In this document: in pieces, positions 1 to 41,945 of the stretch
Layout: the number at the start of each line of letters is the position of its first letter
Position numbering within the stretch: position 1 is the stretch's first letter
Source: a virus
Virus record (IMG/VR): IMGVR_UViG_3300033149_001104
Coordinates: 1-41,945 of that record
Strand: one strand, 5' to 3'
Length of the DNA: 41,945 nt
Notes under the pieces: generated by a model
Seen by the model: only the letters and a program-made list of their open reading frames with translations
The model's database searches: none
What the model was told of the DNA's origin: nothing
Translations under genes and position numbers: made by a program

Positions 1-114
1 GACCTGATGGCTGGTAGCATTGCTCATCGTCTGGGTATAAAAGAAGAACAATATCCAGCTGATTGGACAAAGTATGGCAGGGCTGCTGGTCCAATCAGGA
101 ACAAGAGAATGTTG
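1..114. repeat. Terminal direct repeat, left copy (circular assembly overlap)
   Basis: These 114 bases are identical to 41832-41945. The repeat lies wholly inside a coding sequence that stays in frame across the join. This is what a circular genome assembled with an overlap looks like, and it argues against a biological terminus. The unit genome is therefore about 41,831 bp. Confidence 0.95.
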
Positions 115-258
115 GTGGAAGGTAAACCTGACAGGGTGTATGCCTTCCACAACAACATAGAGCTAAGCAAAGGAACATCTAATATGGTTAACATAGCAAT
201 CAAAGCTGGAATTCCAGTGGAGATAATAAAAGAAGGAGGTGTCCAATGGCGAAAGTAG
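1..258 (+). CDS. SLOG/DUF2493-like protein, 3' part (starts at 41718)
   Basis: This is the in-frame continuation of the gene that starts at 41718; position 1 is the first base of a codon. It carries the HGCCRGAD-following helix, then a PIRNKRML segment typical of SLOG proteins and a last strand ending PVEIIKEGG. The stop at 256-258 overlaps the start of the next gene, and the SD for that gene (ggaggt) lies inside this one. An internal ATG at 7 is not a real start, because the conserved N-terminal motif lies upstream of it. Confidence 0.8.
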   Translation, partial: DLMAGSIAHRLGIKEEQYPADWTKYGRAAGPIRNKRMLVEGKPDRVYAFHNNIELSKGTSNMVNIAIKAGIPVEIIKEGGVQWRK

Positions 259-449
259 GGAATGAGACGGAACTCATCCTTATCCTAGCTGCGGAACGCA
301 TGGAGGCTGAGCGTTTGGATTGGATTCGTAGGCAGAGTAACCCCAATGCTAACTCCAACAATCCAGCCTGGATGATGGGTTATGAGGCTGCCTTACGAGA
401 GTTCAATGCCATGCTTACCAGCATAGTGGCTGAGCTAGAACAAAGGTAG
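246..449 (+). CDS. Hypothetical 67-residue protein
   Basis: The gene starts with ATG after a GGAGGTG ribosome site and overlaps the SLOG gene by 13 bases, so the two are translationally coupled. The product is acidic and helical, with a Trp-rich centre (RLDWIRRQ, PAWMMGYEAAL) and a C-terminal helix. It has no Cys clusters or membrane segment. I do not recognise a family. Confidence 0.6.
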   Translation: MAKVGNETELILILAAERMEAERLDWIRRQSNPNANSNNPAWMMGYEAALREFNAMLTSIVAELEQR

Positions 450-467
450 AAAAGAAAAGGAGGAATA

Positions 468-593
468 ATGGAGTTTGAGAAAGCAACGGTAGACAACATC
501 TTCCTGGCACTTTGTTGTCTTATAGGCAAGCAAGGTATTGATTGGGACTATTATGAGGAACAAAGACCAGTTATTATAATATGTATAAATTAA
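468..593 (+). CDS. Hypothetical 41-residue peptide
   Basis: A short gene with a strong SD (aaaggagg) 6-7 bases before the ATG. It fills the space between two better supported genes. The product begins MEFEKATVDNIFLALCCL and ends with a hydrophobic PVIIICIN. No family is recognised. Support is the ribosome site, the tight fit and the shared orientation. Confidence 0.5.
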   Translation: MEFEKATVDNIFLALCCLIGKQGIDWDYYEEQRPVIIICIN

Positions 594-608
594 AGAAGGA
601 GGTTTGAT

Positions 609-989
609 ATGGCATATGAAGATGTAAAGGTTAAGCTGCATGGTAGAACAATGAAGAAGATAGCCAACAACACGTATCTGGAATATGACTCTAGCGAGGA
701 CTGTATTGACATGCACCTGCATGGTTACTACATAGCCATGTTCAATAAAGACTATGTTGAGCTATCATCATGTGGGTGGGATACCAGCACTACCAAAAGA
801 AGACTCAACATGGCATTAGACATTGCCCATATTCCACTAAGTGTATACCAACATGATTATATATGGTATATCGGTAACACAAACCCAAAATTAGATAAAC
901 CATTCTTTGATGGTATCAGACTAACCTATGATGGGAATATAATCAATCGCTTTATCGGTGAAAGAATCTACCAAGACTATGACTATTGA
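609..989 (+). CDS. Hypothetical 126-residue early protein
   Basis: The gene is preceded by aagaaggagg. The product is rich in Tyr, Asp and His and looks like a compact beta-rich domain: alternating hydrophobic strands, a CGWDTSTTKRRLN turn-helix in the middle, and a YDYIWYIG-type aromatic strand. The C-terminus (YQDYDY) overlaps the next gene. No family is recognised. Its position in a run of small overlapping genes suggests an early takeover function, which is inference. Confidence 0.6.
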   Translation: MAYEDVKVKLHGRTMKKIANNTYLEYDSSEDCIDMHLHGYYIAMFNKDYVELSSCGWDTSTTKRRLNMALDIAHIPLSVYQHDYIWYIGNTNPKLDKPFFDGIRLTYDGNIINRFIGERIYQDYDY

Positions 990-1176
990 CACTGAGCTAT
1001 ATACTGACCCAGAGCTTATAGGTATTCAGCCAATGGGAGGCTTCTACCATTGGTGCCCCATATGTGATGGTGGATTGTTTTACTCATCTAAACACCAGGC
1101 ATTTGTGTGCACAGTATGTGGTACAATCTTCCCGATGGATGATATATTCCTATACGACCAGGAGGTGATATGGTAG
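979..1176 (+). CDS. Small zinc-ribbon protein
   Basis: Two CxxC knuckles (CPIC and CTVC) about 18 residues apart form a rubredoxin-like zinc ribbon in a 65-residue product. The start is uncertain: ATG 979 overlaps the preceding gene by 11 bases, and a GTG at 958 in the same frame would add seven residues; neither has a strong SD. The stop overlaps the next ATG. The likely role is nucleic-acid or protein binding. It is one of about nine small Cys-rich proteins in this genome. Confidence 0.6.
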   Translation: MTIDTELYTDPELIGIQPMGGFYHWCPICDGGLFYSSKHQAFVCTVCGTIFPMDDIFLYDQEVIW

Positions 1177-1307
1177 ACATTAGATTGCTTGCAGTTGGTT
1201 TTGGAATAGGTTTCCTTCTCGCAGGGTTACTAACATACCTTGCTATCTGGCACACATGGGAAAGGAAAGGAGGTAATAATGCCAAAAAGAAATCCAAGAA
1301 GGCATAG
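1170..1307 (+). CDS. Single-pass membrane peptide, 45 residues
   Basis: The ATG follows ggaggtgat and overlaps the previous stop. Residues 5-25 are a continuous hydrophobic helix (LLAVGFGIGFLLAGLLTYLA), followed by a Trp-containing boundary and a Lys-rich tail (KKKSKKA) that should stay in the cytoplasm. Its last 29 bases overlap the start of the next gene in another frame. It could be an early membrane protein such as a superinfection-exclusion factor. The membrane topology is seen in the sequence; the function is not. Confidence 0.55.
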   Translation: MVDIRLLAVGFGIGFLLAGLLTYLAIWHTWERKGGNNAKKKSKKA

Positions 1308-1461
1308 GTTTACACCAGAAGAATGTAAAAAAGGTGGTGAAGCTGGCTTCCGTGCTGCTGTGGCCAGTGTCCAGGAACGGTATAACCTTGAATTCAACGA
1401 CGCCGTACAGTGGTTAAAGCGGAGAATTGGCTGGATGACACCAGGAAAGGAGGGTAAATGA
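1279..1461 (+). CDS. Small basic KGG-motif protein
   Basis: The start was set at the ATG that follows aaaggaggt. The 60-residue product is strongly basic (PKRNPRRHRF) and contains a KKGGEAG turn like the KGG motif of stress-induced bacterial proteins. An amphipathic helix and a RRIGW segment follow. Its stop region overlaps the next start (ATGA). It may bind DNA or RNA, judging by charge only. Confidence 0.55.
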   Translation: MPKRNPRRHRFTPEECKKGGEAGFRAAVASVQERYNLEFNDAVQWLKRRIGWMTPGKEGK

Positions 1462-1658
1462 AGGCAATAAAGAGTAATATGGAAGACCAAATCTTAACCA
1501 ATGACAGAAGAATACTACATTGTCCAAGCTGTGGAGCCGAATACTCAGGTAATGCTGGAGATTATTGGAATGTGCCAGATGATTATGTATTCCACTGCTT
1601 AGAATGTGGAGTAGAAATGGAATTGGTTGAGAAGATAGTAACTATAACCTATAAGTAA
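1458..1658 (+). CDS. Small zinc-ribbon protein
   Basis: The product is 66 residues and is coupled to the preceding gene by a 4-base ATGA overlap, with gaaaggagg as SD. It carries CPSC and CLEC knuckles separated by about 22 residues, enough for one structural zinc. The fold is the common zinc-beta-ribbon. Partner and role are unknown. Confidence 0.65.
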   Translation: MKAIKSNMEDQILTNDRRILHCPSCGAEYSGNAGDYWNVPDDYVFHCLECGVEMELVEKIVTITYK

Positions 1659-1686
1659 AGAAGATTGCGAAAGGAGAAATAATTAA

Positions 1687-1974
1687 ATGGAAGAAACTAG
1701 ATACCTCAGAGTATCCAATGAGGAACTCAATGACAAATGCCAGGAGATGGCTAGCCTGTTGGATGAGAACAAAGGGCTTTGGGATAAGATATTCAGTGAA
1801 CCAATGACCGAAGGCATACTATCACTATCCATAGAACATTGCCTTATTGGCTTATACAAAGAATCACCAACGGCAGCATTATCCACCATGGCAACTGCTT
1901 GTTTTACCTTCGGCTTCAAGTATTGTCTTGACCTAATCCAAATAAGGGATACAACTGCTGGAACGCATGGATAA
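1687..1974 (+). CDS. Hypothetical 95-residue helical protein
   Basis: The SD is aaaggaga. The product is mostly alpha-helical and acidic at the N-terminus (EELNDKCQEMASLLDENKGLW). The C-terminal half is more hydrophobic (ALSTMATACFTFGFKYCLDL) but too polar for a clear membrane span. It ends overlapping the start of a membrane peptide. No family is recognised. Confidence 0.6.
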   Translation: MEETRYLRVSNEELNDKCQEMASLLDENKGLWDKIFSEPMTEGILSLSIEHCLIGLYKESPTAALSTMATACFTFGFKYCLDLIQIRDTTAGTHG

Positions 1975-2089
1975 TATAATAAACTACATTATCTATGCTA
2001 CTGGGACATTAGCAATCTACCTAGCAATCCTGTTCATTGTTATTGGTGGACTTATACTACTTATCAAATGGATTAGGAGGCATAAATGA
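1967..2089 (+). CDS. Single-pass membrane peptide, 40 residues
   Basis: A short gene between two overlapping neighbours. Residues 8-33 are one long hydrophobic helix ending in KWIRRHK, so the positively charged tail should be cytoplasmic. The stop overlaps the next ATG (ATGA). Like the membrane peptide at 1170, it could act at the cell envelope early in infection, which is inference. Confidence 0.55.
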   Translation: MDNIINYIIYATGTLAIYLAILFIVIGGLILLIKWIRRHK

Positions 2090-2505
2090 AATCCCTTAAA
2101 CAAAGAGTCCTGGAAGAACGTGGTCTTATAGAGCACAAGGAGAAAGGTAAGCATAAGCGTCTGGCTGTTATACCCCCATCTCCACATGATGGACTTAAAA
2201 CCCCTCATATGAAATACCTTGAACTAAAACATAGAAAACCAATTGAGCGGTTATTAATGGAAGGAAGCCTTAGTGTTGTAGCCAAGAACCTTGGTATAGA
2301 TACAAGCACAGCCAGTAGATGGATTAGCAAACTTAAACTCCGTTATACTGAGGATAACTTACCACAATGTGAAGGTTGTTCTAAATACCGTAGAAGCTGT
2401 GAGCTTGGTATATGCTGTATCCTATCAGATATGGAGCTTTGGGATTTAGTATTACTTAAGCAAAAGGAATTGTTAATGGAGCAAAAGGAGGGAAATGAAA
2501 CATAG
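2086..2505 (+). CDS. HTH DNA-binding protein with C-terminal Cys cluster
   Basis: A 139-residue protein with a basic N-terminal half. At roughly residues 55-84 is a helix-turn-helix (LSVVAKNLGIDTSTASRWIS) of the kind found in small phage and transposon regulators. It is followed by a Cys-rich knuckle (CEGC ... SCELGICC) that could hold a metal. It is the only clear HTH regulator in the early block and is a candidate to control early or late promoters. The next gene starts within its last 11 bases. Confidence 0.65.
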   Translation: MKSLKQRVLEERGLIEHKEKGKHKRLAVIPPSPHDGLKTPHMKYLELKHRKPIERLLMEGSLSVVAKNLGIDTSTASRWISKLKLRYTEDNLPQCEGCSKYRRSCELGICCILSDMELWDLVLLKQKELLMEQKEGNET

Positions 2506-3154
2506 GAAGCACATCAATCCAGATGGTAGCGTTGTAATAGTGCCAAAATCTGCCAGGATAGCAGAATCTACATGGATAGGGGAGCACACCAGAATAGGAG
2601 AGGGTGTTGAGATAGGAGAGTTTGTAGATATTGGGAAGTTCACCAAAATAGGGAAATCCGCTAGGATAGGAGATTCTACCAACATAGGGAATTTCACCAC
2701 GATAGGTAAATCCGTCTGGTTAGGAGAATCCACCTGGATAGGAGACTCCGCTGAGATAGGGGATTTTACCCAAATAGAGAGGACTGTCAAAATAGGGAAA
2801 TCAGCCAAAATAGGGAAATCCGTCATAATAGGAAAGTCTGCCTGGATAGGAGGGTCTACTAAGATAGAGGAATATGTTAGAATAGGGGAGTCTGCCAGGA
2901 TACTTCCCAATATCCGAGTTTCAAAAGGCCTGGATGGGGCAACATTCCAGTGTGGCTCATTCGTGGCAACAGTCAATGGCAACAAAATAGCCATTGGTTG
3001 TAAGATAAAAACTATCAAGCAATGGCAAAAAGTTACCCCCGAACTCGCTAAGTGGCTTGGACTACCAAGGCATCTTTACCCTCAATATCTTTACCCTCAA
3101 TACAAGGCGTTTGTGGATATGGTAGCTAAGTATCAAGAAGAAAACAAGAAATAG
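2495..3154 (+). CDS. Hexapeptide-repeat (left-handed beta-helix) protein
   Basis: A 219-residue protein. Residues 20-139 are 20 uninterrupted hexads of the type [S/T/A/V]-x-I-G-x-[S/F], for example TWIGEH, TRIGEG, VEIGEF, AKIGKS. This is the classic signature of a left-handed parallel beta-helix: three hexads make one coil, so about 6-7 coils. After it come a short beta segment (NGNKIAIGCKIKTIKQW) and a helical tail with a small duplication (LYPQYLYPQY). Hexapeptide proteins include acyltransferases, gamma carbonic anhydrases and antifreeze or adhesin folds, but no catalytic His is evident in the array. An early-gene position is odd for a structural fibre. Confidence 0.8.
   Translation: MKHRKHINPDGSVVIVPKSARIAESTWIGEHTRIGEGVEIGEFVDIGKFTKIGKSARIGDSTNIGNFTTIGKSVWLGESTWIGDSAEIGDFTQIERTVKIGKSAKIGKSVIIGKSAWIGGSTKIEEYVRIGESARILPNIRVSKGLDGATFQCGSFVATVNGNKIAIGCKIKTIKQWQKVTPELAKWLGLPRHLYPQYLYPQYKAFVDMVAKYQEENKK
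2552..2911 (+). repeat. Twenty degenerate 18-bp tandem units
   Basis: These are the DNA-level units of the hexapeptide array, each 18 bp around a core like ATAGGnnA. Frequent near-identical neighbours (gataggagaatc, aatagggaaatc types) would allow copy-number change by slippage while keeping the reading frame. Confidence 0.75.
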
Positions 3155-3176
3155 GAATTATTGAAAGGAGATGGAC

Positions 3177-3443
3177 ATGAACATACTGATTAACCCACCA
3201 GAGATAGGTGGTAGAATGGTGGCAAAAGCATTTATCTTGAATTTAATAAACCACCATGGTGAGCTTACCACCAACTTCATTTGTCATTCTGTGTTCCACT
3301 TTCCTATATACGGAGAGCTTGACAGTCAGGTTCCTTGGCTACTAACCAATCAGCTTCTCACTGAGATGGAGAGGATGATATGGATTCGTATGACACCAAG
3401 GCTGACTTGGGAAATAAATACGGAATTGTTTATGGAGGATTGA
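3177..3443 (+). CDS. Hypothetical 88-residue protein
   Basis: The ATG at 3177 was chosen because the SD (aaaggag) ends directly against an earlier ATG at 3171, leaving it no spacing. The product reads NILINPPEIGGRMVAKAFILNLINHHGEL, followed by an aromatic helix and ELFMED. The fold looks like a small winged or helical domain, but no family is recognised. The stop overlaps the next gene as TGATG. Confidence 0.55.
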   Translation: MNILINPPEIGGRMVAKAFILNLINHHGELTTNFICHSVFHFPIYGELDSQVPWLLTNQLLTEMERMIWIRMTPRLTWEINTELFMED

Positions 3444-3628
3444 TGATATTAGTCAAACTACCACCAAATAATTATGGTTTTATACTGATTCTTGTTAATA
3501 ATGAGTTTGTTGGAGCATTGTGGGGAAAGCCTACAGTAGAAATATACCAAGGCAACCCTAAACAGTGGTTAATAAGGGAGGAACATGATGCCATAATAGC
3601 AGACCAAATTATGAAGGATTGCGATTAA
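3443..3628 (+). CDS. Hypothetical 61-residue protein
   Basis: The start was set at the ATG in the TGATG overlap because gga-gga sits 4-9 bases upstream; the frame is also open further upstream. The product has hydrophobic strands (NNYGFILILVNNEFVGALWG) followed by a polar helix. It could be a small beta-alpha domain. No family is recognised. Confidence 0.5.
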   Translation: MILVKLPPNNYGFILILVNNEFVGALWGKPTVEIYQGNPKQWLIREEHDAIIADQIMKDCD

Positions 3629-3646
3629 GGAAGGAGTAAAAGGAGA

Positions 3647-4396
3647 ATGAGGGCAATGACCACAAGCCAGCTATTATCATGGAATCCTCCATTCCAACCC
3701 TATATTATAAGTGATGGTATACTATTACCACAAACTAAGATGATATTATTCGGCAAATTTGAAACATGGAAGTCTATGTTAGCAATCCATACAGCGTTTA
3801 CCCTAGCAAATGGACAACCATGGTTCAACTTTAAAACAGCCAAGTGTTCCAGCTACACATTACAATTGGAAATTCCGAAACAGGAGCATCGCAAGCGTGT
3901 GGCTAAATACATAAAAGGCAATGAGGTAAGCCTGGATGAAACACCCGTATATTTCCTCACTGAGACATATTTCAAATTGGATAGGCCAGCATACCAACAA
4001 CTTATGGAACAGGAGCTAGCTGAATCTAAAGTCTCAGTCCTTATAGTAGACCCAATATACCAGGTAGTTTCAGGTAGACTAACCGATGAGTATGATGCTA
4101 GGAAATTCACTGACAGGATGGATACCATTATTGACAAATATAAAATAGCTGTTATTATGGTACACCATGAACGCAAATCCCAAATCTTTGAGGGTGAGGC
4201 TTACTCCTCATCAGAGGACATCTTTGGTTCATCAATCTTCATTGATTGGTGTGATACAGCTATCAGAACAACAAAACTAGCGGATTCCAAAATAGAACTA
4301 TCCTTTGATAAAGTCCGCCATGCCGAGCGGTTACTAAAACCAATAGTAGTTGATATTAACAGGGAAGACTTAACATTCCACCTAACTAAATTATAA
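3647..4396 (+). CDS. RecA-fold ATPase, RepA/AAA_25-like
   Basis: A 249-residue protein. The P-loop is at residues 36-43 (GKFETWKS), with Lys42-Ser43 intact but Trp in place of the usual Gly before Lys. A Walker B strand (VLIVDP, Asp135) follows, then a sensor strand IAVIMVHHERKS near residues 167-178. This order fits the RepA-like/AAA_25 branch of the RecA fold, used by plasmid RepA helicases and many phage ATPases. No separate replicative helicase was recognised elsewhere, so this may be the DNA helicase. Two SDs precede it, and ATG 3656 is an alternative start. Confidence 0.7.
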   Translation: MRAMTTSQLLSWNPPFQPYIISDGILLPQTKMILFGKFETWKSMLAIHTAFTLANGQPWFNFKTAKCSSYTLQLEIPKQEHRKRVAKYIKGNEVSLDETPVYFLTETYFKLDRPAYQQLMEQELAESKVSVLIVDPIYQVVSGRLTDEYDARKFTDRMDTIIDKYKIAVIMVHHERKSQIFEGEAYSSSEDIFGSSIFIDWCDTAIRTTKLADSKIELSFDKVRHAERLLKPIVVDINREDLTFHLTKL

Positions 4397-4414
4397 ATAC
4401 ATTAAGGAGGTAAA

Positions 4415-4642
4415 ATGACTAAAGATGATTTTATCAAAAAGTATGGTGATAGGAAAGTGAAGTTTTCGGATTATTACAAATACGTCTTCACATTTGAAGG
4501 TAGCGGAGGACTGGTTATATATTGTGGTGGTTTCCACGATGAAATTTACAGGTTTGATGTTGAACCCAATAAGCCATATACCGTAAGGGAGCTTTCCCCA
4601 TTCTATGGTAAATGTGGCGACGATGAATTTCCCACTTTATAA
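4415..4642 (+). CDS. Hypothetical 75-residue acidic protein
   Basis: The SD taaggagg lies 5 bases before the ATG. The product is rich in Tyr, Phe, Gly and Asp. Its beta-like strands (YVFTFEGSGGLVIYCGG) and short length suggest a single beta-barrel domain. It is the last gene before the AT-rich promoter region. No family is recognised. Confidence 0.55.
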   Translation: MTKDDFIKKYGDRKVKFSDYYKYVFTFEGSGGLVIYCGGFHDEIYRFDVEPNKPYTVRELSPFYGKCGDDEFPTL

Positions 4643-4650
4643 GTAAGGAC

Positions 4651-4703
4651 ATGTATATACTATATTATACACTATATAATGTATAGATATACAATAAAGT
4701 ATA
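4651..4703. other. AT-rich segment with imperfect inverted repeat
   Basis: Almost pure A/T, with ctata-ttata ... tataa-tg-tatag arms able to form a weak hairpin or cruciform. It lies just upstream of the operator/promoter at 4705-4762. It could be an easily melted element such as a replication start or a terminator of the first operon. The sequence does not decide between these. Confidence 0.3.
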
Positions 4704-4704
4704 T

Positions 4705-4762
4705 AGAACGCTTGTTTCGCCCATTCGTTCTATTGACAGAGCTATGAGCTAGGTGATATAAT
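4705..4762 (+). promoter_or_regulatory. Early promoter P1 with GAAC-type operator half-sites
   Basis: TTGACA at 4733-4738 and TATAAT at 4757-4762 are separated by 18 bp and both match the sigma-70 consensus exactly. Immediately upstream are AGAACG (4705-4710) and CGTTCT (4726-4731), inverted and 15 bp apart; the first also starts an imperfect AGAAC-GCTT-GTTTC box. The 12 bases GTTCTATTGACA are shared with the promoters at 41260 and 41171. The predicted transcription start coincides with the GTG start of the next gene. Confidence 0.85.
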
Positions 4763-4768
4763 TAAATT

Positions 4769-4984
4769 GTGAATAAATTAAATTGGCATGTGGTTATTTC
4801 GTTACCATCAGAAGCTAAGATTGCCATACAATACTTAGCATTGTCAAATGGAGTAACCATAAAGGATGTTATATCCAAATTCATTGCCGATGGACTAATG
4901 CAAAGGATTGGAGGTGATAGTGAACTAGAAAAGGAAATAAATAGATTGGTTGAATTCAAAACAGTAATAAAAAAGGAGGATTAA
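4769..4984 (+). CDS. Ribbon-helix-helix-type protein (leaderless)
   Basis: A 71-residue product with a short N-terminal strand (WHVVISL) followed by two helices (PSEAKIAIQYLALSNGV and TIKDVISKFIADGL). This is the layout of Arc/CopG ribbon-helix-helix DNA-binding proteins. The GTG start lies 6 bases after the TATAAT box with no SD, so the mRNA is probably leaderless. As first gene of the second early operon it may autoregulate the operator in front of it. The RHH call rests on pattern and length only. Confidence 0.55.
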   Translation: MNKLNWHVVISLPSEAKIAIQYLALSNGVTIKDVISKFIADGLMQRIGGDSELEKEINRLVEFKTVIKKED

Positions 4985-5644
4985 ATGTCGGAACAAGCAC
5001 CAAGTTTTAGAGGATTGGAGGAAGGCTACCAAGCACTGCCTGTAAAGCACTTTAAAGGTAAGCTGGACAGCTTTAATACAGAGTTAAGGACCAATGTAAC
5101 TCCAGCTAAGGAATACATAAACATACTCTTCTCAGACCTAACCATCATAGAAACAAGGGAGCCATATAACTTCCCGATACTTCAAATCTCATTTCCACAT
5201 AGCTCAAGGAAATCATCCTACTGGGGAGTTTTTGCTAGTTCTGGTTTGAAGTTTATTGGGGAAGACGAGGACTTCCCCAATTTACAAGGTAGATATATGG
5301 AGCTACAATTAACCCCTGGCCATATGATGTGGGATTCTAGCAAGGGAGAGGAAACACCAAGAGATTGTTGGGAGATTATCAATGTGTTTGGTGAGGGAGG
5401 GGTAGACACACCAGCAGCAAGTAAGTCTAAATCAGCACCACTAGATGAGGCATTAAGATTGCTGGATGGTAAATCTGAGGCAGACTTCAACCAAGCAGTA
5501 TTCCAGAATGAGATTGTCAAAGCGGGTGGATTGATACCATCAATACTTGACAACACCGAAACAGGGTTTCTCCAAACTCTGTTATCCACTGGCAGAGCTA
5601 GTAAGGATGAGAATGGCATATTCCATGTCAATAAGGAGGAATAA
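4985..5644 (+). CDS. Hypothetical 219-residue protein, candidate ssDNA-binding/recombination accessory
   Basis: The SD is aaaaggagg. Residues 1-135 look like a beta-rich domain (INILFSDLTIIET, PILQISFPH, SYWGVFASSGLKF, GRYMELQLTPG) that could be an OB fold. A Ser/Ala/Lys linker at about 140-150 leads to a C-terminal helical domain with LDEALRLLDGKSEADF. It lies directly before a RecB-like nuclease and a Sak4-like ATPase, where many phages keep a single-strand-binding protein. That role is inference from position and predicted fold. No acidic SSB tail beyond a final NKEE is present. Confidence 0.5.
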   Translation: MSEQAPSFRGLEEGYQALPVKHFKGKLDSFNTELRTNVTPAKEYINILFSDLTIIETREPYNFPILQISFPHSSRKSSYWGVFASSGLKFIGEDEDFPNLQGRYMELQLTPGHMMWDSSKGEETPRDCWEIINVFGEGGVDTPAASKSKSAPLDEALRLLDGKSEADFNQAVFQNEIVKAGGLIPSILDNTETGFLQTLLSTGRASKDENGIFHVNKEE

Positions 5645-5835
5645 TGGGTGCACCAGTGAAACCAGATAAACTACTGGACTTGAGGAAATTCTGCGTGCAG
5701 ATAGCTACAGGGATAGTGGTTAAAGCAATCATGCATCCAACTGCTAATGATGTGGTTAATGCAGCAAAGAAGTTGGAAGAGTACATTACACCAGAAACAG
5801 TGGAAGTGGAAGTAACCCCAGATGTGGAGCAGTAA
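5644..5835 (+). CDS. Hypothetical 63-residue protein
   Basis: Coupled by one-base overlaps on both sides (TAATG), with aaggagg as SD. It has one long helix (DLRKFCVQIATGIVVKAI), a second helix (NDVVNAAKKLEEYI) and an acidic C-terminal tail rich in Val, Glu and Pro. It could be a small partner of the adjacent recombination proteins. No family is recognised. Confidence 0.55.
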   Translation: MGAPVKPDKLLDLRKFCVQIATGIVVKAIMHPTANDVVNAAKKLEEYITPETVEVEVTPDVEQ

Positions 5836-6017
5836 TGAAGTTCAAAGTTGGTGATAAAGTAAAAGTTAGGGATGACTCCAGAGCATGGCCAGAATATACA
5901 GGCAAAGAGGCTGTGGTAACAAAAGTACTAAAAGGGTTTCCATATCCTTACTCCGTTCACATAGAAGGACCCCGCTATCCCGTATGGTTACATGCTAACG
6001 AGTTGGAAAGGATTTAG
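5835..6017 (+). CDS. Small SH3/KOW-like beta-barrel protein
   Basis: 60 residues. The start (MKFKVGDKVKVRDD) and the middle (GKEAVVTKVLKG) match the strand-turn-strand of KOW/SH3-like barrels such as those that begin GDxVxV. A final WLHANELERI completes the barrel. Such domains bind nucleic acid or protein surfaces. It lies in the recombination operon directly before the nuclease. Confidence 0.6.
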   Translation: MKFKVGDKVKVRDDSRAWPEYTGKEAVVTKVLKGFPYPYSVHIEGPRYPVWLHANELERI

Positions 6018-6019
6018 TC

Positions 6020-6865
6020 ATGCCATTAAAGTGGTTTCTGTGTGAAAGGTTCGGTAAGCCTGTCCCATTGGATGAGTGCTTTAAGTGCCATCAATGCATG
6101 ACTGAGCCAACACTTAGAGCACTATCATCTGATAGGGAGTGGACTGGCAATCCATCCACAACACAACTGCTTAATGGTACTATGATGGAATTCCTTAAAA
6201 TTACCAGGGACTATGGTGTTAACCCACAATCAAGAGCCTTTAGTCTCCATGGGATAAAGGTGCATGGAGATTTACAAAGGTATGCCAATGAGCTTGGGCT
6301 ACCCGCTGAAATTGCTTTAGGTCCAGATGGTCATGATGTATTTGATTTATTGGAGTTTGATGCACACTCCGATAGCTGGACATTAACAGACTATAAGACC
6401 TGGGGCAGTTATAGGGTAGCCCGTGCTCTGGGCATAGTAAAGAATGGTAAGGGTAAAGATGCTACATTCACCATTGACCCAAGCCAGGCAGACCTTAAGA
6501 ATGAAGAACTACAACTTAACCATTATAGAATACAGCTTGAGGCACTTGGTGTCCACATTGGTGACATGCGAGTGCAGGTTATGGTTAGGGATGGTGGGCT
6601 GCAGGTGGCTAATAGTAGAGGCATTGACTTTAATATCAGACTAATACCAATCAAAAGGTTGGACGACGGTTTAGTATTACTGTACTTCAATTCCAAGAAG
6701 AAGAAACTACTCAATGCTTTGAAGGACTATGAAGCCAATCCAGATTTCTATCCAAATGTATGCAGTCCAGAGGAATCATGGGATAATAGAAGGTGTCGAG
6801 GTTATTGTGATGTTGCTGAGTTTTGTCCTAAAGGAATTGTGGAAAGAGGAGATATGAGCCAATGA
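6020..6865 (+). CDS. PD-(D/E)XK exonuclease, Cas4/RecB-like
   Basis: A 281-residue protein. The core is Asp109 (FDLLEF), then LTDYKTW with Asp124 and Lys126, then a QLNHYRIQL helix (Gln165, His168, Tyr169). This is the order D ... DxK ... QxxxY of the RecB/Cas4 nuclease branch. Cysteines at 8, 20, 23 and 26 and at 248, 259, 263 and 269 could hold an iron-sulfur cluster, as in Cas4/AddB, or zinc. Together with the following Sak4-like ATPase it forms a likely recombination or end-resection pair. The start was set by aaagga before ATG. Confidence 0.75.
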   Translation: MPLKWFLCERFGKPVPLDECFKCHQCMTEPTLRALSSDREWTGNPSTTQLLNGTMMEFLKITRDYGVNPQSRAFSLHGIKVHGDLQRYANELGLPAEIALGPDGHDVFDLLEFDAHSDSWTLTDYKTWGSYRVARALGIVKNGKGKDATFTIDPSQADLKNEELQLNHYRIQLEALGVHIGDMRVQVMVRDGGLQVANSRGIDFNIRLIPIKRLDDGLVLLYFNSKKKKLLNALKDYEANPDFYPNVCSPEESWDNRRCRGYCDVAEFCPKGIVERGDMSQ

Positions 6866-6945
6866 GTTATATCAGAGGTAAATACTATACATACATATGC
6901 CAAAAGTATTGCATACCAACAATACTGGAAAGGAGGTTAGGATGA
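6862..6945 (+). CDS. Possible 27-residue peptide
   Basis: A tiny reading frame linking two genes through ATGA overlaps at both ends. The SD of the next gene lies within it. It contains two Cys (YICQKYC) and a basic tail (ERRLG). It may only serve to carry ribosomes to the next start. Coding potential is not proven. Confidence 0.3.
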   Translation: MSYIRGKYYTYICQKYCIPTILERRLG

Positions 6946-7730
6946 TTGTTGGAATTTGGGGGAATGATAAGACTGGTAAATCCAGCTTAGCTCTGTCATT
7001 CCCAAAACCAATGCTATATATGGAATTTGATTTGGGAGGGTTTGAAAGAGCAAAACAAGGCAGACCACAAATCAGGAAAGACTTTGAGGAAGGCCTTATA
7101 ACATATAAAACATATATGGTTCCACTCCAAGGTATACCAGATAATGTAACATTCAAGCCAAGCAAGGTGATTACAGGCATGAAAGAATTCTGGTATTCAT
7201 TCCTCCAAGACTATATAGGGTTTCTTGATGCAAAGAATGGAATAGTTACAGGCATTATAGATACAGGCACTTTGTTATGGGAAACCATAGCCACAGCGTT
7301 TCTACAAGAGAAGCAAGAACAGCAGTTGGATGCACATGGTAACCTCATAGACACACGCAAGGAATTAAGAACCAGCCTATTACCTATTGAATATAGGGAA
7401 CCAAATATAAGGATGCGTGGATTGCTATACCAAGCCAGGGTGCACAATAAGAATCTTATACTAACCCACCATTCAAGAGATGTATATGCTTCCAGGCCAA
7501 ACCCAAGGACAGGAGCATTTGAGGAAGTAAAGACTGACCAAAAGGAAAGGGCAGGATTTGCATCATTAGGTGACAGCACTGATTGGATGCTTCACACATA
7601 CATGGAAGGTGGAGTATTCAAATGTAAGGTTTGCGAGGAATCAGTACCACCAACATTGGTTGGTACTGTTATAGATAATCCTACATATGATAAGATAAAG
7701 CTTATGGTAGATAAAGTCAATGGAGCTTAG
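6942..7730 (+). CDS. Sak4-like RecA-fold recombination ATPase
   Basis: 262 residues from the ATG that follows aaaggagg; this start puts the P-loop at residues 7-14 (GNDKTGKS), as in Sak4/AAA_24 proteins. A Walker B strand (VTGIIDTGT, Asp107) and a NLILTHHSRDV sensor strand follow. Two CxxC-like Cys (CKVCEE) sit in the C-terminal third. Sak4-type proteins are RecA-like single-strand annealing ATPases of phages. The adjacent nuclease supports a role in homologous recombination or repair of replication intermediates. Confidence 0.75.
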   Translation: MIVGIWGNDKTGKSSLALSFPKPMLYMEFDLGGFERAKQGRPQIRKDFEEGLITYKTYMVPLQGIPDNVTFKPSKVITGMKEFWYSFLQDYIGFLDAKNGIVTGIIDTGTLLWETIATAFLQEKQEQQLDAHGNLIDTRKELRTSLLPIEYREPNIRMRGLLYQARVHNKNLILTHHSRDVYASRPNPRTGAFEEVKTDQKERAGFASLGDSTDWMLHTYMEGGVFKCKVCEESVPPTLVGTVIDNPTYDKIKLMVDKVNGA

Positions 7731-8081
7731 AATACTACCATTCCTTCTTTTGGATAGGGAGGCTCAGATTCGACCCTCCATCTGGGCCTCCCAATTGAAC
7801 CTTAGGAACTAAATAAGGAATCTCAGCCACCGATAGGGAGTTGTCATAACGAAAGCCTGTATAACTTGGGACAGGTTGGCAGAAAACCTATCTAAGCCTA
7901 AAGTGGCTAAAGGAATGGGGAAAAGCATTAAATGGGTGCGTATATAGCCCCAGCTTTAGGAACTGCACTAAGCGACAGGGCTGTTAAGTGGGTGCATAGT
8001 AGTTGAGTGTTCCGTAAGCACCGTAAGTCGGAAAGACAGGCTACTGGCTGGGAGAGATTGAAGGAGGATAAGGTATAAACA
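7731..8081 (+). ncRNA. Gene-free stretch with strong hairpins, possible structured RNA
   Basis: 351 bases without a credible gene inside an otherwise tightly packed operon. Visible pairings: 7757-7768 with 7781-7792 (12 bp, one G-U, 12-base loop, no U-run after it); CCTGT/ACAGG around 7856-7875; AGCC/GGCT near 7894-7908; AGCCC/GGGCT enclosing CAG/CTG at about 7946-7983; GGTGC/GCACC and TTCCG/CGGAA near 7991-8035. Several purine-rich, AAAG-type joins lie between helices. This looks like a multi-helix RNA more than a spacer. No tRNA, tmRNA, RNase P or known riboswitch core was recognised, so the identity is open. Confidence 0.45.
7757..7792 (+). other. 12-bp stem hairpin with alternative pairing in its loop
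   Basis: GGGAGGCTCAGA pairs with TCTGGGCCTCCC, leaving the loop TTCGACCCTCCA. The CCTCC within the loop can instead pair with GGAGG of the 5' arm, so two folds compete. There is no U-tract on either strand, so a simple intrinsic terminator is unlikely. Confidence 0.7.
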
Positions 8082-8234
8082 ATGGATATTGGGATTATGT
8101 TAGTATGCCTCGCAGCGGGGATATTCATTTATTCCTGCTTTCGAGGTGGATATGAGGCAGGATTATCCTATGCGGTGGGAGTTGTTACTGGTCTATTGCT
8201 TGGTAGTGGTATTATGCTAATGATATCCTGTTAA
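8082..8234 (+). CDS. Small membrane protein, 50 residues
   Basis: The SD aaggagg lies 14 bases before the ATG, a rather long spacing. Two hydrophobic helices (IGIMLVCLAAGIFIYSC and YAVGVVTGLLLGSGIMLMI) are joined by a short FRGGYEAG loop, as in a hairpin membrane protein. This resembles small holin-like or envelope peptides, but the gene lies in the replication block far from the virion genes. Function unknown. Confidence 0.55.
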   Translation: MDIGIMLVCLAAGIFIYSCFRGGYEAGLSYAVGVVTGLLLGSGIMLMISC

Positions 8235-8266
8235 GGATATTAAATGTTTAAGGAAGGTGGAGCACC

Positions 8267-9028
8267 ATGATATTCATTGATGTTTTTGAACCTACCAACA
8301 TTGAGGATTTGATTAAACAATCTGTACCAACAATTAAGGACTCGTTTAACTTCAAAGGGTTTCCAGACTATACATGGGTGGATGTGTTTAATAGAAGGAT
8401 TGGTGTATCCAGGAAAAAGATTGGTGAGTTGTTAGGTGATATGTCTGGAGCAGAGGAGCAGCTAGGTAGGGACATTGATAGAGTGGATGAGTTATGGCTA
8501 ATTATTGAAGATGCTGTATATAGCCCCACTCTATATGCCAAAAAGAATAAACAAACAATACCAGGTATTCAAACATGGATTATGGCAAAGGACAAAGCAT
8601 TACTCAGACCATATCACAAGTTTGGTGTTAGCATAGCGGCGTTGAGTGCGTGGTTATACCAGTTAGATAAAGCTGGGATAAGCCACATAGAAACGTTTAA
8701 CTATGAGCACACAGCAAGCAGTCTTATTGCACTGTATAATAGCTCACAACAGCGTGAACATGCAACACTCAAGAGATACATCAGGACTAAAGCAGTGCAC
8801 AGAGATTGGAATCCTCATGTGCTATCGCTGATGGGAATTCACACACGCACTGATAGTGGTATGTGTAGAACATTCATAGGTGAGAAGAAGGCTAAAGCGT
8901 TGATTGATAGGTATGGAACTGTGTGGGAAGTACTTTGTCAGGATGCAGATGAGTTAGCTCTTACCGAGAGCGTTGGAATAATTGATGCAACCAAATTGCT
9001 AAGAGCAATTGGAAAGATAAGGAGGTAG
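8267..9028 (+). CDS. ERCC4-type nuclease domain with helix-hairpin-helix
   Basis: 253 residues. The N-terminus (MIFIDVFEP, Asp5) and the segment GVSRKKIGELLGDMSGAEEQ near 46-65, followed by LWLIIEDAV, match the order of the ERCC4/XPF-Mus81 nuclease core: D ... ERK ... helix ... R/EQ ... LIxE. The catalytic ERK appears as SRK, so activity is uncertain. The C-terminal 50 residues (GEKKAKALIDRYGTVWEV and ALTESVGIIDATKLLRAIG) form helix-hairpin-helix DNA-binding motifs. The likely role is cutting branched DNA during phage recombination. Confidence 0.6.
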   Translation: MIFIDVFEPTNIEDLIKQSVPTIKDSFNFKGFPDYTWVDVFNRRIGVSRKKIGELLGDMSGAEEQLGRDIDRVDELWLIIEDAVYSPTLYAKKNKQTIPGIQTWIMAKDKALLRPYHKFGVSIAALSAWLYQLDKAGISHIETFNYEHTASSLIALYNSSQQREHATLKRYIRTKAVHRDWNPHVLSLMGIHTRTDSGMCRTFIGEKKAKALIDRYGTVWEVLCQDADELALTESVGIIDATKLLRAIGKIRR

Positions 9029-9030
9029 GA

Positions 9031-9192
9031 ATGGATAACCCATATAAAACAACAATAGATGAGTTTAGGTTATACCTACAAAGGAAGAAAAGACTGGACA
9101 AGCAGGAATTACTTATGTATCTGGATACACGGTTAATAATAAACCTAGATGCATGTCTTACGGAATTAAGAACTGATAGGGAGGTAGAATAG
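9031..9192 (+). CDS. Hypothetical 53-residue charged protein
   Basis: A short gene filling the gap between two others, with ggaggtagga before its ATG. The product is one or two amphipathic helices rich in Arg, Lys and Leu (YLQRKKRLDKQELLMYLDTRL). It ends exactly where the next ATG begins. No family is recognised. Confidence 0.5.
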   Translation: MDNPYKTTIDEFRLYLQRKKRLDKQELLMYLDTRLIINLDACLTELRTDREVE

Positions 9193-9504
9193 ATGGAAAT
9201 AATACCATCAACGGAGACATTGATAGGATGTAAGACCAAACCACCAAATAAAATACATCTAACATTCAAAGTGGTAGCTACATTACAGGCTATGCAGGAT
9301 GTAATGAATAGTAAGTTTATTGGTATAGTCCTATACTGCGTGTATTGTAAGGAACCACTGAACTATACATATAATAATGGTGGGACATTGTTTCAATGTC
9401 CGAAGTGTGGAGTTAAATGGGTTAAAAGTGATACATGGATAGGTGAGGTTAAGAATGGAAAACGAACATACAGAAACATTCGCACCAGAATGGCCAAGGA
9501 ATGA
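9193..9504 (+). CDS. Zinc-ribbon protein, 103 residues
   Basis: The ATG directly abuts the previous stop and has ggaggtagaatag upstream. After a 45-residue N-terminal part come CVYC and, 20 residues on, CPKC, giving a zinc-beta-ribbon, then a basic tail (NGKRTYRNIRTRMAKE). The last 50 bases overlap the methyltransferase gene. It may be a DNA-binding accessory; this is not shown. Confidence 0.6.
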   Translation: MEIIPSTETLIGCKTKPPNKIHLTFKVVATLQAMQDVMNSKFIGIVLYCVYCKEPLNYTYNNGGTLFQCPKCGVKWVKSDTWIGEVKNGKRTYRNIRTRMAKE

Positions 9505-10270
9505 AAAGGGATGGATTCTGTTTCCAAAAGACACTGCTGGTGGTATACGACAGGCACTGTTTCCACCAGAGGCTATGCAGCATCCTGCTAAGTATAACTT
9601 TGCCATGATTGAATCCATTATAGATTATGTGTCTAATCCTGGTGATACTATAATGGATATAATGGCTGGTACTGGGACTATTATGATTGCTGCATTGAGT
9701 GGTAGAAGTGTTGTTTGTATTGAGATAGAAAAGGTATACCATGATATAATGATACAAGCAAAGGAGGTAATAGCTCCAGCCGCAGATAGGAGTATCACTA
9801 TTCTACATGGTGATTGTAGAGATTTCCTGCCAATTCCTGTAAACCATATTATATTCTCACCTCCATATGCTGCAATACTAAAAACAAAAACCACAGTGGA
9901 TGAGAAGTGGAAAACAATGCATAGGTCACATGTGCGACAATCGGCATACTCTGGTGATATGAGGAATGTTGGTAATCTAAATAAGTTTCTATACAATCAA
10001 GCAATGGAGAAGATATACGGACTATGCTACCAAAGCATACTGCCTGGCGGCACATTGACGGTGATTATAAAGGATTATATACAAAACAGTGAGCGAGTTT
10101 ACCTGAGTAAATGGGTTATAAAGGTATGTAAGAGTTTTGGTTTTATAGAAAAGGATTGGTTTAAGCGTGAAGCAACTGGCAGTGGTTACCAGGACATGTG
10201 GAGAAGTAAAGGTAAAGCTACGGTGGATGATGAGGATATTATTATAATGAGGAAAGGAGAAAGAATATGA
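9455..10270 (+). CDS. DNA methyltransferase, SPPY (N4-cytosine/N6-adenine) type
   Basis: 271 residues from the ATG at 9455; a GTG at 9443 is in frame but has no better SD. Motif I (DIMAGTG, residues 68-74) binds S-adenosylmethionine, and motif IV is SPPY (135-138), the amino-group acceptor site typical of N4-cytosine and some N6-adenine enzymes. An HPAKY segment precedes motif I, as in many phage orphan enzymes. No restriction partner was seen, so it probably protects phage DNA or alters regulation. The stop overlaps the deaminase start (ATGA). Confidence 0.8.
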   Translation: MENEHTETFAPEWPRNEKGWILFPKDTAGGIRQALFPPEAMQHPAKYNFAMIESIIDYVSNPGDTIMDIMAGTGTIMIAALSGRSVVCIEIEKVYHDIMIQAKEVIAPAADRSITILHGDCRDFLPIPVNHIIFSPPYAAILKTKTTVDEKWKTMHRSHVRQSAYSGDMRNVGNLNKFLYNQAMEKIYGLCYQSILPGGTLTVIIKDYIQNSERVYLSKWVIKVCKSFGFIEKDWFKREATGSGYQDMWRSKGKATVDDEDIIIMRKGERI

Positions 10271-10878
10271 CACATAGACAAGATTGGGATGACTATTTCT
10301 TTGATATGGCTAAGTTAATATCTACAAGGAGCACATGCTTACGAAGGCAGTATGGTTGTGTGCTGGTTAAAGATAAGCATGTGGTAAGTTCTGGATTTAA
10401 TGGAGCACCAAGAGGTTATCCACATTGTGATGTGCTTGGTTGTGCTAGGGAAGGAGTAGAGTCTGGAACCAAACATGAGTTGTGTAGGGCTGCTCATGCG
10501 GAACAAAACGCAATAGCCAATGCTGCTAGGTATGGCATATCCACAAATGATTCTGAGCTATATATCTATCCTGGAGATATGCCATGTCCTATATGTGCTA
10601 AGATACTAATAAATGCTGGTGTGTATAGGATACATTACCACAGCACAGACTATCCAGGTTGGGAATTGAGTGAGGATTTATTCCTGAGCAGTGGGATAAG
10701 TTTATGGAAACATGAAAAGCCAAAAGAAGAATATCAAGATATAGCCAAGCCAGTATACGATTTACTACTGAACCATGTGATACCTCCAAAAGGTAAAACT
10801 ACTCTGTTAAATACTGACCTACACTCGGTATCATTTGAAATCCAGAATGAATTGAGGAAGTTGGGTTATCATAAATGA
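10267..10878 (+). CDS. Deoxycytidylate (dCMP) deaminase
   Basis: 203 residues. Zinc site: His77-Ala-Glu79 with Cys107-Pro-Ile-Cys110 (MPCPIC). The GFNGAPRGYPHC segment before it matches ComEB/dCMP deaminases. It converts dCMP to dUMP, feeding dTTP synthesis. An extension of about 60 residues beyond the usual domain ends in NELRKLGYHK. It lies between the methyltransferase and the DNA polymerase, with 4-base overlaps on both sides, so nucleotide supply and replication are co-expressed. Confidence 0.85.
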   Translation: MTHRQDWDDYFFDMAKLISTRSTCLRRQYGCVLVKDKHVVSSGFNGAPRGYPHCDVLGCAREGVESGTKHELCRAAHAEQNAIANAARYGISTNDSELYIYPGDMPCPICAKILINAGVYRIHYHSTDYPGWELSEDLFLSSGISLWKHEKPKEEYQDIAKPVYDLLLNHVIPPKGKTTLLNTDLHSVSFEIQNELRKLGYHK

Positions 10879-12527
10879 ACCTGGCACATGACCCAGACCT
10901 TAATTTCTATTATTATGGCGAAGAACCTCCTCGCCCTGGTATGTTTAGGGATTATCTCACAGACCCTAAGTTAATCGCCGTGGATGTGGAAACTATATCA
11001 CTGAAGGAGAGAATAGCCATTGGTGTTGGTATAGCAGTTAGTCCCACTGTGGCCTTCTATTTCCAACTGTTCCCTGAACCTTCAACTGTTACTCCATGGC
11101 ATTTACTAAAAGACCCAACTATTACCAGATTATATCACAATGCACCATTTGACATACTGTGTCTTAGGGAATACGAGGTATGTGCCGAGAATACCATGGA
11201 TACCAACATACTTGGCAATCTACTAAATATAAGACCAACAAGGTTGGTTGATATGGCATCTCATGTGGCACTACACCATAGTATATGGTATGAAGTACAT
11301 ACAGCCAAGGACTTTTTGGTGGAACACAATGCCAGGATGATGCTTGATGCACCACAGGAAGCAGTGGCCATGAAGTGTTGTCAGGATGCAATAGCCACTT
11401 TTGGTGTGTATAGTATATTATCACCAGAAGTTGATAAGGAATACTTTGACACTGAAAACCAGCTAATACCAATACTTATAGATATGTCATGTAAGGGATT
11501 GAAGATAGATGAGGAAGCAAGGGTAGCACTTGAGAAGAAACTTGAGATGGAAGTTAATTATTATAAATGGTTGGCAGATGATATAGGGTTTAACATAGGT
11601 TCACCACAGCAGGTCGGATATATGCTGGCAAAGCGTGGGGCTTATAATGTATTTAAGAGGATACCATTCACCAAAGGTGGTAGGACTGGCCACAAACAGT
11701 TAAGGACTGATGAGGAGACATTGAATAAAATGGATGACCCATTGGCTGTAATGGTATTAGCATATAGGGATAAGGCCAAATTACTCAGCACATACATCAA
11801 ACCTTGGTCTGGTGAGGATAGAGGATATACTAGATTCCACCTGGATGCTGTTACTGGTAGGATTAGCTCAACAGATAGGAATATGCAAAATATACCAAAA
11901 GGTGAGGCTAGGGAAATCTTTGTGCCTGATAGTGGTATATTCACAGATGTGGATTTTAGCCAAATAGAATTAAGGACATTAGCCTATATGTCTGGCGATG
12001 TGGAGATGCAATACGTATATGAGACTGGCGGAGATATACACCAGGAGACGGCAGATTTCCTGGGCATAGCTCGTGGAATATCTAAGAATGTGAATTTTGC
12101 TATGATATATGGAGCCACTGATAGTACTATAGCAGAAACGGCACACATCAGGGACATACATAAAGCTGCGGAGCTAAAGCAGATGTGGTTTGATAGATGG
12201 AGAAGTGCTGGTGATTGGATTCAAAGCCAGCAAGAGATGGCATTGAGGCATCCGTACATTACAACATTGTTTGGTAGGAATATAAGACTGCCTACACCAG
12301 AGGAGGAGAGTGAAGATAGGATAATGAGAAAAGCCATCAACTACCCCATACAAGGAAGTGCTGCGGAGATAATGAAAAGGGCATTGTTAAGGTGCAAACA
12401 TTTACCTATGTCATTACAGGTACATGACGAAATTCTATTTGATGGTAAGATTGATTTGCCAAGGCTGGATAACATAGCACCATTTTCCACACCAGTGGAT
12501 GTTAAGTATTTACAGCGATGGGAGTAA
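10875..12527 (+). CDS. Family A DNA polymerase with 3'-5' exonuclease domain
   Basis: 550 residues, short for PolA because there is no 5' nuclease. Exonuclease: Asp37/Glu39 (DVET), HNAPFD (Asp93) and Asp171; the Tyr normally four residues before the last Asp is Lys167. Polymerase motif A is DVDFSQIELR (Asp360), motif B is Arg400, Lys404, Phe408 and Tyr412, and motif C is HDE at 517-519. Phe408 corresponds to E. coli Phe762, the residue linked to nucleotide discrimination in viral PolA. This is the replicative polymerase of the phage and the last gene of the rightward block. Confidence 0.93.
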   Translation: MNLAHDPDLNFYYYGEEPPRPGMFRDYLTDPKLIAVDVETISLKERIAIGVGIAVSPTVAFYFQLFPEPSTVTPWHLLKDPTITRLYHNAPFDILCLREYEVCAENTMDTNILGNLLNIRPTRLVDMASHVALHHSIWYEVHTAKDFLVEHNARMMLDAPQEAVAMKCCQDAIATFGVYSILSPEVDKEYFDTENQLIPILIDMSCKGLKIDEEARVALEKKLEMEVNYYKWLADDIGFNIGSPQQVGYMLAKRGAYNVFKRIPFTKGGRTGHKQLRTDEETLNKMDDPLAVMVLAYRDKAKLLSTYIKPWSGEDRGYTRFHLDAVTGRISSTDRNMQNIPKGEAREIFVPDSGIFTDVDFSQIELRTLAYMSGDVEMQYVYETGGDIHQETADFLGIARGISKNVNFAMIYGATDSTIAETAHIRDIHKAAELKQMWFDRWRSAGDWIQSQQEMALRHPYITTLFGRNIRLPTPEEESEDRIMRKAINYPIQGSAAEIMKRALLRCKHLPMSLQVHDEILFDGKIDLPRLDNIAPFSTPVDVKYLQRWE

Positions 12528-12544
12528 TGACAAACCTTCTACAG
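12528..12544. other. Convergent gene junction
   Basis: Only 17 bases separate the stops of the DNA polymerase and the leftward coiled-coil gene. No strong two-way terminator hairpin is visible here; only a weak AGGC/GCCT pair lies just inside the leftward gene. Opposing transcripts may therefore overlap. Confidence 0.5.
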
Positions 12545-14986
12545 TTAGGCTGGTTGCCTTTGTGATACAAGACTCAGTTCATCCCTGTATTGGGATTTAT
12601 CCTTTAAGATTGACCAAAATTCATTCCTACGTTCAATAGCTTCCTCTAAATACCTCTTTGATATGGCCTGCTGCTGGACGGCTACAGATACATAGGATTC
12701 GGCTGTGGCTCTAAGCAACTCCTGTGCGGATAGCCTGCCATTGGCCTCAGCTACAAAAGCATTGGCTCCAGCAATGTTCACGTTAGCTTCATTTATGTAG
12801 TTGGCTATTAGAGCTAGCCTGGCATTGGCTTCATTTAGCTTTCTATCTGCTAGTCCTACCCAACCATTAGCCTCGGCTATGAATTTGTCCGCCAGGGACA
12901 TTCTGCCATCAGCTTCACTCACGTATGCATTAGCCATAGCTATTCTGCCACTAGCCTCGGCTGCATAGCTGTTTGATAGGGCTACTCTACCATTGGCTTC
13001 CGCTATACATTTATCAGCAATGTTTAATCTTGCCAGACCTTCATTGGTGTATCCTGTGGCTATTGATACCCTGATGTTGGCTTCATTGATATATCTATCA
13101 GCGATACCAAGTCTGCTACCTGCTTCATTGATATATGAGGCAGATATGCCTAATCTGGTAGATGACTCACTTACACACGTATTTGCTATGCCAATCCTAG
13201 CTCCTGCCTCATTGGTAAATTTATCACATCCACTAAGCCTGGATACGGATTCATCAATATATGCCCTGGCTTGGTTTACTCTTTCCTGTGCTTCTGCTAT
13301 GTAGCCAGCTGCCAATGTGGCTCTAGCATTGGATTCATTCACATACTGGGTGACTGAGGATAGATAGGCATCGGCTTCGGATAGTTTATCCTTTCTTATG
13401 GATTCGGATAGTCTAGCCAACATAGCCTTGGTTTGTGCGTACAAGTTATACATCTCAGCAACCCTATCACCTATGTTAACTTTATTTATATAATCATCAC
13501 CAGTCTCCAGTAATGTGCTACCAGCATCCCTTATAGTTTCCTCAGAACTTGTTATGTCACTTATTTCATCCAATGCTGTGGTCATTGATTCTATTTGGGT
13601 TGCTACATTATCCAATGCAGATTCAGCATCGGTGAGTAAGGTATTTATATTCTCCATATCCTCATCTGTATCACTGCCAGCCTTCTCAACCTCAGCAGCT
13701 ACTCTGTCCAATGCAGAAATAGCTCCATCAGCAAATGCACCAACCCTATTCAAAGCGGCAACAGCTTGCTCTGCATAGGTGGCAACATTGTTCAAAGCTG
13801 CACCTGCATCTGAACCATGCACACCAGCTTTGCCAAGAGCATCAGCAGCATCCTTCAACGGACTGGAGCCACCTACTATGGTATCCAACGCTGTTCTGGC
13901 TTCCTGTATGTATGTATTGACTTTGTCAAATGCTGCTTCCGCATCTGCTACAGAAGTAGATTTAGTGTCTAAAGCTGCCTTGGCTTCTTGTATATTAGTA
14001 TCAATTTTGTCAAGTGCCGAGCCAGCAGCGGTGACATGTGTATTCACATTGTCCAATGCAGTATCAGCTTTATCAACATGGTCTGTTATTTTGTCCAGTG
14101 CTGCATCCGCATTGGTTAGATACGTTGCTATGGCAGATAAAGCTGTACCTACTGACGTAGCTTCACTGGTTATCTTTGCCAACGCAGTATCGGCATTACC
14201 AACACATGTGGCTACATCAGATAAAGCAGTTTCCACATCTGTTATCGTTATTGCACTTAACTTTGTATTGGCAGTATCCAAGGCTGTCATGGAATCATGT
14301 TGTTCCTTTATGCCTCTGGACATCAACGCATATGCAGAGGCACCTTTGATGACTACCTCATCCAAAACCCTGGGAAAACTACCATCTGCATCGGCTGTTG
14401 GAGCTGTGCACGTACCTTCATAATATGCCAGGAGATGTTTACCCTCACGCAGGTTGGCAGGCTTACCATCATCATATAGGTTAAGGTGTAGTGTAGTTCC
14501 CCACACAGCAAAGGGAACAAACTTTTGTGGTAACTCACCTATTGGATATTCCACTCTCAGCACACGGATTAAATCACCAATGTCACTAATGTCCAGCGTG
14601 GTTTTGTCTATGGTATAGCTAATCAAGTAGGATGTATCAACAGACATATCACCACCATCTATTGTGGTTATCTTACCATCCCTGTAGTTCATGGTATAGT
14701 CAGTGTCCCTGGTATATGTGGTGTTACCATCTGCACTGGTGACTGTTTCAGAATCAAAGTCTATTGGTTTGTGAGCCAATTCAACATAGGTACCATGAGC
14801 AGCAGCACTGGTCCAAGCCTCATCATCAACGTCTAATGTGATGGTAAACTCATGTGTCTTATCATCGGGAAAGAATCGGCTAACATCTGCCACAGCTTCA
14901 GTAACAGCCCTGGTAAGCTCATCACTATCCCATGTGGCATCCGCTAATTCTATTTTAAGTGCTGCCTGCATTTCTGTTAGAGTCAT
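12545..14986 (-). CDS. Connector-like protein fused to long 14-residue-repeat stalk
   Basis: 813 residues from the ATG preceded by ggaggtg. Residues 1-235 resemble phage head-tail adaptor (gp6-like) proteins: MTLTEM, TWDSDELTRAVTEAVADVSRFFP, a beta sandwich and a helical end. Residues 253-364 hold eight clean 14-residue units (TALSDVATCVGNAD, AALDKITDHVDKAD), with looser ones beyond. Residues 548-757 hold about fifteen of a second type (YINEANARLALIAN). Fourteen residues equal two heptads, so each array should form a long coiled-coil or helical rod. A neck fibre/whisker or extended tail appendage is the best guess. Confidence 0.65.
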   Translation of the reverse strand: MTLTEMQAALKIELADATWDSDELTRAVTEAVADVSRFFPDDKTHEFTITLDVDDEAWTSAAAHGTYVELAHKPIDFDSETVTSADGNTTYTRDTDYTMNYRDGKITTIDGGDMSVDTSYLISYTIDKTTLDISDIGDLIRVLRVEYPIGELPQKFVPFAVWGTTLHLNLYDDGKPANLREGKHLLAYYEGTCTAPTADADGSFPRVLDEVVIKGASAYALMSRGIKEQHDSMTALDTANTKLSAITITDVETALSDVATCVGNADTALAKITSEATSVGTALSAIATYLTNADAALDKITDHVDKADTALDNVNTHVTAAGSALDKIDTNIQEAKAALDTKSTSVADAEAAFDKVNTYIQEARTALDTIVGGSSPLKDAADALGKAGVHGSDAGAALNNVATYAEQAVAALNRVGAFADGAISALDRVAAEVEKAGSDTDEDMENINTLLTDAESALDNVATQIESMTTALDEISDITSSEETIRDAGSTLLETGDDYINKVNIGDRVAEMYNLYAQTKAMLARLSESIRKDKLSEADAYLSSVTQYVNESNARATLAAGYIAEAQERVNQARAYIDESVSRLSGCDKFTNEAGARIGIANTCVSESSTRLGISASYINEAGSRLGIADRYINEANIRVSIATGYTNEGLARLNIADKCIAEANGRVALSNSYAAEASGRIAMANAYVSEADGRMSLADKFIAEANGWVGLADRKLNEANARLALIANYINEANVNIAGANAFVAEANGRLSAQELLRATAESYVSVAVQQQAISKRYLEEAIERRNEFWSILKDKSQYRDELSLVSQRQPA
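12716..13345 (-). repeat. Fifteen 42-bp coding repeats, type 2 (Y-I-N-E-A-N-x-R)
   Basis: These encode residues 548-757 of the stalk protein. Each unit begins with an aromatic or Cys residue, then x-x-E-[A/S], then x-x-R-[L/V/I] and a small hydrophobic step. Units in the middle are the most alike, as expected from duplication. Confidence 0.75.
13895..14230 (-). repeat. Eight 42-bp coding repeats, type 1 (A-L-D-x-[I/V])
   Basis: These encode residues 253-364 of the stalk protein, with the pattern [T/A/S]-A-[L/F]-x-x-[I/V/K] repeated every 14 residues. Looser copies continue to about residue 465, interrupted near 365-395 by a Gly/Ser/Pro-containing break. Confidence 0.7.
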
Positions 14987-14987
14987 A

Positions 14988-15389
14988 TTACACCTCCACA
15001 AACTTATCTAATACTGCCAGAATCCATGGTTCTATTTCGAGAGGTCTGTCCATATTGTGGTGACATGCATCACAAGTAGAACTAATGTTCTCAGGAAGCC
15101 TAATCTTATCAGCCTGTATTGTAACTTCCAAATCCAATAGCTCATCAAACTCAGCCATGAATTTCGAATAGTCCTCACTATCCGCTTTTACTTCTTTACC
15201 ACCACGCTCGGCAGGTGTTCCATACTTGTCAATAAGGTTTCGTCTAACCACATCTATGTCTTTCAAAACATCGTTGAATTTCCTGCTAAGCTTGGCTATC
15301 TGGATACTGGATTTAACTGGTAGTCTAACCTTCAACAGTTCTTGGATGGCATTCCTGCCTTCAAAGACATCTCTATTGGTAACCTTCAT
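14988..15389 (-). CDS. DUF1617-like structural protein
   Basis: 133 residues with aaggag before ATG. The opening (MKVTNRDVFEGRNAIQELLKVRLPVKSSIQIAKLSR, paraphrased by position 1-36) and the following RRNLIDKYG helix resemble DUF1617 phage proteins. A CDACHHN segment in the C-terminal half could bind metal. DUF1617 proteins sit among tail genes in siphophages, with no known biochemistry. One base separates its stop codon from the next gene's ATG. Confidence 0.5.
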   Translation of the reverse strand: MKVTNRDVFEGRNAIQELLKVRLPVKSSIQIAKLSRKFNDVLKDIDVVRRNLIDKYGTPAERGGKEVKADSEDYSKFMAEFDELLDLEVTIQADKIRLPENISSTCDACHHNMDRPLEIEPWILAVLDKFVEV

Positions 15390-15399
15390 TTTACACTCC

Positions 15400-16635
15400 T
15401 TATGCTACTGAATTAACCTCAATACCGTAATCAGTGCCACCAAGGTTGACTTTGAAGTATTTCTTTGTTGTACCTACTGGTGTGCCATCAACCAACATAT
15501 CGTTGGCATTAGCCGAAGCCAATGTGATTAGGTAGTCAGGTAAATTAGTTCCTTGGAAGTAAAAGCCAGTCTTTGTTACACCAGAGCCTTGATTAGCCAT
15601 CAGAATAAAAGCATCAAGGCTGCCTTTAGTTGTATTATACTTATTCAGCCACAAACCACCAATGTAGTCAGTTGCTCCTACCTCGGTTACATCAAGCACC
15701 GCACCAAACACGGCAGCAGATGATAGGTCAGGGCTTCCACTCTTCGCTATGTATGTGTAGAGTCCATAATAACCACTGGACCCACCACCACTGATAGTGT
15801 AGTCAATGCCTATACCATTGAATTGTGTGGTAGAGCAACCACCAGAGGTTGCACCACTTTTTGTTAGGTTTATGTGTAAAGCATGGGCATAGCCACTGGA
15901 ACATGTCTGTGAGTTTGTAACTGTTATCTCCGTGGCATCGTCAGCCGTGGCTCCAGTCAATGTGCTGGTAACAGTAATAACTGTGGAGGCATTGCCAACA
16001 AAGTTAGTTTTGCTATCACCAACATTAAATTCCACATATTCATTGGTGGAGCCTAGGAATATCTTTACATCAATGTCTGTGGTGCCATTACCTATATTGA
16101 CTGCACCTGTATCATCAGTAGCAGGTACAAGTAGGAACAAACTGCCAGTCCAATCTATAACAATGTCTGCACCGTCACCAAAGATGAGGAAATCAGTATC
16201 ACCAAGATAGAGGTCAATGCCCTCCATCGTCACCTTATCGGAACCAACATCAAGGCGAAAGTAGCTGTTAGTGGATGTGCCATACCACAGGAAGTCAATA
16301 GACTTAGTACCATTGCCTATCTGAAACACACCAGTGTCATCTGTGGCTGGAATCCACAATAGACCATTACCATCCCAATAAACCTCTATATCGTCATCTG
16401 AACCAAATGCTATAATGAAGTCATCGGTTAGCTCCAGGGATTTATCTGACACATCCAGCTTCATGTATGTGCCTTCAGTATCAGTATACCAGGTTACATC
16501 CTGTCCTGTACCATCCACGCCATAGGTTCTTGCCTCGGTCTTGGTAACATCAGCATCATCCACGTCCTCTAATTTCAGATTCATTTTAGCTGCGGTGATT
16601 ACATCACCAGTAGCAACCGCTGTTCCACTACCCAT
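15400..16635 (-). CDS. Tail fibre/adhesin-like beta-repeat protein
   Basis: 411 residues with aaaaggagg before ATG. Two long repeated beta units occur around residues 80-150 and 150-215, each with an FG/D-DxIxxxWxG strand, then [I/V]PATDDTG and IGNGT. The rest is rich in Gly, Thr, Ser and Asn (SGGGSSGYYGLYTY) and ends in a compact strand-rich domain. Such proteins form trimeric fibres or spikes that bind host surfaces. The role is inferred from composition and position among tail genes. Confidence 0.55.
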   Translation of the reverse strand: MGSGTAVATGDVITAAKMNLKLEDVDDADVTKTEARTYGVDGTGQDVTWYTDTEGTYMKLDVSDKSLELTDDFIIAFGSDDDIEVYWDGNGLLWIPATDDTGVFQIGNGTKSIDFLWYGTSTNSYFRLDVGSDKVTMEGIDLYLGDTDFLIFGDGADIVIDWTGSLFLLVPATDDTGAVNIGNGTTDIDVKIFLGSTNEYVEFNVGDSKTNFVGNASTVITVTSTLTGATADDATEITVTNSQTCSSGYAHALHINLTKSGATSGGCSTTQFNGIGIDYTISGGGSSGYYGLYTYIAKSGSPDLSSAAVFGAVLDVTEVGATDYIGGLWLNKYNTTKGSLDAFILMANQGSGVTKTGFYFQGTNLPDYLITLASANANDMLVDGTPVGTTKKYFKVNLGGTDYGIEVNSVA

Positions 16636-16650
16636 TTATTTTACCTCCTT

Positions 16651-17040
16651 TTATCCATATTTAACTGAACCATAGCCACCTGTGCCCCCATATTCTGCGG
16701 TGACTATCACTACCCGACTATAGGATGCTTCACCATACTTTGCTGTGCCATACAAACCTACTTCGATTCCGTACATACACATTCCGTATTTGCCATTTCC
16801 CCAATATATGGGAATAAATGTAACTCTACCTTGTTCGTCAATAGCCACGTCGAAAGTTGAGCCATCACCACTGTAGTAGCCAATAGGCAGGTTATTAAAC
16901 TCCCTCTGCAAGTCCTCACTAAGCATCTCCCAAGTTATACGTTGGTGGGGAATATGCATCTGCCTACGTTCCAGGTCAAGATACTGAGTATCTTCCCATG
17001 TAGTTATCTGTTTTGGCTTACCAGTCTTTTCTCTCCCCAT
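16651..17040 (-). CDS. YG-repeat virion protein
   Basis: 129 residues. The ATG in the TGATG overlap has an AGGAG site upstream and is preferred to an in-frame ATG 18 bases earlier. The N-terminal 85 residues are ordinary (TWEDTQYLDLERRQM, FNNLPIGYYSGDG). The last 45 residues are a string of [K/M/L/E]-Y-G steps (GKYGMCMYG, GLYGTAKYGEASY, GGYGSVKYG). Tyr-Gly ladders of this type occur in phage tail-tip and adhesin proteins. No precise family is recognised. Confidence 0.5.
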   Translation of the reverse strand: MGREKTGKPKQITTWEDTQYLDLERRQMHIPHQRITWEMLSEDLQREFNNLPIGYYSGDGSTFDVAIDEQGRVTFIPIYWGNGKYGMCMYGIEVGLYGTAKYGEASYSRVVIVTAEYGGTGGYGSVKYG

Positions 17041-17480
17041 CAAAAAACTCCTGTGCATATAGGACTGTTATACTCAATTATCTCCCAGCTACCATGATGG
17101 CATTTTGCTAAATTTGAGCCTGGTCCGTTACCATTATCATTCACACATGCTCTATCACCATGCTTAAACCAATGTCCTAACAATGGGCAGGAATCAACAT
17201 CAGGTGGTGGTGTAGGTGGAATTATATCTACTTTTGTTGTTGGTTGTCTTATTACATCTGGAAGTGCGAACTCTGCAGTCAATTCACCAAGATTTATCTC
17301 TAATTCATACATTCCTGGCGACCAACGATGCACTAGGCTAGTTACTCTAACCCTGGAATCGGTGGGTTGTACATCACTTTCTGTTGGCAGTGTTGTACAT
17401 AGCTCATCACCATACACCCAGTCAACTAATGGTATGTTAGGAGCTACGCATAATTCTATACCATATACCCAATCAGACAT
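17040..17480 (-). CDS. Hypothetical Cys-containing tail-region protein
   Basis: 146 residues. The N-terminus has two copies of a DWVYGxELC motif 17 residues apart, followed by a beta segment, a Pro-rich hinge (PPTPPPDVDSCP) and a C-terminal Cys/His-rich module (CPLLGHWFKHGDRAC, CHHGSW) that could bind metal. Overlap with both neighbours shows one operon. No family is recognised. Confidence 0.5.
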   Translation of the reverse strand: MSDWVYGIELCVAPNIPLVDWVYGDELCTTLPTESDVQPTDSRVRVTSLVHRWSPGMYELEINLGELTAEFALPDVIRQPTTKVDIIPPTPPPDVDSCPLLGHWFKHGDRACVNDNGNGPGSNLAKCHHGSWEIIEYNSPICTGVF

Positions 17481-18319
17481 TATTCACATGCCTTTGCCTT
17501 GTAGCAGAAATTCTGACCTGGTGTTAGTCCAGTTATTTCCTTCTCAAATGTTCCAGTGCCAAAAGTTCCTTCTTCATACCACTCATCAGCTAAAGCACCA
17601 GACACCTCACCGTAATCAAAACCACGCTTAGTGGCTGCACCCGCTGTTATCTCACCATTCATTGTAACGGATGTAGTAGTCACACCTGTTGGGTTCAGTG
17701 TCACCACAGTTAAGTCATCGGCGGTGCCATAGGTAATAGTTAGAGTTGGCTGGTTGTCTATCCTGACGCCAGCACGTGATGGACATGTTGGCAAATCTAC
17801 AGCACTTCTATCTTCCCTAATCCTGTATGCTAGACCAGTTCTTGCACCAGCTCCTTTAGCTATTGATGCACAACCAGCATCACCAAGATTGACAGTATAT
17901 GTGTCAGACCCACCTTTTGGAACATATATTGTCCCCAAGGTCAATGTACAGTTTTCACGAAGGAATATACCAATAGTAGCTTCATCAGCCCCGACCACTG
18001 GTGGATTTGATGCTCTGAGAACATCCACGAGAGCATCTCTGGATGGGTCAGCCACAATAAACTTATAAGTCATATGTACAGCCAATGATACATTGGAAAT
18101 AACAGCATCAGATGGTATGCTTGATGTATCAAATACATGCAAAGTCCTCCAAATACGGGTGTAGAAGCTTTCCTGGAAGTCATAATGGCATCCAGTTAAA
18201 CCACTACTAGGGTCCTCCAAATCAGCTAAGGAATAGTCATAATAGGCAACAAACCACGAATCACCCTTGCCACTGGAATAGCCATGTTCTGGATTTTGGC
18301 AATTTAAAGTAGTTGACAT
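17480..18319 (-). CDS. Adhesin-like protein: DNRLRE-type plus FN3-like domains
   Basis: 279 residues with gaggtaa before ATG. Residues 45-185 look like a DNRLRE beta sandwich (RIWRTLHVFDTSSIPSDA, then AVISNVSLAVHM) ending in a RAGVRIDNQPTLTITYG strand. Residues 195-279 resemble a fibronectin type III or related repeat (TSVTMNGEITAGAATKRGFDYG, ITGLTPGQNFCYKAKA). These are surface-binding modules, so this is probably a tail adhesin. Family names are from pattern recognition only. Confidence 0.55.
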   Translation of the reverse strand: MSTTLNCQNPEHGYSSGKGDSWFVAYYDYSLADLEDPSSGLTGCHYDFQESFYTRIWRTLHVFDTSSIPSDAVISNVSLAVHMTYKFIVADPSRDALVDVLRASNPPVVGADEATIGIFLRENCTLTLGTIYVPKGGSDTYTVNLGDAGCASIAKGAGARTGLAYRIREDRSAVDLPTCPSRAGVRIDNQPTLTITYGTADDLTVVTLNPTGVTTTSVTMNGEITAGAATKRGFDYGEVSGALADEWYEEGTFGTGTFEKEITGLTPGQNFCYKAKACE

Positions 18320-18321
18320 AT

Positions 18322-19341
18322 TTACCTCGCATCATAGACATTTACTCTATCATATAACTCCACCCTACAATCATGTGGAACAGTAATTCTACCACCCAAC
18401 CTTTCAAAAATAAGTCTGGTCATAATGGCAGATGCTCTGTTGTTAGCATCAGTTTGGTTGTTAATATCCTCAGCTATGTGGTGCCTGGTAACCTCTTTAT
18501 AAAGGTTAATAGATTCCTCATCCCTGCTATGTGCAGTTATTACATCCCAATTATCAGGGTCTCCACTAGCATTACCATACACAACAATGTGGTTAGGTAT
18601 TACTACTTTATTAACTTCTTTATATTCAAAAAAGTGGTGTGCATGGTTATAGTGGTAATGTTCATCCACACTATCAGACTCTTGTGGGAAGCGGACTTCC
18701 ATTTCCATATCTGGCTTGGGTCTAAGGAAGCACTTGGTCATGGCTATAAGTCTATATGTAACATCAGCAGGATTCTCAAATGGGGATTCATTTATCCAAA
18801 TCTTCGGACAAAAAACATCTATTATACCATCACTCTGGTCACCTATGGGTTGGAGAGTAATATCACCAACTGCTAATATATCTTTGATGGTATCATAGAT
18901 GGTGTATTGCTCCTCATATTGGTCACTAAAGTATGGAGGTTGCCCCTTCGTTATTACATCCAATTCCTGTAGGCTTGCCCACATACCTTCACAATGTAGC
19001 ATGGTATATAGAACACCTTCCCTGCTGGTTAGTTGTTGATTCTTAACCCATAACCTAGGGGTATCCGAGTACTGTGGACCAGAATCAGTAAGGCAACCAT
19101 ATCCTATCTGCAACCACGAACCTCTAAGGTCATCTACCCCACGGTCATTGTTGTATAGGAATATATTAGCCCATTCATTGTAGGGTTCCTCAACATGCTC
19201 CAGATGCACCAATCTGTGGGTATAATCACGGTGAGACCCATTGCCAAGTGTAAAGTAGATACGAATATATGGCTTAACATCAGGCCTCTCCTGTGCCCTA
19301 CGAAGTGTTGTTGATATTGACCTCATGCTCCCTTTGTCCAT
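18322..19341 (-). CDS. Tail hub/baseplate-like protein
   Basis: 339 residues. The N-terminal strands (KPYIRIYFTLGNG, RLVHLEHVEEPYNEWANIFLYN) and the end (TRLIFERLGGRITVPHDCRVELYDRVNVYDAR) resemble phage tail hub proteins of the gp27/gp44/GpD kind: a beta barrel first and a final strand pair that measures a field or surface. The true start may be the ATG at 19326, which overlaps the previous stop as ATGA; both starts have poor SD spacing. The family is tentative. Confidence 0.45.
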   Translation of the reverse strand: MDKGSMRSISTTLRRAQERPDVKPYIRIYFTLGNGSHRDYTHRLVHLEHVEEPYNEWANIFLYNNDRGVDDLRGSWLQIGYGCLTDSGPQYSDTPRLWVKNQQLTSREGVLYTMLHCEGMWASLQELDVITKGQPPYFSDQYEEQYTIYDTIKDILAVGDITLQPIGDQSDGIIDVFCPKIWINESPFENPADVTYRLIAMTKCFLRPKPDMEMEVRFPQESDSVDEHYHYNHAHHFFEYKEVNKVVIPNHIVVYGNASGDPDNWDVITAHSRDEESINLYKEVTRHHIAEDINNQTDANNRASAIMTRLIFERLGGRITVPHDCRVELYDRVNVYDAR

Positions 19342-19529
19342 TCCATCCCAGGTGTAGTAAGTGCTGAGGAGGACCTGCCAGTAGCTTTTTCAGCCATGCG
19401 GTAAACCATAGCAATACAGACATCCTGCTCCTTACCTTCATTGACACATTGGGATATGCTGGCACTGATGGCTTGTTTGATTTGCTCTGGTGAGCTATTA
19501 GGTGATAGACTTTCTATTGGTAATGGCAT
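19323..19529 (-). CDS. Small helical virion-region protein
   Basis: 68 residues with aaggagg before ATG. One helical region (EQIKQAISASISQCVNEGKEQD, residues 15-36) leads to CIAMVYRMAEKATG. This resembles the short 'x-x-A-I-A-x-x-x' segments common in phage head genes, such as those linked to protease or scaffold functions. It is too short for a firm family call. Confidence 0.5.
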   Translation of the reverse strand: MPLPIESLSPNSSPEQIKQAISASISQCVNEGKEQDVCIAMVYRMAEKATGRSSSALTTPGMEWTKGA

Positions 19530-19538
19530 GATACCTCC

Positions 19539-19898
19539 TTATGTAACTGTTACTGTTAGGTTATAAGTCCTATCACCAGCAGTATAGGATGCTGCGTGTG
19601 ATAAGGTTATTGTCTCAGACTCCATAGCTTGGATTAGCTTCCTTAACAATGTTGCAACTACACCAGTTCCAACAACGGCGGAGTCCATAATTACTCTAAT
19701 ACCATAATCTGGACTGGAGCCAGAAACAGCTATTGAGGCTTGATTGGTGCTAGAACTTCCCGCTGAGTAGGTTGTGGCATAAGCAACACTAAGTGTGCGA
19801 TATTCCAAAACCTGTATTATCTTCCTCATTATCTCCGCTTTCTTGTCAGCGGAAACAGAGGAATCAACCAAAACTTCGTAGCCTACATTTACTGCCAT
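19539..19898 (-). CDS. Internally duplicated 119-residue structural protein
   Basis: Two halves of about 55 residues are alike. Each has a Y-x-[V/I]-x-V-x-x-D-S strand, an [I/L]-x-[R/K]-K-[I/L]-I-Q-x-[L/M]-E helix and a [T/A]-x-[T/S]-Y-[S/T]-A-G strand. The protein is therefore a tandem duplication of a beta-alpha-beta unit, plausible as a small head-completion or tail-tube-like subunit. No known family is recognised. Confidence 0.55.
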   Translation of the reverse strand: MAVNVGYEVLVDSSVSADKKAEIMRKIIQVLEYRTLSVAYATTYSAGSSSTNQASIAVSGSSPDYGIRVIMDSAVVGTGVVATLLRKLIQAMESETITLSHAASYTAGDRTYNLTVTVT

Positions 19899-19907
19899 GT
19901 TACCTCC

Positions 19908-20114
19908 TTATTTGGACATATCTGATTTTATGTTCTTCAAAATTGCCCTGATGTATTGGATACATGATTTCTCAACGTTTGGCCATATATCCAATAAATG
20001 TGTGTTCTCATCATTCCTGATAACAATGAACTTCCCACCACTATCCTTTTTGGCCGACACCTCAAAGTAGTTATCATTCTCCCACTTAATGTCAATGCTT
20101 AGTTTATGCTCCAT
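19908..20114 (-). CDS. Hypothetical 68-residue protein
   Basis: The ATG at 20114 follows gggggaa; a frame extension upstream to 20129 lacks an SD. The product alternates charged strands (LSIDIKWENDNYFEVSAKK, KFIVIRNDENTHLLDIW) with a C-terminal helix (CIQYIRAILKNIK). It looks like a small beta-sheet protein. Function unknown. Confidence 0.5.
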   Translation of the reverse strand: MEHKLSIDIKWENDNYFEVSAKKDSGGKFIVIRNDENTHLLDIWPNVEKSCIQYIRAILKNIKSDMSK

Positions 20115-20122
20115 ATTTCCCC

Positions 20123-20506
20123 CTAACAACCTTTGACGTAGAAGGTTCTATCAGCTGCTTGGTTTGCTGCAACATGCACTCTGAGGTGTTGGGTTGCACC
20201 TACATGGAATACTATTGCAAAATCACCAGCACCAGATGATGTTCCATGAACGAAATGCCCTGTGGCGTCATCATCGAATATCTGGACTTGTTTAGGAACA
20301 GTATCTGTATTACCATCCCTCTGGATATATAGTGATACTACTCCAGAGGCGTCCAATGCAGGTATAAATACAAGAACATTACTAAACTCACTGCCAAGGT
20401 CAACAAGTCCAGAGAAGCGGTCAACGTCATCACCTGTAAACTCGCTGGCTCGGTCAATGTCTATAGTAGCTATTTGCCATTCACCTGCTTTTGAATGTGC
20501 TAACAT
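20123..20506 (-). CDS. Beta-rich virion protein, 127 residues
   Basis: The ATG at 20506 has aaggag 6 bases upstream. Short strands and many Asp, Gly and Val residues (DLGSEFSNVLVFIPALD, VVSLYIQRDGNTD, FAIVFHVGATQHLRVHVAA) suggest a jelly-roll-like or Ig-like domain ending TFYVKGC. Position after the capsid genes and its size suit a decoration or head-tail completion protein, which is inference. Confidence 0.5.
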   Translation of the reverse strand: MLAHSKAGEWQIATIDIDRASEFTGDDVDRFSGLVDLGSEFSNVLVFIPALDASGVVSLYIQRDGNTDTVPKQVQIFDDDATGHFVHGTSSGAGDFAIVFHVGATQHLRVHVAANQAADRTFYVKGC

Positions 20507-20528
20507 AATCAACTCCTTATGGTTTTAA

Positions 20529-20548
20529 GGGGGAGACCAAGCTCCCCC
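20529..20548 (-). terminator. Probable terminator after the capsid module
   Basis: A 7-bp perfect GC stem (GGGGGAG/CTCCCCC) with a 6-base loop is followed on the minus strand by TTAAAA. It lies between a 25-residue gene and the next structural gene. The U-run is weak, so it may only reduce read-through, leaving the capsid genes as the more abundant transcript. Confidence 0.55.
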
Positions 20549-20558
20549 TATAACCTAG

Positions 20559-20636
20559 TTACTTCTTTGGCTTCTTACCCTGTGATGGATGTTCAGGTGG
20601 GAATATTCCCTCTTTCTTCTCCTTCTTATCAGTCAT
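20559..20636 (-). CDS. Lysine-rich 25-residue peptide
   Basis: A tiny gene with a strong aaaggagga site just before ATG. The peptide MTDKKEKKEGIFPPEHPSQG plus a KKPKK end is very basic. Similar tiny basic peptides occur next to phage capsid genes. It lies between the decoration-like gene and the terminator hairpin. Confidence 0.5.
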   Translation of the reverse strand: MTDKKEKKEGIFPPEHPSQGKKPKK

Positions 20637-20645
20637 ATTCCTCCT

Positions 20646-21482
20646 TTATTCCAACTGCAGCCAGAGTTCCAAATCACCATAACCACTCTGGGTTCTCTGA
20701 GTCAGGTAGCCTATTGTGTGGGTAGCATCAGCAGCTTTCAGTGCAATAGTGCCATCTGAGTGGAGTTGTGCCATACGCTCATTAGCATTATCACCGAAGT
20801 AGGATGTAGGAGTGACAATAGCTCTACCTCTCCTTTGTACCCAACCGTAGTAACCACTGGTCATGGCACTGCAAAGCGGTAACCCAATAGCGGATTCATA
20901 TCCAGTAGCAGGTGCATGCTGGACATTATAGTAGATGGATGGATAAGCCGTAATACCAGTGGAGTCAACTACCAATGCTGTTTTAAGGCCATTAGGGTCA
21001 TCAAGGTAGATGGTCACATCGTCAACACTGGAAGCAGCCTCACTACCAGCTATCCTATACTCACAGTAATGTCCGCTAGGGAATACTGAGAGTGTACCAT
21101 CTTCATAGTAGTTTTCCGCTCTATCAGTGGTGTCGTTGATGATAAGGGTGGTAGAACCCACAGCATAATCTGAAGTACTATCAAGGGTTCCTTCATAACC
21201 ATAGGTAGAACCACCAGTAGCACCAGGACACAGATTGGCGTTGCAGACTAATCTGGCAAGAGGTGGCGTAGTACTTGTTTCACCAAATCTGACATAACGG
21301 AATAGCCTACCATCAGCAAACTCCAGCCGAGTGCCTAATGGATACTTCTGTGTGGAATCTTGGGTATAAACATCTGGGATTTCATAGTTCACCAGACCTT
21401 CTATCACTCTCCGTGGAAGCCATATAGAAGCTCCATCTTCAAGAGTAACTGGACCTTTAGTTAAAACAAACTTCACTGTCAT
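20646..21482 (-). CDS. Capsid decoration-like protein
   Basis: 278 residues directly after the major capsid gene, with aaggagg before its ATG. It has a PLGTRLEFADGRLFRYVRFG segment near residue 48, then a long beta-rich region with Gly/Ser/Asp turns, and ends in a Leu-rich strand. I recall the 'GTRxxxxDGRxFRY' motif from proteins encoded next to HK97-type capsid genes in many uncultured phages. It is probably a minor capsid or decoration subunit. Confidence 0.55.
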   Translation of the reverse strand: MTVKFVLTKGPVTLEDGASIWLPRRVIEGLVNYEIPDVYTQDSTQKYPLGTRLEFADGRLFRYVRFGETSTTPPLARLVCNANLCPGATGGSTYGYEGTLDSTSDYAVGSTTLIINDTTDRAENYYEDGTLSVFPSGHYCEYRIAGSEAASSVDDVTIYLDDPNGLKTALVVDSTGITAYPSIYYNVQHAPATGYESAIGLPLCSAMTSGYYGWVQRRGRAIVTPTSYFGDNANERMAQLHSDGTIALKAADATHTIGYLTQRTQSGYGDLELWLQLE

Positions 21483-21494
21483 TCCTTTGCCTCC

Positions 21495-22520
21495 TTATAC
21501 GGTAACTGCCAGGTCTTGAACATCGAAGATTCGACCAAGACACAGCTTACTACCAAGTAATGGTGCGGTGTAGGTTACAAGCCTGATACCCTTTGCATCA
21601 TAGTCTTCCAACTTGTCAAAGAGTTCAACCTTGTATAGGTCATTGCCCATCTCTGGGTCACCAAAGGCAAAGCAAAGACCCGGTTCTTGGTTAAACACAT
21701 CACCGAACTTGATAAAGAATATGGAATAGGTCTCAGTTCCGCTACTGTATTTAGCCCTCAGGTCATCACCATCACCAACACCATCATTCTCCTTGACTAG
21801 AAAGTCGGTTGGTACAAAGGGTATACCATCAAAGAACATTACCCTTCTACCAATTTCATTATAGCCAAAGGAAATCTGACTCATTACATGGTCACCAGCA
21901 GTGCCAGCAAATGCACGTTCTTGGTAGGCAGCATTTATTCTCCGATGTATACATACTGGCAGGTAGATGATGTCAACGCCATACTTCATAGCGTCTATCA
22001 CCCTACGAACATTATTCATGCTAAGAGCACCACCCTCATCTATATCAAGGTCAGTGCCAGTCTGGAGGGCTGCCATTGCATGTAGCCCATCAAACTGCTT
22101 GGAAGAACCATAGGTAATGTCATCATAGATGAGCTTGTCACCCAGTCTCCTCCTCATGGCTTTCTTAATTTCCCAAAGAGCCTGTGCCTCATAGTTATTG
22201 ATGGTTCCATAAACATCAACTATGAAGTTATCCAACAACCGTTGGATGGCAGACCTCTTGAGTTCGGTTTCCTGTTCGTCATACTCAACGCTGCTAGTCC
22301 ATGTCATCTTCTCGCCAATATCCACATTGGCAACATCTCCATCCAAGACTGCCTTCTCACGGAGCCACTTAATTGATTTACCTTGAGCTAAGGCAACAGG
22401 TATCCTGTCGAGCAGGTTTTCCCGCTTTATATCCTCTTCAATGACGCCAGGAATTAACTGGGATTGGGTTAGCTTCTGGGCTTCTGTTAGATTTTTCCAA
22501 TGTCCAACAACTGCTCCCAT
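21495..22520 (-). CDS. Major capsid protein (HK97 fold)
   Basis: 341 residues. It follows a scaffold gene and precedes a decoration-like gene, the canonical head order. The sequence has an N-arm, an E-loop-like segment (WLREKAVLDGDVANVDIGEKMTW), a spine helix (NYEAQALWEIKKAMRRRLGDKLI), and a P/A-domain end (KVELFDKLEDYDAKGIRLVT, APLLGSKLCLGRIFDV). The likely product is the shell subunit. The SD aaggagg is one of the strongest in the genome. No protease gene was recognised, so cleavage of the N-arm is not expected. Confidence 0.75.
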   Translation of the reverse strand: MGAVVGHWKNLTEAQKLTQSQLIPGVIEEDIKRENLLDRIPVALAQGKSIKWLREKAVLDGDVANVDIGEKMTWTSSVEYDEQETELKRSAIQRLLDNFIVDVYGTINNYEAQALWEIKKAMRRRLGDKLIYDDITYGSSKQFDGLHAMAALQTGTDLDIDEGGALSMNNVRRVIDAMKYGVDIIYLPVCIHRRINAAYQERAFAGTAGDHVMSQISFGYNEIGRRVMFFDGIPFVPTDFLVKENDGVGDGDDLRAKYSSGTETYSIFFIKFGDVFNQEPGLCFAFGDPEMGNDLYKVELFDKLEDYDAKGIRLVTYTAPLLGSKLCLGRIFDVQDLAVTV

Positions 22521-22532
22521 AATTATTCCTCC

Positions 22533-23093
22533 TTATTTTTGCTTTTCACGGAGTGATGCTATTTCTTCCTTACACTGCTCTATTGGAGTAGTAGGAACAG
22601 CACCAGCCTGGCTACCTCCATTTGTATCAAGTCCAGGTGGCCTTTTAATACCAGTGGCATTAAAAGTTTCAAGTATCAAATCCAGCTGCTCAACCGTTTT
22701 ACCATCAAGGACAGTCATTGGAGTTCCAAATGCTTTATTGATGATTTCCTTCTTCTGGTCTGTTAACCTTGTTTCAAGGTTAGCAACTTGAGTTTTCTTT
22801 TCCCCAAGCTCTGATTGTAGCTGGTCCACCTGTTCTTTGGTAGCCTGTCCCTCTCTTAATTGTTCTTCCAACTGCTCCTTCGCAGCCTGCGTTTGAAGGA
22901 AATTATTGTGAGCCGTCTGATATGCTTCGGTAAGCTCTGTTACCTTGTCCTTCAACCCTTTTATTTCCTTCTCAGCATCCTCTCTGGCAGCCTTAATAGC
23001 CAACAAATCTTTCTCAGGAACCATCTTAGCAGCTGGCTTAGGTGGTTCTGGAGTTGGCTCAGACTGACTTGGAGTCTGGTCTTCTTGGGACAT
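22533..23093 (-). CDS. Capsid scaffolding protein
   Basis: 186 residues with a Pro/Glu-rich N-terminus, a long coiled coil at about residues 30-115 (KDLLAIKAAREDAEKEIKGL, EQLEEQLREGQATKEQVDQL) and a C-terminal flexible region ending ASLREKQK. This is the usual composition of phage scaffold proteins, and it lies directly before the major capsid gene. It is the first gene after a consensus promoter at 23112-23140. Confidence 0.75.
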   Translation of the reverse strand: MSQEDQTPSQSEPTPEPPKPAAKMVPEKDLLAIKAAREDAEKEIKGLKDKVTELTEAYQTAHNNFLQTQAAKEQLEEQLREGQATKEQVDQLQSELGEKKTQVANLETRLTDQKKEIINKAFGTPMTVLDGKTVEQLDLILETFNATGIKRPPGLDTNGGSQAGAVPTTPIEQCKEEIASLREKQK

Positions 23094-23111
23094 TATTCAC
23101 CTCCTATTCTA

Positions 23112-23140
23112 ATTGTATCACAGCAAAAGTTTATTGTCAA
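23112..23140 (-). promoter_or_regulatory. Capsid-operon promoter
   Basis: On the minus strand: TTGACA at 23140-23135, a 17-bp spacer and TACAAT at 23117-23112, ahead of AGGAGGTG and the scaffold ATG. A GTTTACATAA-type motif lies just upstream (23160-23151) and recurs twice at 41215-41248. It has no GAAC operator, unlike the early promoters. Confidence 0.85.
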
Positions 23141-23212
23141 GTAGTTTTCGTTATGTAAACTAATATATTTAATTATGTATTATATAATGTACAGAGTTAT
23201 AATTTAATATCA
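23141..23212. other. AT-rich spacer with GTTTACATAA motif
   Basis: A 72-base non-coding stretch between the giant protein's stop and the capsid promoter. It contains TTATGTAAACTAA (23151-23163) and a run of A/T (attatgtattatataatgta). This motif is a candidate binding site shared with the divergent control region. No gene is visible. Confidence 0.5.
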
Positions 23213-26200
23213 CTAAACATAACCATCCAACAGTGACATCCTATTCTGTTCCCAAGCATCAACCATAGCTCTAGCCTCATCAGTTTTCACTGTGGTTACA
23301 TAACCAAATACATAGAGGTAGAAATCTAGCTTGGGTGAAATCATACGGAGTTTAGCTCTACCATCAGTTAGTTGGGATTGGTAACCAGATATCAGTTGCA
23401 GGCCAGTGGTTGGGCTAACATAATCTTCTATCTCCTTTTTTCTGGTTAATGTTGTCCCATCAGCATAGTATTCCGCTATGGCAGCCTTCTCAGCCTCGGT
23501 ATATTGTGCTAGGACAATGTTCCTTACAGCCCAATAACCCTTGAGGTATGTGTTAACTACATCCCTGAATTTAGCTTCCAATGGAGTCTCGTTCGTCCTG
23601 ACATATACATCAAATTCTTCCCTTTGGTCCTCAGATAATGCCATCCTAACTGTCTCTCGCTTGATGTAGAAACCAACCCAATCTATATTCTCCTCACCAG
23701 TATATTTATCTTTTACCACCTCAGGCTGTATTGAGTAATATATCCTAAGAATCTCATCAAATGGTGTGCTTGCTGATGGCATTACACCTTTCTGTCTTAA
23801 CTGGTCAATACGCTCCTCCAGGGTTAGGGCAACCTCGGCATATTCAGGCATGGATTTAAGGGAATCAAAGTTGGTCTTGTATTTGTTCCAAACATCAGAA
23901 CTCTTTGATACCCATTCTCTACCATTAAGATGATTTTCTGGTGTTGGCTGTAGAAATCCAGTATCGGCTGTGGTCTGTTCCTCAGTTCTTACCTTTTGCA
24001 ATCCCTCAACATCACGCCAAAACTTATTTGTTTTCATATCCAAATCTGATAATGCTGGTGGTTCAAGTATCACATTTCTACCAAGCCATATTTTATACTC
24101 CCACATTTCATTCATGGCTCTGCGTAGGCTTGGAGACATGATACTAGGACATACATCTGAAGGTTTTAGGTTATGTTTCCAAAGATAATCCTGTTGTTCA
24201 GCGGTGAGGCCAGTTTGGGCTTCTATTAACTCCGTCACCCTACGAAGTGCCTCAACCTGAACCTCTGGTCTATATCTGAATATAGATATATTCTCCATAA
24301 GGACACCTAGCCATGCCCTGTATTGTGCAGCCTCATTCCATAAAGCATCCTTCTCCTCAGCTAATGCTTTCTCCTTTTGCCAAGCATCAATCTCCTCTGG
24401 AGTTAGTTGGCCATTAGCTATCCTCATTTCCATTAGCCTTATGCGTTCATCACTCAAACCCCAGATGGCATATTTACCCTGGCCTATTAAGTGCATGTTT
24501 TCAAATCTTTCTTGCCACAACTCCTGCCCTGATAGACCATCTACAAGGGTTCCACCAGCATCTACCTGGAGCTTATCTATTCTGGTAGCAATGTTATAAT
24601 CCCTAAAATTGTCACTGAATACATGGTCTTGTAGCCACTGTGCGTTCTCTGATACAGCTGGTATAGGTGAGCCAACAAGCACATTAAGTCCTGTCTTGTA
24701 AAATGCTGGTAACGATTCTCCTAGCTTTGGTGGCCTACCTGTGAATATAGGTGATACAACTATAGGAAGCATTATGTGGGCACCAGGGTAAAATCCCCAA
24801 CGCATCATGGCATCTATTGGCTCAGCCATTGGTCCAAGCATTGAGTAGTAGTATGGATAGTCTCTCCTGGTCAATGAGAATGTCAAACCAAATATGGAAC
24901 CCCTGGCAGGATTGAGTTGTATATCGGTTCCTGGTATTGGCACATAGCCAAACTCCGAGTATTCATTATATTTACCCCAAGATGTTAAAACACCTGGCTT
25001 GCGTAGGAATGTTCTGGGCAAGAAAAACCATCTCTGAGATTCATAAGTCCAATATGGGAATATATGCTTCATGGTTGCATCTACCACATTTTGGTGTGTG
25101 TAGTCTGTGTATGCCTTGTAGTAATCCTTCAGAGCCTCATCCCATGCTTCCTGTCTCATCTCATGCCAGTTCTCAAACTCTGGTTTAAACTTTCTAGCTG
25201 GTGCTTTGGGTGCCAGCTTTGGAGGCTTAGCTGGTAACTTAACTGTTTTTATTGCACCTTCGGCAGTAATCTCTTCCAGTTCTACTATCCTATTTGTTGG
25301 TATATCACCAACATAAAACCAACTATGCACATCTTCCAATTCACTGACAGCTCCACGTGCAAGTGGGTCCTCAGACCACACATCAAAACCACTAACATCT
25401 ATCTTAGTTATGTAGGCTGGCTTTCCTTCCAAATCAAGTTTATGTATAACATCAAGTGCATAGTCCTTATCCTGTGTCAAAAACACGGCTTTTTGTCCAC
25501 TGAAGGGAGCAGCTAAATCGGCACGTTGCTGACCACGTATACCATATGACTTAACATCATCAATGTGGCTAGCTGACCCAACATGATACATCACATCAAA
25601 CTGTTTTTTGGCAGGAGCTTTTTCCAATGTTGGTGCAAGTTTTGCAGCGTTAAGGTATTTCTCATTCTCAGCAACAGTAAGACCAAAAGTGGTTGGAGGC
25701 TTAGCTTCCACATGTACAACTTGTGGTTTTTCATAAAGTAATTTCTCCAACTCATCGGCCATACCATCAATCCAGCTAAACAGTGCTTTTTCCTCATCAG
25801 GATACATCTGCTTGGTCTGCTTCAAAATGGTCATATTGTGCTTGATTTCCTCAATCTGCATCAATGCTTTTTGTAATTGAATATCCATATCAGGAGACAT
25901 ATGGATATTGTCCAATACAACATCATATAGCTGGCTCAACTTTTCTCTGGTAACGCCTTTATAAGCAGATGGGTTAGAATTAGCTTTTTGGAACAGAAGT
26001 TCAACAAAGTATTCCCTATCCTGGAATGTTAGAGTCTCAGTTATGGCATTGGTAAGCTCATCAACATTACAATCCAATATCCTGGCAGCGTCAAGTGGAA
26101 CCATAGCCCTGCCTGTGGTATCAACTTCCAGAGGTGTTCTCTTTGGCAGGTTATAATATAGTTGTGCAAAGCTATCACGCATCAGGAAGTCACTACCAAA

Positions 26201-29200
26201 ATACTTGGCATCGGCTGACCTGTAGGCATCCCATACCTCCTTTCTTGCCAATCTAACAGCTTGGTGTGCCTCTGCAGTTCTTTCTTCTTTGGTTAGAGAC
26301 CAAAACGCATCAAGAATGTCACCATCCTTCCTAAGTGCCTCACTTCTAAGGACATCATGTATATCTGCATGTTCCAAGATACGCCTAAATGCATCTTCCT
26401 GTTCTTTAGTAAACTGTGCTGATGGCAGGGAATCAAGTAACTTTTTCCTAATTCTTTGGTTAGATATGGAAATCCTGTCCATAACCTCAAGCATTTCATT
26501 CCGCTCACCTGTCCACAGCTTTCTCATTGCACCATACTTCCCAGCGTTAATAAGTTCACCAGCCTTCTCATGGGTTTGGCTCATAAGTCTATGAGGCACA
26601 TGTCCACTTGTGTCCTCCATAATAACTAGATGTTGGTATGCCTGCATAAACTCATCTGGTGTGGTTATTGTTTCATTGGCAAGTTTCTCAGCTATATATT
26701 CAAATTGGTCAACAACCACATGTGGATGTGAATGTAAGCTGGAAGTTGTTATACGGCTTAAACCTTCACAGTATCTGTCTATGTCATCCATAGCTCTACC
26801 AGTTACTATTTCGTTTTCAGCCCATGTCCTTGCTTCTGGAACAAGCTCATGTGCGTCATGGAGTATATCCATTTGCCTATCAATGTCCAGAGTCTGTGAT
26901 GTCACCTTCTTCTTCATACCTCTTACAAGGTCTGGTTCACCAGTAGATAGTCTAAGGAACGCCTCATCCTTTAGTGATTTAGAACTAAGACCACGGATTG
27001 AAGGTGGTTTCCTGATGATATTATTCAGTTCCCTAAGAACATTCCTGCCTGCTACATTCTCTAGCCTGGCTGCAAAGTATTCCAAAGATTTCCTGGTTAC
27101 AAAGTTTCTACGGAAGGCATTACCCCAAATAGCACTCAGGTCAATCCATTTCCTACCAAGCCACTCCGTAAACTCTTTGCCAGCAATATGTTTACCAACT
27201 ATAGGTATATGTTTAACACTTTGTGGTATCTTGCCTGGTAAGAAACTGACAGCGTTCTCCCTTCCTGGAACTGTACGAATCATACCTTGTACATCTGATG
27301 CTCCAGCAGTAAGTAATCCCAAATCACCAACATTTATTCTCCATGTGGCTAGCCTGAAATTATCCATAGTCAGCTGGCGTGGCAACACACCTTCTATTAT
27401 ACTACGGAACATATCCTCAAAAGCATTCCATACAGGGTATGCTGAGAATCCAAGATATGCCTCCGCCATTGGGCGGACAAAATATCTATCAATGATATTA
27501 CGCCAAATGGTGGTATCCTTCTGTGCTACCCAGTTCCTAAGACCTGCGGTGAATCCAGATTGCATCCTTGACATGGCATACTGTGAACGAACCTGTGATG
27601 TTATTATTTTACCCTGTTGAGTAACCATGGCACTAAGAATTGATTGTGGTGTTTCCAACTTTTCAAGGAGTTTAAGTCTGGCACTAAACTGATTTGTGTG
27701 TTTGCCTATAAGGAGAACAGCTTTATCCAGAGCACTTGGTTTATCAATGGCCTTTAGCTCCCTAAGGATGAGTTTACCACCAGCTTCCTTCGACATCCTA
27801 CCAATAAGGACATCATATACAAAATTGTTTATATTATCCACTATGTCACTGGTAACCTCACTGAATAACAATTTACCATCAAGTTGCTTTGTCCATCTGG
27901 CAATGTCATCAACAGTTAGTGGAGTAATCTCAGTCATAAGCCTACCAAACTCGGCATAAAAGTCGGTAGCACCTATGGTTGCCTTGTCTGGATGTTTCCT
28001 GTAATAATCAATGGAGAATTTAATGGCCTCTATTATCTGTTCCCTTGTGGTTGTCTTACCAAATATAGCTCCAGAATGTCCTTCTATGGCTGTCTTTGCA
28101 ATGGATAGAAAGTGGCCACGCTCATATGAAATAGTTTGTCCAGCTGTTTTGGGAATTCTAACCATCCAGCCTTTTATTATATCAAATGGTAAACCCATGA
28201 CATAGTTGAATCCTCTTTCAAATGAGGCTGTCATTCTACCAAGCCTTGTAACCGCTGTGCCAAATTTACCTAGCCTGGGTATTGCCCCTATACCTTTCAA
28301 TGCTTTTGGAACAAGTCCAACACCGACATATGTAAGTGGGTCAGTGATTACTTCCAAAGCTAGTTTAGCACCCCAATTTATATCCCATTCCTCCCATGCC
28401 TTGCTGTATGCCATCCACCAATTATCCGTAGCTCTAGCCTCATCATATAACTTCTCATAGCTATGGATAGCCATGTCCTCAGTTTTATCACCATGAACCT
28501 TTCTAAGAATAATACCATTAGGTGTATATGGTGCTAGGTGCATTATCTGGGACACAATAAGTCCTGTTAAAGGATAATTATAATACTTTAGATACGGCTT
28601 CACAATGTCAGCTATTACCTGTAGTGGCTGCATAGCTACCAATGCTAACTTCTGCTTGGCTGATAACTTAGGCATTTCCCATTCAGCCCTACCTGCTAGG
28701 ACATCGTCTATCTGCTGTTGCTGGTCTTGCCAAGCCTGTGATACGAGTGTCACCATATCATCATATTCAATAGCCATGGCAAGCTGTTCCTCAGTAAGAC
28801 CAGATTTATAAGCAGCGTCCAACAAATCAGCATCGGTTAAGCCTTCAGGAAGTTCAGGCAACTCAACTTCCTTTTGAAGCCACCTGACCATCTCCTCAAC
28901 TGTGGTTAGGTGTATACCTTTGAACTTTGGTCTAGTTTCTAAAGGCTCAGTAATAAACTGCTCAACAGCTTCCCGTTCCTCAGGTGAAATTTCAAGCCAA
29001 CTAGGTGTCTCACCTTCTGCAGGTTTTGCTGACATCATCTGTTCCCACTCACTCCTAGCCAGTGCTATATCCTCAGAAGATAACGTGCCTTCTGAAATGT
29101 TACCATACACATTGGACATATATTTATCAAAGTTAGTTTCACCCATTTCAATCATGGCTGGTGCTGTCTGGTAGAATAAGGAAAAGAAATCTGCACGGTT

Positions 29201-29488
29201 CTTCTTTAGCATAGCTTCCTCACCAAACACAAGCTGTTCCTCTACAGCCTTCTGCTGTTCCAATTCTGGAGCTGCAATAGTCCCAGTATACACCTCACCA
29301 GATGGTGTATACTGCAGTCCTTTGGTTGAGGCCCTCATTAGGTATGATAAAAACTTTTTCCATCCAGAAAGTGGTTGTTGTAATTGCTGAGCCTTTTCAT
29401 AGGACTCATTTGTTTTCTTTGTCCAGAATTGTGACTCCTGTAACCATTTATTTATCTTGTCTGTAAAGTCACCCATTACATCAGGCAT
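23213..29488 (-). CDS. Giant polyvalent/ejection protein with ART-like domain, 2,091 residues
   Basis: At 6.3 kb this single gene fills 15% of the genome between portal and scaffold, where other phages keep MuF-type or internal virion proteins. Features in order: helical N-terminus; a hydrophobic region around 290-330; VITDPLTYVGVG near 380, a hallmark I recall from large internal proteins; long helical stretches; an ADP-ribosyltransferase-like segment at about 1300-1395 (YHVGSASH, GIRGQ, AVFLTQDKDYA, WFYVGDIPTNRIVELEEI); HIFPYWTYESQRWFF near 1470; helical C-terminus. It is probably packaged in the capsid and injected with the DNA. Catalytic identity of the ART-like part is not proven. Confidence 0.65.
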   Translation of the reverse strand: MPDVMGDFTDKINKWLQESQFWTKKTNESYEKAQQLQQPLSGWKKFLSYLMRASTKGLQYTPSGEVYTGTIAAPELEQQKAVEEQLVFGEEAMLKKNRADFFSLFYQTAPAMIEMGETNFDKYMSNVYGNISEGTLSSEDIALARSEWEQMMSAKPAEGETPSWLEISPEEREAVEQFITEPLETRPKFKGIHLTTVEEMVRWLQKEVELPELPEGLTDADLLDAAYKSGLTEEQLAMAIEYDDMVTLVSQAWQDQQQQIDDVLAGRAEWEMPKLSAKQKLALVAMQPLQVIADIVKPYLKYYNYPLTGLIVSQIMHLAPYTPNGIILRKVHGDKTEDMAIHSYEKLYDEARATDNWWMAYSKAWEEWDINWGAKLALEVITDPLTYVGVGLVPKALKGIGAIPRLGKFGTAVTRLGRMTASFERGFNYVMGLPFDIIKGWMVRIPKTAGQTISYERGHFLSIAKTAIEGHSGAIFGKTTTREQIIEAIKFSIDYYRKHPDKATIGATDFYAEFGRLMTEITPLTVDDIARWTKQLDGKLLFSEVTSDIVDNINNFVYDVLIGRMSKEAGGKLILRELKAIDKPSALDKAVLLIGKHTNQFSARLKLLEKLETPQSILSAMVTQQGKIITSQVRSQYAMSRMQSGFTAGLRNWVAQKDTTIWRNIIDRYFVRPMAEAYLGFSAYPVWNAFEDMFRSIIEGVLPRQLTMDNFRLATWRINVGDLGLLTAGASDVQGMIRTVPGRENAVSFLPGKIPQSVKHIPIVGKHIAGKEFTEWLGRKWIDLSAIWGNAFRRNFVTRKSLEYFAARLENVAGRNVLRELNNIIRKPPSIRGLSSKSLKDEAFLRLSTGEPDLVRGMKKKVTSQTLDIDRQMDILHDAHELVPEARTWAENEIVTGRAMDDIDRYCEGLSRITTSSLHSHPHVVVDQFEYIAEKLANETITTPDEFMQAYQHLVIMEDTSGHVPHRLMSQTHEKAGELINAGKYGAMRKLWTGERNEMLEVMDRISISNQRIRKKLLDSLPSAQFTKEQEDAFRRILEHADIHDVLRSEALRKDGDILDAFWSLTKEERTAEAHQAVRLARKEVWDAYRSADAKYFGSDFLMRDSFAQLYYNLPKRTPLEVDTTGRAMVPLDAARILDCNVDELTNAITETLTFQDREYFVELLFQKANSNPSAYKGVTREKLSQLYDVVLDNIHMSPDMDIQLQKALMQIEEIKHNMTILKQTKQMYPDEEKALFSWIDGMADELEKLLYEKPQVVHVEAKPPTTFGLTVAENEKYLNAAKLAPTLEKAPAKKQFDVMYHVGSASHIDDVKSYGIRGQQRADLAAPFSGQKAVFLTQDKDYALDVIHKLDLEGKPAYITKIDVSGFDVWSEDPLARGAVSELEDVHSWFYVGDIPTNRIVELEEITAEGAIKTVKLPAKPPKLAPKAPARKFKPEFENWHEMRQEAWDEALKDYYKAYTDYTHQNVVDATMKHIFPYWTYESQRWFFLPRTFLRKPGVLTSWGKYNEYSEFGYVPIPGTDIQLNPARGSIFGLTFSLTRRDYPYYYSMLGPMAEPIDAMMRWGFYPGAHIMLPIVVSPIFTGRPPKLGESLPAFYKTGLNVLVGSPIPAVSENAQWLQDHVFSDNFRDYNIATRIDKLQVDAGGTLVDGLSGQELWQERFENMHLIGQGKYAIWGLSDERIRLMEMRIANGQLTPEEIDAWQKEKALAEEKDALWNEAAQYRAWLGVLMENISIFRYRPEVQVEALRRVTELIEAQTGLTAEQQDYLWKHNLKPSDVCPSIMSPSLRRAMNEMWEYKIWLGRNVILEPPALSDLDMKTNKFWRDVEGLQKVRTEEQTTADTGFLQPTPENHLNGREWVSKSSDVWNKYKTNFDSLKSMPEYAEVALTLEERIDQLRQKGVMPSASTPFDEILRIYYSIQPEVVKDKYTGEENIDWVGFYIKRETVRMALSEDQREEFDVYVRTNETPLEAKFRDVVNTYLKGYWAVRNIVLAQYTEAEKAAIAEYYADGTTLTRKKEIEDYVSPTTGLQLISGYQSQLTDGRAKLRMISPKLDFYLYVFGYVTTVKTDEARAMVDAWEQNRMSLLDGYV

Positions 29489-31167
29489 TATTTACCTCCA
29501 TAACCTTCAGGTATTTGGTATTCTTCCATTGGTGCTGCTTCTCTTCCCTCAACTGGTTGCATGGGTTGGCCTTGGCCAGGTTGTATCTGTCTTTGTGGTT
29601 GGCTACCAATCTGAGCTTGTAGGGCATCTGCAGCCTTAGAAAACAGGTTTGAAGTGCTAATATCACCAGCCTCCTTGGAGATTTTAGCCTGTTCTCTGTA
29701 AGCCAGAACCTGTGCTATGATTTGTGCCACCTCATTTGACATAGCATCATCCACATTATTGAGTGCTTGTTCCCTCGTTGGGTCTTTTACTTCTGGGAAT
29801 AGCATGTCTGTAACCCTTGGGAAGCTAAGACGATAGGTCGGGTTAAGCATCCTGGCCACTGTAGCTCTTTGTACTAAGCTACCAGGAATTTCTATATTAT
29901 GTTTAACCTCAAATTCAATGTCATCTGGCAAATCCTTTGGCATTTTAAACCCATATGGTCTCAATCTTCTTGACTTTATCTCATTATACCAGAAATTATC
30001 AATGCTGGATAATAGTGTTACAAGACCAAGACTGTATGGTGCCAGGACACTTAATGCAGCGGAGCTTATCTGTGAGGCGAGGTAACCAGACATTTGTTGT
30101 TGGATGTTTCCATGTAGTATCCATGGGAATAGCCCACGCTGTATACGATTGGCATAATCCATCAATATAGTCCTTGTTTCCACTGGTATAGGCACAGTTG
30201 GTAATGGCATAACATCTTCTTCTGGAGTGCCTCTGAATATAGCACCACGCTTAAACATTCTTTCTGGCTGTAGTATTCCTTTAGAGCTACGAGATTTCTC
30301 AAACCAGCGAGGATTTGCTGAATCTCTGACCAACTGCTGGATGAAACTCTGCATTTTGTTATTATTGTTAAACTCATCCTCATTTACAGCCACTATGGAT
30401 TCCCCAAAATGCTTTTGCCATGATTTACCTGTGGTTATAACTCCATTATCGGGTAAACCACTGACTGGTGACACAAAGACTGGTATGATATTTGCTACCT
30501 GGTCGTCTTTGGGTATCTTAGATTTTGGCCTGGCTAACTTGTCCCCTATGACCAATGAATTAACAACGTCGCCATCCTCATCAATCTGGAATAGATTATA
30601 CACAATCACATCACTTTTTGGGGTTACTGGGAATGTGATACCATACTTCTTAGCTTTCCTCACCGCAGCCATTGGTTTTAAGGGATATATATGTGCACAG
30701 GCTTCCAAGCCACTTTCACCATATTCTGGGAATACATTGGCTGGGTGCCATATCTCAGCCTGTAGTTCGTCGTTGTTAGCATATACGAATATGGAATACC
30801 AACCAGTAGCAAGCATATATCCTAAAACCCTACGTAGCCAGGATTGTCTTCCTTTTCTTGCTTCTTCCTTCTCAATTTTGTTCCAACGACGTTCAATATA
30901 AGACTCCAGGTAGCTGGTGCCAACAATCTCTGGCTTTTCAAGACCTTCAATGTCTATTTTATGGGACATGGTTGCACTGACAAGAAGATGCAGTGCCAGG
31001 TTATAGCCAGTTCTTGGGTCATTGGTTATAACACTCTCCATATCCTCCTGCTCCAGATTGTTGGTCAGTAAGAGCAAATCATACCATTTCTTAAACTGTT
31101 GGTTTCTAACAGACCAAAAATCCCTTAATTCATTACATCTGGCTATACATTCTGTTACTCCATTCAT
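29488..31167 (-). CDS. Portal protein
   Basis: 559 residues between the large terminase and the head genes. Typical features are an N-terminal helical region, a central wing (GWYSIFVYANN, AEIWHPANVFPEYGESG), a crown-side helical segment (YANRIQRGLFPWILHGNIQ, QMSGYLASQISSAALSVLAP) and a Gln/Pro-rich tail. Twelve copies form the DNA entry/exit ring at one capsid vertex. Its stop overlaps the giant gene's ATG as TAATG, so the two are made together. Confidence 0.8.
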   Translation of the reverse strand: MNGVTECIARCNELRDFWSVRNQQFKKWYDLLLLTNNLEQEDMESVITNDPRTGYNLALHLLVSATMSHKIDIEGLEKPEIVGTSYLESYIERRWNKIEKEEARKGRQSWLRRVLGYMLATGWYSIFVYANNDELQAEIWHPANVFPEYGESGLEACAHIYPLKPMAAVRKAKKYGITFPVTPKSDVIVYNLFQIDEDGDVVNSLVIGDKLARPKSKIPKDDQVANIIPVFVSPVSGLPDNGVITTGKSWQKHFGESIVAVNEDEFNNNNKMQSFIQQLVRDSANPRWFEKSRSSKGILQPERMFKRGAIFRGTPEEDVMPLPTVPIPVETRTILMDYANRIQRGLFPWILHGNIQQQMSGYLASQISSAALSVLAPYSLGLVTLLSSIDNFWYNEIKSRRLRPYGFKMPKDLPDDIEFEVKHNIEIPGSLVQRATVARMLNPTYRLSFPRVTDMLFPEVKDPTREQALNNVDDAMSNEVAQIIAQVLAYREQAKISKEAGDISTSNLFSKAADALQAQIGSQPQRQIQPGQGQPMQPVEGREAAPMEEYQIPEGYGGK

Positions 31168-31406
31168 ATTAAACCTCCTAATTTCAGTATGATAAATATA
31201 CCACCAAGTAGAACAAATGTGCTAACCCATAAGCCAATTGGCCTGCCTATGGTATAATAGTGCCATTCATCCTCCAATGGATTCTCATAGTTAACTGGCA
31301 TCTGCATACCTTTCCTGAAAAACATTGCTCCTTCAGCAAAGCCTATTAGAAAAGCATGTCTCTCGTTGGATGTATTAAGAAACTCCTTACACATTACCAT
31401 CTCCAT
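31164..31406 (-). CDS. Membrane-anchored 80-residue protein
   Basis: The ATG overlaps the end of the large terminase gene by 13 bases. A polar N-terminal half (ERHAFLIGFAEGAMFFRKGM) is followed by one C-terminal transmembrane helix (LWVSTFVLLGGIFIILKLGGLI). It lies between terminase and portal, an unusual place for a membrane protein, and might be a lysis or virion-membrane factor. No family is recognised. Confidence 0.55.
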   Translation of the reverse strand: MEMVMCKEFLNTSNERHAFLIGFAEGAMFFRKGMQMPVNYENPLEDEWHYYTIGRPIGLWVSTFVLLGGIFIILKLGGLI

Positions 31407-32959
31407 CCTGAGCTTCCTACATAACCTCTACTTACTGGTTTTGTATCCCTACATACCAGAGCAATACAAACTGAATCATGTATGTCATCCATACCAACTG
31501 ATATAGCTTGCTCACCAGCTAATCTTATATTCCTACACTGGCTAATATATTCAATATCATGGACTATCATGTCTGGAAGCATCCTGGCATTGGTTGACAG
31601 CATGAAGTCTTTAGTTTTTGGACTTGTATACCAACCGAGTTCACTGCTTTCTCTACCACTAACTATATCCCTTCTATAGTATAAATTTGGATAATCCTTC
31701 ATTAGTGGAGCTAAAGCCATGCCATGTGAGTTAGCCTCCCAGACTATTGTAGACCAGTTATAGTATCTACCTATGTCCCATGCTATGTCCTTAGTTACCT
31801 CTGGAGTCCATAGACCTGCTGCCCTGGCACATAGTTTTGGAATTTCTTTACCATCATCCTCATCAAAGGTTAGTACAGACATTGCTGTTTGGGTAACTTT
31901 GCCCTGTCCAGGGTCAATTGCTAAAATATACCATCTATCCTTTTCTGGCGGATACCATATATCTGCATGGAATTTATGTATCTCTGCTGGAAAACAATCC
32001 TTAGCCTTGTCATTTAACATATCTGGGTCATAATACATATCCCCAGTAGCTAGGAAACAATCCACGTCGTTCTCTGGGTATTCCTGTTGGAATAGTCTAC
32101 GAATTTCACCAGAACGTCTAAGACTCTCCATTTCAAATATACTATATCTTCTCCAACGAATTTGGTCTTCAGTCAGATTGAAATTATCTACAAGTGCCTT
32201 TTCCTCAAGATTTAACTTTAATGGCTTATCCAAGCCTAGCCTGGCAATGACTTCTTTCCTGTATAGGTGTAATCTATCTGGTGTTATTGAGTACTCTGGA
32301 TGGTCAAACCACCTATAGAAATGTGGAGTAAACACAGACATATTCTCCTTCGCTAACCTATACATACCACAGAAATCGTTATCTTCACCATTTGGAGTGG
32401 ATAGAACATCAATAGTACCATCTGGAGGAACACGCTTCATTGCTGGCATAAATATCCTCTCAATGGCTCCTGGTTCCCAAAAAGCAAGCTCATCAGCGAT
32501 AAGATGGTGGATGGTCTCAGCCCTACCTGCCACAAATGACCTGGCAGAACTTATATACATGGAACTATGGATGGAAGGAAACGTTTTCTCATATGAGGAC
32601 CTATGATGCATCTGTGGCCAACCAGGTATTTGTAAGGAATTAACTGTATTATAGAAGAACTGGGCTTTATCCAGTAACCTCTGGGTTATAAATTCCTCAA
32701 ATGCAATAAGGACAGTGTTGGTGCCTGGTGTGGTCACTGTGTCAATCATCCTTTCAGCGAGAATAAGTGATGACATACCAACCTGTGCTGGCTTGACATA
32801 AATGTCCCTACCAGATTGGTTAGCCAGGACATCAGCTTGTATAGGATTTAGAATAAATGGAATCCTATTACAAGACTTGTCCTCTATAACCAGCAATGTT
32901 TCTATGAACTTCCTCTTATCCTTGATAAGGGAAGCAAATACCTCGGTTTGTGTTGACAT
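31394..32959 (-). CDS. terL: Terminase large subunit
   Basis: 521 residues. ATPase: P-loop-like KPAQVGMSS (56-64) and Walker B HHLIADE (Asp156, Glu157). Nuclease (RNase H-like): Asp349 in LAIDPGQGK, Glu408 in VWEANSHG and Asp492/Asp495 in DDIHDS. The motor pumps DNA through the portal and the nuclease cuts concatemers. The start is set by the TAATG overlap with the preceding small basic gene. Confidence 0.9.
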   Translation of the reverse strand: MSTQTEVFASLIKDKRKFIETLLVIEDKSCNRIPFILNPIQADVLANQSGRDIYVKPAQVGMSSLILAERMIDTVTTPGTNTVLIAFEEFITQRLLDKAQFFYNTVNSLQIPGWPQMHHRSSYEKTFPSIHSSMYISSARSFVAGRAETIHHLIADELAFWEPGAIERIFMPAMKRVPPDGTIDVLSTPNGEDNDFCGMYRLAKENMSVFTPHFYRWFDHPEYSITPDRLHLYRKEVIARLGLDKPLKLNLEEKALVDNFNLTEDQIRWRRYSIFEMESLRRSGEIRRLFQQEYPENDVDCFLATGDMYYDPDMLNDKAKDCFPAEIHKFHADIWYPPEKDRWYILAIDPGQGKVTQTAMSVLTFDEDDGKEIPKLCARAAGLWTPEVTKDIAWDIGRYYNWSTIVWEANSHGMALAPLMKDYPNLYYRRDIVSGRESSELGWYTSPKTKDFMLSTNARMLPDMIVHDIEYISQCRNIRLAGEQAISVGMDDIHDSVCIALVCRDTKPVSRGYVGSSGWRW

Positions 32960-33066
32960 TATTTTGCTTTGTATGGTTTACCTATTGGTCCATGACCTTT
33001 GCCTCGGCCTAGACCTCTGCCTTTGCCACCACTACGGATTTTGCTGCCTGGACATGGTTTAGCCAT
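32959..33066 (-). CDS. Gly/Lys/Arg-rich 35-residue peptide
   Basis: A very small gene coupled by TAATG overlaps on both sides. The peptide starts MAKPCPGSKIRSGGKGRGLG and is almost entirely Gly, Lys, Arg and Pro, suggesting binding to nucleic acid or to the packaging motor. It lies immediately before terL, where tiny basic proteins recur in uncultured phages. It is too short to assign. Confidence 0.55.
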   Translation of the reverse strand: MAKPCPGSKIRSGGKGRGLGRGKGHGPIGKPYKAK

Positions 33067-33245
33067 TACCTTCTCCTCATTCTTCTTAGTGTTAAGGCAA
33101 GTCTAGCACGCCTACCAAGTGTTCCCTTCGCCCTGGCAGCCTTGCGAAGTCTGGATACAGGAATCTTCTTACCCTTCGGCACACCAAGTTGTTTGTGAAG
33201 GGCACCTGGATGCTTGATGGCTTTTTGAATCCATTTCTTTGCCAT
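33066..33245 (-). CDS. Basic 59-residue protein, terminase-linked
   Basis: The product starts MAKKWIQKAIKHPGALHKQL, continues LGVPKGKKIPVSRLRKAARA and ends in an Arg-rich helix (GRRARLALTLRRMRRR). I recall the KWIQKAIKxPGAL opening as recurring in phage proteins near terminase genes. The charge suggests DNA binding during packaging. It has a ggaggtgta SD and is coupled to the next gene by TAATG. Confidence 0.6.
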   Translation of the reverse strand: MAKKWIQKAIKHPGALHKQLGVPKGKKIPVSRLRKAARAKGTLGRRARLALTLRRMRRR

Positions 33246-33257
33246 TTTACACCTCCT

Positions 33258-34244
33258 TTAACCAATAATATAACCAAATGAATGTGCTAATGATAATGTT
33301 TCCTCACTCCCCCATGCTCCATGACTAGGTTCAGGACTAACAAACTTGCGGACAAAGGCATACTCGACATAGAGGGTATCATCATAATTAGCATTACTTC
33401 TAAAGAAAAAGGTTAAGTCATTATCAGCATTGGTTGGAACATTAGTCGTGTGAGTGGCTTCGAGTGTGTCATCTTTGTAGAATTTATTTGTTGGAGTTCC
33501 GCTATCGTCATACCATTGTATTTCAAAGTGATGCCAGTTAGTATCCCAGGCATCTGAGTTGGTATGTGTAGACGAACCATCGTTAACTGAAGTACACCTA
33601 AAACAAGAGCCTGTAACATAAAAAGCCCACCTGAGCTTATCAGCACCACCGCCACCAGCCTCATCATCGGTGATTGCATTGAAATAGGCCCAGTGTCCAG
33701 TAGTGTCTACCATAGACTTTGAGTGAACAGCACATCCAATACTCGCCTGATGCCAGGTGGTTTTACCTCTAGCAAGACCACCAGCACCTCCACTCCGCAC
33801 AAGAACAAGTTGTCCACCCGTCTCTGTTACTGAACCTTCTACAACATTCCACTTACTAGTATCAAGAGAATTATCATCAAAATTATCACCGCACAGGAAG
33901 ACATCATCGAGGTCAGAAGCACTAGCACTGGCAGCACCAGACTTCCCATAATAGACATAAATGCTCTGATTGCTCCCCAAATCATCGTTAACCTTCACCC
34001 AGAATGTGGCTGGGTCGGCAGTCAGGTCTTCACACCAGTGGTCAAGCTCTGTAGTGCCGTCATCATCGGTAAAGCGGATGTCATTGGGGAAGTTGGAGCA
34101 ATGATTATTTAGATAAACATCCTCTCCTGAATCAGAGCCACTGCCAGAATGGATAATTATCTTGACTGTATAGTCAGTGCCAGCCCCAGTAGCCCCACTA
34201 ACAGCATGGGACTTCCGATAAGACCAGCCAGAAAGCCATCCCAT
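33258..34244 (-). CDS. DUF2341/lectin-like tail adhesin
   Basis: 328 residues. Residues 5-100 match the DUF2341 pattern (WSYRKSHAVSG, DIRFTDDDGTTELDHWCED, TFWVKVNDDLGSNQSIYVYYG). Residues 115-310 are a concanavalin/LamG-like beta sandwich (NVVEGSVTETGGQLVL, WHHFEIQWYDDSG, LYVEYAFVRKF). DUF2341 is found in surface and secreted carbohydrate-interacting proteins, so this is a probable receptor-binding or capsid-surface adhesin. Domain names are recognised from motifs. Confidence 0.65.
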   Translation of the reverse strand: MGWLSGWSYRKSHAVSGATGAGTDYTVKIIIHSGSGSDSGEDVYLNNHCSNFPNDIRFTDDDGTTELDHWCEDLTADPATFWVKVNDDLGSNQSIYVYYGKSGAASASASDLDDVFLCGDNFDDNSLDTSKWNVVEGSVTETGGQLVLVRSGGAGGLARGKTTWHQASIGCAVHSKSMVDTTGHWAYFNAITDDEAGGGGADKLRWAFYVTGSCFRCTSVNDGSSTHTNSDAWDTNWHHFEIQWYDDSGTPTNKFYKDDTLEATHTTNVPTNADNDLTFFFRSNANYDDTLYVEYAFVRKFVSPEPSHGAWGSEETLSLAHSFGYIIG

Positions 34245-34685
34245 TTAAGCCTCCGATACTGAACCGAACGGATATTTACCAGTTAATTCAGTGTGCTGAA
34301 GATTTCCATTAACTACCTCAATAAGGAAGGTCTTAAAGGTATTATCAGGCATGACAGCCACAATGATAGCGGTTTCACTGCGTGGGTCAATCCTCTCAAT
34401 GTAGGCAGCTTTGATAACCTCAGCTTGGATAAGCTCGGTAATCCGATTGTTTAGTTTATCACCAAATGTTTCTTGAACGGGAGGGCGTATAGGACTATGA
34501 TGCACCCAGTGGCAAGAGCCATCCTTCAACCTGATATAGTGCGTAGACTGTCGAGTCCAGACACCATTTACTACCTTACCTATATACAACTGCTTTATCG
34601 GGTAGCCAAACTCTTCGCCGTCTTGTGTCTGCAATACCTCCCAACCATCATCTGTGATGGATTGCAGAAGTTCTTGTTCGGTCAT
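34245..34685 (-). CDS. Hypothetical 146-residue virion protein
   Basis: The ATG follows aaaggagg. The N-terminus is a helix-turn (EQELLQSITDDGWEVLQTQDG), followed by strands (KQLYIGKVVNGVWTR, THYIRLKDGSCHWVHH) and a helix-strand end (NRITELIQAEVIKAAYIERI, TAIIVAVMPD). It could be a fibre assembly or tail-associated factor. No family is recognised. Confidence 0.5.
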   Translation of the reverse strand: MTEQELLQSITDDGWEVLQTQDGEEFGYPIKQLYIGKVVNGVWTRQSTHYIRLKDGSCHWVHHSPIRPPVQETFGDKLNNRITELIQAEVIKAAYIERIDPRSETAIIVAVMPDNTFKTFLIEVVNGNLQHTELTGKYPFGSVSEA

Positions 34686-34738
34686 GTTACCTCCTTTACT
34701 TGGTTTGTTTTTGCTACATCTCTATGTTTCTTTGCCAT
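34682..34738 (-). CDS. Possible 18-residue peptide
   Basis: MAKKHRDVAKTNQVKEVT is read from an ATG in a TGATG overlap with the fibre gene upstream, and its end overlaps the next ATG. A ggag lies upstream. It may only link translation between neighbours. Low confidence. Confidence 0.25.
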   Translation of the reverse strand: MAKKHRDVAKTNQVKEVT

Positions 34739-36108
34739 CAGCTTTTCTCCACTTTAAGTGATATGGTAGCCCTTTCTATGGTAGAACAACTATCTACATT
34801 AAAGGCCAAAATATCTCCTGCACTTATGGATGTAGTCCAGCCGCTGAGGGTGGAATCCTGGGACTTCTGGGCCGAAGATATGGTGGGTGGAGCCGAGGCG
34901 GTGATGGAGTCAGCATCAGTGGGTGGGAAGTTAGCATAAGTGTCTTTCCATATATCCACGACGATGGAGCCTGATTGGTCGGCAAGCATGGTAACCTGAG
35001 TAATGGTGCATGCGAAGGGAATCTCCAGATGTCCTTTCTGTCCTGTAGTAATGGCTGAGCCTCCACCATCTATGATGAAGGCAATGGAAACTACATTACT
35101 ATGATGGGCATCTTTATCAGCAGCGTGGTCATAAGCCCACTCTGAAGTAGGAGCCTTATCGGTTTCATCCTCTGTTGGTGGATTCTCCAAATCAGCAATA
35201 GCAAGGTAATCAGCAGCATCCTCAGCAGCCATTGTTCCTACATCTGCATCCCTAATAACATCAGCAGCCAGGGATATAACACCACCAGCAGCATCAAAGT
35301 CGGCAGCAGTGAAGGTGGATATACCTTTGGTTGCTCCATCAGCGGCAGCATCCTGTATGTCGTCTGTTCCATCAGTGTGATTGGATGCATGTGCTTTTGG
35401 TGGTTGGTCATCAGCAAGCTCACCTGATAAACCCGCAACATTGATTTCATCTCCACCACCGTTTTCATGACTGGAAGCATGTGCCTGTGGTGGATTAGAA
35501 CCTGTCACATCTGCATTGGCATCAACAGTATCCAGTTTAACCTTATCCAGTTTGGGCATTAAACCATGCTTGTCAGCAGTCGCATCTAAATCAGTATTAT
35601 CCTCAGGAGAAGCAAAATCATCCAACTTTACTGTTTTGGCAGCAGCAACAACCTCAGCATCCAAAACATGTTGGTCATCTGCCAGTAAGCCTGATAAGCC
35701 TGTTACGGATATTTCATCACTACCACCATTCTCGTGGTCTGAGGCATGGGCAATTGGTGAAGTTTCTACCTGCAGGTTGCCATTCTCATCATATACATAT
35801 AATTTTGAGCCATCAAATGTAGCATGGTAACCAGCACCAAAAGAATCTATACCTAGAATCTGTCTTGAACTTCCATCATTCAGGTATAGATTAACTGATA
35901 CGGCGGAGGAATGGGTATTAAATAGAGTTATACCAGCTATAGTATCAACACCAGAGGCAGTTACCAATGTAGCTTTAGCATCAGCCAGCTGTCCAGAAGC
36001 AAGCATGGTTAATGTTGTTCCATCTAAACCACTGACTGTGTAGTCAACCTTACTTGCTACAGAGGCATCGCCCTCCAACAAATACCCATCTTTTAATACG
36101 ATAGCCAC
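34738..36108 (-). CDS. Tail fibre protein with repeated H-x-x-H-x-x-G-G-x-D-E motifs
   Basis: 456 residues from a GTG start 8 bases after ggagg. Three motifs of the type HASxHExGGxDEI occur near residues 120, 212 and 240, and the first two lead into [V/A]-x-GLSG-x-LADDQ. This is the common HxxH metal-binding pattern of phage fibre shafts. A C-terminal beta-rich head (IDGGGSAITTGQKGHLEIPF, LSGWTTSISAGDILAFNVDS) is likely the receptor-binding tip. Confidence 0.7.
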   Translation of the reverse strand: MAIVLKDGYLLEGDASVASKVDYTVSGLDGTTLTMLASGQLADAKATLVTASGVDTIAGITLFNTHSSAVSVNLYLNDGSSRQILGIDSFGAGYHATFDGSKLYVYDENGNLQVETSPIAHASDHENGGSDEISVTGLSGLLADDQHVLDAEVVAAAKTVKLDDFASPEDNTDLDATADKHGLMPKLDKVKLDTVDANADVTGSNPPQAHASSHENGGGDEINVAGLSGELADDQPPKAHASNHTDGTDDIQDAAADGATKGISTFTAADFDAAGGVISLAADVIRDADVGTMAAEDAADYLAIADLENPPTEDETDKAPTSEWAYDHAADKDAHHSNVVSIAFIIDGGGSAITTGQKGHLEIPFACTITQVTMLADQSGSIVVDIWKDTYANFPPTDADSITASAPPTISSAQKSQDSTLSGWTTSISAGDILAFNVDSCSTIERATISLKVEKS

Positions 36109-36111
36109 TAA

Positions 36112-37323
36112 TTAGCCTCCCAATCCTAATATCAAAGCAATAACTGTTCCTTCTGATACACCACCAGCATTATCATCCACATACTTTTTGGTAGCCGGTT
36201 CATAATCACCATCTGGAGTAAATGCATCAGTGTTCTCCTTATATAGATATCTGGCATCACCTCTAGCATTTGTGAGGTAGTGTGTATGGTCATCATCATC
36301 CAATCCTTCGAGTGCTCCATGGTCTGTTACTGCGGTTCCAATGAAAACAACGTCAGTTGCCATCAACACTGAGGTAAAAGCAGTTGCGTTCTTTTCTATT
36401 ATTATACAGCCAAGCAATACAGCAAAATCTGATACTTCGATTGGAACATCACTTGGAGGTTGGCCTAACTCTGCTGCAGCTAATTTGGCATTGTTAGTCC
36501 CCAATACCACAAAAACATGTTCATCGTCAGGATGCAGATAAACCCAATGACAATTATACTTGTTGGTTGACAGTGTGGCAAGGGCATGAGTTGAGGTATT
36601 CCAATACTGTGTATTGTTTATGACTGTGGAATCCTCTGTATAGGTAAAACCTGCAGTTGAATCACCATGTATGTAGGTAAACTTATCTGTACCAGAATCA
36701 AAAGCTCCACCACTAAAAGGTGTTAGTCTGGTAATGCCATGATACACCACACCCGCCGATATGTTGAACTGCCTACTTCCTCCATCTGTTATGGTGCAAC
36801 CACTAACAAGTTCCGAAGCCCTTAATGTGGCGGCTCGTTTTTGTAGTTTAGCTACTCCATCCTGTAGCCTCATACCTGCATTTTGGAAATGGACATTATC
36901 GCTGGAGTCTTTCATACAAGTGCCAATGCCAATCATTGTTGTTCCATTGGCACTAGCTTCCTGTATAAGTATTTGTGGGCTACCTGAGTTGTAATCCAAT
37001 ATCACATGATATTTGGTATCAGCAGCATCCATTGTCTGGTTAGCCTGCTCAGCAAGTGTAATATAAGTCAGTGGGTCAGTATCTCCAGTGCCTGTGCGAA
37101 GGAGGGCTGTTAGTGCAGATATGGTTATTGTTCCTGTCGTGCCTTCTGAGATAGTGCCACCAGATAACAACATTGGGGAGAGTGCACCATCCAACATTTG
37201 GGTTTTGAAAGATTCAGGCTTCCACAGCTTGGCAGTGTCATCCCAGCAAAGCATGTCCTCATCTGCTGGTGAGGTGGAATGGACATCCCTTAACACATTC
37301 AATACATCTGGAGTCTTTATCAT
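36112..37323 (-). CDS. Tail fibre/tip protein
   Basis: 403 residues. Beta-rich N-terminal and middle parts (SGGTISEGTTGTITISALTA, FNISAGVVYHGITRLTPFSG) are followed near residue 340 by DHGALEGLDDDDHTHYLTNA, the typical end-of-shaft motif of phage fibres, then a YVDDNAG linker and a short hydrophobic C-terminus. It is encoded beside the other HxxH fibre, so the two may form one appendage. Confidence 0.65.
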   Translation of the reverse strand: MIKTPDVLNVLRDVHSTSPADEDMLCWDDTAKLWKPESFKTQMLDGALSPMLLSGGTISEGTTGTITISALTALLRTGTGDTDPLTYITLAEQANQTMDAADTKYHVILDYNSGSPQILIQEASANGTTMIGIGTCMKDSSDNVHFQNAGMRLQDGVAKLQKRAATLRASELVSGCTITDGGSRQFNISAGVVYHGITRLTPFSGGAFDSGTDKFTYIHGDSTAGFTYTEDSTVINNTQYWNTSTHALATLSTNKYNCHWVYLHPDDEHVFVVLGTNNAKLAAAELGQPPSDVPIEVSDFAVLLGCIIIEKNATAFTSVLMATDVVFIGTAVTDHGALEGLDDDDHTHYLTNARGDARYLYKENTDAFTPDGDYEPATKKYVDDNAGGVSEGTVIALILGLGG

Positions 37324-37613
37324 ACCTTTGTATATCTCCCACTATAGCCTATTGGATGTGCTTCCCCACCAACATTCTTTACCCTGATATAATTGTTGTA
37401 TGTTAAGTCAAAACCAAATCGAGAATAGATACCAGCACCAGTAGCAGAGTCGAAGTCTACCTCATTTGCGCCATCATAAAAGCTAATTTCCACATCATCC
37501 TCAAAATAGATGTTATTAACAACGACTTCATTACCTTCACCAGGCCTGATGGTCAGATAGGCATTGTTCTCAACTGATTCTATATCTGAGAATACATCAC
37601 CTACTGCTGCCAT
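37320..37613 (-). CDS. Small beta-rich virion protein, 97 residues
   Basis: The ATG follows aaaggagaa. The product is a compact set of strands (AYLTIRPGEGNEVVVNNIYF, DDVEISFYDGANEVDF, YNNYIRVKNVGGEAHPIGYS). The size and strand pattern suit a phage attachment or decoration domain. It overlaps the fibre gene by 4 bases. No family name can be given. Confidence 0.5.
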   Translation of the reverse strand: MAAVGDVFSDIESVENNAYLTIRPGEGNEVVVNNIYFEDDVEISFYDGANEVDFDSATGAGIYSRFGFDLTYNNYIRVKNVGGEAHPIGYSGRYTKV

Positions 37614-37701
37614 CCTTCTTCTCCTTTAAATCTGCCTCACATACCTCACAAATCTTCTGACCACAACAGGTTGGTCTTCCACAAATTTTACATATTGGCA
37701 T
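37597..37701 (-). CDS. Zinc-knuckle micro-protein, 34 residues
   Basis: MPICKICGRPTCCGQKICEV followed by CEADLKEKK: four CxxC-type pairs within 22 residues, enough for one or two zinc ions. It shares its ends with both neighbours (17-bp overlap downstream, one base upstream). One of the genome's many Cys-rich mini-proteins. Confidence 0.5.
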   Translation of the reverse strand: MPICKICGRPTCCGQKICEVCEADLKEKKDGSSR

Positions 37702-37904
37702 TATTTTAATCCCAACTCCTTTTTAGCTTGCCTCAATGCATTGTAGGAATAAGCACGCTGACCAAATGCTGGAAGTTTGGTCATATATGCCCTGGCTTTG
37801 AAGGTTGTTATAACAGGGCGTTTGAGTGCAACTCCTCTGCCAGTTGCTCTGACCCTTAGGTGCTGCATGACATTCCTTGTATATTTGGGTTTGAAGTATG
37901 GCAT
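37701..37904 (-). CDS. Basic 67-residue protein
   Basis: The ATG follows gggaggtaat. The product is rich in Arg, Lys and Tyr throughout (KPKYTRNVMQHLRVRATGRG, LPAFGQRAYSYNALRQAKKE), suggesting nucleic-acid binding or a structural role within the head. No family is recognised. Confidence 0.5.
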   Translation of the reverse strand: MPYFKPKYTRNVMQHLRVRATGRGVALKRPVITTFKARAYMTKLPAFGQRAYSYNALRQAKKELGLK

Positions 37905-37913
37905 ATTACCTCC

Positions 37914-38090
37914 CTATTCATTTCCTTTTGTTTTCCTCACTGCCCGTTCTATCATAAGACCACTAACTATTGGAATTGACATACCGAGAAACCATGTTGG
38001 GGCTTCTCCAAATATGGCCAACACACAGAGGGTAAAGACCAACATAATCAGGCATATTGGTCTGGCTGCTGCTTTTAATACTTCTGCCAT
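37914..38090 (-). CDS. Holin-like membrane protein, 58 residues
   Basis: Two hydrophobic helices (ICLIMLVFTLCVLAIFG and WFLGMSIPIVSGLMI) flank a short EAPT turn, followed by a charged tail (ERAVRKTKGNE). The size and hairpin topology match class II holins. The neighbouring gene at 38154 also has an N-terminal membrane helix, so the pair could be holin/antiholin. No endolysin is adjacent, which weakens the call. Confidence 0.5.
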   Translation of the reverse strand: MAEVLKAAARPICLIMLVFTLCVLAIFGEAPTWFLGMSIPIVSGLMIERAVRKTKGNE

Positions 38091-38200
38091 CTTCTCCTAT
38101 AATGCATACCACGCCTACCTACTCTAAGCACCTGTGCCTTGAATAAGTTCTTCCTACCTGCTACCCTTTGTCTTAGGCTTGCTCTTTTCCCTTTTGCCAT
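38075..38200 (-). CDS. Possible Arg/Lys-rich 41-residue peptide
   Basis: MAKGKRASLRQRVAGRKNLF, then KAQVLRVGRRGMHYRRRWQK, overlapping the ends of two flanking genes in another frame. The very high positive charge is notable, but the SD is poor. It may be a real small DNA-binding peptide like the other basic peptides of this block, or a chance frame. Confidence 0.3.
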   Translation of the reverse strand: MAKGKRASLRQRVAGRKNLFKAQVLRVGRRGMHYRRRWQKY

Positions 38201-38456
38201 TTATTAAATCCAACTTACTTTCAATTATTGGGAACATAGTATTACACTTACCCTCTAAAGCTGATAGGTGTATGCTGATACCATCCACCTTCTTTACAAG
38301 ACCATCACTACCCTCGGTACCATTTAATGTTTCCCTGACATTCTCGACCTTAGTTTCAAGATTGCCATAGCTTTTGCCAAGTCTGGCAGATGTAACCAAT
38401 ACAGCAGCGGCATTTGCAATAACCACACCAATTACAGCAATTACCTCAACTGTCAT
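38154..38456 (-). CDS. Membrane-anchored coiled-coil protein (XhlA-like layout)
   Basis: 100 residues. An N-terminal transmembrane helix (VIAVIGVVIANAAAVLVTSA) is followed by a polar coiled-coil part (YGNLETKVENVRETLNG, ISIHLSALEGKCNTM) and a very basic tail (GKREKSKPKTKGSR). One membrane span plus a coiled coil is reminiscent of hemolysin XhlA-type lysis partners, but the orientation is reversed. The ATG overlaps the previous stop. Confidence 0.5.
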   Translation of the reverse strand: MTVEVIAVIGVVIANAAAVLVTSARLGKSYGNLETKVENVRETLNGTEGSDGLVKKVDGISIHLSALEGKCNTMFPIIESKLDLINGKREKSKPKTKGSR

Positions 38457-38590
38457 TTAAGTTCCTTTATGAGTTTTCCGTCATCACGCCTCCGTAACTC
38501 GGTATGATTGCAAGTCCTACATTTATATAGGATTTCATACTGGGTTATCTTCGCCCGTAGCATCTGGACCTGACATTTTGGGCAGAGCAT
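38453..38590 (-). CDS. Zinc-ribbon micro-protein, 45 residues
   Basis: MLCPKCQVQMLRAKITQYEI then LYKCRTCNHTELRRR: CPKC and CRTC knuckles 20 residues apart form a minimal zinc ribbon. It starts inside the 3' end of the small terminase gene (56-bp overlap) with aaaggag 9 bases before ATG. Possible packaging or regulation factor. Confidence 0.55.
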   Translation of the reverse strand: MLCPKCQVQMLRAKITQYEILYKCRTCNHTELRRRDDGKLIKELK

Positions 38591-39092
38591 GATGAGCAAC
38601 TCCTTTACCTACTATTAACTCCGACCTCTCCTTTCTTATTTGAAATACCAAATCTGTGAAGTTAAACCCTTCACCCTGGGCTTCACCTATCAATTGTTGG
38701 ATTACAGCATATTGCTGTGGAGTATAGAATTGTCTAAGTTTAAGTAGATATTGGTTTTCTCTATCAGTAAGTTTATCTGGTGTTCTTACACTCTTGAATA
38801 GGATGTTGAAATCCTTCTGCAGAATTAGATGGAAATTCCTAGTAAACTCAAGGTTAATAAATTCAGCACCAAGTTTCTTCTTGAGTTCATTTATACCAGA
38901 AAGGTCCAGGACTTCAAACTGTGGGTCAGCTTTCCGCCAATTTCTAACAGTTGTCTCTGTTACACCAACTAACGCAATTGCTTCCCTGACGCCGAAACCA
39001 CACACTCTGTAGCCAAGGTATTTGGATTTCCTTGAATCATCTGGAAAGTATGGAATCATTGACTCCACTATCTTTTCAGTTTTTGCGTCCAT
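38535..39092 (-). CDS. terS: Terminase small subunit-like protein (leaderless)
   Basis: 185 residues. The N-terminal HTH (VREAIALVGVTETTVRNWRK, residues 35-54) is the phage small-terminase/Homeodomain-like pattern that recognises packaging DNA. Long helices (INELKKKLGAEFINLEF, LLKLRQFYTPQQYAVIQQLI) follow for oligomer formation. The ATG lies 6 bases after a TACAAT box with no SD, so the mRNA is probably leaderless. terL lies about 5.6 kb downstream in the same direction. Confidence 0.6.
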   Translation of the reverse strand: MDAKTEKIVESMIPYFPDDSRKSKYLGYRVCGFGVREAIALVGVTETTVRNWRKADPQFEVLDLSGINELKKKLGAEFINLEFTRNFHLILQKDFNILFKSVRTPDKLTDRENQYLLKLRQFYTPQQYAVIQQLIGEAQGEGFNFTDLVFQIRKERSELIVGKGVAHHALPKMSGPDATGEDNPV

Positions 39093-39098
39093 ATTACT

Positions 39099-39127
39099 AT
39101 TGTATCATATTATGATTATTATGTCAA
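39099..39127 (-). promoter_or_regulatory. Virion-block promoter (terS)
   Basis: On the minus strand: TTGACA (39127-39122), 17-bp spacer, TACAAT (39104-39099). The same -10 and spacing occur at the capsid promoter. The predicted start falls on the terS ATG. Confidence 0.85.
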
Positions 39128-39142
39128 GTGTATATCTTAGAC

Positions 39143-39171
39143 TTGACAAGTATATTTTATTATGTTATAAT
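39143..39171 (+). promoter_or_regulatory. Promoter for the rightward Cys-rich gene cluster
   Basis: TTGACA (39143-39148), 17 bp, TATAAT (39166-39171): full consensus on both hexamers. It is divergent from the terS promoter, with the two -35 boxes only 15 bp apart. The leader is about 20 nt with ggag before the ATG at 39198. Confidence 0.88.
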
Positions 39172-39197
39172 TAAATATAGATAACTGGAGATAGAGC

Positions 39198-39638
39198 ATG
39201 GATGTATGGATGACCTGGTGTAGGCGCAAGGCTGTGTGTAAGTATTGTGGTGAGGATATAGTAAAGGCCACACCGATAGTTAAATGTAAATCTGTTAGGG
39301 GCAATACTACCAAACTAACAACAATGATGTATTTCCATCCCAAATGCTGGGTTGAGAATGGGATGGATTATCTGGAGAAAAACCCATACACCTCTGGTAT
39401 GAGAGGAAGAAAGAGATTAGAGTTGTCTGATGAGGATAGGAGAGCAAGGTATTTGTTGTTAAGGAAATATGCTGGGTTGAAACAGAGACTTGGTAACATA
39501 GTTACAAAATTTCCTGATAATCTTGAACCTACTCTGAGAATAGAGGAACAAATGAGGCAAATTATGGTTGATATCAGCGTGGTTGGAGGAATACCACCAA
39601 AATGGCTGGAACAGATAGATGTAACAAATCACCAATAG
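39198..39638 (+). CDS. Cys/His zinc-finger protein, 146 residues
   Basis: The N-terminal 55 residues hold CKYC (residues 14-17), a long strand-rich insert and FHPKCW, giving C-C-H-C ligands in the order seen in PARP-type zinc fingers, which bind DNA breaks or ends. The rest is helical and basic (GRKRLELSDEDRRARYLLLR, YAGLKQRLGN). It is the first of four Cys-rich genes behind a consensus promoter. The PARP-finger similarity is by pattern only. Confidence 0.55.
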   Translation: MDVWMTWCRRKAVCKYCGEDIVKATPIVKCKSVRGNTTKLTTMMYFHPKCWVENGMDYLEKNPYTSGMRGRKRLELSDEDRRARYLLLRKYAGLKQRLGNIVTKFPDNLEPTLRIEEQMRQIMVDISVVGGIPPKWLEQIDVTNHQ

Positions 39639-39775
39639 GTGCACACTTTTGGATTGAGAAGCTGGAAAAGCGTGTTAATGGACTTGGCTGGTTTAAGTGT
39701 AAGCACTGTGGGAAAGGTAAATGGATGGCCATAACATTTGAAACAGCCGTACCTCATAAATCTGATTTGGAGTAA
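39602..39775 (+). CDS. Zinc-ribbon-like micro-protein, 57 residues
   Basis: It overlaps the previous gene by 37 bases. A single CKHC knuckle plus an earlier Cys (TDRC) and a Trp-rich middle (HFWIEKLEKRVNGLGWFKC) suggest a half zinc ribbon. The C-terminus (ITFETAVPHKSDLE) is strand-like. Member of a tandem group of Cys-rich genes. Confidence 0.45.
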   Translation: MAGTDRCNKSPIGAHFWIEKLEKRVNGLGWFKCKHCGKGKWMAITFETAVPHKSDLE

Positions 39776-39798
39776 GTATCAAAAGGCTTTGATGTAAT

Positions 39799-39954
39799 AT
39801 GGAGATAATAGATGCCATATGGAACTACACAGTTAACAGGCTGGTTATTCGCTGTGATTGTAAGAATGTGTTTTACCATCGTGCAGATAGATGGTTAGTT
39901 AGGTGTTATCGGTGTGGCAAGACTATGAACCTTAGGGAGTTGCGTGGTCAATAA
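39799..39954 (+). CDS. Zinc-ribbon micro-protein, 51 residues
   Basis: It starts MEIIDAIWNYTVNRLVIRCD and has CDC and CYRC ligand pairs 17 residues apart. The N-terminal MEII matches the next gene, and both share the pattern CxC ... CxxC, so the two are probably paralogues by tandem duplication. Confidence 0.5.
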   Translation: MEIIDAIWNYTVNRLVIRCDCKNVFYHRADRWLVRCYRCGKTMNLRELRGQ

Positions 39955-39968
39955 TTTGCTGGGGGAAC

Positions 39969-40148
39969 ATGGAGATTATAGCTAGGGACTACATCGCTGA
40001 ACTAATGCTCCTCAAATGTGCATGTGGTAGGATATTCCAGCAATCTCTACATACCAAAATCGTCGTGTGCCCTGGTTGTGGACAGCGGCGAGGTATAAGC
40101 CATGGAAGTAGTTTCTACAGGTTGGTAAATTTGCGAGAGAGAAACTAA
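39969..40148 (+). CDS. Zinc-ribbon micro-protein, 59 residues
   Basis: MEIIARDYIAELMLLKCACG starts the product; ligands are CAC and CPGC about 19 residues apart, followed by a basic tail (GQRRGISHGSSFYRLVNLRE). It is similar in layout to the gene before it. Last gene of the short rightward cluster. Confidence 0.5.
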   Translation: MEIIARDYIAELMLLKCACGRIFQQSLHTKIVVCPGCGQRRGISHGSSFYRLVNLRERN

Positions 40149-40352
40149 ATTACTCAATAACCTCATAATTAACCTCTCCGTATGACTACCGAAGACTATA
40201 TCGCTTAGCTACGAATCAACCCAGGCAACGTTGAGAGCACGCTTAGACGGCATTGATTCAATTATGAGTGTAAATACACAGGGCGATGTGAAACAAACGC
40301 ATTCTCGATGCTCTCAGCGTAGCACATATGTTCTAATTCATGGCAAAAAGAT
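40149..40352. other. Gene-free stretch with long inverted repeat
   Basis: About 200 bases between convergent genes. 40228-40239 (ACGTTGAGAGCA) pairs with 40309-40320 (TGCTCTCAGCGT) with one G-T pair, enclosing 69 bases that include the palindromes ATTGATTCAAT and GTGTA-AA-TACAC. It could be a structured RNA, a recombination scar or a protein-binding site. No credible gene is seen; base composition resembles the adjacent moron-like gene. Confidence 0.45.
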
Positions 40353-40381
40353 AGAGCACAGTTGGCAACTGACTGTGCTCT
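40353..40381 (-). terminator. Intrinsic terminator of the moron-like gene
   Basis: AGAGCACAGT/ACTGTGCTCT, a 10-bp perfect stem with a 9-base loop, followed on the minus strand by AT-C-TTTTT. It lies 5 bases beyond the stop of the 40387 gene. Confidence 0.85.
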
Positions 40382-40386
40382 GTTGT

Positions 40387-41007
40387 CTACGCTGGGGTGA
40401 CTTTGCCTTCTGCTACTGCACGCTTGTAGACTTTACTTCTATGTTGATACTCTATGCCGTCTACTCTGCAATCTGGATTAACTGCCCTAGCTGTTGCGAT
40501 TGCTTCCGCTAACGCTGTTTTCTCTTCAGCGGTAGCATGTGCGTCAAACACTCTTATCAGCTTGCCACGCTTACCGCCGCTACCGCTACCGCTACTACGC
40601 TTGCTCGGTATCACTGCTACTGCGACTCTTGCTTTGTCGCTTTGCTCATCTGGTAGCATAAACTTGACGCATGTGCCCTTCACTGCTTCTACACGCTTAA
40701 CGACATCTGGCACAAGCTTTACAAGCTCTTGAGCAAGTTTGATATCAGCTATTGTTATTGTGAAGTTAGCTTTGCCAAGCGGACTATCTTTGATTATCTT
40801 AGTTAGCTCGGTAGCAAGCTCGGTTCTAACACCAGCGAGCTTTGCTTCCTCCACTCTAGCTTTCTCCAGAGCTTGTTTAGCTTGCTCTCTCTGAAAGTTA
40901 ACTAGTGCTTGACTAGCCGCGGTTATCTTATCTTCGTCGTTGCTGGCCAAAGCAGTCTGCAAATCGGACTTGAGCTGGTCTAATGTCTTTTGTTTTACTT
41001 CACTCAT
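40387..41007 (-). CDS. Moron-like hypothetical protein, 206 residues
   Basis: Codon use (CGT, GCG, CGC frequent) and base composition look richer in G+C than neighbouring genes. The N-terminal 70 residues are an Ala/Gln/Lys coiled coil (SDLQTALASNDEDKITAASQ, EQAKQALEKARVEEAKLAG). A compact middle domain (FTITIADIKLAQELVKLVPD, VKFMLPDEQSDKARVAVAVI) is followed by a basic flexible hinge (SKRSSGSGSGGKRGK) and a helical C-terminus (EEKTALAEAIATARAVNP). It has its own promoter, leader and terminator, and stands alone against the early block: the classic layout of a moron. I recognise no family. Confidence 0.6.
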   Translation of the reverse strand: MSEVKQKTLDQLKSDLQTALASNDEDKITAASQALVNFQREQAKQALEKARVEEAKLAGVRTELATELTKIIKDSPLGKANFTITIADIKLAQELVKLVPDVVKRVEAVKGTCVKFMLPDEQSDKARVAVAVIPSKRSSGSGSGGKRGKLIRVFDAHATAEEKTALAEAIATARAVNPDCRVDGIEYQHRSKVYKRAVAEGKVTPA

Positions 41008-41121
41008 TTATCACCTCACTTTTTACTTATGTAGAATAGTCACGAGTGGTCCCACACTCGCTGTATTAACTATTCACTTTGTTAATGTGCTGTCGCTGTT
41101 ACCACTTCAACAGCTTATTAT
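41008..41121 (-). promoter_or_regulatory. Structured 5' leader of the moron-like gene
   Basis: A leader of about 115 nt. Hairpin 1: 41114-41109 with 41100-41095 (GCTGTT/AACAGC, 8-base loop). Hairpin 2: 41075-41069 with 41040-41034 (GAATAGT/ACTATTC) enclosing CGAGTG/CACTCG (41060-41055 with 41048-41043). A competing pair TTAAC/GTTAA (41066-41070 with 41081-41085) would break hairpin 2. This suggests riboregulation or RNA stabilisation ahead of the gaggtga ribosome site. Confidence 0.5.
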
Positions 41122-41127
41122 ATGTTA

Positions 41128-41171
41128 AGCTTATCACCACGCAGAAAACTTGTCAATAGAACGGATGTTCT
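41128..41171 (-). promoter_or_regulatory. Leftward promoter P3 with perfect GAAC operator
   Basis: On the minus strand: AGAAC-ATCC-GTTCT (41171-41158), then TTGACA (41156-41151), 17 bp and TAAGCT (41133-41128). The operator abuts the -35 exactly as at P2. The -10 is weak, which fits a promoter kept low or activated under inducing conditions. Confidence 0.7.
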
Positions 41172-41214
41172 TTCCAGCTTTAGGGTGTATAAACATCGGT
41201 AAATTTTGTTTAAC

Positions 41215-41248
41215 ATTATGTAAACCAGTAAGGTATTATGTAAACTAG
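41215..41248. promoter_or_regulatory. Tandem ATTATGTAAAC-YAG repeats (20-bp period)
   Basis: ATTATGTAAACCAG (41215-41228) and ATTATGTAAACTAG (41235-41248) are two near-identical copies spaced 20 bp apart, two turns of the helix. The same core appears at 23151-23163 upstream of the capsid promoter. It is a candidate binding site for a second regulator between the divergent promoters P3 and P2. Confidence 0.65.
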
Positions 41249-41259
41249 CACATACGAGC

Positions 41260-41304
41260 AGAACGTTTGTTCTATTGACAATCGCAATAGCGTGGTGCTA
41301 TACT
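41260..41304 (+). promoter_or_regulatory. Early promoter P2 with perfect GAAC operator
   Basis: AGAAC-GTTT-GTTCT (41260-41273), TTGACA (41275-41280), 18 bp, TATACT (41299-41304). It resembles a Gram-positive LexA/DinR box (GAAC-N4-GTTC) placed against the -35 element. It drives the first early operon across the circle join. Confidence 0.85.
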
Positions 41305-41337
41305 ATATTAAATAACAAAATTGATGGAGGTGAGCAC

Positions 41338-41721
41338 ATGGAAATAACAGACGAAGATGCACAGGACTTCAATACCAGGGTTAGTAGAACCCAAGTCAAA
41401 TCAATCTTGGATAGAACATACCCAGACTATAAAGGCAGGAAGATTAGACTATGCTTCACTGATAAGGTTTGTCTATCCGACCTAAACTGGAGTGGCGGGA
41501 CACGAAGTGAATATGTTGCTGTGTCCACATCTGGTGAAACATCGAAAGCTGATAATTACACCGCTCCTTGGAACAATAAACAGGAAGGTGTGGTGGTTCA
41601 GCTACAACCACATATTGCCATAGTGAAGCATACCATATTCTGTGGGCATGATATAGGTATTATCATATACCTACATCCAGGAAACCTGCCTAGGTGGTTA
41701 CCTAAAGGATTGGAAGTATGA
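41338..41721 (+). CDS. Hypothetical 127-residue early protein
   Basis: First gene of the P2 operon; the ATG at 41338 follows ggaggtgag. An acidic helical start (EITDEDAQDFNTRVSRTQVK) leads to mixed strands (KIRLCFTDKVCLSDLNWSGG, VVVQLQPHIAIVKHTIFCGH) and an IIIYLHPGNLP end. It might be an early host-takeover or antirepressor-type protein by position. It overlaps the SLOG gene by ATGA. No family is recognised. Confidence 0.55.
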   Translation: MEITDEDAQDFNTRVSRTQVKSILDRTYPDYKGRKIRLCFTDKVCLSDLNWSGGTRSEYVAVSTSGETSKADNYTAPWNNKQEGVVVQLQPHIAIVKHTIFCGHDIGIIIYLHPGNLPRWLPKGLEV

Positions 41722-41945
41722 GAGTTATTATATGTGGTGACAGGAACTGGGATGGCTATGATACCATGTATGGTATTATCAAACTGCACCCAGAAATAGA
41801 TACCATTATACATGGCTGTTGTAGGGGAGCCGACCTGATGGCTGGTAGCATTGCTCATCGTCTGGGTATAAAAGAAGAACAATATCCAGCTGATTGGACA
41901 AAGTATGGCAGGGCTGCTGGTCCAATCAGGAACAAGAGAATGTTG
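41718..41945 (+). CDS. SLOG/DUF2493-like nucleotide-binding protein, 5' part (continues at position 1)
   Basis: The ATG at 41718 overlaps the stop of the preceding gene (ATGA). The protein starts MRVIICGDRNWDGYD, which matches the opening beta strand and G-x-R nucleotide loop of the DUF2493/YspA-like SLOG family. It continues with an IIHGCCRGADLMA segment, the family's second conserved glycine/acid motif. Joined across the circle it is 123 residues, a normal length for a stand-alone SLOG domain. SLOG proteins bind nucleotides or nucleotide-derived ligands. The precise role in this phage is unknown. The family assignment is from recognised motifs, and the circular join is inferred from the 114-bp repeat. 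Confidence 0.8.
   Translation, partial: MRVIICGDRNWDGYDTMYGIIKLHPEIDTIIHGCCRGADLMAGSIAHRLGIKEEQYPADWTKYGRAAGPIRNKRML
41832..41945. repeat. Terminal direct repeat, right copy
   Basis: Exact copy of positions 1-114. Removing one copy closes the circle and restores an uninterrupted 123-residue gene that starts at 41718 and ends at 258. Confidence 0.95.

What the first reader, a model, noticed from the sequence alone, without database searches (positions are those of the whole stretch)
23213..29488. 2,091-residue giant protein with an ADP-ribosyltransferase-like segment between portal and scaffold
Seen: one uninterrupted 6.3-kb frame coupled to the portal stop (TAATG), with VITDPLTYVGVG near residue 380 and an ordered set at 1300-1395 (YHVGS, GIRGQ, VFLTQDKDYA, FYVGDIPTNR). 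Known: phage 'polyvalent' proteins often carry ART domains and are injected with DNA. Inference: this is a packaged multi-domain effector that modifies host targets and may also form the ejection channel.
Basis: partly seen in the sequence, partly recalled or inferred. Interest (0 to 1): 0.75.

Follow-up and report, generated by a model that had tools for sequence, protein, structure and literature searches.

The report
Giant phage protein with swappable enzyme slot
An uncultured phage carries a 2,091-residue protein, probably packed in the virus head and injected with the DNA, whose ADP-ribosyltransferase-like segment sits in a fixed slot that related phages leave empty or fill with other enzyme-like domains, so it looks like an exchangeable cargo bay for host-modifying enzymes.

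Summary
A 2,091-aa frame (23213-29488, minus strand) overlaps the upstream stop as TAATG, and every quoted motif is where stated. The window is an IMG/VR virus record with a 114-bp terminal repeat. No Pfam, PHROG, PDB or isolate-phage match was found, but about 50 distinct full-length relatives exist in IMG/VR, with conserved order terminase-portal-giant-scaffold-capsid. Residues ~1254-1433, which hold the ART-like motifs, are a cargo slot. It is empty in 20 of 52 giants and filled with 77-382 aa in 32. Fillings include GNAT acetyltransferase and ART-PolyVal domains. Three scaffold pairs 83-90% identical differ by a whole cassette. One cassette is 59% identical between scaffolds only 27% identical. 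Occupancy shows no phylogenetic signal. Other sites carry HExxH segments, ParB-like, N-terminal transglycosylase and intein inserts. This fits a packaged, injected ejection protein of the polyvalent-effector type. The window's own segment being an ART is plausible but unproven: it has a two-part ART-like motif and ARTs occupy the slot in relatives, but no profile hit, an unusable structure model, and F where the catalytic Tyr is expected. Packaging and injection are inferred. Verdict: new variant of a known kind.

The parts
23213..29488 (-). giant virion-associated protein, 2,091 aa, chassis plus cargo slot
   Evidence: relatives
25190..25729 (-). cargo slot, residues 1254-1433: present, absent or different in relatives
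25253..25603 (-). ART-like segment, residues 1296-1412
   Evidence: two-part motif; no profile match
25574..25588 (-). YHVGS, residues 1301-1305, candidate strand-1 His (H1302)
25457..25486 (-). VFLTQDKDYA, residues 1335-1344, candidate strand 2 and helix; F in place of the usual Tyr
25289..25318 (-). FYVGDIPTNR, residues 1391-1400, candidate last strand
25187..25252 (-). Pro/Lys-rich linker that ends the cassette (residues 1413-1434)
   Evidence: slot edges 12.5% and 16.3% Pro against 4.8% in the chassis
28316..28351 (-). VITDPLTYVGVG, conserved chassis motif (residues 380-391), resembles T7 gp16 DPLSYV
24749..25171 (-). most conserved chassis block, residues 1440-1580
25028..25057 (-). PYWTYESQRW, residues 1478-1487; intein-like inserts lie after W1480 in three relatives
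23216..25177 (-). C-terminal chassis, residues 1438-2091, predicted almost all alpha-helical (pLDDT 83.9), no known fold matched
29488..31167 (-). upstream gene, portal by position and synteny
31394..32959 (-). terminase large subunit
22533..23093 (-). coiled-coil protein, scaffold by position
21495..22520 (-). major capsid protein (PHROG 212)

Best explanation
The protein is a head-packaged ejection (inner-core) protein of a lineage of uncultured tailed phages. Its conserved, mainly helical chassis is assembled on the portal side of the head and leaves with the DNA. At a fixed point in the chassis (after residue ~1253), between Pro-rich linkers, lies a slot that carries an exchangeable enzyme cassette. 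In this phage the cassette (residues ~1296-1412) is probably an ADP-ribosyltransferase-like domain that would modify a host molecule at the start of infection. Shown: the frame, its conservation, the gene order, the slot, cassette presence/absence and swapping, and GNAT and ART-PolyVal domains in the slot of relatives. Inferred: packaging, injection, ART activity and target.
For: Conserved order terminase-portal-giant-scaffold-capsid in nearly all relatives. SLT transglycosylase at the N-terminus of the giant in three relatives and nowhere else in the 50 records searched, as in T7 gp16. Local DPLTY motif shared with T7 gp16 (score 21.5 against shuffles 10.3 +/- 1.9). Slot after residue 1253 filled in 32 of 52, empty in 20. 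Natural pairs: L010 GNAT against L012 empty, chassis 90% identical; L022 against L017, 84%; L055 against L058, 83%; converse, L007/L044 cassette 59% with chassis 27%. Occupancy changes 17 times on the chassis tree, shuffled labels 12-20. GNAT over cut-off in the slot of L021 and L177, all four GNAT matches in 50 records inside giant slots. ART-PolyVal 6.2e-7 in the slot of L031, weaker in L026 at the slot. ART-type two-part motif in 6 of 28 filled slots including this one, against a mean of 0.2 in chassis windows. L177, in the window's own subclade, has an ART-like plus GNAT tandem in the slot.
Against: No virion proteomics and no host. The chassis has no detectable homology to T7 gp16 (hhalign probability 0.1-0.4) and no fold match (best E 0.4-0.8). 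The window's own cassette has no profile or sequence relative, its single-sequence model is meaningless, and its alignment to the L177 ART-like domain is not significant (22 of 300 shuffles as good). The motif regex was chosen after seeing the sequences. L031 is 0.5 bits below the ART-PolyVal cut-off.
Confidence: 0.65

Rival explanations
1. The cassette in this window is not an ART but another small alpha/beta enzyme or binding domain; only the slot is general.
For: No ART profile hit for the window's segment; Tyr position is Phe; relatives use the same slot for GNAT and for unrecognised, partly coiled segments.
Against: Ordered YH-x-GS ... VFLT...YA pattern shared in form with L007, L044, L022, L031 and L052; ART-like segments recur in the slot, including the window's own subclade.
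Confidence: 0.35
2. The giant is a purely structural head or tail protein (inner core or tape-measure-like), and the slot merely tolerates insertions without function.
For: Chassis is all-helical; weak, non-significant fold hits include internal virion and tape-measure proteins.
Against: Slot fillings include recognisable enzymes (GNAT, ART-PolyVal), recur in distant lineages and keep open frames; the gene lies between portal and scaffold, not in the tail module; random insertions would not favour enzyme domains.
Confidence: 0.15
3. The cassette acts in the producing cell (late-expressed effector or superinfection exclusion) rather than in the newly infected cell.
For: The gene lies in the late morphogenesis cluster and would be expressed late.
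Against: Fusion to a chassis that carries SLT domains in relatives and head-gene synteny suit packaging and ejection; known precedents (T4 Alt, polyvalent proteins; PMC5512222) act on the new host.
Confidence: 0.1

Closest known systems
Polyvalent proteins of phages and conjugative elements (Iyer et al. 2017, PMC5512222)
   Same: Very large proteins of portal-terminase phages that combine disparate domains (ART, GNAT, zincin-type peptidase, ParB, transglycosylase), predicted to be packaged and injected; ART next to GNAT also occurs here (L177).
   Different: No known LPD or other Pfam domain in the chassis; one conserved chassis with a single main internal slot whose content changes between near-identical proteins; the family is absent from Pfam, PHROGs and isolate phages searched.
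T7 gp16 (internal virion protein D)
   Same: Giant head-associated protein; N-terminal SLT transglycosylase in three relatives; DPL[TS]Y motif after it in both.
   Different: No significant profile or fold similarity; encoded between portal and scaffold, not after the tail genes; the window protein lacks SLT; gp16 is not known to have a cargo slot.
MuF polymorphic toxins (PMC5576092)
   Same: Gene directly downstream of portal, variable effector domains including ARTs, predicted head packaging.
   Different: MuF toxins vary at the C-terminus; here the variable part is internal and followed by the most conserved 650 residues; no MuF domain detected.
Phage T4 Alt
   Same: Packaged and injected ADP-ribosyltransferase as a functional precedent.
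   Different: R-S-E class ART protein in its own right, not a cassette in a giant exchangeable chassis.

Membership tests
Polyvalent proteins | two or more biochemically unrelated domains in one polypeptide | tested here: inconclusive
   Met in relatives (SLT 5.8e-14, GNAT 2.4e-7, ART-PolyVal 6.2e-7, ParB_N 8.2e-6); in the window protein only one ART-like cassette, without a profile hit.
Polyvalent proteins | encoded by portal-terminase phages, in or near the head module | tested here: met
Polyvalent proteins | packaged in the virion and injected | not testable with these tools
   uncultured phage, host unknown
Polyvalent proteins | known polyvalent-associated (LPD) domains | tested here: not met
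   no LPD hit in the window protein or 22 relatives
ART superfamily (ART-PolyVal PF18760), window segment | profile match above cut-off | tested here: not met
ART superfamily, window segment | H-Y-[EDQ], H-H-h or R-S-E catalytic residues | tested here: inconclusive
   H1302 present, Phe at the Tyr position, acidic residue not placed
ART superfamily, window segment | ART fold | tested here: inconclusive
   single-sequence AlphaFold pLDDT 36.8
ART-PolyVal, slot of relative L031 | profile match | tested here: inconclusive
   E 6.2e-7, 30.7 bits against cut-off 31.2
T7 gp16 family | sequence homology of the body | tested here: not met
   hhalign probability 0.1-0.4; only a 14-column local motif
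T7 gp16 family | N-terminal SLT domain | tested here: not met
   absent in the window record, present in 3 of 50 records searched
MuF toxins | MuF domain | tested here: not met
   no Pfam match

The most novel reading that the evidence does not exclude
A phage ejection protein works as a standard carrier with a fixed internal docking slot. Phages trade effector cassettes (ARTs, acetyltransferases and others) through it independently of the carrier's ancestry, and also trade whole carrier genes between otherwise close genomes. This would make it an injected counterpart of polymorphic toxins, aimed at host take-over or anti-phage defences.
Probability: 0.5. Interest if true: 0.82.

Novelty: new variant of a known kind. 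Interest (0 to 1): 0.66.

Why it matters
Polyvalent proteins were defined from diverse, hard-to-align architectures. Here one chassis is seen in about 50 distinct versions with the cargo present, absent or replaced at one site, so cassette turnover can be measured and minimal pairs (for example L010 and L012) used to test what a cassette does. The slots are also a catalogue of predicted injected effectors, most without any family, and they mark a place where different domains are evidently tolerated in a protein that is probably ejected.

Tried and rejected
Whole-protein searches in Pfam, PHROGs, PDB and isolate phages: nothing. YdaS_toxin (E 0.02-0.03) and vRNAP_dom_2 (0.16): far below cut-offs, rejected. 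Homologues of the window's cassette: tblastn in phages and plasmids, IMG/VR scan, a degenerate DNA pattern for W-x-Y-x-G-[DENK]-I-P-x-x-[RS]-I (two unrelated hits), all negative. hhalign between slot clusters: the window's cassette joins none; the weak L068/L070 match falls in a probable coiled-coil stretch. Homology of the chassis to T7 gp16: rejected at profile level, only a local motif kept. Fold search of the C-terminal chassis in PDB and BFVD: no significant match. Host search in 84,980 GTDB genomes by chassis block and by terminase: no relative. The genome search family search proved less sensitive than hmmscan (it missed L031), so its negatives for ART-PolyVal carry little weight. The apparent several insertion points at ~900-1025 may be one slot blurred by alignment.

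Full report
OBSERVATION. The frame 23213-29488 lies on the minus strand, starts with ATG, has 2,091 codons and no internal stop, and its start overlaps the stop of the upstream gene (GGAGGTAAATAATGCC). All quoted motifs are at the stated residues. The window is a virus record of 41,945 bases in IMG/VR with a 114-bp direct terminal repeat, so probably a complete genome. Gene order on the minus strand is terminase (similar to annotated TerL), portal (by position), giant, coiled-coil scaffold, and capsid (PHROG 212, 5e-18).

RELATIVES. The giant has no match in Pfam, PHROGs, PDB or 50,697 isolate-phage records; a distant relative, L077, has none in isolate phages either. Starting from terminase relatives, giants in L002, L004 and L005 were found next to the portal. 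Profiles of the conserved C-terminal block then found 99 and 125 encoding stretches in IMG/VR. 51 distinct full-length relatives were taken from the first scans and aligned with the window protein, and further ones came later. Terminase, portal, scaffold and capsid flank the giant in nearly all. Neither the chassis block nor the terminase was found in GTDB genomes, so the host is unknown and no prophage form was seen.

THE SLOT. In the alignment the chassis is continuous except at a few points. The largest is after residue 1253: 32 of 52 giants have 77-382 extra residues, 20 have almost none (counts include three near-identical pairs, so about 29 of 49 unique). The empty form runs straight from a helix such as DETADAMD into RPEFEGLQDVRQ (L005). 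The window's ART-like motifs lie wholly inside this slot (1254-1433). Slot edges are Pro-rich (12.5% and 16.3% against 4.8% in the chassis), as expected of flexible linkers.

SWAPPING. Near-identical chassis differ by the whole cassette: L010 (134 aa, GNAT) against L012 (14 aa), 90% identical; L022 (253) against L017 (11), 84%; L055 (108) against L058 (16), 83%. The window and its nearest full relative L006 (55%) carry different cassettes. Conversely L007 and L044 share a cassette at 59% identity though their chassis are 27% identical, close to the family median of 24%. On a tree of 1,547 chassis columns, filled/empty changes at least 17 times among 48 rows, no fewer than with shuffled labels (12-20, mean 15.7). 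The whole gene also moves: against L002 and L044 the window is 80-83% identical in terminase, 74% in portal, 88% in capsid, but only 31-32% in the N- and C-terminal parts of the giant; against L006 it is 65, 57 and 68% in those genes but 45-65% in the giant.

WHAT THE CASSETTES ARE. GNAT acetyltransferase: L021 (2.4e-7, above cut-off) and L177 (above cut-off), weaker L006 and L010; all four GNAT matches among 50 records fall inside giants. ART-PolyVal: L031 (6.2e-7, 30.7 bits, cut-off 31.2), with the related cassettes L014, L026 and L052 and a weak direct match in L026 at the slot. Many others have no profile match; by eye several begin with Y-H-G or Y-R-G followed by a GVFLS- or GLYIG-type strand, the ART pattern. 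A two-part expression for that pattern hits 6 of 28 filled slots, the window included, against 0.2 on average in chassis windows or shuffled slots; it was written after seeing the sequences. L177, in the window's own subclade, holds an ART-like segment (YHGSANIDDILSGGF ... GIYLT) followed by a GNAT. The window's YHVGSASHIDDVKSYGI ... AVFLT looks alike, but the alignment is not significant (22 of 300 shuffles as good).

THE WINDOW'S CASSETTE. By direct tests it remains unassigned: no Pfam, NCBIfam or PHROG family, no relative in PDB, phages, plasmids or IMG/VR, and an unusable single-sequence model (pLDDT 36.8). H1302 fits a strand-1 catalytic His. The expected Tyr of H-Y-[EDQ] enzymes (PMC5512222, PMC9503650) reads Phe, and a strand-5 acidic residue cannot be placed. 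I rate an ART at about 0.6.

OTHER SITES AND THE CHASSIS. Three relatives have an N-terminal SLT transglycosylase (5.8e-14 and 1.1e-12; L076), found only in the giant. Inserts around residues 900-1025 show HExxH segments in L007, L037, L042, L049, L061 and L101 (read from sequence; no convincing profile hit), a ParB_N domain in L043 (8.2e-6, 26.2 bits against 26.3) and GNAT-like segments. In L006, L067 and L080 a ~300-aa insert starting with Cys or Ser and ending in TGN interrupts the most conserved motif, PYW/TYESQRW; Pfam Intein_splicing (7e-5 and 1.2e-3) and LAGLIDADG_3 support an intein. The C-terminal 654 residues are predicted almost all helical at pLDDT 83.9 without a significant match in PDB or BFVD. 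The DPLTY motif has a local counterpart in T7 gp16 (score 21.5 against shuffles 10.3 +/- 1.9), while full profiles do not match.

MECHANISM. Best reading: the chassis assembles inside the head near the portal, is ejected with the DNA, helps form or open the path into the cell (in some relatives with its own transglycosylase), and delivers the tethered cassette. Steps shown: conservation, synteny, slot, swapping, and identity of some cassettes. Steps inferred: packaging, ejection, enzymatic activity, target. Precedents for packaged ARTs and multi-domain injected proteins are T4 Alt and polyvalent proteins (PMC5512222).

NOVELTY. It belongs with polyvalent, injected phage proteins in how it would work. 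It differs in having one alignable chassis with an internal exchange slot and in lacking any known family. Paper searches did not bring up a description of this family or of such a slot, but only open-licence papers were searched. Hence: new variant of a known kind.

Noticed in passing
L006:9071-10000, L080:5362-6261, L067 (giant, before TYESQRW): Intein-like insertions of about 300 aa at one site in the most conserved motif of the giant; Pfam Intein_splicing and LAGLIDADG_3 weakly support this.
   Followed up: partly
window 21495-32959 against L002, L044, L006: Whole-gene exchange: flanking head genes are closest to L002/L044 (63-88%) while the giant is closest to L006 (45-65% against 31-32%).
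   Followed up: yes
L007, L037, L042, L049, L061, L101 (around chassis residues 900-1025): Inserts with HExxH motifs, possible zincin-type peptidases as in other polyvalent proteins; L043 has a ParB-like insert there.
   Followed up: partly
L020:7076-7078: The giant of this record is split by an in-frame TAA; nonsense mutation, frameshifts or assembly error not resolved.
   Followed up: no
window 2495-12527 (+): The other arm encodes a hexapeptide transferase, two AAA proteins, an N6/N4 DNA methylase, a dCMP-type deaminase and a family A DNA polymerase; no integrase was noticed.
   Followed up: partly
window 12545-15001 (-): 818-aa protein with a possible head-tail adaptor-like start followed by long coiled-coil repeats; weak tape-measure PHROG hits, so tail type is undecided.
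   Followed up: no
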